Assembly (NCBI GenBank): GCA_025449115.1
Contig: JAHLKC010000022.1
Span: 186,001-250,000 of the forward strand
Reading direction: 5' to 3'
Source of the DNA: Chytridium lagenaria
Taxonomy: Eukaryota > Chytridiomycota > Chytridiomycetes > Chytridiales > Chytridiaceae
Length of the DNA: 64,000 nucleotides
Shown here: piece after piece, positions 1 through 64,000 of the stretch
Position numbering within the stretch: position 1 is the stretch's first letter
Layout of the letters: each line of letters starts with the position of its first letter
Notes under the pieces: generated by a model
The model's input: the letters and a program-made list of their open reading frames with translations, nothing else
Databases searched by the model: none
Told to the model about the DNA's origin: nothing
Position numbers and translations under genes: made by a program

Positions 1-1748
1 GGAAAGTTCTAAAACAATACGCGAGATGGTAATACGTAAGAGATCTAATAATAAAAACACTCTTACCCATCACTACTTTGCGCAACTGCCTCCCTCACTG
101 CTTTCAAAACCGCCTCAAACACCCTCTTCAACCCCCTCCTCTTCCCCGCGTCAATCTTGTCCTCCTCCACCACCCTTGGCTTGGGCTTCCGTCCCCGTCT
201 CTTAATCTCCTTCTCCGGGCTCTCCGATCTCTGTTTTTTCTTCACCACAACCTCATTCTTCCTTGGTCGTCCTCGTCCCCGCTTCATAGGAATCGGTGGC
301 GGCGCAACCTCCTCTTCGGAAGACTGATAATCCTCATCGTTATCGTCGTTATCGCTTTCTTCCATTTTTGATCCAACTTTCGCAATCTTTCTGCGTTGTC
401 GTCGTTCAAGCTTTTCCTCTTTTTTCTGGATGGCAAGTTCAAGGTCACCTTCTTCAACCGCGTCGAGCCATTGCTCTTCGGTGAGGACTTCGTTGTACCG
501 GACCTTGTGCGAAATAGGTTAAAACACAGCCTTGAAATAAAAACGAAGACGGATCATCTTACCTGCTTCCGCTCACGAGGTCCAACTTCAAGCTCCTTCT
601 TCTCACGCGGAACTTTTGAGAGGTCGACTTTGTACTGCTGCGGAAGTTCATCTTCCGTCATGAGACGAGGAAGTGCACCTCTTGCCTTCTCAGCTTCAAC
701 GCGTTCCTGGTCCATTTGAGCAAAAATCTCAAGTTCATCCGCACCTCTCGCGAGGATCTACATTGATACCATAAACGTTAGGAGAAGAGGAATTTACAGC
801 AACAATAAAAGAACTTTATAAACAAAAGCACATAAAAAAGAAAACGCCATTGAAGTATTGACATGACTAATTCGGAAAAAAAGACGACCAAAAATCTAAC
901 GCCCCTCACCTCATTTAGCTGCTCATCTGTCAGTTCCGGCGCATCTTCATTACCTTCCGCAACTTCTTCCTTCTCGCTGCTAAATAGCAGTCTCAGCAAT
1001 TCCTCCCGTTCTTTCTCTGATGTCTTCTGGTCAAATTTTCCTGCTTGAATAACCTTCCCGTCCAGATCCAGCTTCTGCTGCGCTTTTGCAAGAATATGCT
1101 CCTCAATCGAATTTGTTGTGATGAGACGGAAAATGCGGACTTCCTTCGTTTGACCGATACGGTGGGCTCGGTCTTGAGCTTGAAGGTCTTGATGGGGGTT
1201 CCTGCATACCAAAAATTAAAAATAATCAAAAGCATGCTCCCTATATGGGAAAAGATCCCCTTACCAGTCAGAATCGAAAATAACCACGGTATCGGCAGTT
1301 TGGAGGTTTAATCCAAGCCCTCCAGCACGAGTTGACAAGATAAATAAATCATACTCGCTATCTTTCGCATTAAAGTCTTTTAATAAATCTCCGCGATTAT
1401 CAGACTTAATATTCCCGTCCATTCGAAGAAACTTCCATCCACGGAACCGGAAAAAGTCTTCAATAATATCCATGACCTAGTAATGATTCCATTAATCATA
1501 ATTCAGATGACAAGTACAAACCTGTGTCATTTGGAAAAACATTAATACGCGATGCCCCGTTTTAAATAGTTTTGGGAGGATGCGGTCGAGAAGCTCGAAT
1601 TTGCCTGACGATCGATAAATCATTTCGTTTGTGAGAGTCTCGCCAGGAAGGACCAGCTCCTCAACCTCAGGAAACACGAAGGGGTGATTACAAATTTTTC
1701 GAAACTGCATAACAATATTGCTGAGAGTTCTCGTGCCCCTACAAAACG

Positions 1749-1779
<31 letters not shown>

Positions 1780-4428
1780 TGAATTAATCGCATAAAGACT
1801 TTCCTGCACTAACGAAAACGGACAAGCAGAAGGTTGCTGCAAAGAAAACACAGATCTTACTTCACGTCGAACGGCCCAATAGTCTTGAAGGTCCTGACCC
1901 ATTCCGTAATCTTCTTCTGCAGCGCACTCATCGGACACTTGATAATTGTCTCCACCTTATCAGGAAGCTCCGACTCCACGTCCTTTTTCAACCTTCTCAA
2001 CAAGAACGGTCTTAAAGCTTTATGCAACCCCTTGATCATGAGAAGACGTTCCTCTTCACTAAGATCACTGGTGCCAGCGGCGCTACCAGCATTAGAAAAG
2101 GGCGAACTAAACCATTCATCGAAAGATTGTATAGAGTTGAAAACTTTTGGGAGAATAAAATTAAGAAGAGCCCAAAGCTCAGGTAGATTATTCTAAAAGA
2201 AAAAAAACAAAATTAGAATGTTCTTGTTTAAGCAAACAAACAAGTTAGAATGATTTTGTTTCTCTTTTTTTGTTGACATGAAACGCAAAAAATTCACCTG
2301 TAACGGCGTACCCGTCAATAAAACCCTATATCTCGACGAATAATGCTGCATCAACGTCACGCTCAACTTTGACTGCGCATTCTTCATTCGATGTCCCTCA
2401 TCAATTATCATATAAACCCACTTAATTTTACAGAGAAGTGGTCGTTCATTGATAATATACTCATAAGTGGTCAATAACACATTAAAATTCCCCTGCTTGA
2501 TTTCAGCTGCAAGCCGTTTCCTCTCCGATGGCACTCCCTTAAACACAATTTTGGCTACACCAGGTGCCCACTTCTCAAATTCCACCATCCAGTTGGTGAT
2601 GGTACCAAGAGGGACGATGATGAGGTACGGTCCGAGTTGCTTCTTTTTCTCAATAAGGTAGGTAATAAGGGAGATAGTTTGGATGGTTTTGCCAAGGCCC
2701 ATTTCGTCTGCGAGGATACCGTTAAGACGGTTATTGTAGAGGGAGACCATCCATTGGAGTCCTTTAATTTGGTACTCTTTGAGTCTTCCTCCAATGAGAA
2801 GACCCGACTGCTCCGTGACGGTCTCACGGATTTTGTGAGCACTCGAGTAGTAATCATTTGAGCTCTCCACCTCCATTGTGGCAAGAACCTCATCACTCAT
2901 CATAGGTACGTCTTCCTGCTGCGACGCAATATTGGCGGTCAAGTTCGACAGATATTGCTGCGTCTGTCCAAGAATCTGCGTGATACGTGTATCTTTGGCT
3001 TGGTCAATGAGCTTGAGATAAGCCTCTTCATCGTTAGCCTTAAGAGCATTCAGACGATCCTGCTGAAGTCTCTGCAACCTCTTTTGTTCCTCCTTCTCGG
3101 CATTAGCGTGAAACCTGAGCACAGCGCTTCCAAGTCTCGCCTCTGCCGATTCATGGTTCCGATGAGCAGCAAAGAACTCACGACCGTGAAGAAGAATATG
3201 GGCGCAATAGTCAGCCCTTGCCTGCCGGTCCATTCGTTCTTTCTCCAACTTCTGCTCCATCTCGAGTTTCTCGAACAGAGCGATATGCTGAAGCGTCTGT
3301 CTCCGCGGTCGAACGTACATGTTGCTATCAACACCACAGAGAAGTAGAGTTTGCTGCCTGTGGCGTGCGGTAAGCTCTTTACGAAGGGCCTTTTGGCGAT
3401 CAAGAAGCTTTAGGCTCTTCAGCTCAATTAGCTGTTTAATCTCGTTGGAACCATTAGGAGGCAGCAGAATGTCCTTTCCTTCCTGAGTCAAGATATTTTC
3501 AAGCTCGTAAATTCTGTTGAAGACACGGAACTGGATACGCCGTTCACGTTCTTCCGAAAGCTCATATGGGTCGATTCCAGGCGGCATAACGGAGGGTATG
3601 AGAATTTTGGGGTTAAACAACGCATGCTCCCTGATAGGAAGAATAACAATCTTCCGAGATCCATCCTCATTGGTCTCAAAAACTTCCTCCGCCTCAGTCT
3701 GAATCTGCTGAGGTTGCGGCCGAAAGGATGTCCCTTGGACTTGAGAAGACTGACTCTGTACGGGTTGGGAAACAACGGTGAGGATGCAATCAATCCAGCA
3801 GTGCTGGGCGTGACCACGACTGGAGACGACTGATCGCGGTCTTGGAATCCGGGAAGGGGCTTTCCCGACAGGTCCGTTCTTGCGTATTTGGACTCGAAAA
3901 TGGATTTCATGAGTCCCTCAGTGAGATTTGAAGCATTCGACAACACTTTATAGGCATAAATCTGATTCCTCAATGCTTCTCTTTGCTCGGTTGAAAATGC
4001 GGTGATGGGAGGTGAGGGAGGTTGAGTAGGAATTTCAATGGAGTTGGGAAAGAGAGGTTGCTGTTGAGGAAGTTGTTGTTGAGGGAGTTGCTGTTGAGGG
4101 AGTTGCTGTTGTGGTGGATTTTGTTGCTGATGTTGCTGTTGCAGAGAAGGCGCGATGGAGCTCTGGTATGCATGACTTGAGCTAAAAACTGTTGCGGGTG
4201 GAAGGCCGGGTTTTGGGGTGGATATTGCTGAATGGGGCTTTGTTGTTGGTGCGAGTTGAATTGTTGCTGTTGATAGGGTTGCATAGGTTGCTGTGAATGA
4301 TTAGGAGTCGGATGTGAGCCGGATAAAGACGAGCTCGATATATTGGAATCAACAAGAGCACCGTCCAGACCGGTCGTAGGGTTGTTTAGACCAGCAATGC
4401 TCCAGAACGCATTAGGGGCTTGTTGCGC

Positions 4429-4459
<31 letters not shown>

Positions 4460-4517
4460 CTGCTGCTGTTGTTGTTGCTGTTGTTGCTGTTGCTGCTGTT
4501 GTTGCTGTTGCTGCTGT

Positions 4518-4552
<35 letters not shown>

Positions 4553-4666
4553 ATGTTGCTGTATCTGATGCATCTGCTGCTGCATCTGCTGTTGCAACTG
4601 CTGCTGTTGCCATTGCTGGACGTGGAGGGGCAGCTGGTGGAAGGGATGTTGCCCTCCGTTATTCAT
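1..4666 (-). CDS. SNF2/Sth1/BRG1-type chromatin-remodelling ATPase (partial, C-terminus off window)
   Basis: Nuclear ATPase motor of a SWI/SNF- or RSC-type remodelling complex. Start at 4666 (MNNGGQ) opens a Gln-rich N-terminus with a CAG/CAA tract at about 4420-4600. Next come a QLQ-like stretch ([17 protein letters not shown], about 3930-3990), a charged HSA region (about 3000-3400), and the ATPase with DEMGLGKT near 2700, the subfamily-typical DEGH box near 2395 and LLTGTPLQ near 2310. The second helicase lobe has [12 protein letters not shown] near 1310 and [19 protein letters not shown] near 1160. A SnAC-like region follows (about 480-750) and an AT-hook KRGRGRPRK near 270. The last visible exon ends at a GTAAGAG donor near 62-68; relatives carry a bromodomain there, which would lie outside the window. 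Several introns interrupt it, one holding a 28-bp A/T run (about 1750-1777). Reading frame changes near 3700-3800, at an A5 run (4184-4188) and in the poly-Q tract; a single missing base explains the A5 case. Confidence 0.93.
4420..4620 (-). repeat. CAG/CAA (poly-Gln) trinucleotide tract in the SNF2 gene
   Basis: CTG/TTG triplets on the plus strand encode long Gln runs near the N-terminus of the remodeller. The triplet register slips around 4450-4460 (a CTGCCTGCTG step), so Gln is read from two different frames on the two sides. This is either a real length change, an assembly slip or a short intron. Confidence 0.85.
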
Positions 4667-5010
4667 GGCCAAGAAATTGGTTTTTTTTACTCGTTCTTTT
4701 TTTCCCTCTCTAAATCGGACATCGTTGGCATCAATGGTTAGCGATAAACACGAAAATGAAAGACATTCCATCACGGTCGCAGTATGATGGTTCTCTCGAC
4801 GGCTACGTAGAATTCCCGATTAATGGAAATAGAAAAGAACACCATTTTCTCTACCATAGGTGTAGATGTCCTTTTTGTAAAAAGAAGGAACATACGAATT
4901 AATTGTAAACATCGAGGCTCAAGTAAAGGTCTGAAAGGTTAAATCTATATTGATTAATAGAAACAGGGTATCCAAATAGCAATTGTTAAACCATCACACG
5001 TTCAAGTGCG
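4667..5010. other. Intergenic: remodeller 5' region / helicase 3' region
   Basis: 344 bp between two minus-strand genes. It holds the 5' flank of the SNF2 gene and the 3' flank of the helicase. No further gene or structured element seen. Confidence 0.6.
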
Positions 5011-6878
5011 TCAACCTTCCAGCAACCCCAAAGGTACGGGCTCTACCTGCAATAACTTCATCATATCTAGCATCTTCCCTTCAAACCTTCCTCCACCCAA
5101 AACCGTTACTGCCGTCCCCTTTTTCCCAAACCTCCCCACACGTCCCGACATATGCAAGTAGCTCGCAGGCGATGAAGGCGGTCCCAACATCACCACATGC
5201 GTAACATCCGGTAAATCCAGACCGCGCGCTGTAAATTCAGACACCACAAGAATATGGTTTGAGTCTGAGAAAAACGACGAGACGGTGGACGATGTCGAGG
5301 TGAAATCAACTTCGTCTATAACGCGACCAGCCATCACACCCATGGCTCGAAGCTTTTCGGTTACCCTCCCAATAGAGATATTCGAGTTAACAAACAAAAT
5401 TCCCCTTTCCACTTTTAACCCCTTAAAGATTCCTGCAACGATTCCTAAAACCGCTTCATCTTCATCCTCCAAAGCCATCTCCTCGCGTCTCTTTACCCAT
5501 ACAGGTTTTCCGCCCGCCTCCACAGCCTCCTCCAACGTTCGTGTCTTCAATGCATCCTCCTCCTCATGAGTTAAAATATTTCGTGGAATTTTGGTAGTGG
5601 GATCGACGATGACAGCATGATGCTTAATGGCGGATGGGGAGAGATGACGGCCTTTATCATCGATGAGAATGGGGTCAACGATATATCCACGCATGCGCTC
5701 AAGGTCTCGTCGTATCAGATTATTAAGGGTTGCGGAACAGATGAGCACTTGAAGACGACGGGATTTTGGGCCAGTGTTCTTTGCGCTACGGTTAAGTGAA
5801 GCTGAAGGTGCACGTTTACGTAAAACTTTGCCGTCATCGCTTTTCTGTTTAAAAAGGTCGAGAACGGTTGCGTTTGGTGCTAGACCTGCCATCATTTCTT
5901 GGACCGTTCTTCGCTTCGCAACAATTCTGTCCATGAGAATCTCGGAGTATAGTGGATGTTTCTCTCGATTCGTCTTTTCCTTTACAGTTTCAAAACGTGT
6001 CTTGACTCGCACTAAATGATCTACTTCATCAAGAACAACGGTTTGAAGCCGAGAAATGTCGATGGCGTTGTTGTCGATCAAGTCGAGGATGCGTCGTGGA
6101 GTACCAATGAGTAGCCAAGGTGGGCCGGTAGGGGGTTTTACAAGGTCGATTTGAGAGGTGAGGGAAGATTGTGGAAGGATACATTGGACGTGTTTAGAAA
6201 GATCGGAGGGGTTGACGCCTTTTAGCATGTCTTTTGCCCAATTGTAAACTTGAAGAGCGAGTTCCGGGGTCGGAACAATGAAGAGCGTAGCAAGGTATCG
6301 TAGCTAAGATAGATAAAGTTAGCGCCGATTATAATAGCAGAGATGTAGCCCACCCTTTTCGTTTTAATTTGCTTTTTATTAAACTCGGCCATTTCATCGT
6401 CATGACCTGCATCTTCTGCCGTGAACGCACTCGCGTAGGTCATATCCACTTCTGCCAGAAGATGGGGATGTCGTTTACTTAATATTGCGGCAAGGAGACC
6501 AAAGGTCTTTCCGGAACCTGTTGCGTCTTTAAGGATCATGTCTCGATGGGATAGGACGATGGGGAAGAGAGAGGATTGGACGGCTGTGGGCGATGTGACT
6601 TCAAAAACATCATTAAGATTCTTTTCTATGCGTTTGAGAGCGCCGATGGATGTGAAGGTGGTGGAGGAGATGGGGGAGGGGATTGGGGATGGGTCTGATA
6701 ATGTTGAGTTTGTTGAAAACAAGCGAGATTTAAGTCGTGCTAGTGCATAGCTGCGTGAATGGAGAATGCACATGGACGAAGTAAGCGGCGCTCCTCTACT
6801 GCCCATGAAGGCGAGCCCCAGACGATACCCAGCTGAGACTGTCATCAAAGACAAGGAAAACGGAAGAGAAAAAAACAA
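5011..6878 (-). CDS. Mitochondrial DEAD-box RNA helicase (MRH4/DDX28-like)
   Basis: ATP-dependent RNA helicase, probably mitochondrial and linked to large-ribosomal-subunit assembly as for Mrh4/DDX28. The N-terminus is Ser/Arg-rich and poor in acidic residues, consistent with a presequence. Motif I is ATGSGKT (about 6500), Ia is PTPELALQ (about 6275), motif II is DEVD instead of DEAD (about 6030), motif III is SAT (about 5730), and the last motif is HMSGRVGRFG instead of HRIGRTGR. A 53-nt intron (GTGGGC...CTTAG, about 6303-6355) separates the two coding exons; skipping it restores frame. A loop of about 90 residues follows motif II. Start at 6878 is the most upstream ATG; a downstream ATG is possible. 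The subfamily call rests on motif deviations and the leader; the helicase call is firm. Confidence 0.85.
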
Positions 6879-7119
6879 AAGGAATGCTTGACAACTCCAA
6901 AGGGTGTTTATGATGGATGGAGTGTTCGTTCACAGATTTGAATGATGTTGCAAAAAACGTAGTTCGTAAAAAAGGTATGGAACGTGAATGTATTTTCCAG
7001 AAGCATGACACGAGAGGCGAACAGGAGAACAGAAGGTAGATTATGCACAAACGGGAAACGGGAAAGAAAAGGGTATCCTCAGTGTTTAAATATAAAAGAT
7101 TACATGAATTCAATAATAA

Positions 7120-8617
7120 TTAACCAGACTTTAACGTTGACCTCAAATCCTCCCACCGCTTCTCCAACTCCACCCTCTTCTCCTCTGAATCTGCCGTCTT
7201 CTTTTTCTCCACCGCAAGTGCCATTTCCGCCTCGTCCAACCGATCTCTCAACTCTGCATTCATTTTCGTTAACTCAAAATTCTTTTTCGCCAATTCATCC
7301 ATCTCCTCCTTTACCACCTCCTCCGCCTTCAATCGTTCCTCCGCCACCAACTTCCTTAAAGCCTCAAGCTGCACCCTCATTTCCTCTCTTTCAACCCTCG
7401 CACTTTCAAGCCGATCCTTTGTTTCAAGATGACACCTCGTCAATTCAATATGTTCCTTATTCAACGTCTCATACGTTGCTTCACCCTTCTTCAACTGTGT
7501 TTCAAGCCGCCGGTTTTCCGATCGTATCTGCGCGACCGTCACTGCATCCGGATCCCGGCTTCGGACGTCTTGAGCGTGGAGGGTGGCAAGTCGTTCGAGT
7601 TTAGCACGCGGAATTTGGAGAAGCGCAGCATGCTGGATGAGGACGGCGACATTGTTAAAGTAGATGTCAAAAAGTCCGTTTTTGAGGAAATCCAAGAGAT
7701 GCTCAAAGTCGAGGGATATGATGGCGTCAGAATTACGACGGAGGAGGGCGAGGGCGAATCGGAACATGGCGTCAAAGCCTTCGTAAAATATCACGTCCAA
7801 AATCCGAAATACCATGTCGAGCGGAAACCGGTAGGCAAAAACCGTCATGAACCTTAAAGGTCAGATGCGCTTTAAAAAAAACAGTTTTACCATTGAGATG
7901 CATACATGCTTGACGTGATGCCTTGCTCCGTCAAGTGTTTGGCAACATTAGGAAGAATCTCTTCGAGCAACTTATCAACTGGTAAAGTTTCAAGTCCAGC
8001 CCAGCCATCGTCGGTATAAAGATCTGACGAAACCCATAATCATACATCACCTTCACCAACACTCCAAACGCCTCTTCGTCAGGTAAATTCAATATCAACG
8101 CTCCAACGATAAACCCAAGTCCTTGGCAGTATCCAACTTCAGGATCATACACGGAATATGCTTTGATCACATTAAACAAACTCTCTTGTCCAGCTCCACC
8201 TTGTACGAAATGCTCATGCTTTGGAAAAGTCCTCGACAAATCCCTTTGAATTACTTTCTCATGCGCCGAAGTTCTTGTCAGCAACGCTCTGTATGTGGCT
8301 TCCAAGTCGGGGTCTTTGGTAGCCTTACACATGATCTGCCACATTTTGCCTCGAATCGGGTCTGGGATGCCTTGACCGAGCTTTTTAGCAAGAAGTTTAG
8401 GCTGCTTTTTCGAAAGCTCGTCGTAGGATGTCATGGCTTTCCCCCAAAACTCTACATCATTGACGCTGTCTGCTGGCGGCGATGCTGAGCGGGGGTCTGT
8501 TGAAGCGGAGATGGTGGATGAGGCAATGGTGGAGACCGCTTGGGCGGAGAAGGAGGAGAGATTTGAGAGCATGGAGAAGGTGGAGGTGGAAATCTCGGAT
8601 AGCAATGAAGAGGCCAT
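7120..8617 (-). CDS. TBC-domain Rab GTPase-activating protein with C-terminal coiled coil
   Basis: RabGAP of the Gyp5/EVI5 type, acting on Rab GTPases in membrane traffic. Start at 8617 (MASSLLSE). The TBC domain shows GIPDPIRGKMWQIM, the arginine-finger block IQRDLSRTFPKHEHF and the glutamine-finger block YCQGLGFIVGAL, and ends after SMYASQW and FAYRFPLDMVFRILDVIF. The last ~150 residues are a long heptad-rich coiled coil (about 7130-7600). One intron at about 7853-7893. Near 7977 the frame shifts by one base inside the conserved block LYQL/DKLLEEILPNV; the homologous protein reads straight through, so a missing base is the simplest explanation. The specific Rab substrate cannot be read from sequence. 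Confidence 0.88.
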
Positions 8618-8963
8618 CTCTGGTCTGAGGATAACGTCGGCGGAGGAGGAGAGGTAGGATGGCAGTCGATTGCGCCGTCAAGTTGCTATTTTTGGTCGAA
8701 ACAAAACCCTTGTCAAAATGTCTTATACAATTGTCTGCTCTACCGGACAACGGACAGGTAATACCAAGAAGGACGCATTATGCGACGTTGTATTTCTCCC
8801 ACAAAACAAACAACAGAAACGTAGCGCCATCGTCCACACTCGGACGAAAACAAGAAGGTAAGAAACCATAGTTCAGAAAGAGGTTAAAAAACAAACGAAA
8901 CAAAGAAAAATAAGAAAACATTAAACCGACAGTCAATGTATTTCAAAAAAAATAACTCATCAA
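8618..8963. other. Intergenic between RabGAP and amidohydrolase A
   Basis: 346 bp holding the RabGAP 5' flank and the amidohydrolase 3' flank, both genes minus strand. Nothing else recognised. Confidence 0.55.
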
Positions 8964-11900
8964 TCAGTCATGCTGCGGCTTAACAACCACATCAATGCCA
9001 TCTCCAATGATTTGAATTCCCTTCCCAAATCCAAGCGGTCCAATTCCATTCAACCCCAAAAGACTAGCCCTCTTTCCCTCCTTAATAACACCCGCCCCTT
9101 CAACCCCAAATGCTTTCCCTACATTCCAAGTAACACTTCCCACGGCCGCATTCTCATCAACGCACCCTCAGAATCCTCCTTCGCCCATCCAGCCTCCCAC
9201 AGCAAATTCCTCCTAACACCATTCTCAGGTGAAGACAAAATCACCTTGACGCCTGCAGTAGTCAACATATCAATCGCAGAGGGCCCTTCCTTCCCAGGAA
9301 CGGCACCACCTAGTTTCCCAAAGCATAGGGACGCACCGAGCAGGAGAGAGAAGAACGACAACATTAAGTTCAGCCAACTCTTTAGCGACAACCCAGGCCC
9401 CGAAGCGCCGGCGATAATGAGACGAAGATCCGGAACAACTTCACGTTTGATGGCAAGGACTTTAGCGATATCGTTGGGGTCGTGAGCGGTGACGACGAGA
9501 GGTATTTTGCCGGTGGCCGCGTCACGGAAGGGACCTTTGGCGGTGGTATCGATAAGGAGGTTGCGGAGTTTGACGATTTGGCTAGAGACAGATGGGCTTG
9601 AAGCGGAAAGACCAAAGACGCCGAGATTCACGTGTAAAGCGACGACAGGCTTCAGGATAGCGTCGCTGTACACTAAAGACAAATATCCAATATTCAGTTT
9701 TAGTTATTCGAAAAAAGATGCAAAGACTCACGCTCAGCTCCAGTCCTAAATGCAGCGCTCAAGCCTTGACAAAACCATCAGTCGCGGGGACGGTGATGGA
9801 TGTGAGAACACCGCCACGGAACGCCTCGTTAAGAGCCTTGGAGTTTCCTCCAACACGAATACCGTCAACAGCTCGGACGTTACCAGCAATAGCTTCAGCC
9901 CAGAAGAAGCGCCATCGTTGGTCATGACCTCAGGAGGAATCTCAACAAGTCCAAGATCAAGGTTAGACCCGATAAGACCCTATAATCGAATTAAAAATGT
10001 GGCCTAAGGAAAGAACAAAAACGTACTGGAATAATGACACCCCCTTTCAAATCGTAAATGGTACCGGTTTCCTTGCACTTTCCGATGCAGGTGACGACAC
10101 CCTTTTCCACAACGACGCTACCCTTCTTCACGTCCCCATCGTCAACAAAAATCTTGGATACGTTAGTGATGGTGTACGAGGTTGGGTTTGCCGATGAAGT
10201 GGAGACAGTAGACATTGGAGCTACTGCAGATGAAGGAGCTGCGGGTTTCGCCTTGTTCAAGTCCTTGTTCCCAGCAGGGAGGAGGAACCCGTCAATAATA
10301 ACTTGAGGGGATGCGCACCAAGTTCAAGGGGATGACTAAAAGCGTACAAATCAGCTAAACGGAAAGGAAAAAAACGAGAGAAACCGAAAGGTTCGAAATA
10401 CTAGACATACCGATCCCAAACAAGGACATCGGCATCGTAACCAACGGCAAGTTTTCCGATTCTCCATCCAAGACCCATGCGTTCAGCAGGGATACTGGTG
10501 ACGGACGCAAAGGCTGCATCACGGTCTAAACCGTACTCGGCGGCCTTTTGTGCTTCGTAGATGAGATGTTGTGCGTTAAGGACGGGATGGTCGGATTTGT
10601 AGGCGACTTTGACGCCGGCATCGTGGAGGATCTCCCGGCTTTGACGACGCGCCATCTATAATTTTGTGAGTACTCTAAGCTCACCACAAGATGGTAACAA
10701 ATTTGTAAATGAACTTACAAGCTTCCTTCTTGTATAAAGAGTGATCAGCAAAGAGAGCGACAGAGATGTTTTCACGAGCGAGAAGAGGCGCAACAGGTGA
10801 GCCTCAAGAGCATGGTGGAATGCAGTAATCTCGAACCCAAACTCATGCTTATTCCTAATCATCATCTCAATATCATGAGTCTCATAGCAATGAATATTCA
10901 CGCGCACATCGCCACGAAGAAGAGCAACAAGCGAATCTTGTTCAAGAGGATCGGGAAACCTCTCGGTAACATATTGATGAGCAGCAGCACCAAACTTGGC
11001 ATCAGCAGCCTTCGCAGCAACACACCAATCTTCCTGCAACCTCAAAGTAGTCCTGGCCTCCTCAAATCGTTTTCTGTAAAGCCATCCACTCCCCATACGT
11101 GAAGTCGGTGTTCCACCCTGTCGTTTCGGATTCTCACCACACGCCATCTTCATCCATCGCCAAAGCTTTCCGTCGACGCTTTCGTCAACGTTCCGGTTTA
11201 TCGTCATGTCTTCCACTTCATAGCTGGTGGGCTTGATGAGTTTGATGGCTACGGCTTCACCGCCCATCAATGTGCCGGAACCAGGGAGGATGAGGGAGGT
11301 GGTGACACCGCCGGAAGCGACAATGTCGATGGCGTCGTCGAGAATGTTGATGCCGTCTTGTACACGGAGTTGGGGGTTCGTTTGGGAGGACATTTCGTTG
11401 CCGTCAGCGTTGCCCATCATGGTAGGGAAGGAGTAGGCACCAACGTGGCTGTGATGGATATTTCAATAAAGCGCGAGTTCCTTGTTGGCTTACCTGTGCA
11501 TGTCGACGATACCAGGAGTAACGTAACGTCCATCAGCGTTGATGATGGTCACATCGGTTTCATCGTAAACCTGTTCAACGCTCCAGACCTTGGAGGAGGC
11601 TTGAGCTGCCTTTATGACGTCGGACTTGGAAAGACCTTTTGCAATCTTGAGGACGAGACCATTGGCGAGAGCGACATCCACATGCTCAAATCTGCCGCCA
11701 ACACCGTTGAGGACAGTAGCGTCTTTGATGAGGATGGGGTTACCGGTGGTTGCAGCCGCGGTGTTGTTGACGAGGACAGAGTATCGGGGGTTACGTCTCT
11801 GGGCGACGTTGGCAGGGGGTCCACCTATGTATTAAAGAAGTAATGAGCGAATGCTAAAGACAACCATGGCACAACTCACCGGTCAAGAAGGCGGTAGGGT

Positions 11901-12215
11901 TTTGCTTGGTCTTTTGGATCTTTGCGCAAGAGCGTAGACCTTCGTCAAACACACTTGCGGAAAGCGCTCGGATCTCTGGCAACGGTTTCTCAAAGAGCTT
12001 TGAGATGAAAGCCTTATCAAACAACAATGCAACTACAAGGGTCACAAAGATACCCCCAAACAGCACCAGAGGACGCTTCAAGTCGTTCAATTGAAACTTG
12101 CCAGACTTTACAGAAGGTCATCCGTGTCCTCATCGTCTGCAGGTCTGTTTTGTAGGAACGGCTGCGACTCGGGGTCGTTGCGTGAGGAGGATGCACCGTT
12201 GCTACGCGATGCCAT
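8964..12215 (-). CDS. Membrane-anchored amidohydrolase-superfamily protein, copy A
   Basis: First of three paralogues (others at 29227 and 32834). Start at 12215 (MASRSNGASSS) with a short acidic cytosolic tail containing DPESQPFLQ, one transmembrane helix (VLFGGIFVTLVVALLF, about 12010-12065), then an extracytoplasmic metallo-dependent hydrolase domain. The metal-binding HxH is built across a splice junction: D-M-H-S-H-V-G (about 11500 and 11440). Other conserved blocks are GGVTTSLILPGSG, VNIHCYETHDIEMM, AFHHALEAH and YKSDHPVLNAQHLIYEA. Stop at 8964. Similar fungal proteins are often labelled 'carbohydrate esterase family 9/amidohydrolase'; the substrate is unknown. Copy A has at least four one-base frame breaks (about 12110, 10797, and two near 10630-10645), more than copies B and C, so it could be a decaying copy or carry assembly errors. 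Confidence 0.8.
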
Positions 12216-12762
12216 GCCGGGTGATGAAAGAAAACAAAGTTTGCGTGAAGGGAAGGGAAGACGAACGGGGTGGAAAGAAGGGTCGGTTGATCTTGTTTCG
12301 ATCCGCACACGAATTTTCGTGGGAAATGGCGCAGTGCCTCTGCTTGCTGAGTCAGAGGAGATAAAACAGCCGACGCGTTCAGTGACGAGACGCGATGGTT
12401 TGTTTTCAGTCTCGCGCGAGGTTCTGTCGTGGTGGGAAGAGGGTCGTCATCCCATGTTAATTCGGGAGGCATTTTGAGTGAAGATAAGAGCGTCCATGAG
12501 CTAGGCATGCGCAATTTTATACTTTTTTTCGTTGCGCCACCATCACGTCTATTCCAAAGAGCCCCACTGAAGGTTAAGTAATTAGATTGCGGAGAACGGC
12601 TTATGTCTACACAAGCACATGCATTAGAGACATTCCCGCTGCTTGAACGAACACCACCTGATTCTTTATCTGCAGGCCTGCGGTCGACCGACATGCCACC
12701 GTTTTACTTGATCCAAAAGCTGCGTTTTCGTCGTCAACAGCGTAGTTTACCGTGTTCAATCT
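12216..12762. other. Divergent intergenic region (amidohydrolase A / glycosyltransferase-like gene)
   Basis: 547 bp between divergently transcribed genes, so it should contain both promoters. No clear TATA element or repeat seen. Confidence 0.5.
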
Positions 12763-13884
12763 ATGCTTTGCGGCCTTAACCGCTCCATCATACTCATCGG
12801 TCTCTTGGTCTCCTTGTCTCTCGCCATCAGCACACTCCTCTTGCAAATCTTCCTTGTCGAACCTCTTCCACCCCTCACCCCTCCAGTTCATGCCACACGG
12901 AATCCGTATGCAAGACCAAGAATTGTGGCATCTGTGAGCTCGTTTGACCAAGAGTTGAGAATATCACAGAGACGGTGGAGTCCATGTACGGGCAGTCGTT
13001 GAGACCGGATTTGATGTATGTGCATGTTCCAGAGGAGGTGAAGCGTGTGAATTGGAAGTCTAGCGAGCTGCCGGAAGTGCTGAAGAGGTTGCATGTAAAG
13101 TATAAGGATTGGTTGACTATCATGCGGCCAGAGGATTATGGGCCAAGGTGGTTTTTTTGCTGTCATTTTTCACCGCGAGTATTTACTAATGTCATTGCTC
13201 TTTAGTACCAAATTGCTTGGAGCGTTGCTTCTCGAGCAAGATCCAGACACTATAATCATCACAGGTAATCAGGCTCACTTTTCTATTGATTTATCCTTGC
13301 GACAAGCGTTTCTTTCAATACCAAGCCTATATAGTGTCAATCTAATTTATTTCTTAATAGTGGATGACGATATGGCCTACCACCGCGACCTAGTGTACTC
13401 ACTTGTCCGTGTGTCCGAGCTCAAACCAACGCACGCCCCCTGCTTCAAATGCGAGATATGGAGTCCAGAACGGACGTGGAACTACATGGAAGGCGAAGGC
13501 GAGTGCCACGGATGGGGTGACGCGTGGACGGGGATAGCATACCGTGTTGGGTTCTTTGACAAGAGTATTTTTGACTATAGTAAAGTGCCAGACGGATGCA
13601 GGCTGTGAGTAGTAGAATCTATTCTGTAGAATATTATATAGCCATATAGTTAGTATGAGTTATGAGGAAATAACTAACTCTGTAAATACACGTCTTATAG
13701 GCATGACGACGTGTACATTAGCGGATGGCTCAAGGAGCACAGTGTTCGACCGTATAGATTTGACAGTGGGTATTTCCCAGTTGTCAGCCACAAGGACCAC
13801 AGCAACTTTAGCATCCACCGTGTGCCAGGAGGGTACGAGGACAAGCGCAATCCTTGCATTGAGCACTATGGCTTTTTCAAGTAG
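12763..13884 (+). CDS. Type II membrane glycosyltransferase-like protein
   Basis: Start at 12763 (MLCGLNRS) is followed at once by a hydrophobic helix (IILIGLLVSLSLAISTLLLQ), giving a short cytosolic tail and a lumenal domain as in Golgi glycosyltransferases. The lumenal part contains TIIIT followed, across an intron, by VDDDMAYHRDLV, a DxD-like metal/nucleotide-sugar signature, then conserved Cys/Trp-rich text (CFKCEIWSPERTWNY). Four introns with GT...AG borders (about 13147-13205, 13265-13360, 13604-13700). Ends HYGFFK, stop at 13884. One base appears missing near 12958 (QEL / NITETV). Family membership is inferred from topology and the DDD motif; the acceptor is unknown. Confidence 0.65.
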
Positions 13885-14218
13885 TAAATAAATAATAACT
13901 CAATAATAAATAATAAGTATGATGTACATATTTAGTATTAAATACTTGCATATAATATTTACTCTGCGTTATTTGTATTTATTAATTAATATCTTACATG
14001 AGTACATATTTATTTATTTAATTATTTATTCCTTTTGATTCCAGCAGCTACAGTGTGTGCAAAGCAGTGATGTGACCTACACTAATAGACTCCCTCATTA
14101 TTATTACCTATACACCCAACAAGCTCCTTATAGTTATATCAACGATGCCCAAGCATTCATTCATTCATTCATATTCATTTTGGAGTTGAAAGAAAAAAAA
14201 GTATATTTATTTATTTAT
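13885..14218. other. AT-rich intergenic stretch
   Basis: Mostly A/T with TAATAA/ATTTATT repeats and a (CATT)n run near 14155-14175. No gene supported. Confidence 0.6.
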
Positions 14219-14302
14219 CCCCCGCTCCCGGGGGAGCGGGGTTCCGGGAACATAATCATAGAAAGGGGTTACACGGAGGGTGGTACCAACCCCTTCAAAG
14301 GA
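14219..14302. repeat. GC-rich multi-hairpin cluster resembling a double-hairpin element
   Basis: Within AT-rich DNA: a perfect 10-bp-arm hairpin (CCCCGCTCCC at 14220-14229 with its complement at 14232-14241), directly followed by GTTCC-G-GGAAC (14241-14251), and a third 8-bp pairing (14263-14270 with 14288-14295). Two adjacent GC-rich hairpins are the layout of 'double-hairpin elements' described from Allomyces/chytrid mitochondrial DNA. A mitochondrial origin is only a possibility. Confidence 0.6.
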
Positions 14303-14463
14303 ATGGAAGGCAGGAACATACTTTGGGTAGGACAAGAGCCTGGATCTGGCATTTTGTAAACATTTCTGAATAAAGTAAAAAAACATACTCGCGGAGTCCA
14401 TTGCGGTTAATGCGTTATAAACAGAAAATACGTGTCGAACCAACCTCGAACCCTAAGGTTCGA

Positions 14464-14505
14464 CCTCCAGTATGATTCTGAGACTTCCAGAAGTCATACT
14501 GGAGG
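14464..14505. repeat. Long hairpin upstream of the DDE-like transposase gene
   Basis: Arms CCTCCAGTATGA (14464-14475) and its exact complement (14494-14505), with a further inner pairing TTCTG/CAGAA. A second small hairpin CGAACC...GGTTCG lies just before it. It could be an element end, a MITE or a regulatory structure. Confidence 0.6.
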
Positions 14506-14600
14506 ATGCCCCAATTTTTTTTTCCATTAATCATTAATAAATTATTAATTCTGTCTTTCCATCGCACCGCATCATTGCTCCCATTCTGTACACATCAACA

Positions 14601-17600
14601 ATGGAGCTTACCTATACGTCTGTCCAGAGGATGCATAATCTTTTTGTCTCAAATCAAGCTAAAAAGGCCTGGAAAGATAAGACTTCGAAGATTATAAGCT
14701 GTCCGGACAAAAAGGATCAAAATCTGTTTACCAATCCGTCAGTGACGAGTTCCGCATGGAGTCATGACCGAGAGTTTACTAAGGTTTGCTTGTTTTGGAA
14801 TAAATACTCAATATACTGACCATAATGCAGAAAGAGCTGCAGACTTTGGCGGCTGCAGCATATGAAGCGCAGGTTATTGATAGAAAAGCTGGACATATGG
14901 TTTGGTATGATACGTCCATGCTACATTGACACTCATAATAGCCTTTTGCTCAAGTCTTTTCAAGCGGCTTCAATTCTCCGTCTTCTTTTAAAATTATCAT
15001 TATCGACCGCCTGCTTTTTAGGCGTGACGGAGGCGATCAGAAGCGCCGCTGCCGTGAAACCTGTTCGGCAACATTGAATGCAGATGGTTACGCAAGCAGG
15101 TATTTCTTTCTTTCTCCTAATGTATCAGCAATTAATTTAATTTATAAGGGGTTATGTGGATATTGATGGAGAAGGAATTATTTTATTCCGCAAACTCAAA
15201 TGCACTTATGGTCATAGCTGTGGGCTTCAGGATCAACTACATTCTTATAAAGGTGTTCCTTTACATTTGAGAAAAAAGTGCGCCTACACAACAACAGTCC
15301 AAACAATTATAACAAGTCTCTTGGTGGATAGTTCAGTCCCATCTGTGATGAAGCTTATAAAAGGTATTATTTAATTTATTGAACTATGTGTTCCCTTCCT
15401 TTCGATCTTAAACAATAATTTCTAGAAATAAAGGATACCACGGTTTTAGAGCGTTGGACTCGCGCTCTTCATATGTTATACACGGATGGTTTCGCAAACG
15501 AGTCTGACGAGAAGGCTTGTGGCAAGTTTTTATCTTCTCACTTTCTTGAGAACGATATTTCACGCGTCAGGTACTTTCCATAGCTTTATTATTATTTTTT
15601 TTTGATTCACCATTTTACTTACAGTATGGGCGAGGGTATAATTAAGGAAATTTTTATCGACTTCGTTAAAGAAAGATACGATCATATGATGATTACCATC
15701 AGCAAGGTTGAAGGTTAGGTGGACAATTTGGTTTGGTTGATAATGTTTGTACAGGCAAGCACCTTGCATTTGACGAAACTTTCAAAGTCAGCTCTCTGGG
15801 AACTGCTGAGTACAATACTCTCGCTGTAATCATGAATGAGTATCAAGAGATAATGAGTTTGGTATGTTTATTTGAAACTGTACTGAATATACATTTACCA
15901 ATTTAAAGAACTTTTTGGAGGGAAAGGCGCATAAGCACTGGGAAGTCGTTTTTGCTTCCTTGGCTCTTCGTTCACGCGGCAATTTCACTGTGGAAACGTT
16001 CCATTGTGACATGGAGTCCTATTCCAGTCTCGTTAACAAATATTTTCCCGAGTCGCGAGTTCTCCTTGACATTTTCCACCAGATTGAGCTTTTATTAAAA
16101 TTATGCACGGTAAACGATCCCGCACTCGAGACATTTCCTCGCATACTCGTTTCTCAAATATTTTACGGTGAGTTTTCCGTTTTATTTAAGCACTAAAACA
16201 GATTTGTTTATAAGAGCATAAAAAAGGCGCTGCCACAAGCAGTGTTCGAAAGAAAGAGGACATGGAAGTAAAGCTTGATTTAATTGTCGCCCGCCTCAAG
16301 GAATGCTGCACCTTTGTTGAGAAAGATATGGTCGAGGCTGTTGCGCGTCTCCGTGAACGAATAAGAAATGGGTGAGTTGCCGCGCGGCATATTTATTCTG
16401 ACAACTTCAAAAGATTCTTCAATGCTTCAAATGATACATCGGTTAAAGCAGACGGCACCTGGACTGTTGCGCGGGCATCTTCTAAGCTGGAGGGTTTTTT
16501 TAAACATCTTCGCTCAATTGTGCCAACTGGTGGACAATTAGGTTTGATGTTATTTACTCTAAGTGTGCTTACAAAGCTCATTTTATTGAAAGGAATTGAA
16601 ACCGCCAGCCTGAAAGGTTTGAAGTATGCAAGCACATGGAACCATCGTAGGGGATTGGAGCGACTTGACCCTTATTATATGTAAGTTATTCTATTGCACC
16701 TGCTATCTCTAATTCGTTTCTATTAGGTTGTGCGGCAACAGTGGAGATTATGCTCTTGTTGATGAGCTTCTTCGGCTTTGGGGTAGGATTGCGACACATT
16801 TTGCGGATCCCAAACAAAGCCTTTGGAACGGGGAATACCCTAAAGGCATGTGGTTTCCATTAATTATTGATGGCGACGCAAGCATCACACCCATCATTGA
16901 CTTCAAGGCAAAGCTTGAGCACATCCAAGCTCCGCTCGTTTGCAAGACAACAGATACGAATTGTGAGCTCATTATTCGGAAATGGGAAGGCCTAGAAGAA
17001 TCCTCATCTCTTTCAGCAATGCTTTCGCAGCCCCGCCCATCCCCTTCCATTCAAAAATCCATTCGCATGCCATCACAAGAAGCTTCTTTGTCTGCACCTT
17101 CACCCTCTTTGCGCTCCTCCTCATTACTTCATCAACCTCCCTCTTCCTTCCATCCCCCCACACCTTTGTTTTCACCGCTGACTCCATCAGCTTTCCAGCC
17201 CCCGGAATCCTCAACTTCAGCAGTCAAAACTGCTGGCTCGCAATCAAACACAGCAATAAATTCTTCGCAACCCTCCCCTTTAATAACAATCACTGCCTCC
17301 GCAACCCTTCATTCAAGCCAAGTCGTCCCTTCACTGCCTCCCGCAACCCTTCCCTCCAACAGCCAAGCCACTCTCTCGCTCTCTCCAGATCCCTCCTCCC
17401 GTCGAACGCAAGAATGGCGCGACAGCACGATTAGAAGATTTTCGTCGGGAGTTCGGAAGATACAGCGATACTGAAGCTTTTAAAAACGACTGAAAACTGC
17501 TTCGTTATTCAAATGAATTCCCCGGCATGGCAGGCTTTAAACAGTGGAGAGCCTACCTTTGTTGCTGAATCTCCTCCTCTATCCTCCCCCATTGCTTCCC

Positions 17601-19606
17601 CTCGAGTTTTGCCATTACCTATTCCTTTTCGAGTTTCTATGATAAATCCCCAATCCACACCTCCGGATTCCTCGCCCATAACCCCCCAAGCAGCACCCTC
17701 CTCAGCGCGACGCCCACCATCCCATCCTCTGTCCTACCGCGACAAGTTTCAATCAGCAAATTCATTTACTTCAGCGTCTGCATTTCACGACCTCTCGGAC
17801 ACAAGCTCACAAACAGACGAGAACGACACTGACAAGAGCGATACAATGGAAGTTGAAGAGGCGGACGAAAGTTTGAACTCATTTATTAGTTCCAACAACA
17901 AGAGGAAGAGATTGGAAGGTATGTAGTATCATTTTGTTAATTCTAACAGCATTTTAGAGCTTTATGATGAAGAAGGCCAACATTACCTTTTCAAAAAAAG
18001 GGAACCAAAAGGAAAAGGCCCAGGTAACCTCTAATTTAGCCACCATCTTTAATTAAAAAATTGTCTTCTATAGCTGAAGATTTCGATTTAACGGACGAAG
18101 AAGATTCTGTGGCGGTGGCTTTGGCATTACATAAAAGCAAGCATCATGAAGCGGAAGACGGTGTGGGCCCATCGAGAGTGGTATGTTTTTTTGTCAACAA
18201 AGAAAAGACGGTTAATCAGAAAACTTATGGATCTTCTCAGGTAAACCATCTACCTGATGGGCAGCCTCTCATGGATTTATCTGACGACGAATTTACCATG
18301 TATTCGATGGAAAGCAGTGAGTCGATGTTTTTGTTTCAGCTGTTCTAACACCAATCAAAGTAGATGAGCAAACCTTGATTTCACAAGAGTCAATTGCACA
18401 GCAAATCGAAAGAGAACTTCAGGGGAAGACGACGACGAAGCAAAAGATATTGGACTCTCAAGACATGGTTAAATCGACGTCAGACTCCAAAAATCGCGGT
18501 GCTGCAAACATGGACTCGTTAGAACGTGGAGGTACGATGACCGAGTCCCGTGATCAAGCAACGGAAAAGATAAAAAAGCATGACGACGTGGAAGACAAGG
18601 AGAGGGCTGGTACTGTTTTAAAATTTGCTGATAAGTGTTAGTTCCTTTTTTTTTTCAACAAGTTACCCATAATTTTTAAAACCTCCATTTGAGTTTATTT
18701 TGTCTAATCTGTTTTGTTGAAGCGAAAAAAATGGTGCAGACCAAATTGGAATTTTTTAGTAGACCTTCGGTCAATCCCGTCTCCAAACCAACGATGCCTA
18801 TTCCCTCGGGGACCTCGCCAACTCCATTTATGGTTACTTTGGAGGAACGGACTCTTTTCAAGGCTTTCCGGAATTCGCTTCAGCTATCCTCGAAGCACAG
18901 CAATTGGAAGAAAGTAGAACAAGAATGGGCTAAATTGATTGTACATCAGAAAGGTTCGTTTTTCAATTTGGTAATCCTAAATGTTATCAGGATTGCACGC
19001 TCGTTCCGCGATGAATCTCCAAAGGTTATGTATTGATGCTGAGGACAACTTCGTTCGGGAATATTTTGGCGCGAAAACAAGTGAGCGAGCGACGATGGAC
19101 CTGTCATCATGGGGACAGAATATCAAGGATCGAATAAGAGAGGTTGACTCAAACGCAACCCAGGATGATCGTAAGAGCTTAATTTTCAACCAATTATGTT
19201 CTTATTGATATGAATTCCCTTTTTTTTTTAAAAAAATATTCTTCTTATTTATTCGTGTAGGATCGGGTTTAAGCGGGAGGTTGATAAAAGAAGGGAAAAA
19301 ACACAGAAAGGAGAAGGGAGGCGTCCTTGACCAACGAGTAACGCTCTGCACTCGCTGCAATCGTCAGCGAAAAGGCTCTAAGGAGTACTTACCAGCTGGT
19401 CAGCTCATGCATCCGCGGGACCGTTGTGTTGATGGAGTTCGACCGCTTTCAAACGTCAAATTTCCTTTAACGATGGAAAAAATGCAGGAGTTGGAGATAA
19501 CAGACGGTCGTAATGAATTAGAGGATAAGAAAAAGGAATTCCAACGTGAAGCTGTTTTTTATCCGTTTAACGTGGCACTTGGCCTCCCCGCGAAGTTTCA
19601 GAAATA
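14601..19606 (+). CDS. Multi-exon RNase H-fold (DDE-like) transposase of the putative serine-recombinase element
   Basis: A long gene of a dozen or more exons split by short introns; start at 14601 (MELTYTSVQRM). After a Cys-rich N-terminal part (CTYGHSCGLQDQL, about 15200) comes a transposase-like core: GKHLAFDETFKV (first Asp, about 15765), NEYQEIMSL, FHCDMESYSSL and FPESRVLLDIFHQIE (second Asp, about 16070), then SSKLEGFFKHLRS (candidate Glu, about 16490). The order and spacing resemble MULE/ISL3-like transposases. A long Ser/Pro-rich low-complexity middle follows (about 17000-17930), then acidic exons and a C-terminal CTRCNRQRKG/MHPRDRC zinc-ribbon-like block (about 19350-19430). It ends at 19606. 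I cannot exclude that it is two genes divided in the Ser/Pro region. Catalytic assignments are by pattern only. Confidence 0.6.
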
Positions 19607-19698
19607 ATAAAATTCGTATGCATTTATAACATCTTTTATTATAATTTTTAATGTAAAAGTGCACATATGTTTTGATGATCAAATATCGTTTATTCAGA

Positions 19699-21035
19699 CT
19701 AACGAGTGAGACGCGTAACAATATCATTTATAAGCTCCTCCTCTCGGTCCAAACCCAACTGCTGTAGAATATAGCTTTTAACATTTCTGTAGAGACGAGT
19801 GGCTTCGTCTGTATAATAAATTAAAGATAAATATATAAAGACACTCAACGTTGAAAAAAAATTGGAGGGGAAGACCTTACTTTTATTATTTCCTGCTTGC
19901 GTACCTATTTCAAGTATAACAGCAGCATGTCGTTGACAGCAATTAAACCGAAACGCGATATATCGAAGACAGTTATTGAAATGAAGAATAAAATATGTTA
20001 GTAAAGGAAAAATATCGCTGCTAGGAGCTATGAATACGCGCAATATTTACCTGTTTTGCTACGAAAGGTTTTATACTTCCCTTGGCTAACCAAAGATCGT
20101 AATAAAGTTGATGCTTTCAACCACTTCTTTCCGGACGACAAATAAGTTTGAACCATCTCTGCTGATCCATTTAACGCAACGTCGATTTCACCAGCATGTG
20201 GGACCAGCTTTAACCCTCCTTTGTCCCGAATTCTCTCCTTCAAGTCAGTCGAAATGTAAGACACCGCAGTCGTTCCATCCGCCACTTCTGCTGAGAAAAC
20301 GGTCCCATACGGTGAGTAAAGAGATTGACCCACATGATCCCTTCTCCGTGATCGAGAGGAATCCTTGGTCCTCTTGATGGCCGTCATTCTTTCAACTTCT
20401 GCAAAGAAGCATTTCATTAATAAATTCGTCCGTGCGGCTATTTCTTCCTGGTCTTTCGAAAGAGGGCCGAACATTAAGTTGTCTTCTGTGGCACTGGCGA
20501 AGGTTTTGTTGTTTTCCGTGATCTCGTTGATGACGGAAAGAGTTTGCAAAGTGCTGCGAGACAAGCGGTCTATTCGGTAAACTACTAATCCAGCAATTGA
20601 CGGATCGCTGATCACCTTTTGAATAGCAGCATCAAGTCCTTCCCTCCCAACATCCATCCCAGACGCCAGATCTCGGAAATTCTGGTCGTGTATTTGGAAT
20701 CCTCGTATGCGAGCCCACCGCTCAATAATGTCACGTTGATCTTCCATAGACCTATTAACGTCCCCATCTGTTACTGACTTTCGCGTATATAAAACGAAAA
20801 TTGGTGCCTGAGACTGCTGTACCTCTTTGCCACCTTTCATCATATTGACGAGATCTGTTGCAGCACTACGAATAGTGGCAACTTGGCTTGCCGGAACGTT
20901 ATCTGTGTATACAGGGTTGGGGCTTGGTGAAAGGGGCATCAACGAGGAAAGGTAGTGCTGGAAACTGACATCCATCAAGGTGTCAAGAGAAACACCTTGC
21001 GCCCACTGCGGCACTACTGTTGAGGTAGCTTGCAT
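19699..21035 (-). CDS. Serine recombinase (resolvase/invertase catalytic domain)
   Basis: Site-specific recombinase with a serine nucleophile, normally a bacterial or phage enzyme. Start at 21035 (MQATSTVV). About 78 residues precede the catalytic domain: FVLYTRKS places the candidate nucleophile at Ser87; then SMEDQRDIIERWA, GLVVYRIDRLSRSTLQ (Asp156-Arg157, Arg160) and the long-helix block FFAEVERMTAIKRTKD (about 211-225). The C-terminal ~200 residues look helical and show no zinc ribbon I recognise. Two introns, near 20010-20050 and 19810-19905, mean it is adapted to a eukaryotic nucleus rather than contamination. It converges on the transposase gene. All active-site blocks appear intact and unbroken. 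Confidence 0.85.
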
Positions 21036-21127
21036 GATGAGGTTTGAAGATGTGTCGCAGCTGATTTACGCGCTCTGGTGGGACATGCAACGAGCGAACA
21101 ATGGGGATGTATTCTTGTAATAATAAC

Positions 21128-21157
21128 CTCGCGCGCAAGGGATCCCTTGCGCGCGAG
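21128..21157. repeat. Perfect 30-bp palindrome, candidate recombination site
   Basis: Left half CTCGCGCGCAAGGGA (21128-21142), right half its exact complement (21143-21157), centred on GGGATCCC. A third copy of the TTGCGC core lies at 21161-21168. It sits 93 bp upstream of the serine recombinase start, where bacterial resolvase genes carry their res site. The function is an inference. Confidence 0.8.
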
Positions 21158-21270
21158 CTTTTGCGCAAGTCAGTACTTGAGCAGATCCTGCATCATTGTT
21201 TGTTTCTACCTTCATAAACTAAAAATCGTGACTCCTATTGTCTGGCTCCCCTCATCCGCTCTTATTTTTT

Positions 21271-21640
21271 GTTCTCTCATCATCATCACTCATCCCCCGA
21301 GGGCATCTAGTGAGCTCCAAATACTTCTTGTAGTTATCTCTTTTTCATGATGGCGGGTTTTGCACATGGCCTACTACTAGGGTAAGGACGTTTAAAAATG
21401 ACGCAACCATCCATCTTCAGTTGCTGATCTTTTCTTTCAATCCGTTGGTTATTTTTGTATTTTCTCTGTTCTTTCATTCATCAGTCATGCCCGAGGACAT
21501 CCAGGGAGTTCCCTATCGTTGGTAGGCTATCGCTTTTCATCACAGTTGGGCTCGCAGAGGGTCACAGAAGGTAAGGACATTCGGATGACGCGACCATCCA
21601 ATATCATTTTTCTGATCTTTTCTTCAACAACAACCTTCGC
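21271..21640. repeat. Degenerate tandem repeat, two units of about 190-200 bp
   Basis: Unit 1 starts near 21271 and unit 2 near 21469. Shared blocks in the same order are TCATCACTCATCCCCCGAGG / TCATCAGTCATGCCCGAGG, then GTAAGGAC, then ATGACGC(A/G)ACCATCCA, then CTGATCTTTTCTT. No coding role recognised. Confidence 0.65.
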
Positions 21641-22305
21641 TTCCCTACATAAGCCCTGTCTTCAATATCCCCGAACAATGATTTTTAGTTCTCACATGAT
21701 GTACTAGCTGTTTAGGAAACCTAGGCTTTATTTTGGACATATTGCTATATGACTCTATCGGAATTCGAAAGGTGAAACGTCCTTTTTCATACAATCTGCT
21801 TCTGACTTTATAGGCTAATCAATCTTTCTATTAGTGCGTGAATCCTTTAAACATTTCCCATGTCGCGCGATGTTATCTTCGAGTTATGTTGAGGTATTCC
21901 TTTCCCTTCATCTATATTTTAAAGTATCGTCAATTTTACTATGCTTCGTTTAAAGTTTCCATCATCCCGAGAACAGACAGAAACGACGAACGAGACTTTT
22001 CAAAGATGGAAGGTAGACGTCTCCATTGATATAGTCATTATTTCCATTTTACCTATGTTGTGCATCCGTTTTCTGTCAATAGTTTACTCGTTTTAGTTTT
22101 ATTCCACTTCTGCTTAATCGAACATTTGCGGTTGCAGCAAATCATCGTCAAGGAAAAAACGGCTTGGTCCTCAATGTGTTCCCAAAAAATCACCTCAGAT
22201 CACGTGTCTGGATCAGATTCTAATAAGTAAAATTTTTAATTGGAGTTTCAGTAGGTTAATACCATTAACTAATATTTCCATCGATAACAAATTTTTGGTT
22301 TTTTC
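21641..22305. other. Non-coding stretch left of the Tc1-like element
   Basis: AT-rich, with only short unsupported reading frames. A TA dinucleotide at 22306-22307 begins the target duplication of the next element. Confidence 0.5.
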
Positions 22306-22307
22306 TA

Positions 22308-22340
22308 CAGTGTGGGACATCAAAAGAATTATAAAAATTT
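22308..22340 (+). repeat. Left terminal inverted repeat of the Tc1-like element
   Basis: 33 bp, exact reverse complement of 27631-27663; starts CAGTG directly after the TA duplication. Similarity stops after the AAATTT that ends the repeat. Confidence 0.95.
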
Positions 22341-22379
22341 CTATTAAGTAAAAAATAAAGTATTATAGTTGCTACTCCT

Positions 22380-22472
22380 CTACCAGTCAGGCGGCACACC
22401 GGCATTTCTCATCGTTAAACGATAGATTTCGTCGATAGCTTTCGAATAACGTTGAGTTTTTTGTCCTAGCAT
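22380..22472 (-). CDS. Mini reading frame (30 aa) just inside the left end; possible terminal exon
   Basis: ATG at 22472, TAG at 22380. The product has a protein-like amphipathic pattern (QKTQRYSKAIDEIYRLTM, then GVPPDW and stop). It begins 40 bp inside the left terminal repeat. It may be the last exon of a small helper gene or chance; no upstream exon was established. Confidence 0.3.
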   Translation of the reverse strand: MLGQKTQRYSKAIDEIYRLTMRNAGVPPDW

Positions 22473-22522
22473 TTCTCCTTCTTAAGTTATAGGCCTTCAA
22501 AGATTTACTAATTGTAATTAGT

Positions 22523-22578
22523 GGGCCCGAAAAAATCTGCACTCCCGCAATTATACCCAAAAATCGATATAGGTATCA
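22523..22578 (+). repeat. Subterminal direct repeat, left copy
   Basis: GGGCCCG, then AAAAATCTGCACT, then ATCGATATAGGTAT. The same three blocks occur in the same order and orientation at 27483-27570. Confidence 0.7.
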
Positions 22579-22752
22579 TTCGACTGAGATGGCCTCGGTG
22601 GGTCTCTTTATGACGTTCATGTTGATTGGTGTATTAGTGGATAACGGCGAAAGAGTCGACAGGAAAAGGTCTTACAGCAAATTTGTTGGGTGATCCAAAA
22701 CAAACAAATAAACAAATCCATTATTTTATTATTAAATCTGTCCGTCAAAACC

Positions 22753-25700
22753 ATGCCTCGTCCCAAGAAGCAGCAGAAGAAGACAGTGAAAGCTACTGCA
22801 GAAAGGCAGCAAGGGAATATACACATTGCATCAGAGCGCGACGAGTCTGACGACGAGCACGATGCATCGGAGAGCGGATGTGATAGTTTATATCGTGACT
22901 CTCACAGTCTTGACCAACTCGACAACGACAACAACAGCAGCAATTACGAAGTTGAAAGCCATGATGACAATAGCTACGATGACTATGAAAGCTTTGACGA
23001 CAACAGCAGCGAAGATACTGACGCGGAGGATCCCTGCATCGACGACTTTCCAGATGATTTATACGCATTCCTGATGTCGACAGTCTCAAAGAAACGCAAG
23101 GAGGTTCATGTGTTGTTGAAGGCGGCCCTCGAAAGCAGACATAGACAGAAAACTCTAGAGGAATTTGGCGTTGATGCTCATGTTTCTACCGGGGCAAAAA
23201 GGGATTACACCGGAGGATCAAGACGTACGAAGTACAACAGACTGGCGCAAGCACGACAGAAGGAAATTCTTGATGCAAAAGCCCGACATGAAACTGGCGG
23301 CGGGCTACTTAGGTTCTTTTCTGCTCGACAACAGCCAATATCAAAAAGGAAGCTTTCCCCGTCACCAAAATCCTCTAGAGACGCGAAACCTTCCGCATCG
23401 ACATCATCAGCTGAATTTAATATTTCTTCCTCATTGCCATCACTTTCCGGACAACCGTTCACAAAGAGAGTTCCTGCTAGCATTTTATCGGCGGTGACCG
23501 TCTTGCCGGAGGAAGAAACCGTTGATGTTGACGCATTGGAATACACGGCCAGCTTGGAGCAGACCTCTCAAGAAAGTAGTTTTGCGGTCAGAACCGTTGA
23601 AGGTACTAGCTGGTATTCATCCAGCGCAGTTAATATTCTTGCCCACGAAATGGTGCGAGCACGAACGGACTGCTTGCTACTTGACTCAAATTGTATTTTG
23701 GGAAAGCCCAACCGAGCAAATACACAATCACGTCAAATTCGTAACGATATCACCCGCTTTATTTTTCCATTTTGTTTAAACTCACATTGGAGGGTATTCT
23801 CGGGTCTGCGCTGCGGTGAAAGGGGAAGGTGGACAACTCACCTTTGGGATTCAATGGAAAGTAGCCCTCTTTCCCAGGAAATCTGCGAACGTGGGTTTTT
23901 GATATGCCAAGAATGGGTAAATTACCGTTTGGGTGTGGACGAAATGTTTGAGCCCTACGTTACCGTATACGTTCCTCGTCAACAGGATGGAAATAGCTGT
24001 GGTGCCTTCTGCATTGAAAGCATGCTATTATTTTTGGAAGGTGGTCTTCAATGGCCTGTTGATGCGTCAGTGCCTCAAAATGCTAGAGCTTTGAGGCAGA
24101 GGGACAAAACCATCTTACTCTCGTGCATTTCAGCGGACAGCAGAGATTCAAGTGTTCCCAATGTAAGTTATATTAAAGTTGAATTAGAGCATAACATACA
24201 TTTAGCTTACGTTTGCAAGCATTTTTTCGACGAAAGCGGCTTCCAACAAGGATGAGGATACAGCGGAAGAAAGCCTCGCGTTTATGACGTCAAGGTCGAC
24301 GAAATCTGTGTTAATCAAAGAAGAGACTATAGCGGAAGAAGACCCCGCTTCGAAAACGACAAATGGATTTGATAATAATGAAAGGCCAAGCAAGCTTACT
24401 GTGTTGGAGCACTATACCGAGCTCTTTTACCATGTGCGAGCGGATTTGGAACTCGCAAAATCTCTACGAATACGTGATTACAAGAATGAGACTAAGCTTT
24501 CAGTGATTAAAACATTTCTCACGCTAGTCACCCAGCAAGGCCATGATATTTCCAAAGCAAAACGGTTAGTGAAGGTCCGATTAATACATCTAACACTGTT
24601 TGCATTAGATTAGCCGCCTCTTTGAGTTATCCGGATCTAAACGAGAGATCCGCTGTCAGTACTGTTGGCCGTCTCGTGAAACATTTTGGAAGATACCGCA
24701 CCGTCCTACCTGATCTAAGAGGAAAACACTCAACCCGTATCAGTGTCTTTCAAGTCCACCCAAACCTGGCCAACGATATTAAGAACTGGATTGACTCAAG
24801 ATATCAGTGTCGATTTATTGATGTCATTCAATACTGCACTGCATTATTTCAAGGATTTAGAGTGCGGCCACCATCGGTTAAGACCGTTCGAAGGTTTTTA
24901 AAGCGATCAGGCTATAGTTCAAAGACAACAAACAAGGGACTTTATAAAGATGGGCACAATCGTGAGGATGTTGTGACATACCGTCAAACATCCTTCTTAC
25001 CGGCACTTCGAAAACTCCGTTCTAGAGCTGTCACTTATGAGTCGGTGGATGAAACACTAGATGATTTATCCATACGAAAAGTACCGCTGCCGCCGATCAG
25101 GCCTATCATCACCTATTCACAAGATGAATGTGTGTGTCAGTCTGAAGACTATAAGTTGAAGTATTGGACAAGAGATTCAGATTACGTTGCAGTTGCTCGA
25201 AAACCTCTCGCGACCTCAATTATGATCTCTGCGTTTATAAATGAAGATATCGGAATCCTTCAGTGTTCACAAGAACAAGCCGACGCCCATTACCGTGCAA
25301 GTAATCGGTTAATCGATAATCTTACTTCAACTGTTTACCTTAATATTGGCAAAAAGAAGGATGGCTACTTTAACAACGACATGTTTTGCGAACAAATATC
25401 ACGCGCTATTGATATTCATGAGGCTGTGTATGGATACGGAGAAGAATCGCCTCAAGCCCTATTCATTCTGGACAACAGTCGCGTTCACGACAGCAGGTCT
25501 GATGATGCCGTGCACATCTCCAAGCTCAACTGGAATGGAGGAAAGCCAGGGACAGAGATGCGGAACAGCTTTTTCATCCACGCACAGGACAGAGCTAAGC
25601 CTAACGCTGCAGAGCTCCGCAGAGAACAGAATTTTACGAAAGAAAACAAAGCTTTGAAAGGGATTAAAGAGATTTTGGAAGAACGTGGACTCTACATCCC

Positions 25701-26673
25701 CTCCCTATCTTTTAAATGTGGCGGCACATGTAAGTAAAATCTTAAAGCAAGCTAGCGTAACTGTGTTTAGACTGTGAAACCGCGCGTAAAGGTGGTGCTT
25801 CAACCACTTGCTGTGGTTACCGTATGCTAAGCTCCGAATCCGATTTCGTGGAGCTTGATGCAAAGGTAGTGAGCTTGATTCAAAATCGCGGACACCTTGT
25901 TTTGTTTCTTCCGAAATTCCACCCAGAGTTGGCTCCGATTGAGTTGTTGTGGGGTCAATTGAAGCCAGATATCAAGTCAAAGGCACCAGAGGTCAACAAC
26001 GCGGAAGCCTTTATGGATTTAGTTGACGAATCAATGAAAGAGGTACCGATTGTAAACATCAGGAGGTATGGAACATTTATTATAACGATGCCAACAACCG
26101 TTAGATGCTTCCGTCATGTCAAAAAATGGATAGATTCATATGAGCATGGCCTAACGCTCGACCAAACAATCTACATCATAAACAAGTATCAGTCTCACCG
26201 CAGGATCCCGGAGACTGCTATCCAACAAGTCAAAAGCGGGTTGAAAATCGAACCGTCTAAATCAACAAATCGAGGGAATACGGACAACAAAGGGCTCACT
26301 GCTTCAGGACTTTTAAATGCTTTGCATAACATTAATGAGACTCAAGAAGAGGTAGCTTTTCCTATTGATGACTTTTACTCACCCAATTAAAAAGGAAATA
26401 TTCTTGTCTGCAAAGTTGAGTATTTCCGTGGCCTCAAAGGACGAAATTATGGAGAGCCGAAAACCGCACGGGCGCGTGAAGCGAAAAAGAGCATCTAGGA
26501 AGTCAGTAACAGATGTCAAGGAACCCGCTAAGGATGAGGAAGTTGTTGGGATTAACGAGCCGCCGCTTAAGACTGAACGCACAAAACAGAAGCGGAAAAA
26601 ATACACGTGCAGTGTGCCGAACTGCCCAAACCCCACCACTCATAACCGACGCAGATGCCAATTTAAAACCTAA
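22753..26673 (+). CDS. Ulp1-type cysteine protease fused to Tc1/IS630-like DDE transposase
   Basis: Transposase gene of the element. Exon 1 (22753-24162; MPRPKKQQ, in-frame ATG also at 22690) encodes an acidic N-terminus and a C48/Ulp1 protease: NSHWRVF (His345), HLWDSMES (Asp366), RQQDGNSCGAFC (Gln410, Cys416), with the canonical Gln-to-Cys distance of six. A 43-nt intron (24163-24205) then joins in frame to a domain with DDE blocks: YSQDECVCQ, FILDNSRVHD and FLPKFHPELAPIELLWGQLK. Further introns are 24565-24608, 25730-25770 and 26066-26104; each restores frame. Without further splicing it stops at 26390. An alternative intron (26352-26415, GTAGCT...CAAAG) would add a basic tail with a C-x4-C-x5-H-x4-C knuckle ending at 26673. 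A two-gene reading (protease and transposase separate) is possible but would need a promoter inside coding sequence. Confidence 0.8.
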
Positions 26674-26814
26674 CGTGAACAATTCGCTTTAAGATCTCAA
26701 TACATCATCTTTATATAGCCATATTTAGTACATATTATAAGGTATCATTGCCCGTTGTCTCCATCAACAGTTTATGAACTGTAATTGAGTAAGAAATCGA
26801 AAAAAGGTTCAAAC

Positions 26815-27422
26815 TTAACGTTCTGCAATTGCATCGACACCTTGGTAAGCCAGCTCTAAGGGTGTCTCATTGAGAACGCGTACATCCGCGGATCCATATC
26901 GAAGATACTAGCCACAAATGTCACAAGAATGAAAGAAAACATAACATAACATACCGAAGACCTGCGAACGGCTTTACTCTCATGAGTTGGCCGCATCATA
27001 GAAACAACACCAATCTTGCTGTTGTAGTCACATGCAACTCGGTGAACCTCTGCTAGCATCCCAACAACGCATTGAGGTTCCATGTCCACCAAAACTCGAA
27101 CTTTGACGCAAGAGAAGTATCCTTTCTTTTTGTTATCGTAGTATGTTGAGTTCTCGAAAACTACACAGCTACCAAGAGTAACCTGAGCGCCGCATCCTTC
27201 TGGGTGTTCACCGCATGTTCGGCCGGCATTGGTTTGGTTGAGACCGACTATGAGAACCTCGGTCGAATCACAGATACTGGGTAATGCCTCCCTCTTCAGC
27301 ATGAGTCCGAATTGTCTTAAGAAAAAATTCAAATCCCCGAAATTATTGAAGTCCTCAAAAGACGATTTTCTTTCTGTGATTACGAGGTCTCTTTTCAATG
27401 AAAACAAACAATAAATTACCAT
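26815..27422 (-). CDS. Accessory protein of the Tc1-like element, unknown function
   Basis: Convergent with the transposase gene, inside the element. Start at 27422 (MVIYCLFSLKRD). A 47-nt intron (26908-26954, GTATGT...GCTAG) joins the main exon to a C-terminus ending VDAIAER, stop at 26815. The product is about 185 residues, with a Cys/Gly turn block (RTCGEHPEGCGAQVTLGSC) followed by alternating hydrophobic strands, suggesting a small beta-rich domain. I recognise a general likeness to accessory proteins of fungal Ulp1-bearing transposons but not a named family. Confidence 0.6.
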
Positions 27423-27482
27423 TTGAAAGCTCTTGCTGAGCGGATTCGAACGGTATAAAAAAAAATATACCTCATTAATTAA

Positions 27483-27570
27483 GGGCCCGGTCCAAAAATC
27501 TGCACTTTTATTAATTAAAAAATATTAAGTGTAGATATGCCAATTCTCTATCGATAGGTATTAATAACTA
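27483..27570 (+). repeat. Subterminal direct repeat, right copy
   Basis: GGGCCCGGTCCAAAAATCTG, then CACT, then further on ATCGATAGGTAT. It matches 22523-22578 in direct rather than inverted orientation. Confidence 0.7.
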
Positions 27571-27630
27571 TAGGTATGCGGAAACACTTTATTAGAGCGA
27601 AAACGCTCTCAAAAAAAAGGGTCAAAAAAT

Positions 27631-27663
27631 AAATTTTTATAATTCTTTTGATGTCCCACACTG
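27631..27663 (-). repeat. Right terminal inverted repeat of the Tc1-like element
   Basis: 33 bp, exact reverse complement of 22308-22340, followed by TA at 27664-27665. Confidence 0.95.
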
Positions 27664-27741
27664 TAGATGATTAAAATGCTTGTCCAACGCTCGGAACATA
27701 TTAAAAATACATTAACCGCAACGAAAAATTCTGAAATTTTC

Positions 27742-27766
27742 TAGCCGGCGCCATTGGCGCCGGCTA
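27742..27766. repeat. GC-rich perfect hairpin in AT-rich DNA
   Basis: TAGCCGGCGCC (27742-27752), loop ATT, exact complement at 27756-27766, with outer AAATTTT/AAAATTT flanks. It lies 79 bp right of the Tc1-like element. It may be a small palindromic mobile element or a structured site. Confidence 0.65.
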
Positions 27767-28149
27767 TTAGATTAAAATTTACCCGCCTCCGATTAAAATG
27801 AAAAGTCGACCCATAGTATGATTAGAAAGCCGGGGTTCCACCCCCCCTTTATTACGTATTAATTAAAAAATTTGTTTCTTATCGGAGAAACACGTGTACT
27901 TAAGAGGGCAAACATTTTAATTAGCAGTTTTTTGAAACGGTTTCCGTTTATGGAAATTCCAAAATTTTGTTTCGGGTGTTTCCGGTGGTATATTTACTTG
28001 GTATCCATATATATGGTTTATGGTTTTTGGTTGTGAAAAAGAATTTTAGATATATTTATATGTTCACTGGAAATTTAGACTACGGTGGAGAATCTGAAGA
28101 TGGGGTACGGAAGTGTGTGATATCGATAATTCGTGTTTAAGTGCGTGTG

Positions 28150-28840
28150 ATCAAGTTGGTCGTCCTGTGCATCAACGGTCTCAATCATATCCGGGACGTT
28201 TGTCGGTTTCTGTATTGCGTGCGGTTTCGCTTTCGCTGGAGTTGCATGCCTGTTTCTCGAGTGAAATCTTCGATGGTGACGTCTCTTGTGGTACGCTGAG
28301 GATCGTGTTGTTCGGGAATCTCTCGGAACTCCTAAGTTACGTTGGACTGAAACATTTCTTCAGAGATCTTCCGTGACAGCTCTTGGAGTTCTTTCTTGTT
28401 TCTTGGGTTGTTCTCGATCGACTACGAAGAGTGTCTATGTTCAGTTTTTGTTGGAATACGCGGAAAATTGACGGTTATAGAGCGAAGTCAAAGTGTCTGG
28501 AGATATTGTGAAATCTATTTTGAGTCGACCTATGATAAATTGGACTCGAAGATATCTTGAACGTTGCTCGTTGGCATCTCTACGTTCCGTGCTGGTTATG
28601 TTAGGAGTTTCAGTGGTTGGACAAAAATCTATATTGATTTCGGTGTTGTTGGATTATGCAGAACATTCTGTTATTGTGGATCAGCTTTTGGGGAATTCCG
28701 AAATCCAGATGGACCGTATCTGCCTATACTTGTGAAGTTGTGGTGTTAGAGAGAGTAACTGAGGTTAAGGCTTTTCTAAAATATGCTGGATGTGATAGAG
28801 AATCCATGTTGAAAATTGATGGTATTTTCTTTTTTTAAAA
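28150..28840 (+). pseudogene. Fragmented gene with tandem ~50-residue SAP-like repeats
   Basis: Two adjacent segments encode the same pattern in different frames: LRWTETFLQRSSVTALG...YAEN (about 28336-28467) and INWTRRYLERCSLASLR...YAEHS (about 28536-28672). A weaker earlier copy (about 28185-28300) ends YAEDRVV and a partial later one starts near 28750. The shared pattern, W-T-x3-L-x-R-x-S-x3-L then L-G-x-S then K-S then L-L-x-Y-A-E, resembles a SAP helix-turn-helix repeat. Stops and frame changes separate the units and no intact gene was found, so it is either decayed or damaged by indels. Confidence 0.4.
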
Positions 28841-29226
28841 TGATGTTTAATGTTTGTAGAAGAAGAAGGCGAGAAAATGTTGGGGCGACCATTTTTAAGA
28901 TGGTCTCGGATCTTTTAACGTAGTCACAGTATTGTTCGTTGACGTGAAGTGTTAGATTTTTTGCAGTTGTCATCGTCTAAATCGAAAAATGTTATAATAA
29001 ATATCGCATTAAAATAAAATGGCCATTGCCACTGCCTCAACAAAAAATACTATTAATAAAACAAAAAATTCCAGGAGCGGGGGCCTCAGCAATTCCCAAT
29101 TGCCCCTTGTTTATTCATTAAAAAGAAAAATCATTCATTGGTCAGACCATCCGGAAGAAGGACAGCGTTCCAACCACCGACAACTCGATCCCCTCGCGTT
29201 GTTGTTCCCCATCAACATATACAGGT
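28841..29226. other. 5' flank of amidohydrolase B
   Basis: AT-rich then mixed sequence leading to the start codon at 29227. No gene recognised. Confidence 0.5.
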
Positions 29227-32200
29227 ATGGCCTCACAGCGTGGTCCATCCACCTCTGCAGCAGATCCCGAATCTCAGCCATTCATCGACAACACCATCGA
29301 CCAAGATGAGCCCTCCCCCGATAACGATTTTCTCCAAAAGGCTGGCCGCATCGAACTCTCAGAGTTAAAGCGTCCAGCCATCTTCTTTGGGAGCATCTTT
29401 GCTGTGATTGTTGCTGCGTTGCTGTTTGATAAGGCCTTTATTGCTGGATTCTTCAAGGCACCGTTACCTGATGTAAGGGCTTTATCGGAGGATGTGTTTG
29501 CAGAGGGGATGAACGCTTGTGGGAGGATTCAAAGGGTGAAAGAACTTAATCCTTCAGCTTACTTTACTGGTGAGAAATCTCTCCATCCCTCCTCAAACAT
29601 GCTAACACCATAATCAAGGTGGCCCTCCTGCCAACCTCGCGCAAAGACGCAACCCTCGCTACCCTGTTCTTGTCAACAACACAAAAGCAGTCTCTTCCGG
29701 AAACCCCATCCTTATCAAAGACGCAACAGTGCTCGACGGCATCGGGGGGAGGTTTGAGAATGTGGATGTGGCGTTAGCCAATGGATTGATTGTTCAAATC
29801 GGAAAGGATCTTTCAACATTGGATGTCATCAAGGCGGCGCAGAGGGGTGCAGATGCTTGGAATGTGAAGATGAGCTTCGCCGTAGACGATGTTTTGGTCA
29901 TAAAGGCTGATGGACGTTATGTTACGCCTGGCATCGTTGACATGCATAGGTAAGGTCCTTGACGATGAATGGGAAGGTTGACACTTTAAATAGTCATGTT
30001 GGTGCGGATTCGTTCCCAACAACTCGCGGAACGTCCGACGTGAACGAAATGTCATCGCAAACCAACCCCCAGAACCGTATCATAGACAGTATCAACATTC
30101 TCGATGAGGGTATCGATGTTGTTGCATCCGGCGGTGTCACGACTTCCCTCGTTCTCCCTGGTTCCGGTACCTTGATAGGTGGAGAAGCCGTCGCCATAAA
30201 GCTCATCAAACCTGCCAACTACGAAGTCCAAGATATGACAGTCAACCGTAACGTTGACGAAACCATTGACGGGAAGATTTGGCGTTGGATGAAGATGGCG
30301 TGTGGGGAGAACCCGAAACATCGGAATAACCCTTCATCGCGTATGGGAAGTGGATGGCTTTACCGCAAACGATTCGAAGAGGCTAGGACTACTTTACGAG
30401 CACAGGATGATTGGTGTGTTGCTGCAAAGGTTGCTGAGGCGAGGTTTGGGGGGGATGCGCATCAGTATATTACGGAAAGGTTTCCTGATCCTATTGTACA
30501 GGATTCTTTGGTGGGGTTGTTGAGGGGGGATGTGCGCGTTAATATTCATTGCTATGAGACACATGATATTGAAATGATGATTAGGAATAAGCATGAATTT
30601 GGGTTTCAGATTGGAGCGTTTCATCATGCTCTTGAGGCGCATCTTGTTGCTCCTCTTCTTGCTCGTGAAAATATATCTGTCGCTCTCTTTGCCGATCACT
30701 CTCTATACAAGAAAGAAGCCTGTGAGTATAACTTTTTAATCATCTCTGTTTCTGAATCTAATATGGTTACTGATATTTCAATATAAGACGGTGCGTCCGT
30801 TAAGGCTGGCAAAATTCTTCACGAAGCTGGTGTCAAAGTCGCTTACAAATCCGACCACCCCGTCCTCAACGCCCAACACCTCATCTTTGAAGCCCAAAAA
30901 GCCGCTCATTACGGTTTAGACCCTGATGCCGCCTTTGCGTCCGTCACGAGCGTGCCTGCTGAACGTCTTGGTCTCGGATGGCGTATCGGAACTCTTGCCG
31001 TAGGATACGATGCGGATGTGCTTGTATGGGATCGGTAAGTCCTTACTACTCTTTCCGTCGTTTTGACAATGTCGCTAGCCATCCTCTTGAACTCGGTGCG
31101 GCGCCCCTTAAAGTTATTATTGATGGATTCCTCATTCAAGCTGGAAATAGAAAAATGAGGGCTAAGCCTGAAGCTGTGGCACCTTCAACGCCGCCGATGA
31201 CTTTTGAGACGAACGTGGATGTCTTGGATCGTCAACCTTATACCATTACAAACATCTCAAAGGTGTTTTCGGATGATGGGGAGATTAAAAAAAGGGAGCA
31301 TTACTGTTGAGAAGGGCGTTGTTACTTGTATTGGAAACTGTAGAGAAAAAGGGACGCTGTACAATTTGAACGGAGGTGTGGTTATTCCTGTGAGTAGGAT
31401 GTGACCTCTTTATATATGTCTAGCGGGTTTCTAATGGCTTCCTTGCTTATATAGGGGCTGGTTGGTGCCAACCTTGATCTTGGACTTACCGAGATTCCTC
31501 CTGAAAGCACAACGAACGATGGAGAATCCTCCAGCGCTGAAGCTATCGCAGGAAACGTTCGTGCTGTTGACGGAATCCGTGTTGGTGGAAATTCGAAGAC
31601 GTTGAATGAGGCTTTCCGTGGTGGTGTGCTGACTTCTATCAGTGTCCCTTCTACTGATGGATTTGTGAAGGGTCTAAGCGCTGCGTTTAGAACCGGTGCA
31701 GAAGTATGCTCTTTTATCTCTTCATGGCATCAGATATTGATTGTTTGCTTGATATCTTTTTCAGCTTACAGCACTGCAATTTTGAAATCCGTCGTCGCGT
31801 TACATGTCAGCATTGGACAATCTGGTGTCTCTACTGCAACCCCGTCTGGCTCCAGCCAAATCGCTAAACTTCGGTCCCTTTTCACTCATAACGCCACCGG
31901 TCCCTTCCACGAGGCATTTACTGGGAAACTACCACTCGTCGTCAATGCCGAAGACCCGAACGATATTTCCAAGATCCTCGCTATGAAGCGCGAACTCGTC
32001 CCAGATCTCCGCCTTATCATTGCCGGTGCATCTGGTGCTTGGGTTGTCGCAAACGAACTCGCCGAACTCAACGTCCCTGTTCTCTTGACGCCGGCGCGTT
32101 GCGTTCCTAGCCAATGGGAGACGCGTTGGTGTCGTATCCCTGCCACGCGTCCCAGCGCTGTTGAGTTGTTGATCAAAGCTGGGGTGAAGGTTCTTGTTTC

Positions 32201-32464
32201 GCAGAATGAAAGCGGGGTTAAACGGAATTTGTTGTGGGAGGCTGGATGGGTTTATGCGGATAGTGATGAGGTTAGTGAGAATGATGCTGTAGGGAGGTTA
32301 CGTGGAATGTGGCAAAGGCGTTTGGGGTGGAGGGTGTTGGGGTTGTGAGGGAAGGAAAGAGGGCGAGTTTTGTGGGGTTGAATGGAGGACCACTTGGGTT
32401 TGGGAGGAATGTACAGATTATTGGAGATGGTGTGGATGTTGTGGTGAGGCCTGAGCAAGATTAG
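29227..32464 (+). CDS. Membrane-anchored amidohydrolase-superfamily protein, copy B
   Basis: Second paralogue. Start at 29227 (MASQRGPS); acidic tail with DPESQPFID, then a transmembrane helix (IFFGSIFAVIVAALLF) and the hydrolase domain. HxH is again formed over an intron (DMH / SHVG, 29949 and 29993). Other blocks match copies A and C: GGVTTSLVLPGSG, VNIHCYETHDIEMM, AFHHALEAHLVAPLLAREN, YKSDHPVLNAQHLIFEAQ and DADVLVWDR. About seven introns, positions shared with the other copies. Two one-base breaks: an A7 run at 31287-31293 (one A too many) and near 32295 (one base short), the latter moving the conserved C-terminus (GLNGGPLGFGRN...) out of frame before the stop at 32464. Likely type II, facing lumen or outside. 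Substrate unknown. Confidence 0.82.
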
Positions 32465-32833
32465 ATTTGTTTTATTTGTTGTTGAACTCTGGTTCTCTTT
32501 CTTTTTGTTTTTTCTATATTTGACCTCCGTTCGAGTTTCGACGTGTTTGTGATGTTGTTTGAGTTTGAGATAGACGAACTGCGTCCTGTCCCAATTTTTC
32601 AAAATGCATTGTAAAAGATGGAGTAACAACACCGTCATCATTTGCTTTTTCGTGGGCAAGCCCAAGGGACGGCGCCATACTCATTGTTTCTTCGGAAGTA
32701 CGGCGCAAGGGTATCGCTCCGGTCCCTTACAAATCCACGATCGAGTTCCCTACTTTTGCAACACTCGGCCACAAATGTCGAATTAGGAATCGCGTTTTTT
32801 CGTTGCCACTTCTCACCAACTTGACCAGCAATA
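32465..32833. other. Intergenic between amidohydrolases B and C
   Basis: 369 bp between tandem genes: 3' flank of B and promoter of C. Nothing else seen. Confidence 0.5.
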
Positions 32834-35800
32834 ATGTCCTCTCAACGAGAAGAACGTAGCAGCAGTGACCCAGAGTCACAGCCCTTTCTCCAGCGCAGGG
32901 CAGAAGATGACGATGAAGAAGAGGAAGACGTTCTCCAAAAGGCTGGCCGCAAGGGCTTTGGAGACTTTAAGCGTCCTGCCATTTTCTTTGGAGGCATCTT
33001 TGTGACGATTTTGGTTGCGCTGCTGTTCGATCAGTTCTTTGTCTCTGTTTTTAAAAGGCCTGAAACGAACATCCATGCACTTTCCGCGAGTGTGTTTGAT
33101 GAAGGACTTCGGTCTTGCGGAAAGATTGAGCGAACTAAGCAGAACCCAACTGCTTTCCGTACTGGTAATGTTTTGCTTTGCATCCACGCATATTTCCTAA
33201 ACATCTTCACGGTATGTAGGTGGGCCACCCAAGAACCTTGCTCAAAGGCGTAACCCCCGTTACTCTGTCCTTGTGAACAACACGAATGTGGCATCCACTG
33301 GAAACCCCATCCTCATTAAAAACGCAATCGTCCTTGACGGTGTCGGTGGTCGATTTGAGAACGTTGACGTTGCTCTCGCCTACGGATTGGTCGTCAAGAT
33401 TGCACAGAACATCTCAGTATCGGATGTCCTCAAAGCTGCTGAGACCTTTACCAAGCCTTGGGACATTCAGCAGACTTTCCAAAACAGCCATGTGGAGGTC
33501 ATTGATGCTGAAGGACGTTATGTCACCCCTGGAATCGTTGATCAGCACAGGTAAGAGCCGTTTCAGCATACTTGTACTGATGGTTTAAACAGTCACGTTG
33601 GCGCTGAGTCCCTTCCCATTCTTCAGGGTTCATCCGACGGAAACGAGATGTCGTCTCAAACCAACCCCCAAAATCGTATCCAAGACAGTATTAGCATCCT
33701 CGATGAAGCCATCGACATGATCGCTTCAGGGGGTGTCACTACTTCCCTCGTTCTCCCCGGTTCAGGTACCCTCATGGGCGGTGAAGCTCTCGCCATCAAG
33801 CTTTTGAAACCCACCAGCTTCGAGGTTGAAGATATGAAAGTCAACCGCAACGCCGTTGAGGAACTTGACGGAAAATTATGGAGGTGGATGAAGATGGCGT
33901 GTGGTGAGAACCAGAAGCATTCGGGTGTTCCTACATCCCGTATGGGGAGTGGGTGGCTTTTCCGTAAGCGTTTCGAGCAGGCCCGCTCCACTCTTAACGC
34001 GCAAGACGACTGGTGTCTTTCTGCTCAAGCTGCCAAATCCAGCTTTGGGGCTAACGCGCACAAGTATGTTACGCAGAGGTTTCCCGACCCTGCTGAACAG
34101 GAGTCCCTTGTCGCTCTTCTTAGAGGAGACGTTCGTGTCAATGTTCATTGCTATGAGACTCATGATATTGAAATGATGGTCAGGAACAAGCATGAGTTTG
34201 GGTTTGAAATAACTGCTTTCCATCATGCGCATGAGGCATATTTGGTTGCACCTCTTTTGGCTAGGGAGAATATCTCGGTGGCTATTTTTGCCGATTTCTC
34301 GCTTTACAAAAAGGAAGGATGTAAGTTCATTTCAGTTTCTCCTTTTCTTTTCCTGAATATTCACAGTTAGAAGTCAATATTAACTTTCTACACCAGACGG
34401 CGGCTCCGTTCACGCCGGAAAGATCCTTCACAAAGCAGGCGTCAAGATCGCCTACAAGTCCGACCATCCCGTCCTTAACGCCCAGCATCTCATCTATGAA
34501 GCACAAAAAGCTGCACAGTACGGTCTTGACCCAGATGTCGCTTTCGCGGCTGTTACTAGCGTTCCCGCAGAGCGTCTTGGTCTTGGATGGAGAATTGGAA
34601 AACTCGCCGTTGGTTATGATGCGGATGTCCTTGTTTGGGATCGGTGAGTTTTTCTTTACCTTTTCAATAAATCTACTTTTGAATTACGGTCTAACTGATT
34701 GTTAGCCACCCTCTGGACCTTGGTGCAAAGCCTTTGAAGGTGTTCATCGACGGTTTCCTTCTCCGTGCGGGAAACAGAGATATTACTGCCAGCAAACCTC
34801 CGACGTTTGAGCCTGCTACGCCTGCACTTTCCGTTCCCGTCGCTGCGGATGGAAAGCCTACATCTTACACCGTCACCAACGTTTCCAGGATTTTCGCGGA
34901 CGACGGTGATATCAAGAAGGGGAGTGTTGTGGTTGAGAAAGGCGTTGTCACTTGTGTTGGAACGTGTAAGGAGACCGGAACTAATTATAATTTGAACGGT
35001 GGTGTCATTATTCCCGTAAGCGACTCTTATTCTTCTTTCACTAAGACCATGGCTAGGGTTTAATCGGCGCAAATCTTGAGCTCGGACTTGTAGAGATCGC
35101 AGCCGAAGAGATGACTTCTGATGGAACTGCTTCTGTCGCCGACGCTATTGCTGGTGACGTTCGCGCTGTTGATGGTATTCGAGTTGGCGGGAACTCTAAG
35201 GCCCTTAACGAGGCTTTCCGTGGTGGTGTGCTCACGTCCATCACCGTTCCTTTCACCAATGGTTTTGTTAAGGGCTTGAGCGCTGCATTCAGAACAGGAG
35301 CTGAGCGTACGTAAAAAAATTTAGCTCTTTTTTTAAAATTTTGATGGTTCTAACCGCCTTTTCGTGTAAATTACAGTTTACAGCGAAGCTATTCTTAAAC
35401 CCGTCGTCGCTCTACATGTCGATCTCGGCATCCTCAGCCTCTCTCCCCTTACCTCTTCCATCTCTAGCCAAATTTCAAAACTTCGCACCCTCCTTACAAC
35501 CTCCACCACGGGTCCCTTCCGTGAAGCCTTCCTCGGCAAACTCCCGCTCGTCGTAACCGCCCACGACCCGAACGACATCTCCAAAGTCCTTTCCATTAAA
35601 AAGGATCTCGCACCGGAACTCCGTCTCATCATTGCAGGTGGAGCAGGAGCATGGGCTGTTGCATCCGAAATCGCATCGTTGAACGTTCCAGTGTTGTTGA
35701 ACCCTCCTCGTGCTGTTCCCTTGTTTTGGGAAGCGAGATGGAGTCGTGTTCCTGGATCTGAACCGTCTGCCGTCGATATCCTGGTTGAAGCTGGCGTTAA

Positions 35801-36077
35801 GGTTCTCATCACTCAACCAGGTACAGGTATCAAACGAAACTTGATTTGGGAGGCTGGTTGGATTTACGCGGATTCAAAGGGGAAGGTTAGCGAGAATGAT
35901 GCAGTGGGGAGTGTCACTTGGAATGTGGCGAAGGCGTTTGGGGTTGATGCTGGGGTTGTGAGAGAAGGGAAAAGGGCCAGTTTTGTGGGATTGAATGGGG
36001 GACCACTTGGGTTTGGGAAAACGATTCAGATTATTGGAGATGGAGGAGATGTGGTGTTGAAGCCGGAGCAAGAGTAG
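32834..36077 (+). CDS. Membrane-anchored amidohydrolase-superfamily protein, copy C (intact)
   Basis: Third paralogue and the only one without a frame break, so it is the best model for the family. Start at 32834 (MSSQREERSSSD); DPESQPFLQ tail, transmembrane helix (IFFGGIFVTILVALLF, about residues 55-70), then a hydrolase domain of roughly 850 residues. HxH is D-Q-H-S-H-V-G across the 33550-33592 intron. Further blocks are GGVTTSLVLPGSGTLMGGE, VNVHCYETHDIEMM, AFHHAHEAYLVAPLL, YKSDHPVLNAQHLIYEA, GNSKALNEAFRGGVLTS and HDPNDISKVL. A repeated theme (IFADDGDIKKGSVVVEKG) looks like a second beta-sandwich segment of the composite domain found in metallo-dependent hydrolases. Stop at 36077. Confidence 0.85.
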
Positions 36078-36556
36078 AACTTTTACCTCTCTTTGCTGCC
36101 ACGATATCATTTTAGTCTTTATCTTTTTTTCGTTTCAGCTATTTGGTCGTATTAGCGTTGATTTTTCAAACCTCTTTTCTCTGTTTATGCTGTCATTCTT
36201 ATTTTGCGACGGCTCGACGAATGGTTAAATAAAGGCGGGTTCTCTACTTTTAGGAACCGCTTTCTAAAAACTCTGGATTGAGTGAAAAGTAAAAGGCAAA
36301 CAAGCCATAACCAAAATTTCAGCAACAACCGCAGCTTTATTTTTGCACAGGGAATCATTCACAACAAAATTAACGAGATCCATAAATCAAACCACGAAAA
36401 AAAAGATGAGAAAACACAATTATCCGGAAGAAAACAAGATTAGTAGAGGACAGGAAGAAAAAGCAGGGTCGAGGGCATCTTCAAAGCACATGCGGATACA
36501 AAATCGCACAGATGGAGGAGGGAAAAAGAGAAGAGATTGATAGAAAGAATAAACTT
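36078..36556. other. Convergent 3' intergenic region
   Basis: 479 bp between the 3' ends of amidohydrolase C (plus) and fimbrin (minus). Purine-rich, no gene seen. Confidence 0.55.
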
Positions 36557-39526
36557 TTAGTTCTGAATGACGCCGGCACGGTCGAGGGCCATGAGAGTAC
36601 CGACGAAAGTGAGAATCTATAAAATATCAAGCATAGTGAGTGCGTGTTCCAGAGTCCGAAAAATTCAATAATAAAAAAGGACGCGAAAGAAATAAAAAAC
36701 ATACCATCTTTGGCTTAACCTCCACAATATCCTCTGGCAACACAAAAATTGTCGCTCCCAACTTCCTTGCAATGGAAATCGCGTATTTCGCATTCATCTT
36801 CATTCCCTCCTCAGTCCTACCGCCATCCACAAGCTCATAGTTCACAATACCCTTCTTGATACTGTTCAACAAATCCAACAAATAAACTCCACTCTTCAAC
36901 TGCGGATCCTTGAAACTGGAAATTGTTGAAGTTTTCCCACCTCTCTTCACCGTAGAGTTGGCCCAAGCAATGATATCAGCGTCGGTAATATCCACACCAG
37001 ATTTAGAGAGAGTCTTCAAGGTCTGGATGACGTGCTCGCGCATCAATTGCCAGACTAATGCGAGGGTAAGGGTTTTTTGACCATCGGTGATGTCACTGCC
37101 TTGAATTCCGACAAGAGAAAACTTGAGAGATTTCCCCAAAACAACCACGTAGTTGGTGTTTTCAACCTTCTTAAATTTCGATGCAACAGGCGCCTTGTTG
37201 ACTTTCTTCCATTCCACAAGTCCAGGTCGAACTTTATCAATAGCCTGCAACAAAATCAATCCATCTTGCAAGTCATCAAACAAGTTGTTGACAAAAGGTT
37301 CCACGCCAAGCGAGTTCAACCATAACGCAAACGCACGAGCCTCACGGGATCCCTCAGAGTTGAAGAGCGAGTCATCGAGTTGCGCCATCTCAGCGTCGGA
37401 AAGCTTTTCGAGACCGGGGTGGTTGTTAAAGAGGTTGGCGATGAAGGCAAAGTTGAGCTTTTGGTTGCCTTCAGTCAGGGTCTTTGGGCTCAGGTACTTG
37501 CGGCAACCGAGGCGGTCAGCGTTTTGGAGGACTTGCTCAGCACGGTCGAGAAGGTTTGGGGTCTGGAGGGGTGCACGGGTGCAGAGGTGGGGGGCAAGTT
37601 GGTTAAGGAGGACGGTGTAGTTCTCAGCATCCTATAATAACAAAAAAAAAAAGGAGAAGAGGAAGGGTCAGTTATAAGCAAACAGCAGATAAAAATATCA
37701 ACACGCAAAAAGAAAACTGTACCTTAATGTCACCCGTAAAGTTGTTCACCTTCCTATGCCACCCAGCCTTCTTCAAATGATAGTTAAACCACCGAATCAA
37801 AATCTGCTCCGCCGGCAACTTCAAAAACTCTTCCAAAGTCTCCCCCTGTTCCAACAACCTCACAATCTCAGGATGGAACTTGATATCAATCTTTGCCGAA
37901 AGTCCAATCTTGATGATCTGCCAAATAAGACCCAAGATGAGATGCTCACGACCTTCCATGAGATCTTGGGCACCAATGTTGACAACTGAACAACCAATCG
38001 CTTTAGCGGAATTGACGACGACGTTGTTGTTTTCGGTCATTTGGAAGCATTGAGCTTTTTGCCAACGTTAAGGACACGTTGGTCGATGGTGTCGGGGACA
38101 GAGTCGTTGATAAGCTTAGCAAGGACGAGACCGTCTAAAATAAAGAAAGGAATAAACAAAAAACATGATTAGAAAGGCTTAGTGATAAAAAAATTCAAAA
38201 TTAAACTCACCCTTGGCCTCAGCGAAAACCTGCATGGACTGAACATCAATAGGAAGTCTCCCCTTCAAATCCTTGTCATTTGCGAGTTGCTGATTGATGT
38301 GCTCCACAAACGACTGCTTCTCGTCCTCGTTGATAGTATGGGTAATGTTCTCACCACCCTGTCCATGAAGCACAATCTTGTTTGATCCACCCGCGTTTAC
38401 CTTGACACCCTTCTCCTCACGAAGTTTGGAGACAGCCTAAAATAACCATGATCAGCATGAACCCGCGGTCCTGACAAGAAGGCATACTTACGGTAAGGAA
38501 TCCATCAAATGTAACGGTACCGTCTTCCTTTGAAAGTCTCAAAGCACTAAGCTTGGCGACGACATTCTGAAGAGCCTCACCAGCTTTGGGGGCGACTGTT
38601 GAGAGATCAGATTGATGGACAGCACCCTTTCCTTCTTTGTCAACAGCGGCAAACTGTTGATGGAAGGCGGAGATCTCGGATGCAGTAAAGTGGGGGAACC
38701 TCGAAGAGAGAGCTTGTGCGTTGATGCCCATTCCGGATGAAGAAGAGTCGTCGTAGGAGGTGACGGTTGCTGAAGGTCTTGCGTAAGAGGGAGATGGGGC
38801 CGGGACGTTGGATTTTAGGAAAGGGTTATTTTGGAAGGACGGGGTCTCAACGGGGGTTGGGGAAGGGGCTTTGGGGTGGAGGTGGTGGGTGTTTTAAGGA
38901 AAGGGTTGTTGGCGAAAGAGGGGCTCTCAACAGCTGGAGAGGGAGCGGTAGGGGTGAGCTTCAAAGGCTTTGGAGGAGCGGCGGCAGTGGTGGTCGCTGC
39001 GGTGGGATAAGGGTAGGTTGCGGTTGCTGCAGTTGGATACGGGTATGTCGGTCGCGCTGGAGGTTGATATCCGGTTGTCGCAGGCCTGGACAGCGAACAA
39101 TGTTAGGAGGTGAAGCTGAGTTAAAAAAAACACAATGATTTGAGGGCGGAACAAAGGAAGAGAGCAGATTGGGGGCAAATGTCCGAAAAGCAATGGCGTC
39201 TTCATGCCATGCGGAGAAGTAGCAACATGGATAAACACATACCCGGATCGGTTGAAGGAACTTGTGAGGTCGGTGACGGATGTCTTTCGAGGGTATTCCA
39301 CGCCAGAATCTTGGTTCGCGGCGTAGGAGTTGTATGAGGAGGAGACGACTGCTGGGGTAGGAGCCTGCGCGCTTACAGGAATTCTTTGACCAACAGAGGC
39401 GATGCGTTCAGCGACTGAAGTTGCTGGTGGTGCCTTTTGAGGAGTGGGTTCAGAGTCCCTCCAGTCGTCGTCGTCGTCGTAGTTTGAAGCCTTAGTGGGC
39501 TGGTTGAAGTTTCTGAATCCAGACAT
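36557..39526 (-). CDS. SAC6: Fimbrin/plastin, actin-bundling protein, with long N-terminal extension
   Basis: Cross-links actin filaments in cortical patches and rings. Start at 39526 (MSGFRNFNQPTK). Domains in order: a disordered Ser/Pro/Thr-rich extension of roughly 250 residues (38720-39526) with YPYPTAAT repeats and an NNPFLK motif; an EF-hand-like region (FTASEISAFHQQFAAVD, about 38670); then the calponin-homology repeats, e.g. LMEGREHLILGLIWQIIK (about 37930), ILIRWFNYHLKKAGWHRKV (about 37770), ARAFALWLNSLGVEPFVN (about 37310), TLALVWQLMREHV (about 37050) and LVDGGRTEEGMKMNAKYAIS (about 36800). The C-terminus ALDRAGVIQN, stop at 36557, matches the family end. Several short introns. The extension is not usual for fimbrins, which begin close to the EF-hands; it could also be a separate upstream gene joined by my model. 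Confidence 0.9.
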
Positions 39527-40251
39527 GTTGGAAGATTCTCAAGTCAGTTGGATGCAGCAAGGTGATCAGAGTGATGGGATTGATGGAATGAAGGATGACG
39601 GGGTGAAGTGAAAGCGATGAAATGTGAAGTTGAGCAGGAGAGAGGGTTTGAATGGTATCAGGAAAGACGGAGATTTTTTCCAAGGGCTGTGCAAAACAGG
39701 AATTTTGTTGGAAAGAAATATCGTTGAATTGCGTCGTGGATATTTTACAAAAACAGCGAGAGGATATTTGAGTTGCGAGAGGGTGTCCATGGATGGGATT
39801 GGATTGGGGATTCGGATAACTCACCTCTCTGGAGGCGTGTGAGAGCTATGCCTTGGTTATGGTTGAGTACGGGATATTCTCTGGGATGCTGGTGAAAAGG
39901 AGAGAGAGGAACAACGATTCTCAAGGAGCACCCAAGGGATATAATGTATTGATGGGATTGAAACCACTAGACAGGGCCTTCCTTTATATTTACCGGCACT
40001 ACATGGTGCCGCACGAGACCACGTCAAAAAGGGGGGGAGTGTTTGAGAGTACTCCATATGACGGCCCTCATCTACTCCATCCATTCCATCCACCATAAGT
40101 CCAGAACGCCTTCCATATTAAAATGGGGGTGGAGACAAAGCTGCGCGACAACCTCGACATTTTCCAAAATCTCCACATCATCAGCATCGTCCTTTGGAAA
40201 GGGAAAAACGAAAAAAACCTCTCATCCGACCTCAATACACACCTCACCACC
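39527..40251. other. Divergent promoter region (fimbrin / Pam18)
   Basis: 725 bp between divergent genes. Contains an AATATAAAGG on the minus strand near 39980 that could be a TATA element, though far from the fimbrin start. No further gene. Confidence 0.45.
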
Positions 40252-40569
40252 ATGGCAACAGCTCTCATCGTCGGCGCAGGCATCGCCGCTGCAGCACTAG
40301 TTGGTCGAGCTGCCTACGGTGCCATCCGCGGCACCTCCAAGCTTGGTTCCTCTGTCGCCTCCAACAAATTCCTTAAAGGCGGATTCGACTCCAAGATGAC
40401 AAAACGGGAAGCTGCACAAATCCTTGGGATCAGGGAGAGTGCGAGCAAGGAGAAGCTTAAGGAAGCTCATCGACGTATCATGCTTTTGAATCATCCGGAT
40501 AGAGGAGGGAGTCCGTATTTGGCGGCAAAGATCAACGAGGCGAAGGATATGATGGATAAAATGAGGTGA
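40252..40569 (+). CDS. PAM18: Pam18/Tim14, mitochondrial import motor J-protein
   Basis: J-domain subunit of the presequence translocase motor that stimulates mitochondrial Hsp70 at the inner membrane. Single exon, 105 codons: start at 40252 (MATALIVGAGIAAAALVGRA, a membrane segment), a short linker, then the degenerate J domain with MTKREAAQILGI and the essential HPD in LLNHPDRGGSPY, followed by KINEAKDMMDK. This matches the family in size and order. An in-frame ATG at 40123 would add 43 residues without family support, so 40252 is preferred. Confidence 0.93.
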   Translation: MATALIVGAGIAAAALVGRAAYGAIRGTSKLGSSVASNKFLKGGFDSKMTKREAAQILGIRESASKEKLKEAHRRIMLLNHPDRGGSPYLAAKINEAKDMMDKMR

Positions 40570-41208
40570 TGAGGTGTAGGATTGCGGTCGACGGTCTTTG
40601 ATGGCGTTGAGGACTTTGATGCGCTGGCAAATCGGGACTTGCCCTGTTGTCGCTTTCAAATTCATTTCACCGTAATGGTCGATCTAGCTTTTTCTCACTC
40701 CTCCACCCTCCACCCTCCACCCTGCACCCTTCACCTTCCGACGACACTTTAAGAAGCTCTGTACGCTTATTTCTATATCTCTTGACCGGCACTTTCACCT
40801 TCAGGCCTTCCGTACGCCAGTTAGCCGCTATCTCACCTCAATGCATCCACTGATGTCGAGCACCCCTTAATCCAGCCTGTTACTTCGCTTTCGCCTTGTT
40901 GCCGTTATTTATTATGTATCTTCTTTTTCGTTTATAATAAACGATGACTCTCTTTATCGATCTTTTAACGCAACGACGTTGGTTGGGAGTTTCCTGCGCT
41001 GCGACAGATGCACGTAACAGAATTTATGCGGTACTGGTTAGCTGCGCCAGATGTAAGTTAACATCATGACCGGTACGATAATACATCTGTCAAGAACACG
41101 CTAGCCTATGCAGTCAAAGGTGTCCATACAGCTAAGATGGATGAACATAAACCCGTTGTGACATTGGACATTGCGCCGTCCAATTTTTAAACGACAAATA
41201 CAACCGAC
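40570..41208. other. Intergenic, no gene seen
   Basis: 639 bp between two plus-strand genes. CT-rich 3' flank of Pam18, then promoter of the transhydrogenase. No structured element recognised. Confidence 0.5.
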
Positions 41209-43215
41209 ATGGCCTCGCGATCCGCCGTCTGGGGGCTCATGAACGCCGTCTCCAAAGGAGCTGGCAGCTGTCCCTGTCATTCATCGGGCATTACAAGGAT
41301 AGTCCCCAAGCTCCCTCATGAACATAGTTAAGCGTCCATATACGATGTTCGCTGATTGTGTAGAACCGGGGTGTGGACATCGACATGCTGAGAGGACGGT
41401 TGCAACGGCGCCGGAGGAGGAGAAGGAGTATGCTTTTGAGGTGGGTTTGTGACGGTTTGAAGCTCTATATTGGAGCATACAGATGGGTTTTGCTGATATA
41501 ATGGTTTAGATGGCGTCGTCGAACATCCGTTATGGAGTTGGAGTGACAAAGTAAGCCATCATCCGTTTAGCTAAACCTTCTGGAATGTATGATCTTTGCA
41601 CGACTAACTTCACTCAAGGGAGGTTGGAATGGACTTTAAAAACCTCAAAGCAAAGAAAGGTATTCTCATCACCTGTCACCAAATCTACTACTTGACCACA
41701 AATCATATCCCCAGTAAAACTAATTTCCTCCTCTCTTCAAAGTTGCCGTCTTTACAGACTCCAACCTGGCGCATCAGCTCCCTGTCCAAACTGCTCTCCG
41801 TTCCCTCACCCTTGCCAACGTCCCCCACGTCCTGTACGACCGCGTCCGAGTCGAACCCACCGACACCTCCTTCCGTGACGCGATCGCTTTTGCAAAGCGC
41901 GAAAACCCAGACGCCATTCTCGCAGTAGGGGGTGGCAGCGTCATCGATACAGCGAAAGCCGCAAACTTGTATTTATCGCATCCAGAGAATGAATTTTTGG
42001 ATTTCGTCAATGCGCCGATTGGGAAAAGGCTGGCCTGTGAGGAATGCGGTTAGACCGTTGATTGCGGGTAGGCGTGTTAAGTTGTATGGGAATGCTGATG
42101 TTCGAAGTACCTACGACGGCTGGAACGGGGTCCGAGACGACTGGAGTTGCGATTTTTGATTATGAGCCTATGAGTTTTAAGACGGGAATTGCGTCTAGAG
42201 CCCTTAAACCTATGCTTGGGATTATTGATCCGTTAAACACAAGGTCGATGCCTCCTCAGGTGCACGTTGCTTCAGGATTGGATGTGTTATGGTAGCTCGT
42301 CAAGTTTTCCACTATTTTAACAAATCTTCTTCAGTCATGCTCTTGAGAGCTACACTGCTATTCCATTCAACCAACGTACCCCTCGTCCACGTGACCCCAT
42401 TGAACGTCCCGCCTACCAAGGTTCTAATCCCATAAGCGACATGGTAAAGAACTCATCCTTTTTTTTTCTCTTTCTGATCTCACCTTTTGTTAGTGGTCAT
42501 TGAAAGCTCTCCGCATGTGCGTTGAGAACCTCCCCCGAGCCTATAAAAATCGAGACGACCACACCGCACAGGAACAAATGATTCTCGCAGCAACGTTTGC
42601 GGGGATCGGGTTTGGGAATGCGGGAGTGCATTTGTGTCATGGGATGAGTTATCCTATTGCTGGGTTGAATAAGGGATATAGACATTTAGGGTATGACGTT
42701 GAGCATAAAATCATCGTGAGTGTTGTGTTGGAGGAATGTATACTGACAGGAATTTTATAGCCGCATGGAATTTCGGTTGCCGTGACGTCGCCAGCGGTGT
42801 TTGAGTTTACATCTTCGGCGTGTCCGGATCGGCATTTAGAGGCGGCTCAGATTTTCGGTGAGCTCAATGATTGTTTGCTGTTCTCGTTCGCTGATGTTTT
42901 GGCATAGGCGCCGATGTGACGAATGCTAAACTTGATGATGCTGGCAAGATTCTCGCGGACGCGTTGAGAAAGTTTCTTGATACTCTGGACGTTCCGAATG
43001 GATTGTCTGCGCTTGGGTTTAAGAAAGAACAGGTTGCAGAGCTGGTTCAAGGAACTCTACCTCAGGTATGGACAACATAACGAAACCTATTTGTTTTACA
43101 TATTTTTTAATCGTCTTGCTTTCTTTAATAGCACCGCGTCACCAAGCTCTCGCCTAACCCTGTGAACGCGGAGAGGCTTGAGAGGCTCTTTGAATCCTCG
43201 TTTACGATCTACTAG
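41209..43215 (+). CDS. Hydroxyacid-oxoacid transhydrogenase (iron-type alcohol dehydrogenase, ADHFE1-like)
   Basis: Mitochondrial enzyme that oxidises 4-hydroxybutyrate while reducing 2-oxoglutarate. Start at 41209 ([19 protein letters not shown]; Cys-Pro-Cys-His follows as in ADHFE1). Iron-ADH blocks: [35 protein letters not shown] (NAD-binding GGGS), [24 protein letters not shown] then HALESYTA (metal His), and [20 protein letters not shown] followed by IAGLNKGY (metal His residues). The C-terminus has [16 protein letters not shown], stop at 43215. About eight short introns. A four-A run at 42024-42027 has one A too many: the frame breaks between NAPIGK and [12 protein letters not shown]. 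The exon structure near 41300-41350 is uncertain. Confidence 0.88.
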
Positions 43216-43243
43216 ACAAATAGGTAGATTTGCAGTAATACAT

Positions 43244-43280
43244 AAACGCGTAAACGCGTAAACACGTAAACGCGTGAGAC
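43244..43280. repeat. Short tandem TAAACGCG repeats with ACGCGT sites
   Basis: Four near-identical 9-bp units (ACGCGTAA, one as ACACGTAA). ACGCGT is the MCB sequence bound by fungal MBF. It lies about 270 bp upstream of the RRM gene, so it could be regulatory or a simple repeat. Confidence 0.5.
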
Positions 43281-43546
43281 ATAATGAGTATTTGGATATG
43301 ATCAGCAGACGATCTTATTTCCTAATTGCAGATTGTCACTGCTTGAGTCATACAAATTGGAAGGAAAAAAAAAAAAAAATCTTCACCAAAATAAAATCCA
43401 ACTCAGCGCCCCCATAACACGTTTCTCCACAAACAATCTGTTTTTTTCTTTCCTACTTTCTTTCCTTCACACTCCTTCGTCGTCGTCGCTCACACCCTCA
43501 CCTCCCTCAACACCCCCTCATCACCAACCAACAAACAAATCAAATC

Positions 43547-44622
43547 ATGTCTGCAAGAATCTTTGTGGGAGGTCTCGCCTGGGAGACCACTGACGGCTCA
43601 CTCAAGGCTGCATTCGAGGAATGCGGAGAGGTCACCCAAGCTATGGTCGTGCTCGACAGAGAAACAGGTCAACTACCTTGCTGCTATGTTCTTCAGACTG
43701 TCCACTTGCTGCATTTCGAGTCATCTTTTCCACTTCACTCTTGCTCCTTGGCTGCTTATGCCCGAGTTCCGTAGTTCTTGTCTGCGTTGTTCAGTGCTGC
43801 TGCTTGGCTCTATGTTTTGGCTTCGTTATAGCTCTTTGGTGGGGAGACAGAGACAGAAAACAAACCGTCTGCTACGCTCTTATGGATGACATCTCTCGAG
43901 TTCTTTATCACTTTGTTGCTGGGACGGCACACTTCTACTCTCCATAGCTCCGCAGTTGCTTTGCTCCGCTCAGTTGCTCTGTTTCTTGATTCCGTTGTTA
44001 CGCCTTTGAGGAAGATGGCTTGACGCTCGAGTTCTTGACTTAATGTGGGTGTTCTGACCGTGATACTTTCTTCGCATCTCTTTTACATTATGGTACGATA
44101 TCTCTCTCACCTCTGGGCACCCCACTATTCGCCGCTCTCTTTTTACACCTTGGTTACCTCCACATGACAAACACTGGTGATATATCCTCCATTCGACTCT
44201 CTTCTTCACATGATATGTTTAATCCATGTACAGGTCGCTCCCGTGGTTTTGGCTTTGTCACCTTTGCTGAACCCGAGGGTGCCGCCAAGGCCGTTGAGGA
44301 CATGAACCAGCGTGAACTCGACGGTCGCCAAGTTCGAGTCGACCTTGCCAACGAGAAGCCTGAGCGTGGATCTGGCCCGGACAGGTCTGGACCCCGTGGA
44401 GGTGGTGGTGGTGGTTACCGCTCGCGTGATGGTGGAGAGCCCTACAGGGGAGGTCGTGGAGATGACCGCAGGGGTGGAGGTGACAGGCGCGGTGGAGGTG
44501 GCTATGATGACAGGAGAGGTGGTGACAGGAGGGGTGGCGGCGGCGGCGGCGGTTACGAGAGGAGGGGTGGGTCTGGCGGTGGTGACAGGTCTGAGAGGAG
44601 ACCTCGTGAGGACAGGGATTAA
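43547..44622 (+). CDS. Glycine-rich RRM RNA-binding protein (GRP/CIRBP type)
   Basis: Single-RRM RNA chaperone-like protein. Exon 1 (43547-43667, start MSARIFVGGLAWETT) carries RNP2 IFVGGL. Exon 2 (44234-44622) carries RNP1 RGFGFVTF and ends the RRM with DGRQVRVDLANEKPE, then a C-terminal Gly/Arg/Asp-rich domain with RGG and DRRGGG repeats, stop at 44622. The intron (43668-44233, 566 nt, donor GTCAAC, acceptor TGTACAG) is about ten times longer than other introns here and splits the RRM between RNP2 and RNP1. Proteins of this class in plants regulate their own splicing through an intron at this place; whether that holds here is inference. Confidence 0.9.
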
Positions 44623-45547
44623 TATTTTTTTTTGAATACTTGATGAAGGGGGCTCTTCTTTGTATATTGTCTTGAGTTTGTTGGCTATCCCCCTCCCTCT
44701 CTTCTCTGCACAATGTTTCGTCCTCTCTCTGTTAACCTCTTTTTTTATTTGTGGAGTTTTCTCCTGCCGTCTTTATAGTGTTTCTTTGACTTGGCTTCAG
44801 TGATGTTGTTCTGTCAATATATTGGACTTGTTTAATTTGAATTGTGATTGCACACATTTTGAAGTTTTGAAAGGAGTTCAAAGACTACCCGAAGTCCTTC
44901 ACCGAACCAACTCCAGTACATCAACATCCGGCTCGAGTACTTACAAGAATTGTAATATGGCTGCGTTTGAAGTATAATAGCTGCGTTGGGAGGTTTGCTA
45001 GGCTTGAGATTAACGCCACTATTGCTTCCGCCTCGTAAAGAGGAATTACGTCCTTTTTCGTGAACGAACGGAAAGGGGGTCAGCGCGTTCGGCAATGTTC
45101 GATCGACGATGCCAAGTTTGCAGATTGTTCTTTTGCGTGAATGAGCTCCACTCGCACGAGATTTTTAACGCAATGCGAAAGTATTGAATAGTCCCATTTA
45201 CAAAACAATTTTTGATATGTTGGAAACCTTTCTGCACAATTAAAACTATTTTTCGAGGACTGCAAGCATGAGGAAAGATGAAGTTTCATTTGACAGAAAC
45301 GAGGTCATTATTAGATAAGGCAACTAAGCCTATCGACGTAAAAAATTACAAGAGAGTAGATGAGATGTGAACGTTGAAAAAAGGATTATAACGAAAATCG
45401 TTTTATATTTTTCTTTATACCGTCGGAGTATAAACTATATCCGAGAAGAAAGAAAGGAAAAGGGGGTAAGATAGAAGTACAGCAGCAACATTAGAAACAA
45501 AAGAATGGAATGCGAATCATTGATGGGAGAGATGAGGGAATATTGAT
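44623..45547. other. Convergent 3' intergenic region
   Basis: 925 bp between the 3' ends of the RRM gene and the fasciclin gene. Only short unsupported frames on both strands; no repeat recognised. Confidence 0.5.
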
Positions 45548-46668
45548 TTAAAGGAACATGGCAGCAACGGCAACGGCGGCCGCGGCGACACCAGCAGGGG
45601 CGACAGAGGTGGCACCGCTGATGGCAATGTTGGTACCCTTGGGAGCAGCAGTGGTCGTGGGGGTAGTGGGGGCAGTAGTGGAGGCAGCACCGGGAAGGAG
45701 AACAGTGTCAATGACGTGGACGACACCGGCGTTGAAGACAACATCGGCAGTGACGACGTTGGCGGGGGTGGTGTTACCCTTGCCAGCGACGGTGACAGCG
45801 GATCCAGTGAAAGCGGCGGAGAGAGTCTGGCCCTCAAGCGAAGTCTTGACATCAGGGATGGTCTTGGCGGCGATGATGGTGGGGAGAAGACGACGGCGGG
45901 GACAACGTGGAGGAGGAGAACAGAGGTGATGGCCTCCTTGCTGAGAGTCTTGGTGACGGACTCGATGGCGGCGAAGGCCTTGTCGTTGGGAGCGAAGATG
46001 GTCACATCCTTAAGACCCTGAACGGTCTTGAGGAGGTCGACAGAGACAATGGTGTCCACAAGGGATTTGAGGCCAGCCTCACCCGCGACGGTGGCAATGT
46101 CCTGGGGGGGGAGGAGGACGGTTGTCGATGACGTGGACCAATGGCGGTGTTGTCAAGGAGGGGACGGACTTGAGAACGTTTGCGGTGGACAGACGGTAGG
46201 AGATGGTGGTCTTGGTGAGGTCAGTGTTGGCAACGACCTTCTGGGCAGAGAGACCCTCAGGGGTGTAGAAGGTGTCGAGGATGGTCTTGCCAGCCTCCTT
46301 GGGGGCGTAGGTCACACCAGCAACGACGTGGTAGGAAAGGACGGCGGTGAGGAGGGCCTTGTCGCTGGTGTCAGCCTTCAGGGCAGCGAAGCTATTGAAA
46401 TTGCATAGGTTAGATACTGTTTACAGAGATGATTTGAATGGACAGAGAAACGTGTTGATTGAAGCAGAGTACTCACGGCAGCGTTGTTGGGGGCGAAGAT
46501 GGTGAAGGGGCCCTTAAGGCCGTAAGGGGTGTCGACAAGCCGGCAGAGGTGGCAGCGCCGACGAGCGAGCTGAAGTCGGGGTCGCTGAGAACCTCGAGGA
46601 GATCTGGGCCGATGCGGTGCAGCAAGGGCGATGTAGCAATGGCGGCAAAAGAACTTCATTTTGTACAT
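45548..46668 (-). CDS. Secreted, probably GPI-anchored protein with two FAS1 (fasciclin) domains
   Basis: Cell-surface adhesion-type protein. Starts at 46659 (MKFF) or 46668. The N-terminus reads as a signal peptide once a one-base slip in the T4 run at 46647-46650 is allowed for. FAS1 marks: KGPFTIFAPNNAA (domain 1, about 46490), YAPKEAGKTILDTFYTPEG, TIFAPNDKAFAAIESV (domain 2, about 45975) and VLLLHVVPAVVFSP. The C-terminus ends in a Ser/Thr/Ala stretch and the hydrophobic tail PAGVAAAAVAVAAMFL, typical of a GPI signal. One intron near 46392-46475. Further one-base breaks at the G8 run 46104-46111 and the G4 run 45881-45884. The breaks all lie in homopolymers. Confidence 0.8.
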
Positions 46669-46753
46669 TGTTGTGTGAGGGTTAAGTCGAGTGAAGAAGT
46701 TGCTTTGTAAGTGAAGAGGTGTGAAGGGAAAGTAAATGGGGGATTCCGGTACG

Positions 46754-46761
46754 TATTTATA
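46754..46761 (-). promoter_or_regulatory. TATA box of the fasciclin gene
   Basis: TATAAATA on the minus strand, about 90 bp upstream of the fasciclin start codon, the usual distance. Confidence 0.6.
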
Positions 46762-48829
46762 CCAGCCGATGGGGATGGTGTTGTTTGTAAGGCGTTATTC
46801 TTTCGAAGGGGCTATCCTCGGAAAAACCCTATAATGAATCAAACGGTCACCATTAGCAAGCAACAAGCGATTCGCGATCTGATACTCTTTTCTCCTCCTT
46901 GGTTCCATCGCCTCCTTGCACACCTTTGTTTTATCCGCATCACAAAACCCTCTTTTGCCACCTCTTCTGCGCCATTACTATGTAAATTGCGCAATTCTTC
47001 CGTCAGCAACAAAGTTGCTTACCAAACAAAGCATCCAAATGTCAAAACAAAGACAAATTACTCCTTTTGGCAAACTCCACTGTCGTGCAAGGCTACTAGA
47101 TCGGCGATCGAGTAGATCCGATTGGCTGGAGCTTAAACTTTGTATGACAGTTGACAAATTCTCTTTCCGTCGTTGCTCGTGACGGCCGGACTTTTAATAT
47201 CAGAAATCGGACACAAGTCGACAGAAGGAGTGAAAGAGGGCCTTCCTGGTCATTTTGTGCTCTGAAGTCAGTCACATTGGAGATCGACTCTTATTAATTA
47301 ATTAATTATTAGGGAAAAGTGATGATTTTAGACCACGAAATAAGCGGATTTGTAATCGGGATTCGGAACAGGCTTCCATTATCATCGTCATCATCCTTAG
47401 GCATCACGATGATCATTTTTATTTTCAGCCCCAAGTTCCAACGAACAACCCCTAGTACCTAATAAGAGGTGGATCCACTTGCTGTGGATACCCTCCATTA
47501 ATACGAAGGTGGGTCCTACTTTCCTGCAAAGTAGATACAAGTATAAAACTACTACATCGAGCGCAACCGGCGTCCAACGATCCATCACGTTGTCATCTTT
47601 CTCTGTTGGCTCCATGACGCCCAGGCAAGTACAATTAATCCCTCGTCAGTTTCTCATAAGCGGTATCGGCTGAACTGTGCCGTCTTACATCAGCAACCAT
47701 ATCAGCAACCATAAAGAATGGTGGTGAATGTGATTTATGGTGGCTGTGTTATGAATAAAATTGGCCTGAAACCCAAGTCTTCCATCGGCGCATGCAAATG
47801 TGGTGGATAAATGACTACTATTGTTACATTTGTGAACCTAAAACCCAACAGGTTGGTTTTTCGATGATGACAAAAAAATAACAGAAGATACTTTTATTAG
47901 TCATTGATGTTAACAGATATGTACCGTATCTTTTGGTTGAATTGGAAACCATCCAGATAATATTTACATCGGATATTAAAATAAACTCTCTCATTCTATG
48001 GGCTGTTTATTTAAGAGTTTGACTTTTCCTTCTTGGCCTCAATCCACACCAACAAACGCTCCAATGATCCTACCGTTCCCATCTAATACATTAACCCTTG
48101 AGCCGTGACCTTCGGAAAGACAACGGGTCCGGGGTGGGTTCTTTCGCTCAGCACCTCTGTTATTAGATCTTGACGGAAAAACAGCGACAATTCCGACAAC
48201 GATCGTATCGACCTCTTAAGCCTTGACATGGTTGAACGTCACAACGTGAGCTTGGAATTCGGTCTGATAGTCTGATTTGTGTCAGCTGGATGTGACAAAG
48301 GTCCAGCTTTGTATAATTGGGATCATTTTGTTTGCGTTGTTTTCCGGATTTAACTAATACCTACGTTCGAGTATTTCTCGACAAACTTCAAAGACGAATG
48401 TACGTATTATATAATTAATTGCCTCCATTTCAACTTTATTTTGTGTTGAGGCAAATCGCCGAGTTCCTCACATTATAATTTATTACTTTGCAACTTTTAT
48501 AACAATAAAAATGGCTTTAAAAGTGTTTTTATCAGCAGATAATCAGGTAGTGATACCGTATACCGTATACAGAGGCATCCACATGGGCGTTAACCCCCTT
48601 TGTCCCAAATTGAGTAAAGTCCATCTAAGGTCGTTGAACCCTGACATGTTCACTGGGCAAGATTCTTTGAATTTCTTTCCCTTTTCTTTTGGTTGACAAA
48701 CTTGACAGCCTTTGATAGTCCGCCACAACCATTTTACCACCATGACCGACCTCAAACCTCACCATAACAGTCCAGATTAACCCAGGGCCTCATCCAGCTA
48801 TAGCCCAGGTAAAATGGCGCTTCTTTCGA
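46762..48829. other. Large gene-poor intergenic region
   Basis: About 2.1 kb between divergent secreted-protein genes. Contains TTAATTAATTAATTATTA near 47293 and a small ATCCAC...GTGGAT hairpin near 47470. No conserved coding signal was found in the short frames. Confidence 0.5.
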
Positions 48830-48837
48830 TATAAAAG
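48830..48837 (+). promoter_or_regulatory. TATA box of the small secreted protein gene
   Basis: TATAAAAG about 90 bp upstream of the ATG at 48923. Confidence 0.65.
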
Positions 48838-48922
48838 GAAGCATGCAGGCCCTACTCCACTGACACCAAAACATCATTCGCAGTCATCTAGTCTTTTAAT
48901 TTGCAATCTATTACAACCAACG

Positions 48923-49567
48923 ATGCCTTCCTTCATATCAACTGTCGCCATCCTCGCCCTTGCATCCTCCACCGTCTCTGCGTCCGAATCCTGCTACATC
49001 CTCATTAATACCATATCCACCATCGTCAACGGCGCCAGTGCTCCCTACACCCACAACCATGTCTACATTGACTACACCTCAACCTCAATCCTCCCCTCCC
49101 GTACTTCCATCACTGAAGACACAACCGCAAGCTACTCCAACCATTCCCACACCGTCGCATCCGGCCTCATCTACCTCGATAAAGTCACCCCATACACACC
49201 TCTTATCACACACAATGGGCAATGTCTGACCGTTGCAGCGGATAGACTTACCGTTACACCTTGCATCCAAAACGACTCTACCCAGCTCTTCAAGCTGTCT
49301 ACACCTGCATTCAAAAGCGAAGGCGTTCACTCCATTCAATCCGTTGCAAAGCCCAACCTCTTCATCAGCCTTAACCGAAGCTTCGACGCTATCCAAGTCC
49401 GCGCTAAGGCTGGCGGTTACTCTGATTTCCAGGTGAAGCCATGTGAAGGGATCGTGACCGGCGATATTCTCAATGTGCCTCGTGTGCTTGCTGCCTCATC
49501 TTTGACTTCAACTGATGTGGCGTCACCTTCAACTACGGTCGCTCCTTCCTCATTTTTCCGCCGTTGA
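48923..49567 (+). CDS. Small secreted protein, unknown family
   Basis: Single-exon, 214 residues. The N-terminus MPSFISTVAILALASSTVSA is a clear signal peptide. The mature part has Cys residues in QCLTVAADRLTVTPC, a spacing with some likeness to a beta-trefoil (lectin-type) repeat (LITHNGQCLTV ... TQLFKLST), then KPNLFISLNR, DFQVKPCEG and a Ser/Thr-rich tail that could be O-glycosylated. No transmembrane or GPI signal at the C-terminus (ends SSFFRR). The beta-trefoil suggestion is weak; I do not recognise the family. A strong TATA box suggests regulated, abundant expression. Confidence 0.75.
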   Translation: MPSFISTVAILALASSTVSASESCYILINTISTIVNGASAPYTHNHVYIDYTSTSILPSRTSITEDTTASYSNHSHTVASGLIYLDKVTPYTPLITHNGQCLTVAADRLTVTPCIQNDSTQLFKLSTPAFKSEGVHSIQSVAKPNLFISLNRSFDAIQVRAKAGGYSDFQVKPCEGIVTGDILNVPRVLAASSLTSTDVASPSTTVAPSSFFRR

Positions 49568-50145
49568 TCACGCTATCACGCCTCATTCAACCACAGCGTC
49601 TCTCCATAACACTAAAGAACGAATACCTTGTTAGATCAGACGCATGACTCTCGTCGAGTAAAATTTCATCACAACACTTTTGCCGTATTCACAATAGACT
49701 TTTCTCGGTTGCTCAAAAACTGTTTTGTTATAATCTAAATATATATTACATACTCTACAATGACTCAGTTGTGTCAATTTATGTGAAAGTACAAGAAAAA
49801 TAAACAATTAAAGAAATAATAAACGGCGAGCAAGTGCTCGCGGTCAGGCAAGCAGCAATTTAGCTATAACAATTAGCTGGTTACTCTCAAGAAGTACCAC
49901 GGTGTGCCCTTCCGGAATGATTCGAGCAAGACATCAAAATGAAGAAAGGTAGCGACCCGTAGATTAATTTTGATAGTCTTGAGAAAAATGAAGTCAGAAA
50001 TCTACAAGAGGGGCAGTAACTTAAAAAAGAAATGGCACCGTAGATGGAGTGAGGAAGAACGACCACACGCAAAAGACAACCAAACCGTTGCTGGCTGATA
50101 GAAATAAGTACGTGGAAAAACAGCAATTTTTATCCAATCGAAATC
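49568..50145. other. Intergenic before the tRNA array
   Basis: 578 bp, 3' flank of the secreted-protein gene and leader of the tRNA array. Nothing recognised. Confidence 0.5.
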
Positions 50146-50217
50146 GCCCTCTTAGTTCAGTGGCAGAACGTCCGCCTCGTAAGCGAAAGGTCACCAGTTC
50201 AATTCTGGTAGTGGGCA
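50146..50217 (+). tRNA. tRNA-Thr (anticodon CGT)
   Basis: Acceptor GCCCTCT/AGTGGGC with one mismatch, D arm GTTC/GAAC, anticodon loop CTCGTAA, T arm ACCAG-TTCAATT-CTGGT. No intron. Confidence 0.9.
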
Positions 50218-50226
50218 TTTTATTCT

Positions 50227-50298
50227 TCCGATATCGTCTAGCGGTTAGGATTCCGCCCTTTCACGGCGGCGGCCGGGGTTCGATTCCCCGTATCGGAG
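50227..50298 (+). tRNA. tRNA-Glu (anticodon TTC)
   Basis: Acceptor TCCGATA/TATCGGA, anticodon arm CCGCC-CTTTCAC-GGCGG, T arm CGGGG-TTCGATT-CCCCG. No intron. Confidence 0.95.
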
Positions 50299-50307
50299 TT
50301 ACTTTCT

Positions 50308-50380
50308 GCTCTGTTGGCTTAGTTGGTATAGCGTCGGTCTCATAATCCGAAGGCCGTGAGTTCGAGTCTCACACAGAGCA
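50308..50380 (+). tRNA. tRNA-Met (anticodon CAT), elongator type
   Basis: Acceptor GCTCTGT/ACAGAGC, anticodon loop CTCATAA, T arm GTGAG-TTCGAGT-CTCAC. The anticodon stem lacks the three G-C pairs of an initiator. Confidence 0.92.
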
Positions 50381-50386
50381 TTTCCT

Positions 50387-50480
50387 CCCTTTATAGCTCA
50401 GCTGGAAGAGCATCTGACTGTAACTTGGTATCTACCTAACAATCATCAGGAGGTCACCAGTTCGATCCTGGTTGAAGGGA
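50387..50480 (+). tRNA. tRNA-Tyr (anticodon GTA) with intron
   Basis: Acceptor CCCTTTA/TGAAGGG, anticodon stem TCTGA/TCAGG, anticodon GTA, and an intron of about 21 nt one base after the anticodon, as in most eukaryotic tRNA-Tyr genes. T arm ACCAG-TTCGATC-CTGGT. Confidence 0.93.
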
Positions 50481-50488
50481 AATTCAGT

Positions 50489-50582
50489 GCCTCCGTAGCT
50501 CAGTTGGTAGAGCGTGAGCCTTTTATATGAGTAATTGACTTGTGTAAGCTTAAGGTCCAGGGTTCGAGCCCCTGCGGAGGCG
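50489..50582 (+). tRNA. tRNA-Lys (anticodon TTT) with intron
   Basis: Acceptor GCCTCCG/CGGAGGC, anticodon stem TGAGC/GCTTA, anticodon TTT followed after one base by a ~21-nt intron, T arm CAGGG-TTCGAGC-CCCTG. Confidence 0.9.
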
Positions 50583-51569
50583 AATTCTTGTTGCTTTTGT
50601 TGACATCCTTTCTTTCTTGTTTGCCAGCAATTAATTCATTTAATGCATGATAACGAACGCCAAACAGTTTTATTTCCAATGCACACAACGGTTTCGCTGC
50701 ACTGCACTTGGCACTCGGTTTTTGCACGGTTCGAAGGCTCTCTGATTCCTACCCTTTCCTCTTTTCACTTTCATTGAAACCTTATTATAAATATAAATAA
50801 CAATAATATCAATACTAATGAAACTTTATTATAGAATTATTGATAAGTGCGGAAAAACGTCGAAATGACAATGACAGGGGACAAGGCTATAGGGCATGAA
50901 AACAAGCGAACAGATGAGCGAAGGTGATACCTACGCGGTTGTAGTGGTCGCCCGTTACATGAGCGATGCATCTAATACCCACTGGCGTGCTGCGGTATGT
51001 CTGGCACAAGCGAGATATGGGACTTCATTTCAAGCATTTAGTTCCAACAACACCAGAACTTACCGTTGAAGGCTACTGCGACGTATCGTTCATCTCGGAC
51101 CTGAATGATGAACCCACCCACCGTAGAATGAGATTATGAAAGCGCGTATTTCCTGAAGGAAAGTGCACTTTGCTTTGGTCTTATTGATCTCAATTTATTC
51201 TTATTAATTTTTACGCGTGAGATGAAGAAGCTGCTGGTGAGTTGGTCGTTGTTTTCGTTATGCAGGGCTTACAAACTTCTGTGGCTTGGGGATCAATTAC
51301 TTCTGCGTGAGGTACTTATAATCTATTCTTGTTTTGCCCTGCGCTCGTGAGAATTGTGTTAACGAAGACGGAATGAGACTGTTGTTGATTTGTTTTAACA
51401 ATTTGTCGGTTTCCTCGTCAAAGAATATTAAGCAAGAGAAGAAAAAAAGTATGAAATTTGTTCAGATAAGACTATACGGCTCTCTCAACTTGATTAAAGG
51501 GCAAGATGAAAAATATAAAGGGAACATAATCCGCTAAAATTAATGAATTATATAATAGCTCTAAAAAAG
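50583..51569. other. Spacer between the two tRNA blocks
   Basis: 987 bp; no protein gene supported. A weak C/D-box pair at 51105-51156 was considered and not accepted. Confidence 0.5.
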
Positions 51570-51650
51570 CGACAACGGCAGGACTTGAACCTGCGCTCCC
51601 GAAGGAATTTGATTTCTAGTCAAACGCCTTAACCGCTCGGCCACGTTGTC
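51570..51650 (-). tRNA. tRNA-Ser (anticodon AGA)
   Basis: Acceptor GACAACG/CGTTGTC, anticodon loop CTAGAAA, long variable arm (class II), T arm CAGG-TTCAAGT-CCTG. Confidence 0.93.
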
Positions 51651-51667
51651 TGGTAAAAGGAAAGAAA

Positions 51668-51740
51668 CGAGCCTGCCAGGGGTCGAACCTGGAATCTCTT
51701 GATTCGTAGTCAAGCGCGGTAACCATTTTGCCACAGGCCC
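51668..51740 (-). tRNA. tRNA-Arg (anticodon ACG)
   Basis: Acceptor GGGCCTG/CAGGCTC with one G-T pair, anticodon loop CTACGAA, T arm CCAGG-TTCGACC-CCTGG. Confidence 0.93.
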
Positions 51741-51749
51741 AAATGAAAA

Positions 51750-51822
51750 CGCCCAACGTGGGGGTCGAACCCACAACCTTCAGATTAAGAGTCTGACGCT
51801 CTACCGATTGAGCTAGCCGGGC
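51750..51822 (-). tRNA. tRNA-Lys (anticodon CTT), copy 1
   Basis: Acceptor GCCCGGC/GTTGGGC, anticodon loop CTCTTAA, T arm GTGGG-TTCGACC-CCCAC. A near-identical copy lies at 52205-52276. Confidence 0.95.
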
Positions 51823-51837
51823 AAACGAAAGAGGGAA

Positions 51838-51911
51838 TGCTCCGCACAGGGATCGAACCTGTGACCTTGGCGTTATTAGCACCACGCTCTAACCAACTGA
51901 GCTAGCGGAGC
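51838..51911 (-). tRNA. tRNA-Ile (anticodon AAT)
   Basis: Acceptor GCTCCGC/GCGGAGC, anticodon loop CTAATAA, T arm ACAGG-TTCGATC-CCTGT. Confidence 0.95.
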
Positions 51912-51928
51912 AGAAAATGATATTGAAA

Positions 51929-52002
51929 TGGTTGCGTCCAGGATCGAACTGGAGACCTTCTGTGTGTTAGACAGATGTGATAACCGACTACACCACGCGA
52001 CC
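51929..52002 (-). tRNA. tRNA-Val (anticodon AAC)
   Basis: Acceptor GGTCGCG/CGCAACC with one mismatch, anticodon loop CTAACAC, T arm TCCAG-TTCGATC-CTGGA. Confidence 0.92.
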
Positions 52003-52028
52003 AGCTAAGGAGGGTAGAAACCCTGAAG

Positions 52029-52113
52029 CTCCCAGTCCGGGAATTGAACCCGGGTCTCAACCGTGCTGTTTTGAATTGACAGGGTCGGATACTAGCCACT
52101 ATACTAACTGGGA
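52029..52113 (-). tRNA. tRNA-Asp (anticodon GTC) with short intron
   Basis: Acceptor TCCCAGT/ACTGGGA, anticodon stem CGACC/GGTTG, anticodon GTC followed after one base by a ~13-nt intron (ATTCAAAACAGCA), T arm CCGGG-TTCAATT-CCCGG. Introns in tRNA-Asp are uncommon. Confidence 0.88.
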
Positions 52114-52121
52114 AGATGAAA

Positions 52122-52195
52122 CGCTCCTGCGTGGACTCGAACCACGAACCTTGACGTTAACAGCGTCACGCGCTAACCAGTTGCGCCACAGAAGC
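52122..52195 (-). tRNA. tRNA-Asn (anticodon GTT)
   Basis: Acceptor GCTTCTG/CAGGAGC with one G-T pair, anticodon loop CTGTTAA, T arm CGTGG-TTCGAGT-CCACG. Confidence 0.94.
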
Positions 52196-52204
52196 TTTGC
52201 AAAA

Positions 52205-52276
52205 CGCCCAACGTGGGGGTCGAACCCACAACCTTCAGATTAAGAGTCTGACGCTCTACCATTGAGCTAGCCGGGC
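52205..52276 (-). tRNA. tRNA-Lys (anticodon CTT), copy 2
   Basis: Identical to 51750-51822 except for one base missing in the D loop. Confidence 0.93.
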
Positions 52277-53011
52277 TGTTAAAAAGTTAATTTTGATACG
52301 GTAATTAAAACGTCCAATAGGAATCAATAAATTGCGAGAAATGATTGGTTGAAAATAGATGATGACAAACTTAATGTGGTGGAGCGTATGGAAGAGGAAG
52401 AAGGGGAAAATCTTACGGGATATGGGATAAACGAGTACCAAGCAATCATTATAGCGACTGAAAAGGAAGGACATCACATCCCAGCCAACGGCAACTCGAA
52501 TTTGACACTCACCTGCAGAACGGTAGTGAACTGCTCGGGCATCAAGGAGTTACCCGCGACCTTTTCTGGACGAAAAGAGTGTCTGTGTCTGTCCTTTAAC
52601 GGAACCGTCTAGGATTTCTTGGTGGGACTTTGCCGAAGCGTGAGGTAAGCATCTCCAGTGTTCTCCTACGGCAGAGGCGAAGAGGCATCGACAAGGGTAT
52701 CCACTGTTTTGAGCCTGCAATCATAAGGTAACTCTAGCAAGGCAGTGAGTAAAGATAGGGCAATGAAAAAAAGGGCTTACCACCAGATGAAAGATCATGT
52801 CGAATGCCTCAAAAGGCCGTCGGCATGCAGCGATCGGATGTTGGGTATGTAGATTGTAAATATTTTAATTCCTGAAATTTTCAATGGGAAAGAGGATCAC
52901 GAAATGACGCTCACTATGAGTAAATAATCGTCTTTTATTTCACTCGTGCATTCATAGATATCAACAGAGAGTATTCAAATGAAAAGAACTTGGAGTCACA
53001 ATTTCATATAA
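52277..53011. other. Intergenic, tRNA array to ferric reductase 3' end
   Basis: 735 bp; no gene or structured RNA recognised. Confidence 0.5.
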
Positions 53012-55745
53012 TCACACTTTGAACGACTCCCTAAAGAAATGCGCCTTTTTCGTCATCCCTGATACCGCCATCTCCTGAACATCCAACACCATCCTCTCAG
53101 GCCCAGAAGCCATAAACGCAACCGTACCCGCAGGTTCAGCAGCCAGGATCCCTCCAAGAATCATCTTGAGATTTGGTCTACCCATTTCAACCTGGATAGT
53201 GGAGGGGAGTGGGTCGGTCGAGGCATTCGGCCGAACGGGTAGAGCAGTGGGCATAATTGAAGGACGAACGAGGTAGGAAGAGATGAGGAGGATAAGGAGA
53301 CCAAAGGATGTGGCAAAGATCACGGGCATAAGGACTGGAGCAAAATAGTACCAGTACCAGCATAGGAAATGAGTCGTGCCTGCCGTGAGTTGTGCAGTTC
53401 GGCCCATGCAGGTGTCCATCTTTGAGGGACTGTGAGTATCGAGCAAACTAATGGGACAAACTTACATTAAAGTCGAAAACAACAATCCGTCCAAACGCGT
53501 AACCACTTACGCCGCCTCCAAAGCACGCAATAGCCAGAAGCACATTTAATGAGAGCAGACGAAAGTAGGACGTGCGAGCTTCTGGGGACGAAGATGCCGA
53601 TTCATGCAGGACAGGTTGCGCGGCACATGCGGATTCTTGTAACACGACCTTCTTGTCACTGAGAACTGTGGGTGAAACGGGGGAAACCGAAGCCATAAGG
53701 AGAGACGTCTTATCCTCGGATCCAAGTTCGACCACCGCATTTCGAGTCAAAAAGATTTGAACTGAACCATTGGAGCCAACCATGTTTGGAAGTAATCTCA
53801 CAAATTCGGTGTAAAGCGTGACGTCCAGCGAGGATTTTGCTACCCAGATCACGTGAAGTTTGCGACCTTCGGCACCGCGGTCAGCGTAATGACGAGCAAA
53901 TGGAATGAGAGCCGCCATACCCGTTCCACCCCCACCAGCACAAGAGTTTCAAAGTCAAGGTAGGAGGTGGACTTGGCGCCAAAGGGACCATCCATCTTGA
54001 CAGGAACAGGAGTATTAAGCCCAGTGGTTTTTGCGAGGGAGTGAAGTTGCTTTGTCCATTCTCCGCGGACCTTGATGTAGAAGGTAAGAAAATCGGGGGA
54101 TTCGGTATGGTATGAGGCGATAGAGAAGGGGTGCCAGTTTAGACGGGAGATTTCAGGGACGTTAATGTTCATCCAGTCACCCGGTGCGTAGGTGGAGGCA
54201 AGACGGTATTCTTCAGGGATAGGGACGTCGATGCGGAGAGTGGTGTCGTTAAGAGGTTTGAGGAATGCAACGTTTTGACGCTTGAAGCGAAGGGACGGGG
54301 CGAATCGATCATAGACAAAGTAGAGAAGAGGCCCGACAAAAGTCCACCTGAACCAATTAAGAATGATCAGTCTCCTGGAACATAACTGCAATACGATGAC
54401 AAGGGAAGAAAGGGGCCAAACTTACCATCCTATAATGTGATAAAACAAAAATAATTTCAAAATCGAGACGGGGACGGAGAAGGTGTGGTTAGATAAAAGT
54501 TCGGCACTATAATATCAAGCAAAAAAAAAAGTTCGCGTGGAATATGAAAACTAACCGACTAGATGCGTTTACGACGACAAATGCGGATATGATAGTGCCA
54601 GGTGCGGAAAATAGAATTAGGACGTTTTCATACGTAGTGTAAAGTAAATAGGGCGTAGATAATTACCGTAGTAGTGAATCAAACTGAACAGAATAAAGAC
54701 AATATACAACTGATGGGACCAGTAAAACAGCCGATAATTCTTCCTGCGGACCTTAAAGATCGAAGTTGCAGCAACCACAACAAGTGCAAGCCAAGATATG
54801 AACCCTGCGGCGTTGTAATAACCAACAGTGCTCACCCAAGGATACATGTGGAAAGCAAACTTGTTATCGATAATGTACCCGAAGAAGAAGTGAAGACTAT
54901 GGTATGTCTCGAGAAGGAAGCATGCGTAACCGAGACCAACGTGGAAGCGAATCATGCGGTGGTATTGGCCAGCGTCCGGCGCCGATTGTCTTTTTAAGCA
55001 GCTGGTTCTCGCGGATAGCAAAGAGAATAGCCGCACCACCATCCCAAAGTCCAGCCCACCCTGATAAAAAAAAAAAAAAAGGAAGAGGAAAGGATAATGT
55101 TAGACTTTGAATTTTACCCTAAGTGATCGACCATGCTTACCAGCCCAACCAGCGATCCTGTCAAACATAATACGAAGCTCTGTCTTCTTGCCGTGGACGT
55201 GAACACCAGGGGGAGGGTTTACAGTACGACTGATGACAGGAATAGCCCACCAGAGGATGTTGCAGATAACGAGCGCGACAACCATGAGGATTTCTCCTAT
55301 AGACCAACCGCCGACAATCTTGCCCATGGTGAGACGCCATCGAGCTCTCCAGAGACCCATGCTGGTGACCTTGGAGGCATCACCTCGAGCCAGTAAGGCC
55401 ACATCGACGTCACGAGAGTGGCCAGGGAGGGTGTCAAGGAAGAGAATACAAGAGAGAACGAGGACGGCAGGAGGAAGGAAGTTGGAGAGGATAAATTGCA
55501 AGTCCATAGCGTCAACACTGTGTATGTACAAGGAATGAGTAATAGTAATATGTCAGCGAATTATTATGCATTTGAGGAGCTAGAAAAAGAGTGTTTGCTT
55601 ACATGCGGTCAGTCATCTCCCACGACTTGCCATTGGCAGTTGCAGGGAAGAAGGCGATTGAGAAGATGGTGAGAACAAGAACGACGACAACAGCAAGGAT
55701 GCTGACGAAAGCTCTCCTTCCGGAGATGGCTGAGGTGGGACCCAT
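53012..55745 (-). CDS. Ferric/cupric reductase (FRE/NOX-like flavocytochrome b)
   Basis: Membrane reductase moving electrons from NADPH through FAD and two haems to extracellular metal. Start at 55745 (MGPTSAISG; signal-anchor FVSILAVVVVLVLTIF). Heme histidines sit in RMIRFHVGLGYACFLLETYH (about 54940) and LFYWSHQLYIVFILFSLIH (about 54690), with the 13-residue spacing in each pair. The FAD-binding block is HPFSIAS (about 54115). The NADPH loop appears as a Gly-rich stretch near 53930, where the G5 run (53929-53933) is one base short and shifts the frame between DFETLVLVG and GMAALIPFARHY. The C-terminus shows VAFMASGPERMV and FFRESF, stop at 53012. Odd: two hydrophobic helices (about 53290-53540) lie inside the NADPH domain, before its last strands. 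Several introns; a run of A/T near 55065 lies in one. Confidence 0.87.
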
Positions 55746-56440
55746 TGGCAGTGAGGATATGGGAAAGGAGGGAGAGCGGAATGAACAAGTGAATTTACGA
55801 GTGATGCAGCAGGGTAAAGAATAAGAGTGCAGGCAGGTGTTTTTTTTTAACAGGTATAGGGGATAGGGAGAATACAGAGAAAAAGTGGGGGAATTGGCTA
55901 ACGAAAGAGTGTGCAGTGATAGAGAAGAAGGAAAAGATGCTTGTGATGGTGGGGGATATCATGGTCTTTTTATAAGCAAAATGGGACTAAAGGAAAAAAG
56001 AAAATGAAAAAAGGGAAAAGAGGAAAGCTGTAAACCAAGCAAGCAAGCACCAATCTACATTCCTCTACTCCTTCATCCAATCATAATCCACTCAAGCATA
56101 TCTGACCAATAGCACAACTCTCTCACTTTCTCATAACCTTATCGGAAAAAAGAAAAAAAGAAAAATTCTAACGGTGTGTGTAACATATCCGCATTATTGA
56201 CCAATCACAACCATCTCACATGTAAAGCTCATTTGAACAACGAAAATAAATGTGTTTCAATTATTTATTTCTTCGTGGGCCGTTGATCGATAAGCGAGTT
56301 CAAGAAATTAAAAAGGACTTGAGCAACATTCCGTGTAAATGCAAGCAACACCATTTAATTTTGTTAACACCATTTACAAAAGAAAACTTGCAAACATCCG
56401 CTAACCTTCTATACATCAAATCAGTACTCCTTTTCGTCTA
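55746..56440. other. Promoter region of the ferric reductase
   Basis: 695 bp, AG-rich then AT-rich. It separates the reductase 5' end from the 3' end of the RING/SWIM gene. No gene seen; no iron-regulator GATA cluster could be asserted. Confidence 0.5.
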
Positions 56441-58394
56441 TCACTCATCCTCCTCATCGTAATTTTCTTCGTCATCATCATCATCATCATCGTCGAAATA
56501 TCGGTCGTAACGACTGTATCGTCTCCTCCTACCGCTATACCCGCACCAACTGTTATATGACGACTCATCTCGTGCCATTGGCAACCCCGCCACAGAACCT
56601 AAATTCAGGTACCCCTCAACCGACTTTCCAACAGCCTTTCCTTTCCCCTTCCCACCACCACCCTCCTCCACATACACAGCTCTACAATAAACACACGTCA
56701 CATCCTGCCTCTTGAGACGCAATTCTTTTTCCATTCACTAAAACACTGGAAATGCAAGGGCTGTCCGCATCCCGTAGCACAATACACCAATCGGTCGTTC
56801 CAGTCTTGGTAATGTCGGCGGGATCGAAATCCTCGTAACAGATCGGGCAGCTGTCTTCGGCCGTGGGTTTGCGACGTGGAACATGACCAGGGGGAAGGGC
56901 TTCACCATCAACGACAACAGGTTCGGGTGCTTTTCCAGTAGCGGCGTCGTAAGCTTCTTGCACGCGTTTAGACGCAACAGCTGTAGGATCTGGAACGGCT
57001 CGAGAGAAAATAGAAACGAGCTCGTCATCGAGGTGGGAGCGGGCCCAGACTTGTTCGGATTCGCGGCTGATACGGAGGACCTTGAGTTTTACAAAAAGCT
57101 GAGTGTATGTATAAGTTTCAAATGCATTTTTATAATAATAGAAAATAATAATTAATAGATCGTGTACTTACAATATGCTTGCAAAGATTGCCTTTATTAG
57201 AATCCGGGCACGTGCATGAAGGCCGGCTTTTTATTTCGACAATATAAACCTACAAATAAGATTAAAAAAAAAAAACCACACTAAGCTATACAGAAAAGTT
57301 ACTATGAGAAAGACTCACATTGCCCGTAGATCCAAGTACACTAAAATTCTCACTTGTCTGGCTTGTCTTTTCTCTTTTAACTAAAAACATGCGTTGAGAC
57401 AATGCTCTCGAAATGCGATCCCTGACGTCTTGAGTGAGCGCGTAGGTGCGTCGACGAGGCTTAAAACTGTTAATTAAAGAATATACTATAAGCTTACCGG
57501 AGCGGGGGCGGAAGCTTTCAAACTTGTTGTGGATGCACTGCCCCACTTTTTTTTCGAGGATGATGCCGCAGGAAGAGTCGAACTACTTTTCTTTGTTGAT
57601 ATGCTCTTCACTGGCTTAGTTTGTAATGTCTCGCTTCCATTCAAAGTCCCAATAGACACCGTGCTCTGCTGTTTCGACGGCCCAGAACTAATCAAGTCGG
57701 TTTTCCGTTTTGTGTGGTACGGATGGGATGGTGTCATCAATGTAGCATTCTGCTCGTTCGTTCGATGGACAGGTTGACTATAATGCGTGTATACGGATCC
57801 TAATGCATTTGATGGCAAAGCGTATTCAGGGTAATTAAGTGTTGGATGCGATGATTGAACTTCCACAAAGCCGGTTGGTGTTCTCATCAAAACTGGAACA
57901 TCCATCATAGGTGATGCGTAGAACCCTGGGAACGCTGCCTGTTGAGTTGGCGCGGCAGTAAACGGAACGCTTTGTGGAGTCCTCAAGGTGGTCGTGGCGG
58001 AAGCGGTTACGGGAGTCAGTGCTAGGCGTTGCAACACTGGAGTTGCAGCTGGCGTTGAAGTTGGAGGAGCAAGACAAGGTGGCGGCAAAGACGTTGGAGG
58101 TGTGATCGTCTCACAAGCATCCGTAGGCTTCTGAGGCCATGCCGTCAACGGAGTACCAGAAGAGTTGGGTTGTTGTAGGCGAGGATCAAGGGATGGAAGT
58201 TGCTGCACCACTGGAAGCGGTCTGATCGCCACATTAGCATTTGAGACTATCGCAGATGGTGCTTCCAAAGGAATTCCTAAAGCCGCTGCTTGATTCGGAG
58301 CATGGTACACTCCGTTTCTGTCTTCTGCTACATCGCAGACATGACCTCGCTTGGGTTTGCCACAGCTTTTGCAGGTGTAGACCTTGCGGCCCAT
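56441..58394 (-). CDS. Zinc-knuckle, SWIM and RING-finger protein (putative E3 ubiquitin ligase)
   Basis: Start at 58394 with MGRKVYTCKSCGKPKRGHVC, a Cys-His cluster. A Pro/Ser/Thr-rich linker follows (about 57550-58330). A SWIM zinc finger is read at about 57175-57245: YIVEIKSRPSCTCPDSNKG then NLCKHI. A RING follows: SCPICYEDFDPADITK (about 56830), then in a second frame WNDRLVYCATGCGQPLHFQC (about 56760), then in a third RQDVTCVYCRAVYV (about 56690). The C-terminus is an acidic Asp/Glu tail, stop at 56441. SWIM followed by RING is the order in ZSWIM2/MEX-type ligases. Two one-base gaps disrupt the RING, at about 56805 and in the T5 run 56726-56730; inserting one base at each gives a complete C3H-C4-like finger. 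Several short introns. Confidence 0.75.
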
Positions 58395-58721
58395 GATGAG
58401 AATGGCAATAAAAATTTAAAGCATGTCCGGTTGGGACTCGTGCATGTAGGTACCTAGACACCATGAGCATTGCTGATCGAGTAGATACCAACCACCTCCG
58501 TACGATACCTTGTTCTCACAAAGAATACCTTTTGTGTGTAAATAGCTGAATTGCACTCGACGGTGCAGCGCTGAACTTGAAGGCCACACCCTCCTCTACC
58601 CCCAGCAGTGCATGTTGGTCGTTGAATCTGCAACAAAAAGAATTCGGACAAGAACCAGAAAAATGTCCAGTCAAATAAAAAGCAGATCCTCAACCCATCC
58701 TTCAAAACTTCAAAACTTTCA
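58395..58721. other. Bidirectional promoter region
   Basis: 327 bp between the divergent RING/SWIM and TPR-F-box genes. No element picked out. Confidence 0.5.
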
Positions 58722-60881
58722 ATGTCCTCTGTGGATGGTGCGGGCGCTGCCTTTCAGCGAGCAGCCTTGGTCTCTCTGCAGCAAGACAATGTACCTTCCG
58801 CACTGACCCTCATAGGAAAGGTGAGCAAACTATCTCCTCTAAAACCTTCACCCATCTATCACCGCACCGATCTTACACCACCTTCCATCCATTCATTCAT
58901 CCATCCATCCATCTATCATTCAGGCCATCACCGCAGAACCACGGAACTTAGCCTACCACGAAATCCGTGCAACAATGTACATGCGGATAGAAAAACTTGA
59001 TGCCGCTTTCATGTGTGCAGAAACCATGATCAAAGTAGCAGCAACAGCGTCAAAGGTTTTTTGCATTCTCTGCTTGCACTTTTCTTATTATTCAAACAGG
59101 GTTACCTTCTAGCGGGGAAGCTGTTGAGGATGCGAGGATTTTTAAAAGAGGCTTTGGATTTGTACGTCGTTGGGTCGTCAAAAGTCTCGAAATACGATCC
59201 TGGTTATGCTGTAAGCCTTTTGTTCCCATTGCTCAACTCGATTGTCGCTTTGGAATATTAAAACTCCCCGCACACATTTTAATATTCAAGTATTTTCTAA
59301 TGGCTAATTAATGATCCTTTATAGAAATTAGCGCTATATAAACAAGAAATAAGGAAGCACCTGGGCATCGAAGACAAGGAAAATTCAAAAGAAGAGGCGA
59401 AGAGCAAAGGATCTAAAAAACCCGTAGAGAGGAAACGCCTTAGGAGGATATCTGAAGATACCTCAAAGCCCGCCGACCTACCTCAAGTCGAACAATCACT
59501 CAACACCCTTGAAGGAATATCTGAATCATCTGCGAACCCTCTTATGCCGGACGACGACGCCAAAAGTGCCCTCTACCTACCCGCAGAGATATTCATGGAA
59601 GTCTGCAAACACCTGACCACAAAAGAACTTTGCAGGCTTCTTTCCGTCAATCGCAGAACAAAAAACACGGTATCTTCGCTCCCGTCAGTTTGGAGCAACC
59701 TGGAATTCTGCGCATCAGGTGGCATTGCCCCCAAAAATCTAACTCCACTTGCCGTCGGCCAACTCATCAACAACGCCAAATCCCGGTTAAAAAGTCTCAT
59801 TCTCGGTCGCTGGCCCCGCGCTAATCCCGGTGTTCTCAAGGTCCTTACCAGACATAAACCCAACCTTGTTCGTTTTGAAATGTGTGGAGCGCCGAATGTG
59901 AATTCGAATACCATTGCGGATGCGATTTGTCTGGTGGGGAAATTGCAGCTTTCGGTTCTTGTTTTGGATGATACGGGGGTGTCAAGTGCGGGGGTTAACT
60001 TGATATTGCAGACTTGTAATGGAGTGACGGAACTTTCATTGAGGAATTGTAATGTTGGGGGGCCAGCTTTTAAGATGCCGGAGGGGAGAAAATTAAAAAT
60101 CCGCAGACTTATTTTAGAAGGGTGTATTGGGGTTGGTGTGGACACATTAGAAAGTGTTGCCACCACGTGCCCAGATCTCGAGGATCTTGATTTATCAGGC
60201 TCGTCAAACGTGAACGCTGTGATATTCCGACATCTCAGCAGTTGCATCAAGCTCCGCTCACTCAAGCTTCATCGAACAGCGCTACATACTTGCAGTGGTC
60301 CCGAGATGGTTGGGTTTCTCGAAACGTTTGTGTCAGCGTTTCCTAATGGACAGGGTGCTTTACGTTCGTTTGGTGTGTCAAAATGCCCATCATTTAATGA
60401 TGACGCCTTGAGGGTATTGGCCGAAGCATGTCCGGAGATGGAGGATTTGGAGCTTTCAACATGTGCCAACATCACTGACATAGGTGCACAAGCCATTGCA
60501 CGACATTTTGTGGGGCTCAAAAAGCTAAACTTGGAGCAGTGCTTTCGGGTAACTGATGAAGGAGCATCGACCATCGTGAAGAGTTGCGGTGGGTTGGTGG
60601 TGTTGGAAATCGGGCTGACGCAAATTCGGGATGGGTTTCTCAAGACTCTTTGTGGTGAAGGTGGTGTGGTGCTGCCTAAGCTCGTTGAACTCAATATTAC
60701 AAATTGTTCGGGAATTACGGGATCGGCAGTGTTGGCTTTGGTTAAGCAGGCGCAGAAAGCTTTACCATCGCTGAGAAAGCTTGTGTTGAACGGGAATTCG
60801 CAGATTTCGAATGAGTTTGTATCCCTTATCAAGGCGGCGGCGGCGCCGTCTATCACTGTCTCTTGCTTGCTAAGCTCTTAA
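58722..60881 (+). CDS. TPR - F-box - LRR protein, SCF ubiquitin-ligase substrate receptor (Dia2/Pof3-like)
   Basis: Subunit of an SCF E3 ligase; Dia2/Pof3 act in replisome disassembly and genome stability. Start at 58722 (MSSVDGAGAAFQRA). Domains: three TPR-like repeats (AFQRAALVSLQQDNVPSAL; NLAYHEIRATMYMRIEKLDA; GYLLAGKLLRMRGFLKEALD), a basic Lys/Arg linker (about 59380-59460), F-box (LPAEIFMEVCKHLTTKELCR, about 59575), then leucine-rich repeats of the Cys-containing type (LEDLDLSGSSNVNAVIF; MEDLELSTCANITDIGAQAI; LKKLNLEQCFRVTDEGASTI; LVELNITNCSGITGSAVLAL). Stop at 60881. Three introns near 58818-58920, 59057-59100 and 59210-59325; the rest is one exon. No frame break. Confidence 0.88.
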
Positions 60882-60942
60882 TAAATGTTGGGTCTCGTGA
60901 GCTCGCGTTAGTATTTAGTGGCCAGAAAAAGATTTTGCACCT

Positions 60943-61970
60943 ATGCACCGAGAACCCATCAAAGCATCAGCAACAGCACAGACGAGAGCTTGGAGGGACC
61001 GATTCAAGTCGCAATGTCTCGCGAGAGTCAAGTCATCAAGGGAAGAGGCCATGATGAAGCGGAGGGGTCTAGGAGGTGGTGATGCTATGGATGCGGACGG
61101 GGTATCGCCGTTAAATGAATCACCTGTGTCAATTTCTGCAAACAAGTTCTTTGAGAGCGAGGATGCCGCTGGTGTGATGATGGATGGTAGACATCCTGCT
61201 TTAAAGGGGATTGGAGTTGCGGGAAACCTCTTGTCTGAAATGGATAGGGAGTGGGTGCAGAGAATGATTGCAGAGGAGTGGGGATCGTTCAGTGTCCAAC
61301 CTATGGACCCGGATGCAGCAGCTGAACTCGAGAGAGAGATACTTGAGGAGGTGCAGTCTGTCACTCCTGGTCCTTGGGTGTCGACGTCCAATGATGGAGG
61401 TATCAATGAGATGGCAATAGGCGAGGGAGACAGGACACCACCATCTTGGGCAGGGGTGACAATAGATGCGATGGGGAATGTGGTTGAGGCTCAGTTTGCG
61501 GATCATGAGGCGGTGGAAATGAGGGATGTGGAGGAGGCGGTGATGACGCATTATGAGGGGATGTATTCTGAAGAGTCGATGGTTTTGAGGTCAACACATC
61601 AGTGTCCGGTTTGCTTGCAAGGCACTCTGTGGAGCGCTGGCGCTCTATTTGGGTGCGATGATTGTAATTTAAGGATGAGGTTCAAGGTATGCTGCGCTCT
61701 GAACGTTTCTGTGTTATTTTAACGGATATTTTCTTTGGGTCGTTTCAAGGCGGAAACAACTCCTGATGAGGTGATGTCTCGCATAACAATGCTATGCCGA
61801 AACCATGCGTAAGTTATTTTTTCTTTCACGTTCTGATTATGGGACACTCTTGTTCTTCTTCTCACGGCTTTCGTATTAGGGAGACATGCTCAGGCCAACC
61901 TCTATTCGTTAACCACGAAGGCCTCTGCATCATATGCACACGTTGCGAATTCTGCCAGGCTGTTGGTTAA
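60943..61970 (+). CDS. RPA-interacting protein (RPAIN/RIP-alpha-like)
   Basis: Adaptor linked to nuclear import of replication protein A. Start at 60943. The N-terminal basic helix WRDRFKSQCLARVKSSREEA matches the RIP N-terminal motif. A variable acidic middle follows (about 61060-61580), then the C-terminal zinc finger: HQCPVCLQGTLW, FGCDDCNLRMRF, then over two introns (about 61687-61749, 61808-61879) PLFVNHEGLCIICTRCEFCQ and stop at 61970. All Cys pairs expected of the domain are present. It is close behind the Dia2/Pof3-like gene on the same strand (61 bp), both with replication-linked roles in other fungi. Confidence 0.82.
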
Positions 61971-62293
61971 CCCCATTTAACATAGTGGGTCTCCTGTTAC
62001 TTTCGCCTCTACCAATATATACTTTAAAGAACTAAGGCTGCATCAGAGCCGCGTGCAAATCCATGTTGCAGATTAACACTTTTTGTAATTATTACACCCC
62101 ACGCAACCACCAAACAAACTTTGTTATCTCTGTGTTTTCCCTGCCTTGTTAGCCCCCGTGCATCGTGTACTGTTTGAGGGTGTTGTGACGGCTGACTTTT
62201 ATCAAGAACACCCGTTGGAGTGATCAGAAACCCTTGTGGCTTTAAGACCCATCAGACTTTTGGCATACTTAAGCCAGTTGCAGACCTGTCGTA
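61971..62293. other. Intergenic
   Basis: 323 bp between two plus-strand genes. Nothing recognised. Confidence 0.5.
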
Positions 62294-63755
62294 ATGAATT
62301 CGAATAAAACTGAAGCAATGAACGGAGATGAAAGCCAAAGATATGGCATTGAGGAAAATTCTGATGCCGTTGCCAACAGCTCAAGGCATCTGCGGCGTGA
62401 GAGCACGATGGACAACGTTCCACTGGCGATTTTGATGGTGAGGTTTGTTGTTGCCTTTATCTTTTTGACATGTTTGATGCCAGGCACAAGGCGACAACAC
62501 AGCTGGGAACCAGCAATCGTCGGTCATGATGGACGCTTCAACCTCATCGCGACTTGGGACAAACGAAGTCATGGCGCGGATTCATCAGTCTGGAACGTCG
62601 CCAGAGGTCCCTCATCACGTTCTCAACTTTACTGCAGGGATGTCTGAAAGAACCTTGGGCGAATCGGATCATCCTCCTCCACCTTACGATCCAAGCCGAC
62701 CACCTCCCAAATATGGCGAACAGTGGAGAGAGACTGATCTTGATGATGAAGACGATGACGATGACGTTGACGAAACGGATGGCGCCGAGCATGATCTTCA
62801 TGCTGTCGCTGCAGGGTTGGAGGTAGGAAGTCAAAGGCGAGAGGCAACGAAACGTGTCAGTTTTTGGAGGCTAACAAGGACGCTGAGGACGAGATTTAGA
62901 ATTCTGGCATCCATTCTTATCGGGATTGATGTGGTATGTTTGTGCACAGTCATCCTTATCGGTTGTCTCTAAGAAACCTAGTTTGTATCGCTCAGTTTAC
63001 TTCTCTCCACGACCATCGTCATTGTGAATAATGGCGCTTCGGGCTTTTCCTTAATTATCCCGCTCGTGTTTTCGATTCTTGCGGTTCTCGGCAAAGGATC
63101 CTTTTCGCATCTCAAGCTTCAGATAATGAAATCATACTGCTTCTCCTTACTTTTAAGATGGCTTCTTGATATCATAAGCATCATTCGAAGGTCGGATAGA
63201 TTTGGGGCGAGACTTTACTGGAGTGTGGAACCTGTGAGGATGGCAATTGCTGTGGGGTGTCCGGGAGTTGGAATGTTCTTTTCGCAGCTTTTTCCTTGCT
63301 CGATCAGTGATGGTGATGAGACATCTGTACTGAGGTCGGGAAGTGGATGCGTTTCTCCTAAAGCTGTGTACATTTCTATTCTGATGATGGTGAGTACCCT
63401 TGTTTTATCTTTTTTCGTCGCTGTTCTTACATCTTAAGGAGGAAACACGGTTTATATTAAGTCTTACTTATTTACTAAAATGCATCCTTGTCCAATCAAG
63501 CTTGTTCCAAGAATGGCTGCCATCGCGTTCTTGTTTTACTACACTCAGTACTATATCCAACGTAAAGAGAGACGGCGTGCAGCAGAGCGACGGAGGGCTC
63601 GACAGGGACGGGATCTAGTACATGAACGCACCTGTCCACCGCAGTTCCCAGCCCAATTCCCAGCTGCATTTGACGGTGCTGGACCCATTCTCCTGAGAAC
63701 ACCTGCATCGTCAACGAGAGCAGTTTTAACGGCTTCACCGTCCCCTGCATCCTGA
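62294..63755 (+). CDS. Small multi-pass membrane protein with PY motifs, unknown
   Basis: Likely exons: 62294-62436 (MNSNKTEAMNGDES), intron GTGAGG...GCCAG to about 62483, 62484-62934, 63012 onward, and a last exon to 63755. The N-terminal half is soluble with two proline-tyrosine motifs (PPPPYDPSRPPPKYG, about 62670-62715), which in other proteins recruit WW-domain ubiquitin ligases of the Rsp5/Nedd4 family, then a long Asp/Glu run. Hydrophobic helices follow: ILASILIGIDVV, FSLIIPLVFSILAVLG, the Val/Pro-rich helix near 63250 and AAIAFLFYYTQYY near 63520. The C-terminus is basic (KERRRAAERRRARQGR) and then Pro/Ala-rich. I do not recognise the family. Intron borders in the 3' half are less certain. 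Confidence 0.5.
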
Positions 63756-64000
63756 ATGGAAATGGATGAAACAGAAAAAAGCTTGTGGTGGTGTTTTCAA
63801 AGCCCTCATCAATAAAGCCAGCACTACACATCCGTGGGTTGAATCACGTAGAAATGTGACTCTCGTAGTGTGAGTGTTCCATTGGAGCAAGTGTCGTACT
63901 TCCTACCTCTGTGCACCCTGCAGACGTAGTTTCTACCTGCAAATTTAAATTTTTCCTTGTGCAAAGGTCCCATCATTCTTTAGGCAGCTTGTGGAGAGAG

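Follow-up and report, generated by a model that had tools for sequence, protein, structure and literature searches.

Serine recombinase genes paired with DDE-like transposase genes in Chytridium lagenaria: a candidate two-enzyme DNA transposon with its own putative recombination site

Serine recombinase (SR) genes in the genome of the chytrid fungus Chytridium lagenaria are paired with DDE-like transposase genes and preceded by a short palindrome. Our preferred reading, which we put at slightly better than even (about 0.5), is that each pair belongs to a DNA transposon with two enzymes, where the DDE enzyme would transpose the element and the SR would act at its own palindrome, probably to separate repeated copies. 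That these elements represent a new class of eukaryotic transposon, with replicative DDE transposition followed by SR resolution at a dedicated palindrome in a Tn3-like cycle put together from unrelated parts, is a tentative extension to which we give somewhat less than even odds.

The window, meaning the whole stretch of 64,000 nucleotides that was analyzed (C22:186001-250000), was assigned to C. lagenaria by the names of matching NR proteins. This genome comprises 41.9 Mb in 356 contigs, and the labels C8, C15, C18, C22, C32, C66, and C135 denote its contigs. A preliminary description of the window had reported two convergent, intron-bearing genes with close 3′ ends, and both points held: the SR gene (21035-19699, minus strand) and the DDE-like gene (14601-19607, plus strand) are separated by 91 bp. 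The features of the SR gene are as follows.

19699..21035, minus strand: SR gene with three exons, identified by NR protein P0001, Pfam Resolvase, active-site residues, and catalytic-domain fold
About 21035-20051, 19904-19881, and 19808-19699, minus strand: SR exons, limits read by inspection
20777-20775, minus strand: codon of the catalytic Ser87, a conserved active-site residue

The open reading frame at 20028-21035 (minus strand) matched Pfam Resolvase, and NR protein P0001 (372 aa, BC829DRAFT_387223, Chytridium lagenaria) is identical to the window SR, with a match that extends past the open reading frame over two short introns to 19699. The NR protein at the SR homologue of C18 (P0002) also carries the name Chytridium lagenaria. 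The recombinase had been described as intact, in agreement with the finding that Y83, R85, S87, Q100, D156, R157, S159, and R160 show no variation across an alignment of 17 recombinases. The catalytic domain comes first, starting at residue 30 of the C18 protein and residue 81 of the window protein, and is followed by about 140-150 aa; its predicted fold matches serine integrases and resolvases. In both sequence and predicted fold, the large serine recombinases (TP901-1, Bxb1, phiC31, CcrB, XisF) were the best or among the best matches to this domain. They differ from the chytrid SR in that its C-terminus, which was modeled with low confidence, is shorter and gave no Pfam match to PF07508 or PF13408. 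A PADLOC scan of P0001 returned no match.

Searches of the whole genome with the Resolvase profile and with protein sequences placed SR genes at six loci: the window, C18, C32, C135, C66, and C15. The profile matched five of these, and the decayed C15 was found by protein similarity only. The proposed linkage of the two genes was confirmed, as every one of the six SR loci adjoins a DDE-like gene, on which ground a chance neighborhood was rejected; none of the SR genes detected in the 41.9 Mb stands alone. The SR also did not turn out to be a lone domesticated or recently transferred gene, since three SR lineages (40-62% identical to each other) occur in multi-copy elements. Bacterial contamination is not favored, given the introns and the presence of the loci on six contigs. 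C18, C32, and C135 carry copies of one type, about 8 kb long without a nested insertion that is present in C18 and C135, and the C135 copy is truncated. In C18, two head-to-tail copies abut with no clear spacer, the first being truncated where the contig begins. C66 and C15 carry a second type, and the window element is a third, with decayed DDE fragments on C8, where no SR was found. The first two types have the two genes in tandem; in the window the genes converge, with the SR and its palindrome turned round relative to the other copies.

The strongest evidence for a working relationship comes from the palindrome upstream of the SR gene, which in the window has the following coordinates.

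21125..21160, no strand: palindrome with 18-nt arms, 94% complementary, the proposed recombinase crossover site
21136-21149, no strand: palindrome core CAAGGGATCCCTTG, 101 bp upstream of the start codon of the window SR

The exact pattern CAAGGGNNCCCTTG (CAAGGG-NN-CCCTTG) occurs six times in the genome, each time 80-112 bp upstream of an SR start, and the reversed-pattern control gave zero occurrences. The distances are 83, 80, and 83 bp in C18, C32, and C135, 101 bp in the window, 112 bp in C66, and about 109 bp in C15. These six palindromes amount to three independent lineages, as three are near-identical copies and two are of one type. Their arms measure 12, 14, and 8 bp and their centers read AC, AT, and AG in C18, the window, and C66, respectively. 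At E<=1e-5, blastn gave no non-coding alignment around the SR between the window and C18 or C66. The looser pattern TCAAGGGNNCCCTTGA, with up to 2 mismatches, was found at 195 places versus 53 in the control; near matches are thus common and only the exact core is telling. The right limit of the element in the preliminary description (21157) coincides with this palindrome. Its left limit lies at a palindrome near 14464 that has no copy elsewhere; only a short stretch further left (14196-14245) recurs, at three places.

A palindrome with a variable center, present once per element, looks like a serine recombinase crossover ('res') site, and its placement suggests that the SR and the palindrome work together. 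All six copies have the palindrome a similar distance ahead of the SR start codon, which would also suit an operator or promoter through which the SR represses its own gene while acting elsewhere or on other sites. We consider this unlikely as the sole role, because exact arms around a free 2-bp center are the geometry of serine recombinase sites, and because one site can serve for both recombination and operator roles, as in the res of Tn3.

Sequence evidence favors a DDE-type transposase as the product of the partner gene, an assignment that we regard as likely. Its features in the window are as follows.

14601..19607, plus strand: DDE-like transposase gene, an 18-exon computed model, identified by sub-threshold ISL3/MULE matches and by similarity to the companion genes
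Codons 15772-15774, 16008-16010, and 16490-16492, plus strand: proposed acidic residues D, D, and E, assigned by eye from an alignment
19330..19440 (approximate limits), plus strand: C-terminal Cys motif CTRCNRQRKG..HPRDRCVDG, like CKRCGKVQKGHGKYACSDG in C18 and CKRCGVQQKGHPKFNCSDG in C66

The 18-exon splice model contains no internal stop. The preliminary description had pointed to Resolvase and MULE/ISL3-like DDE profiles, and the searches were clear for the first (Resolvase, E=6.9e-19) and sub-threshold for the second (ISL3, E=3.3e-4; MULE, E=0.029; both under the Pfam cut-offs), with the NCBIfam ISL3 model also far under its cut-off (E=4.2e-5). The companion gene of C32 matched DUF6729 above the cut-off (2.2e-12) and MULE below it (0.011). 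That of C66 matched DUF6729 (4.6e-5) and Transposase_mut (0.0023 with the core alone, 0.018 with a longer construct), all below cut-off. Matches to zf-BED and Trypan_PARP in the window, C32, and C66 proteins were put down to chance. Five of the seven DUF6729 matches in the genome lie where no SR was found, and one such place that was inspected over 3 kb had neither a DDE nor an SR match under E 0.1. Against PDB sequences, the DDE genes gave nothing below E 0.2 (two Crk-like chains).

When hand-spliced partner proteins were compared, none of 500 shuffles reached the score of the window protein against either of the two other types (z 5.8 and 7.3), and the alignment to C66 spans the Cys region at the N-terminus as well as the two proposed Asp motifs. 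With the computed gene models, 2 of 500 shuffles reached the score (z 4.3) and the alignment ends before the Asp motifs, and hhalign, working from tiny profiles, gave E=0.037 for the window against the other two, with a probability of only 1.4%. The C-terminal Cys motif is common to all three element types, by a match between C18 and C66 (E=2e-6) and by inspection only for the window. The DDE genes of C18 and C32 have a dN/dS of about 0.20 (0.237/1.211, 737 codons). By sequence comparison, the SR and DDE genes diverge in parallel, with SR identities of 61.5% and 40% where the hand-spliced DDE identities are 39% and 21%.

The preliminary description had looked to an alignment of copies for ends, terminal repeats, and a target duplication, and this succeeded in part, yielding a conserved DDE-side end, no terminal inverted repeats (TIRs), and a candidate duplication in C32 only. 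The DDE-side end motif, AGGAAGACGTAGTACAAA, is found in both multi-copy types, and each of its four exact genomic matches marks an element end (two in C18, one each in C32 and C66). Allowing up to 2 mismatches gave five places, equal to the reversed control, so only exact matches count; in C15, a 19-base form of the motif differs at 3 positions. On the SR side, C18, C32, and C135 end in GGCGAAAATTTG, and C18 has six GCAGAC/GTCTGC words in 775 bp, where about 0.4 are expected; none was present in the C66 or window DNA searched. Neither C66 nor C15 yielded a clear target duplication; in C66, CATTTTTC recurs at 82136 and 82214. No inverted repeats link the two ends of an element: in the second C18 copy (C18B) and in C32, comparing the ends gave only short A-rich matches in subterminal DNA. 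Both ends and clean flanks are available in C32 alone (C18 being a tandem), and this copy is bordered by a candidate 8-bp target duplication, GAAAAAAT, within a run of 9; duplications of 8 bp or more occurred in 4 of about 3650 random pairs (about 0.1%). Searches with the flanks of the window element yielded no other copy of an end. The right flank of the window element runs into an unrelated TIR element.

The asymmetric ends without TIRs, the abutting copies in C18, and the likeness of the catalytic domain to large serine integrases would all be expected if the SR were the main mobility enzyme, an integrase or transposase moving the element as a circle without target duplication, with the DDE-like gene as an accessory or DNA-binding factor. 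This seems improbable to us, since the palindrome is internal, beside the SR gene and once per element rather than at the ends, the candidate duplication in C32 is of the kind left by DDE enzymes, and the dN/dS of the DDE gene is low.

Comparison of copies also revealed a mosaic. Starting at the SR-side end and extending across the SR gene, C18 and C32 are 98-100% identical, an insertion of about 130 bp in the SR half of C32 aside; identity drops close to the DDE gene's 3′ end, and the remainder is mostly at 70-86%. Their SR codons are identical over 308, and their DDE codons have a dS of 1.21 and a dN of 0.24 over 737. Between C66 and C15, blastn identity was 87.5% for the SR side (1950 columns) and 70.2% for the DDE part (2580 columns), or 84-99% and mostly 52-81% by block; codon counts were left out for this pair, as frameshifts and indels make them unreliable. 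Both boundaries lie at or near the Cys-motif exon, about 0.25-0.6 kb away from the palindrome. An exchange of SR halves between elements is the simplest reading, and the distance from the palindrome makes homologous exchange or conversion the simpler cause.

The same contrast between halves, in both pairs of copies, along with the inverted SR in the window, could be explained by two separate elements nested together, the SR half being an independent mobile unit. We disfavor this reading and hold it to be very unlikely, given the unbroken linkage without a solo SR, the position of the Cys motif of the DDE protein at or inside the shared block, and the parallel divergence of the two genes. A 79-bp inversion was also weighed as an SR product, and a template-switch mutation explains it equally well.

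The preferred two-enzyme reading would work as follows. The cutting and joining of transposition would fall to a Mutator/ISL3-like DDE transposase that carries a Cys (zinc-like) motif at its C-terminus, and a dedicated SR would act at the palindromic site immediately preceding its own gene. Each element having a single site, the SR would recombine two directly repeated copies, the substrate being a C18-like tandem or a cointegrate from replicative transposition, and recombination would separate the copies, as TnpR/res does for Tn3. Enzymes of two chemistries, a single site beside the SR, copies in direct tandem, and a constrained DDE gene together fit DDE transposition with SR resolution. The sequences show the linkage at every SR locus found, the genome-unique palindrome, multi-copy elements with a conserved DDE-side end, and mosaic halves; the DDE catalysis, the SR binding at the palindrome, and the Tn3-like resolution reaction are what we infer. 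One tandem (C18) was seen and no circle or cointegrate. Counting against the reading are also the missing TIRs, the sub-threshold DDE profile matches, the comparison of computed gene models (which lowered our confidence slightly), the distance of the mosaic boundaries from the palindrome, the frequent near matches to the palindrome, the end motif's equal count in its control once mismatches are allowed, the reversed SR in the window, and the DUF6729 matches without an SR. To our knowledge, eukaryotic DDE transposons manage without a resolvase. If correct, this would be the first case known to us of two-step, Tn3-like transposition in a nucleus, it would predict that some eukaryotic DDE elements transpose replicatively, and it would offer genome engineering a tool of interest, a serine recombinase adapted to eukaryotes that uses a short palindrome as its site.

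Tn3-family elements have a DDE transposase, a serine resolvase, a res site, long TIRs, and a 5-bp target duplication. The chytrid elements resemble them in combining a DDE-type transposase with a serine recombinase, whose gene is present in all six and has its putative site beside it. They differ in that the transposase is ISL3/Mutator-like by weak matches, the genes are nuclear and intron-bearing, no TIRs were found, and the SR catalytic domain is closer to large serine integrases. The one C32 copy suggests a duplication of 8 bp. Pfam scans matched no Tn3 transposase model in the proteins of the window, C32, or C66, and membership of the family was rejected for want of this domain and of long TIRs. 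The Mutator (MULE) superfamily makes target duplications of 8-11 bp, a range that the candidate in C32 would fit, and weak profile matches to MULE and ISL3/IS256 transposases cover the proposed D-D region. In contrast to these, the chytrid elements have a linked serine recombinase, no TIRs, and extra Cys motifs (a DUF6729-like N-terminus in C32 and C66). With the IS607-type elements of eukaryotes and giant viruses they share a serine recombinase within a eukaryotic genome. In IS607 the DNA-binding domain of TnpA precedes the catalytic one, and TnpA occurs with TnpB/Fanzor (PMC3627910, PMC2715888). The chytrid SR instead has the catalytic domain first and a DDE-like partner, and no TnpB domain was listed when the partner genes of the window, C32, and C66 were scanned, so that membership was rejected on domain order and partner gene.

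The eukaryotic serine recombinases in PMC5718144, PMC3627910, and PMC2715888 are, in the portions available, of the IS607 type. Searches of open-access papers, covering titles and abstract openings, listed no eukaryotic element with both a DDE transposase and an SR. No relatives were found in prokaryote genome contigs and phages, and the viral contigs contained a single weak match to the SR (L064) and none to the DDE protein. Protein homologue searches need exact shared words, which makes absence weak evidence; by these, the DDE protein found two C. lagenaria proteins. Beyond C. lagenaria, the SR has one full-length relative, the metagenomic protein P0003 (36% identical over 59% of the query, E=4.1e-53), followed, among the best 8000 candidates scored, by 15 recombinases at E 8.1e-7 or weaker.

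Element copies on contigs C66 and C15 differ by a 79-bp inversion (L038, C66 79971-80047, versus L040, C15 256964-257042; 92% identical), which falls in the exon of the DDE-like gene encoding the C-terminal Cys motif. In the C15 copy the inverted segment is flanked by CAAGAC/GTCTTG, and the inversion may be a product of either the recombinase or a template switch. The C18 copies carry a nested insertion whose edge is the exact end point of the C135 copy's match, and which is absent from the C32 copy.

C18 about 12171-13819 (L032/L033): nested insertion, 1.65 kb

No serine recombinase was found at the further DUF6729 loci at L065 (C15 98803) and on C14, C57, C60 and C98, and the name DUF6729 did not appear in the open-access literature searched.

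Several other features lie in the window.

about 22304-27667: separate element, based on 37-bp inverted repeats
22690-24255: Ulp1-like ORF within that element, based on a C48 match (E=0.1)
8942-12176, 29330-32486, 32867-36078: three repeats, each roughly 3 kb

The 37-bp repeat also occurs on C25 and C95, in relatives of about 1.15 kb that match at 97-98% over about 300 bp. A reading frame inside the element at about 22304-27667, judged by eye, resembles Tc1/mariner. The three longer repeats, one of which is inverted relative to the other two, share 68-71% similarity and represent a duplicated gene family or an old element. Finally, tRNA genes are crowded at 50146-52276 in two opposed blocks spanning 2.1 kb (13 genes by Rfam, 12 by ARAGORN).
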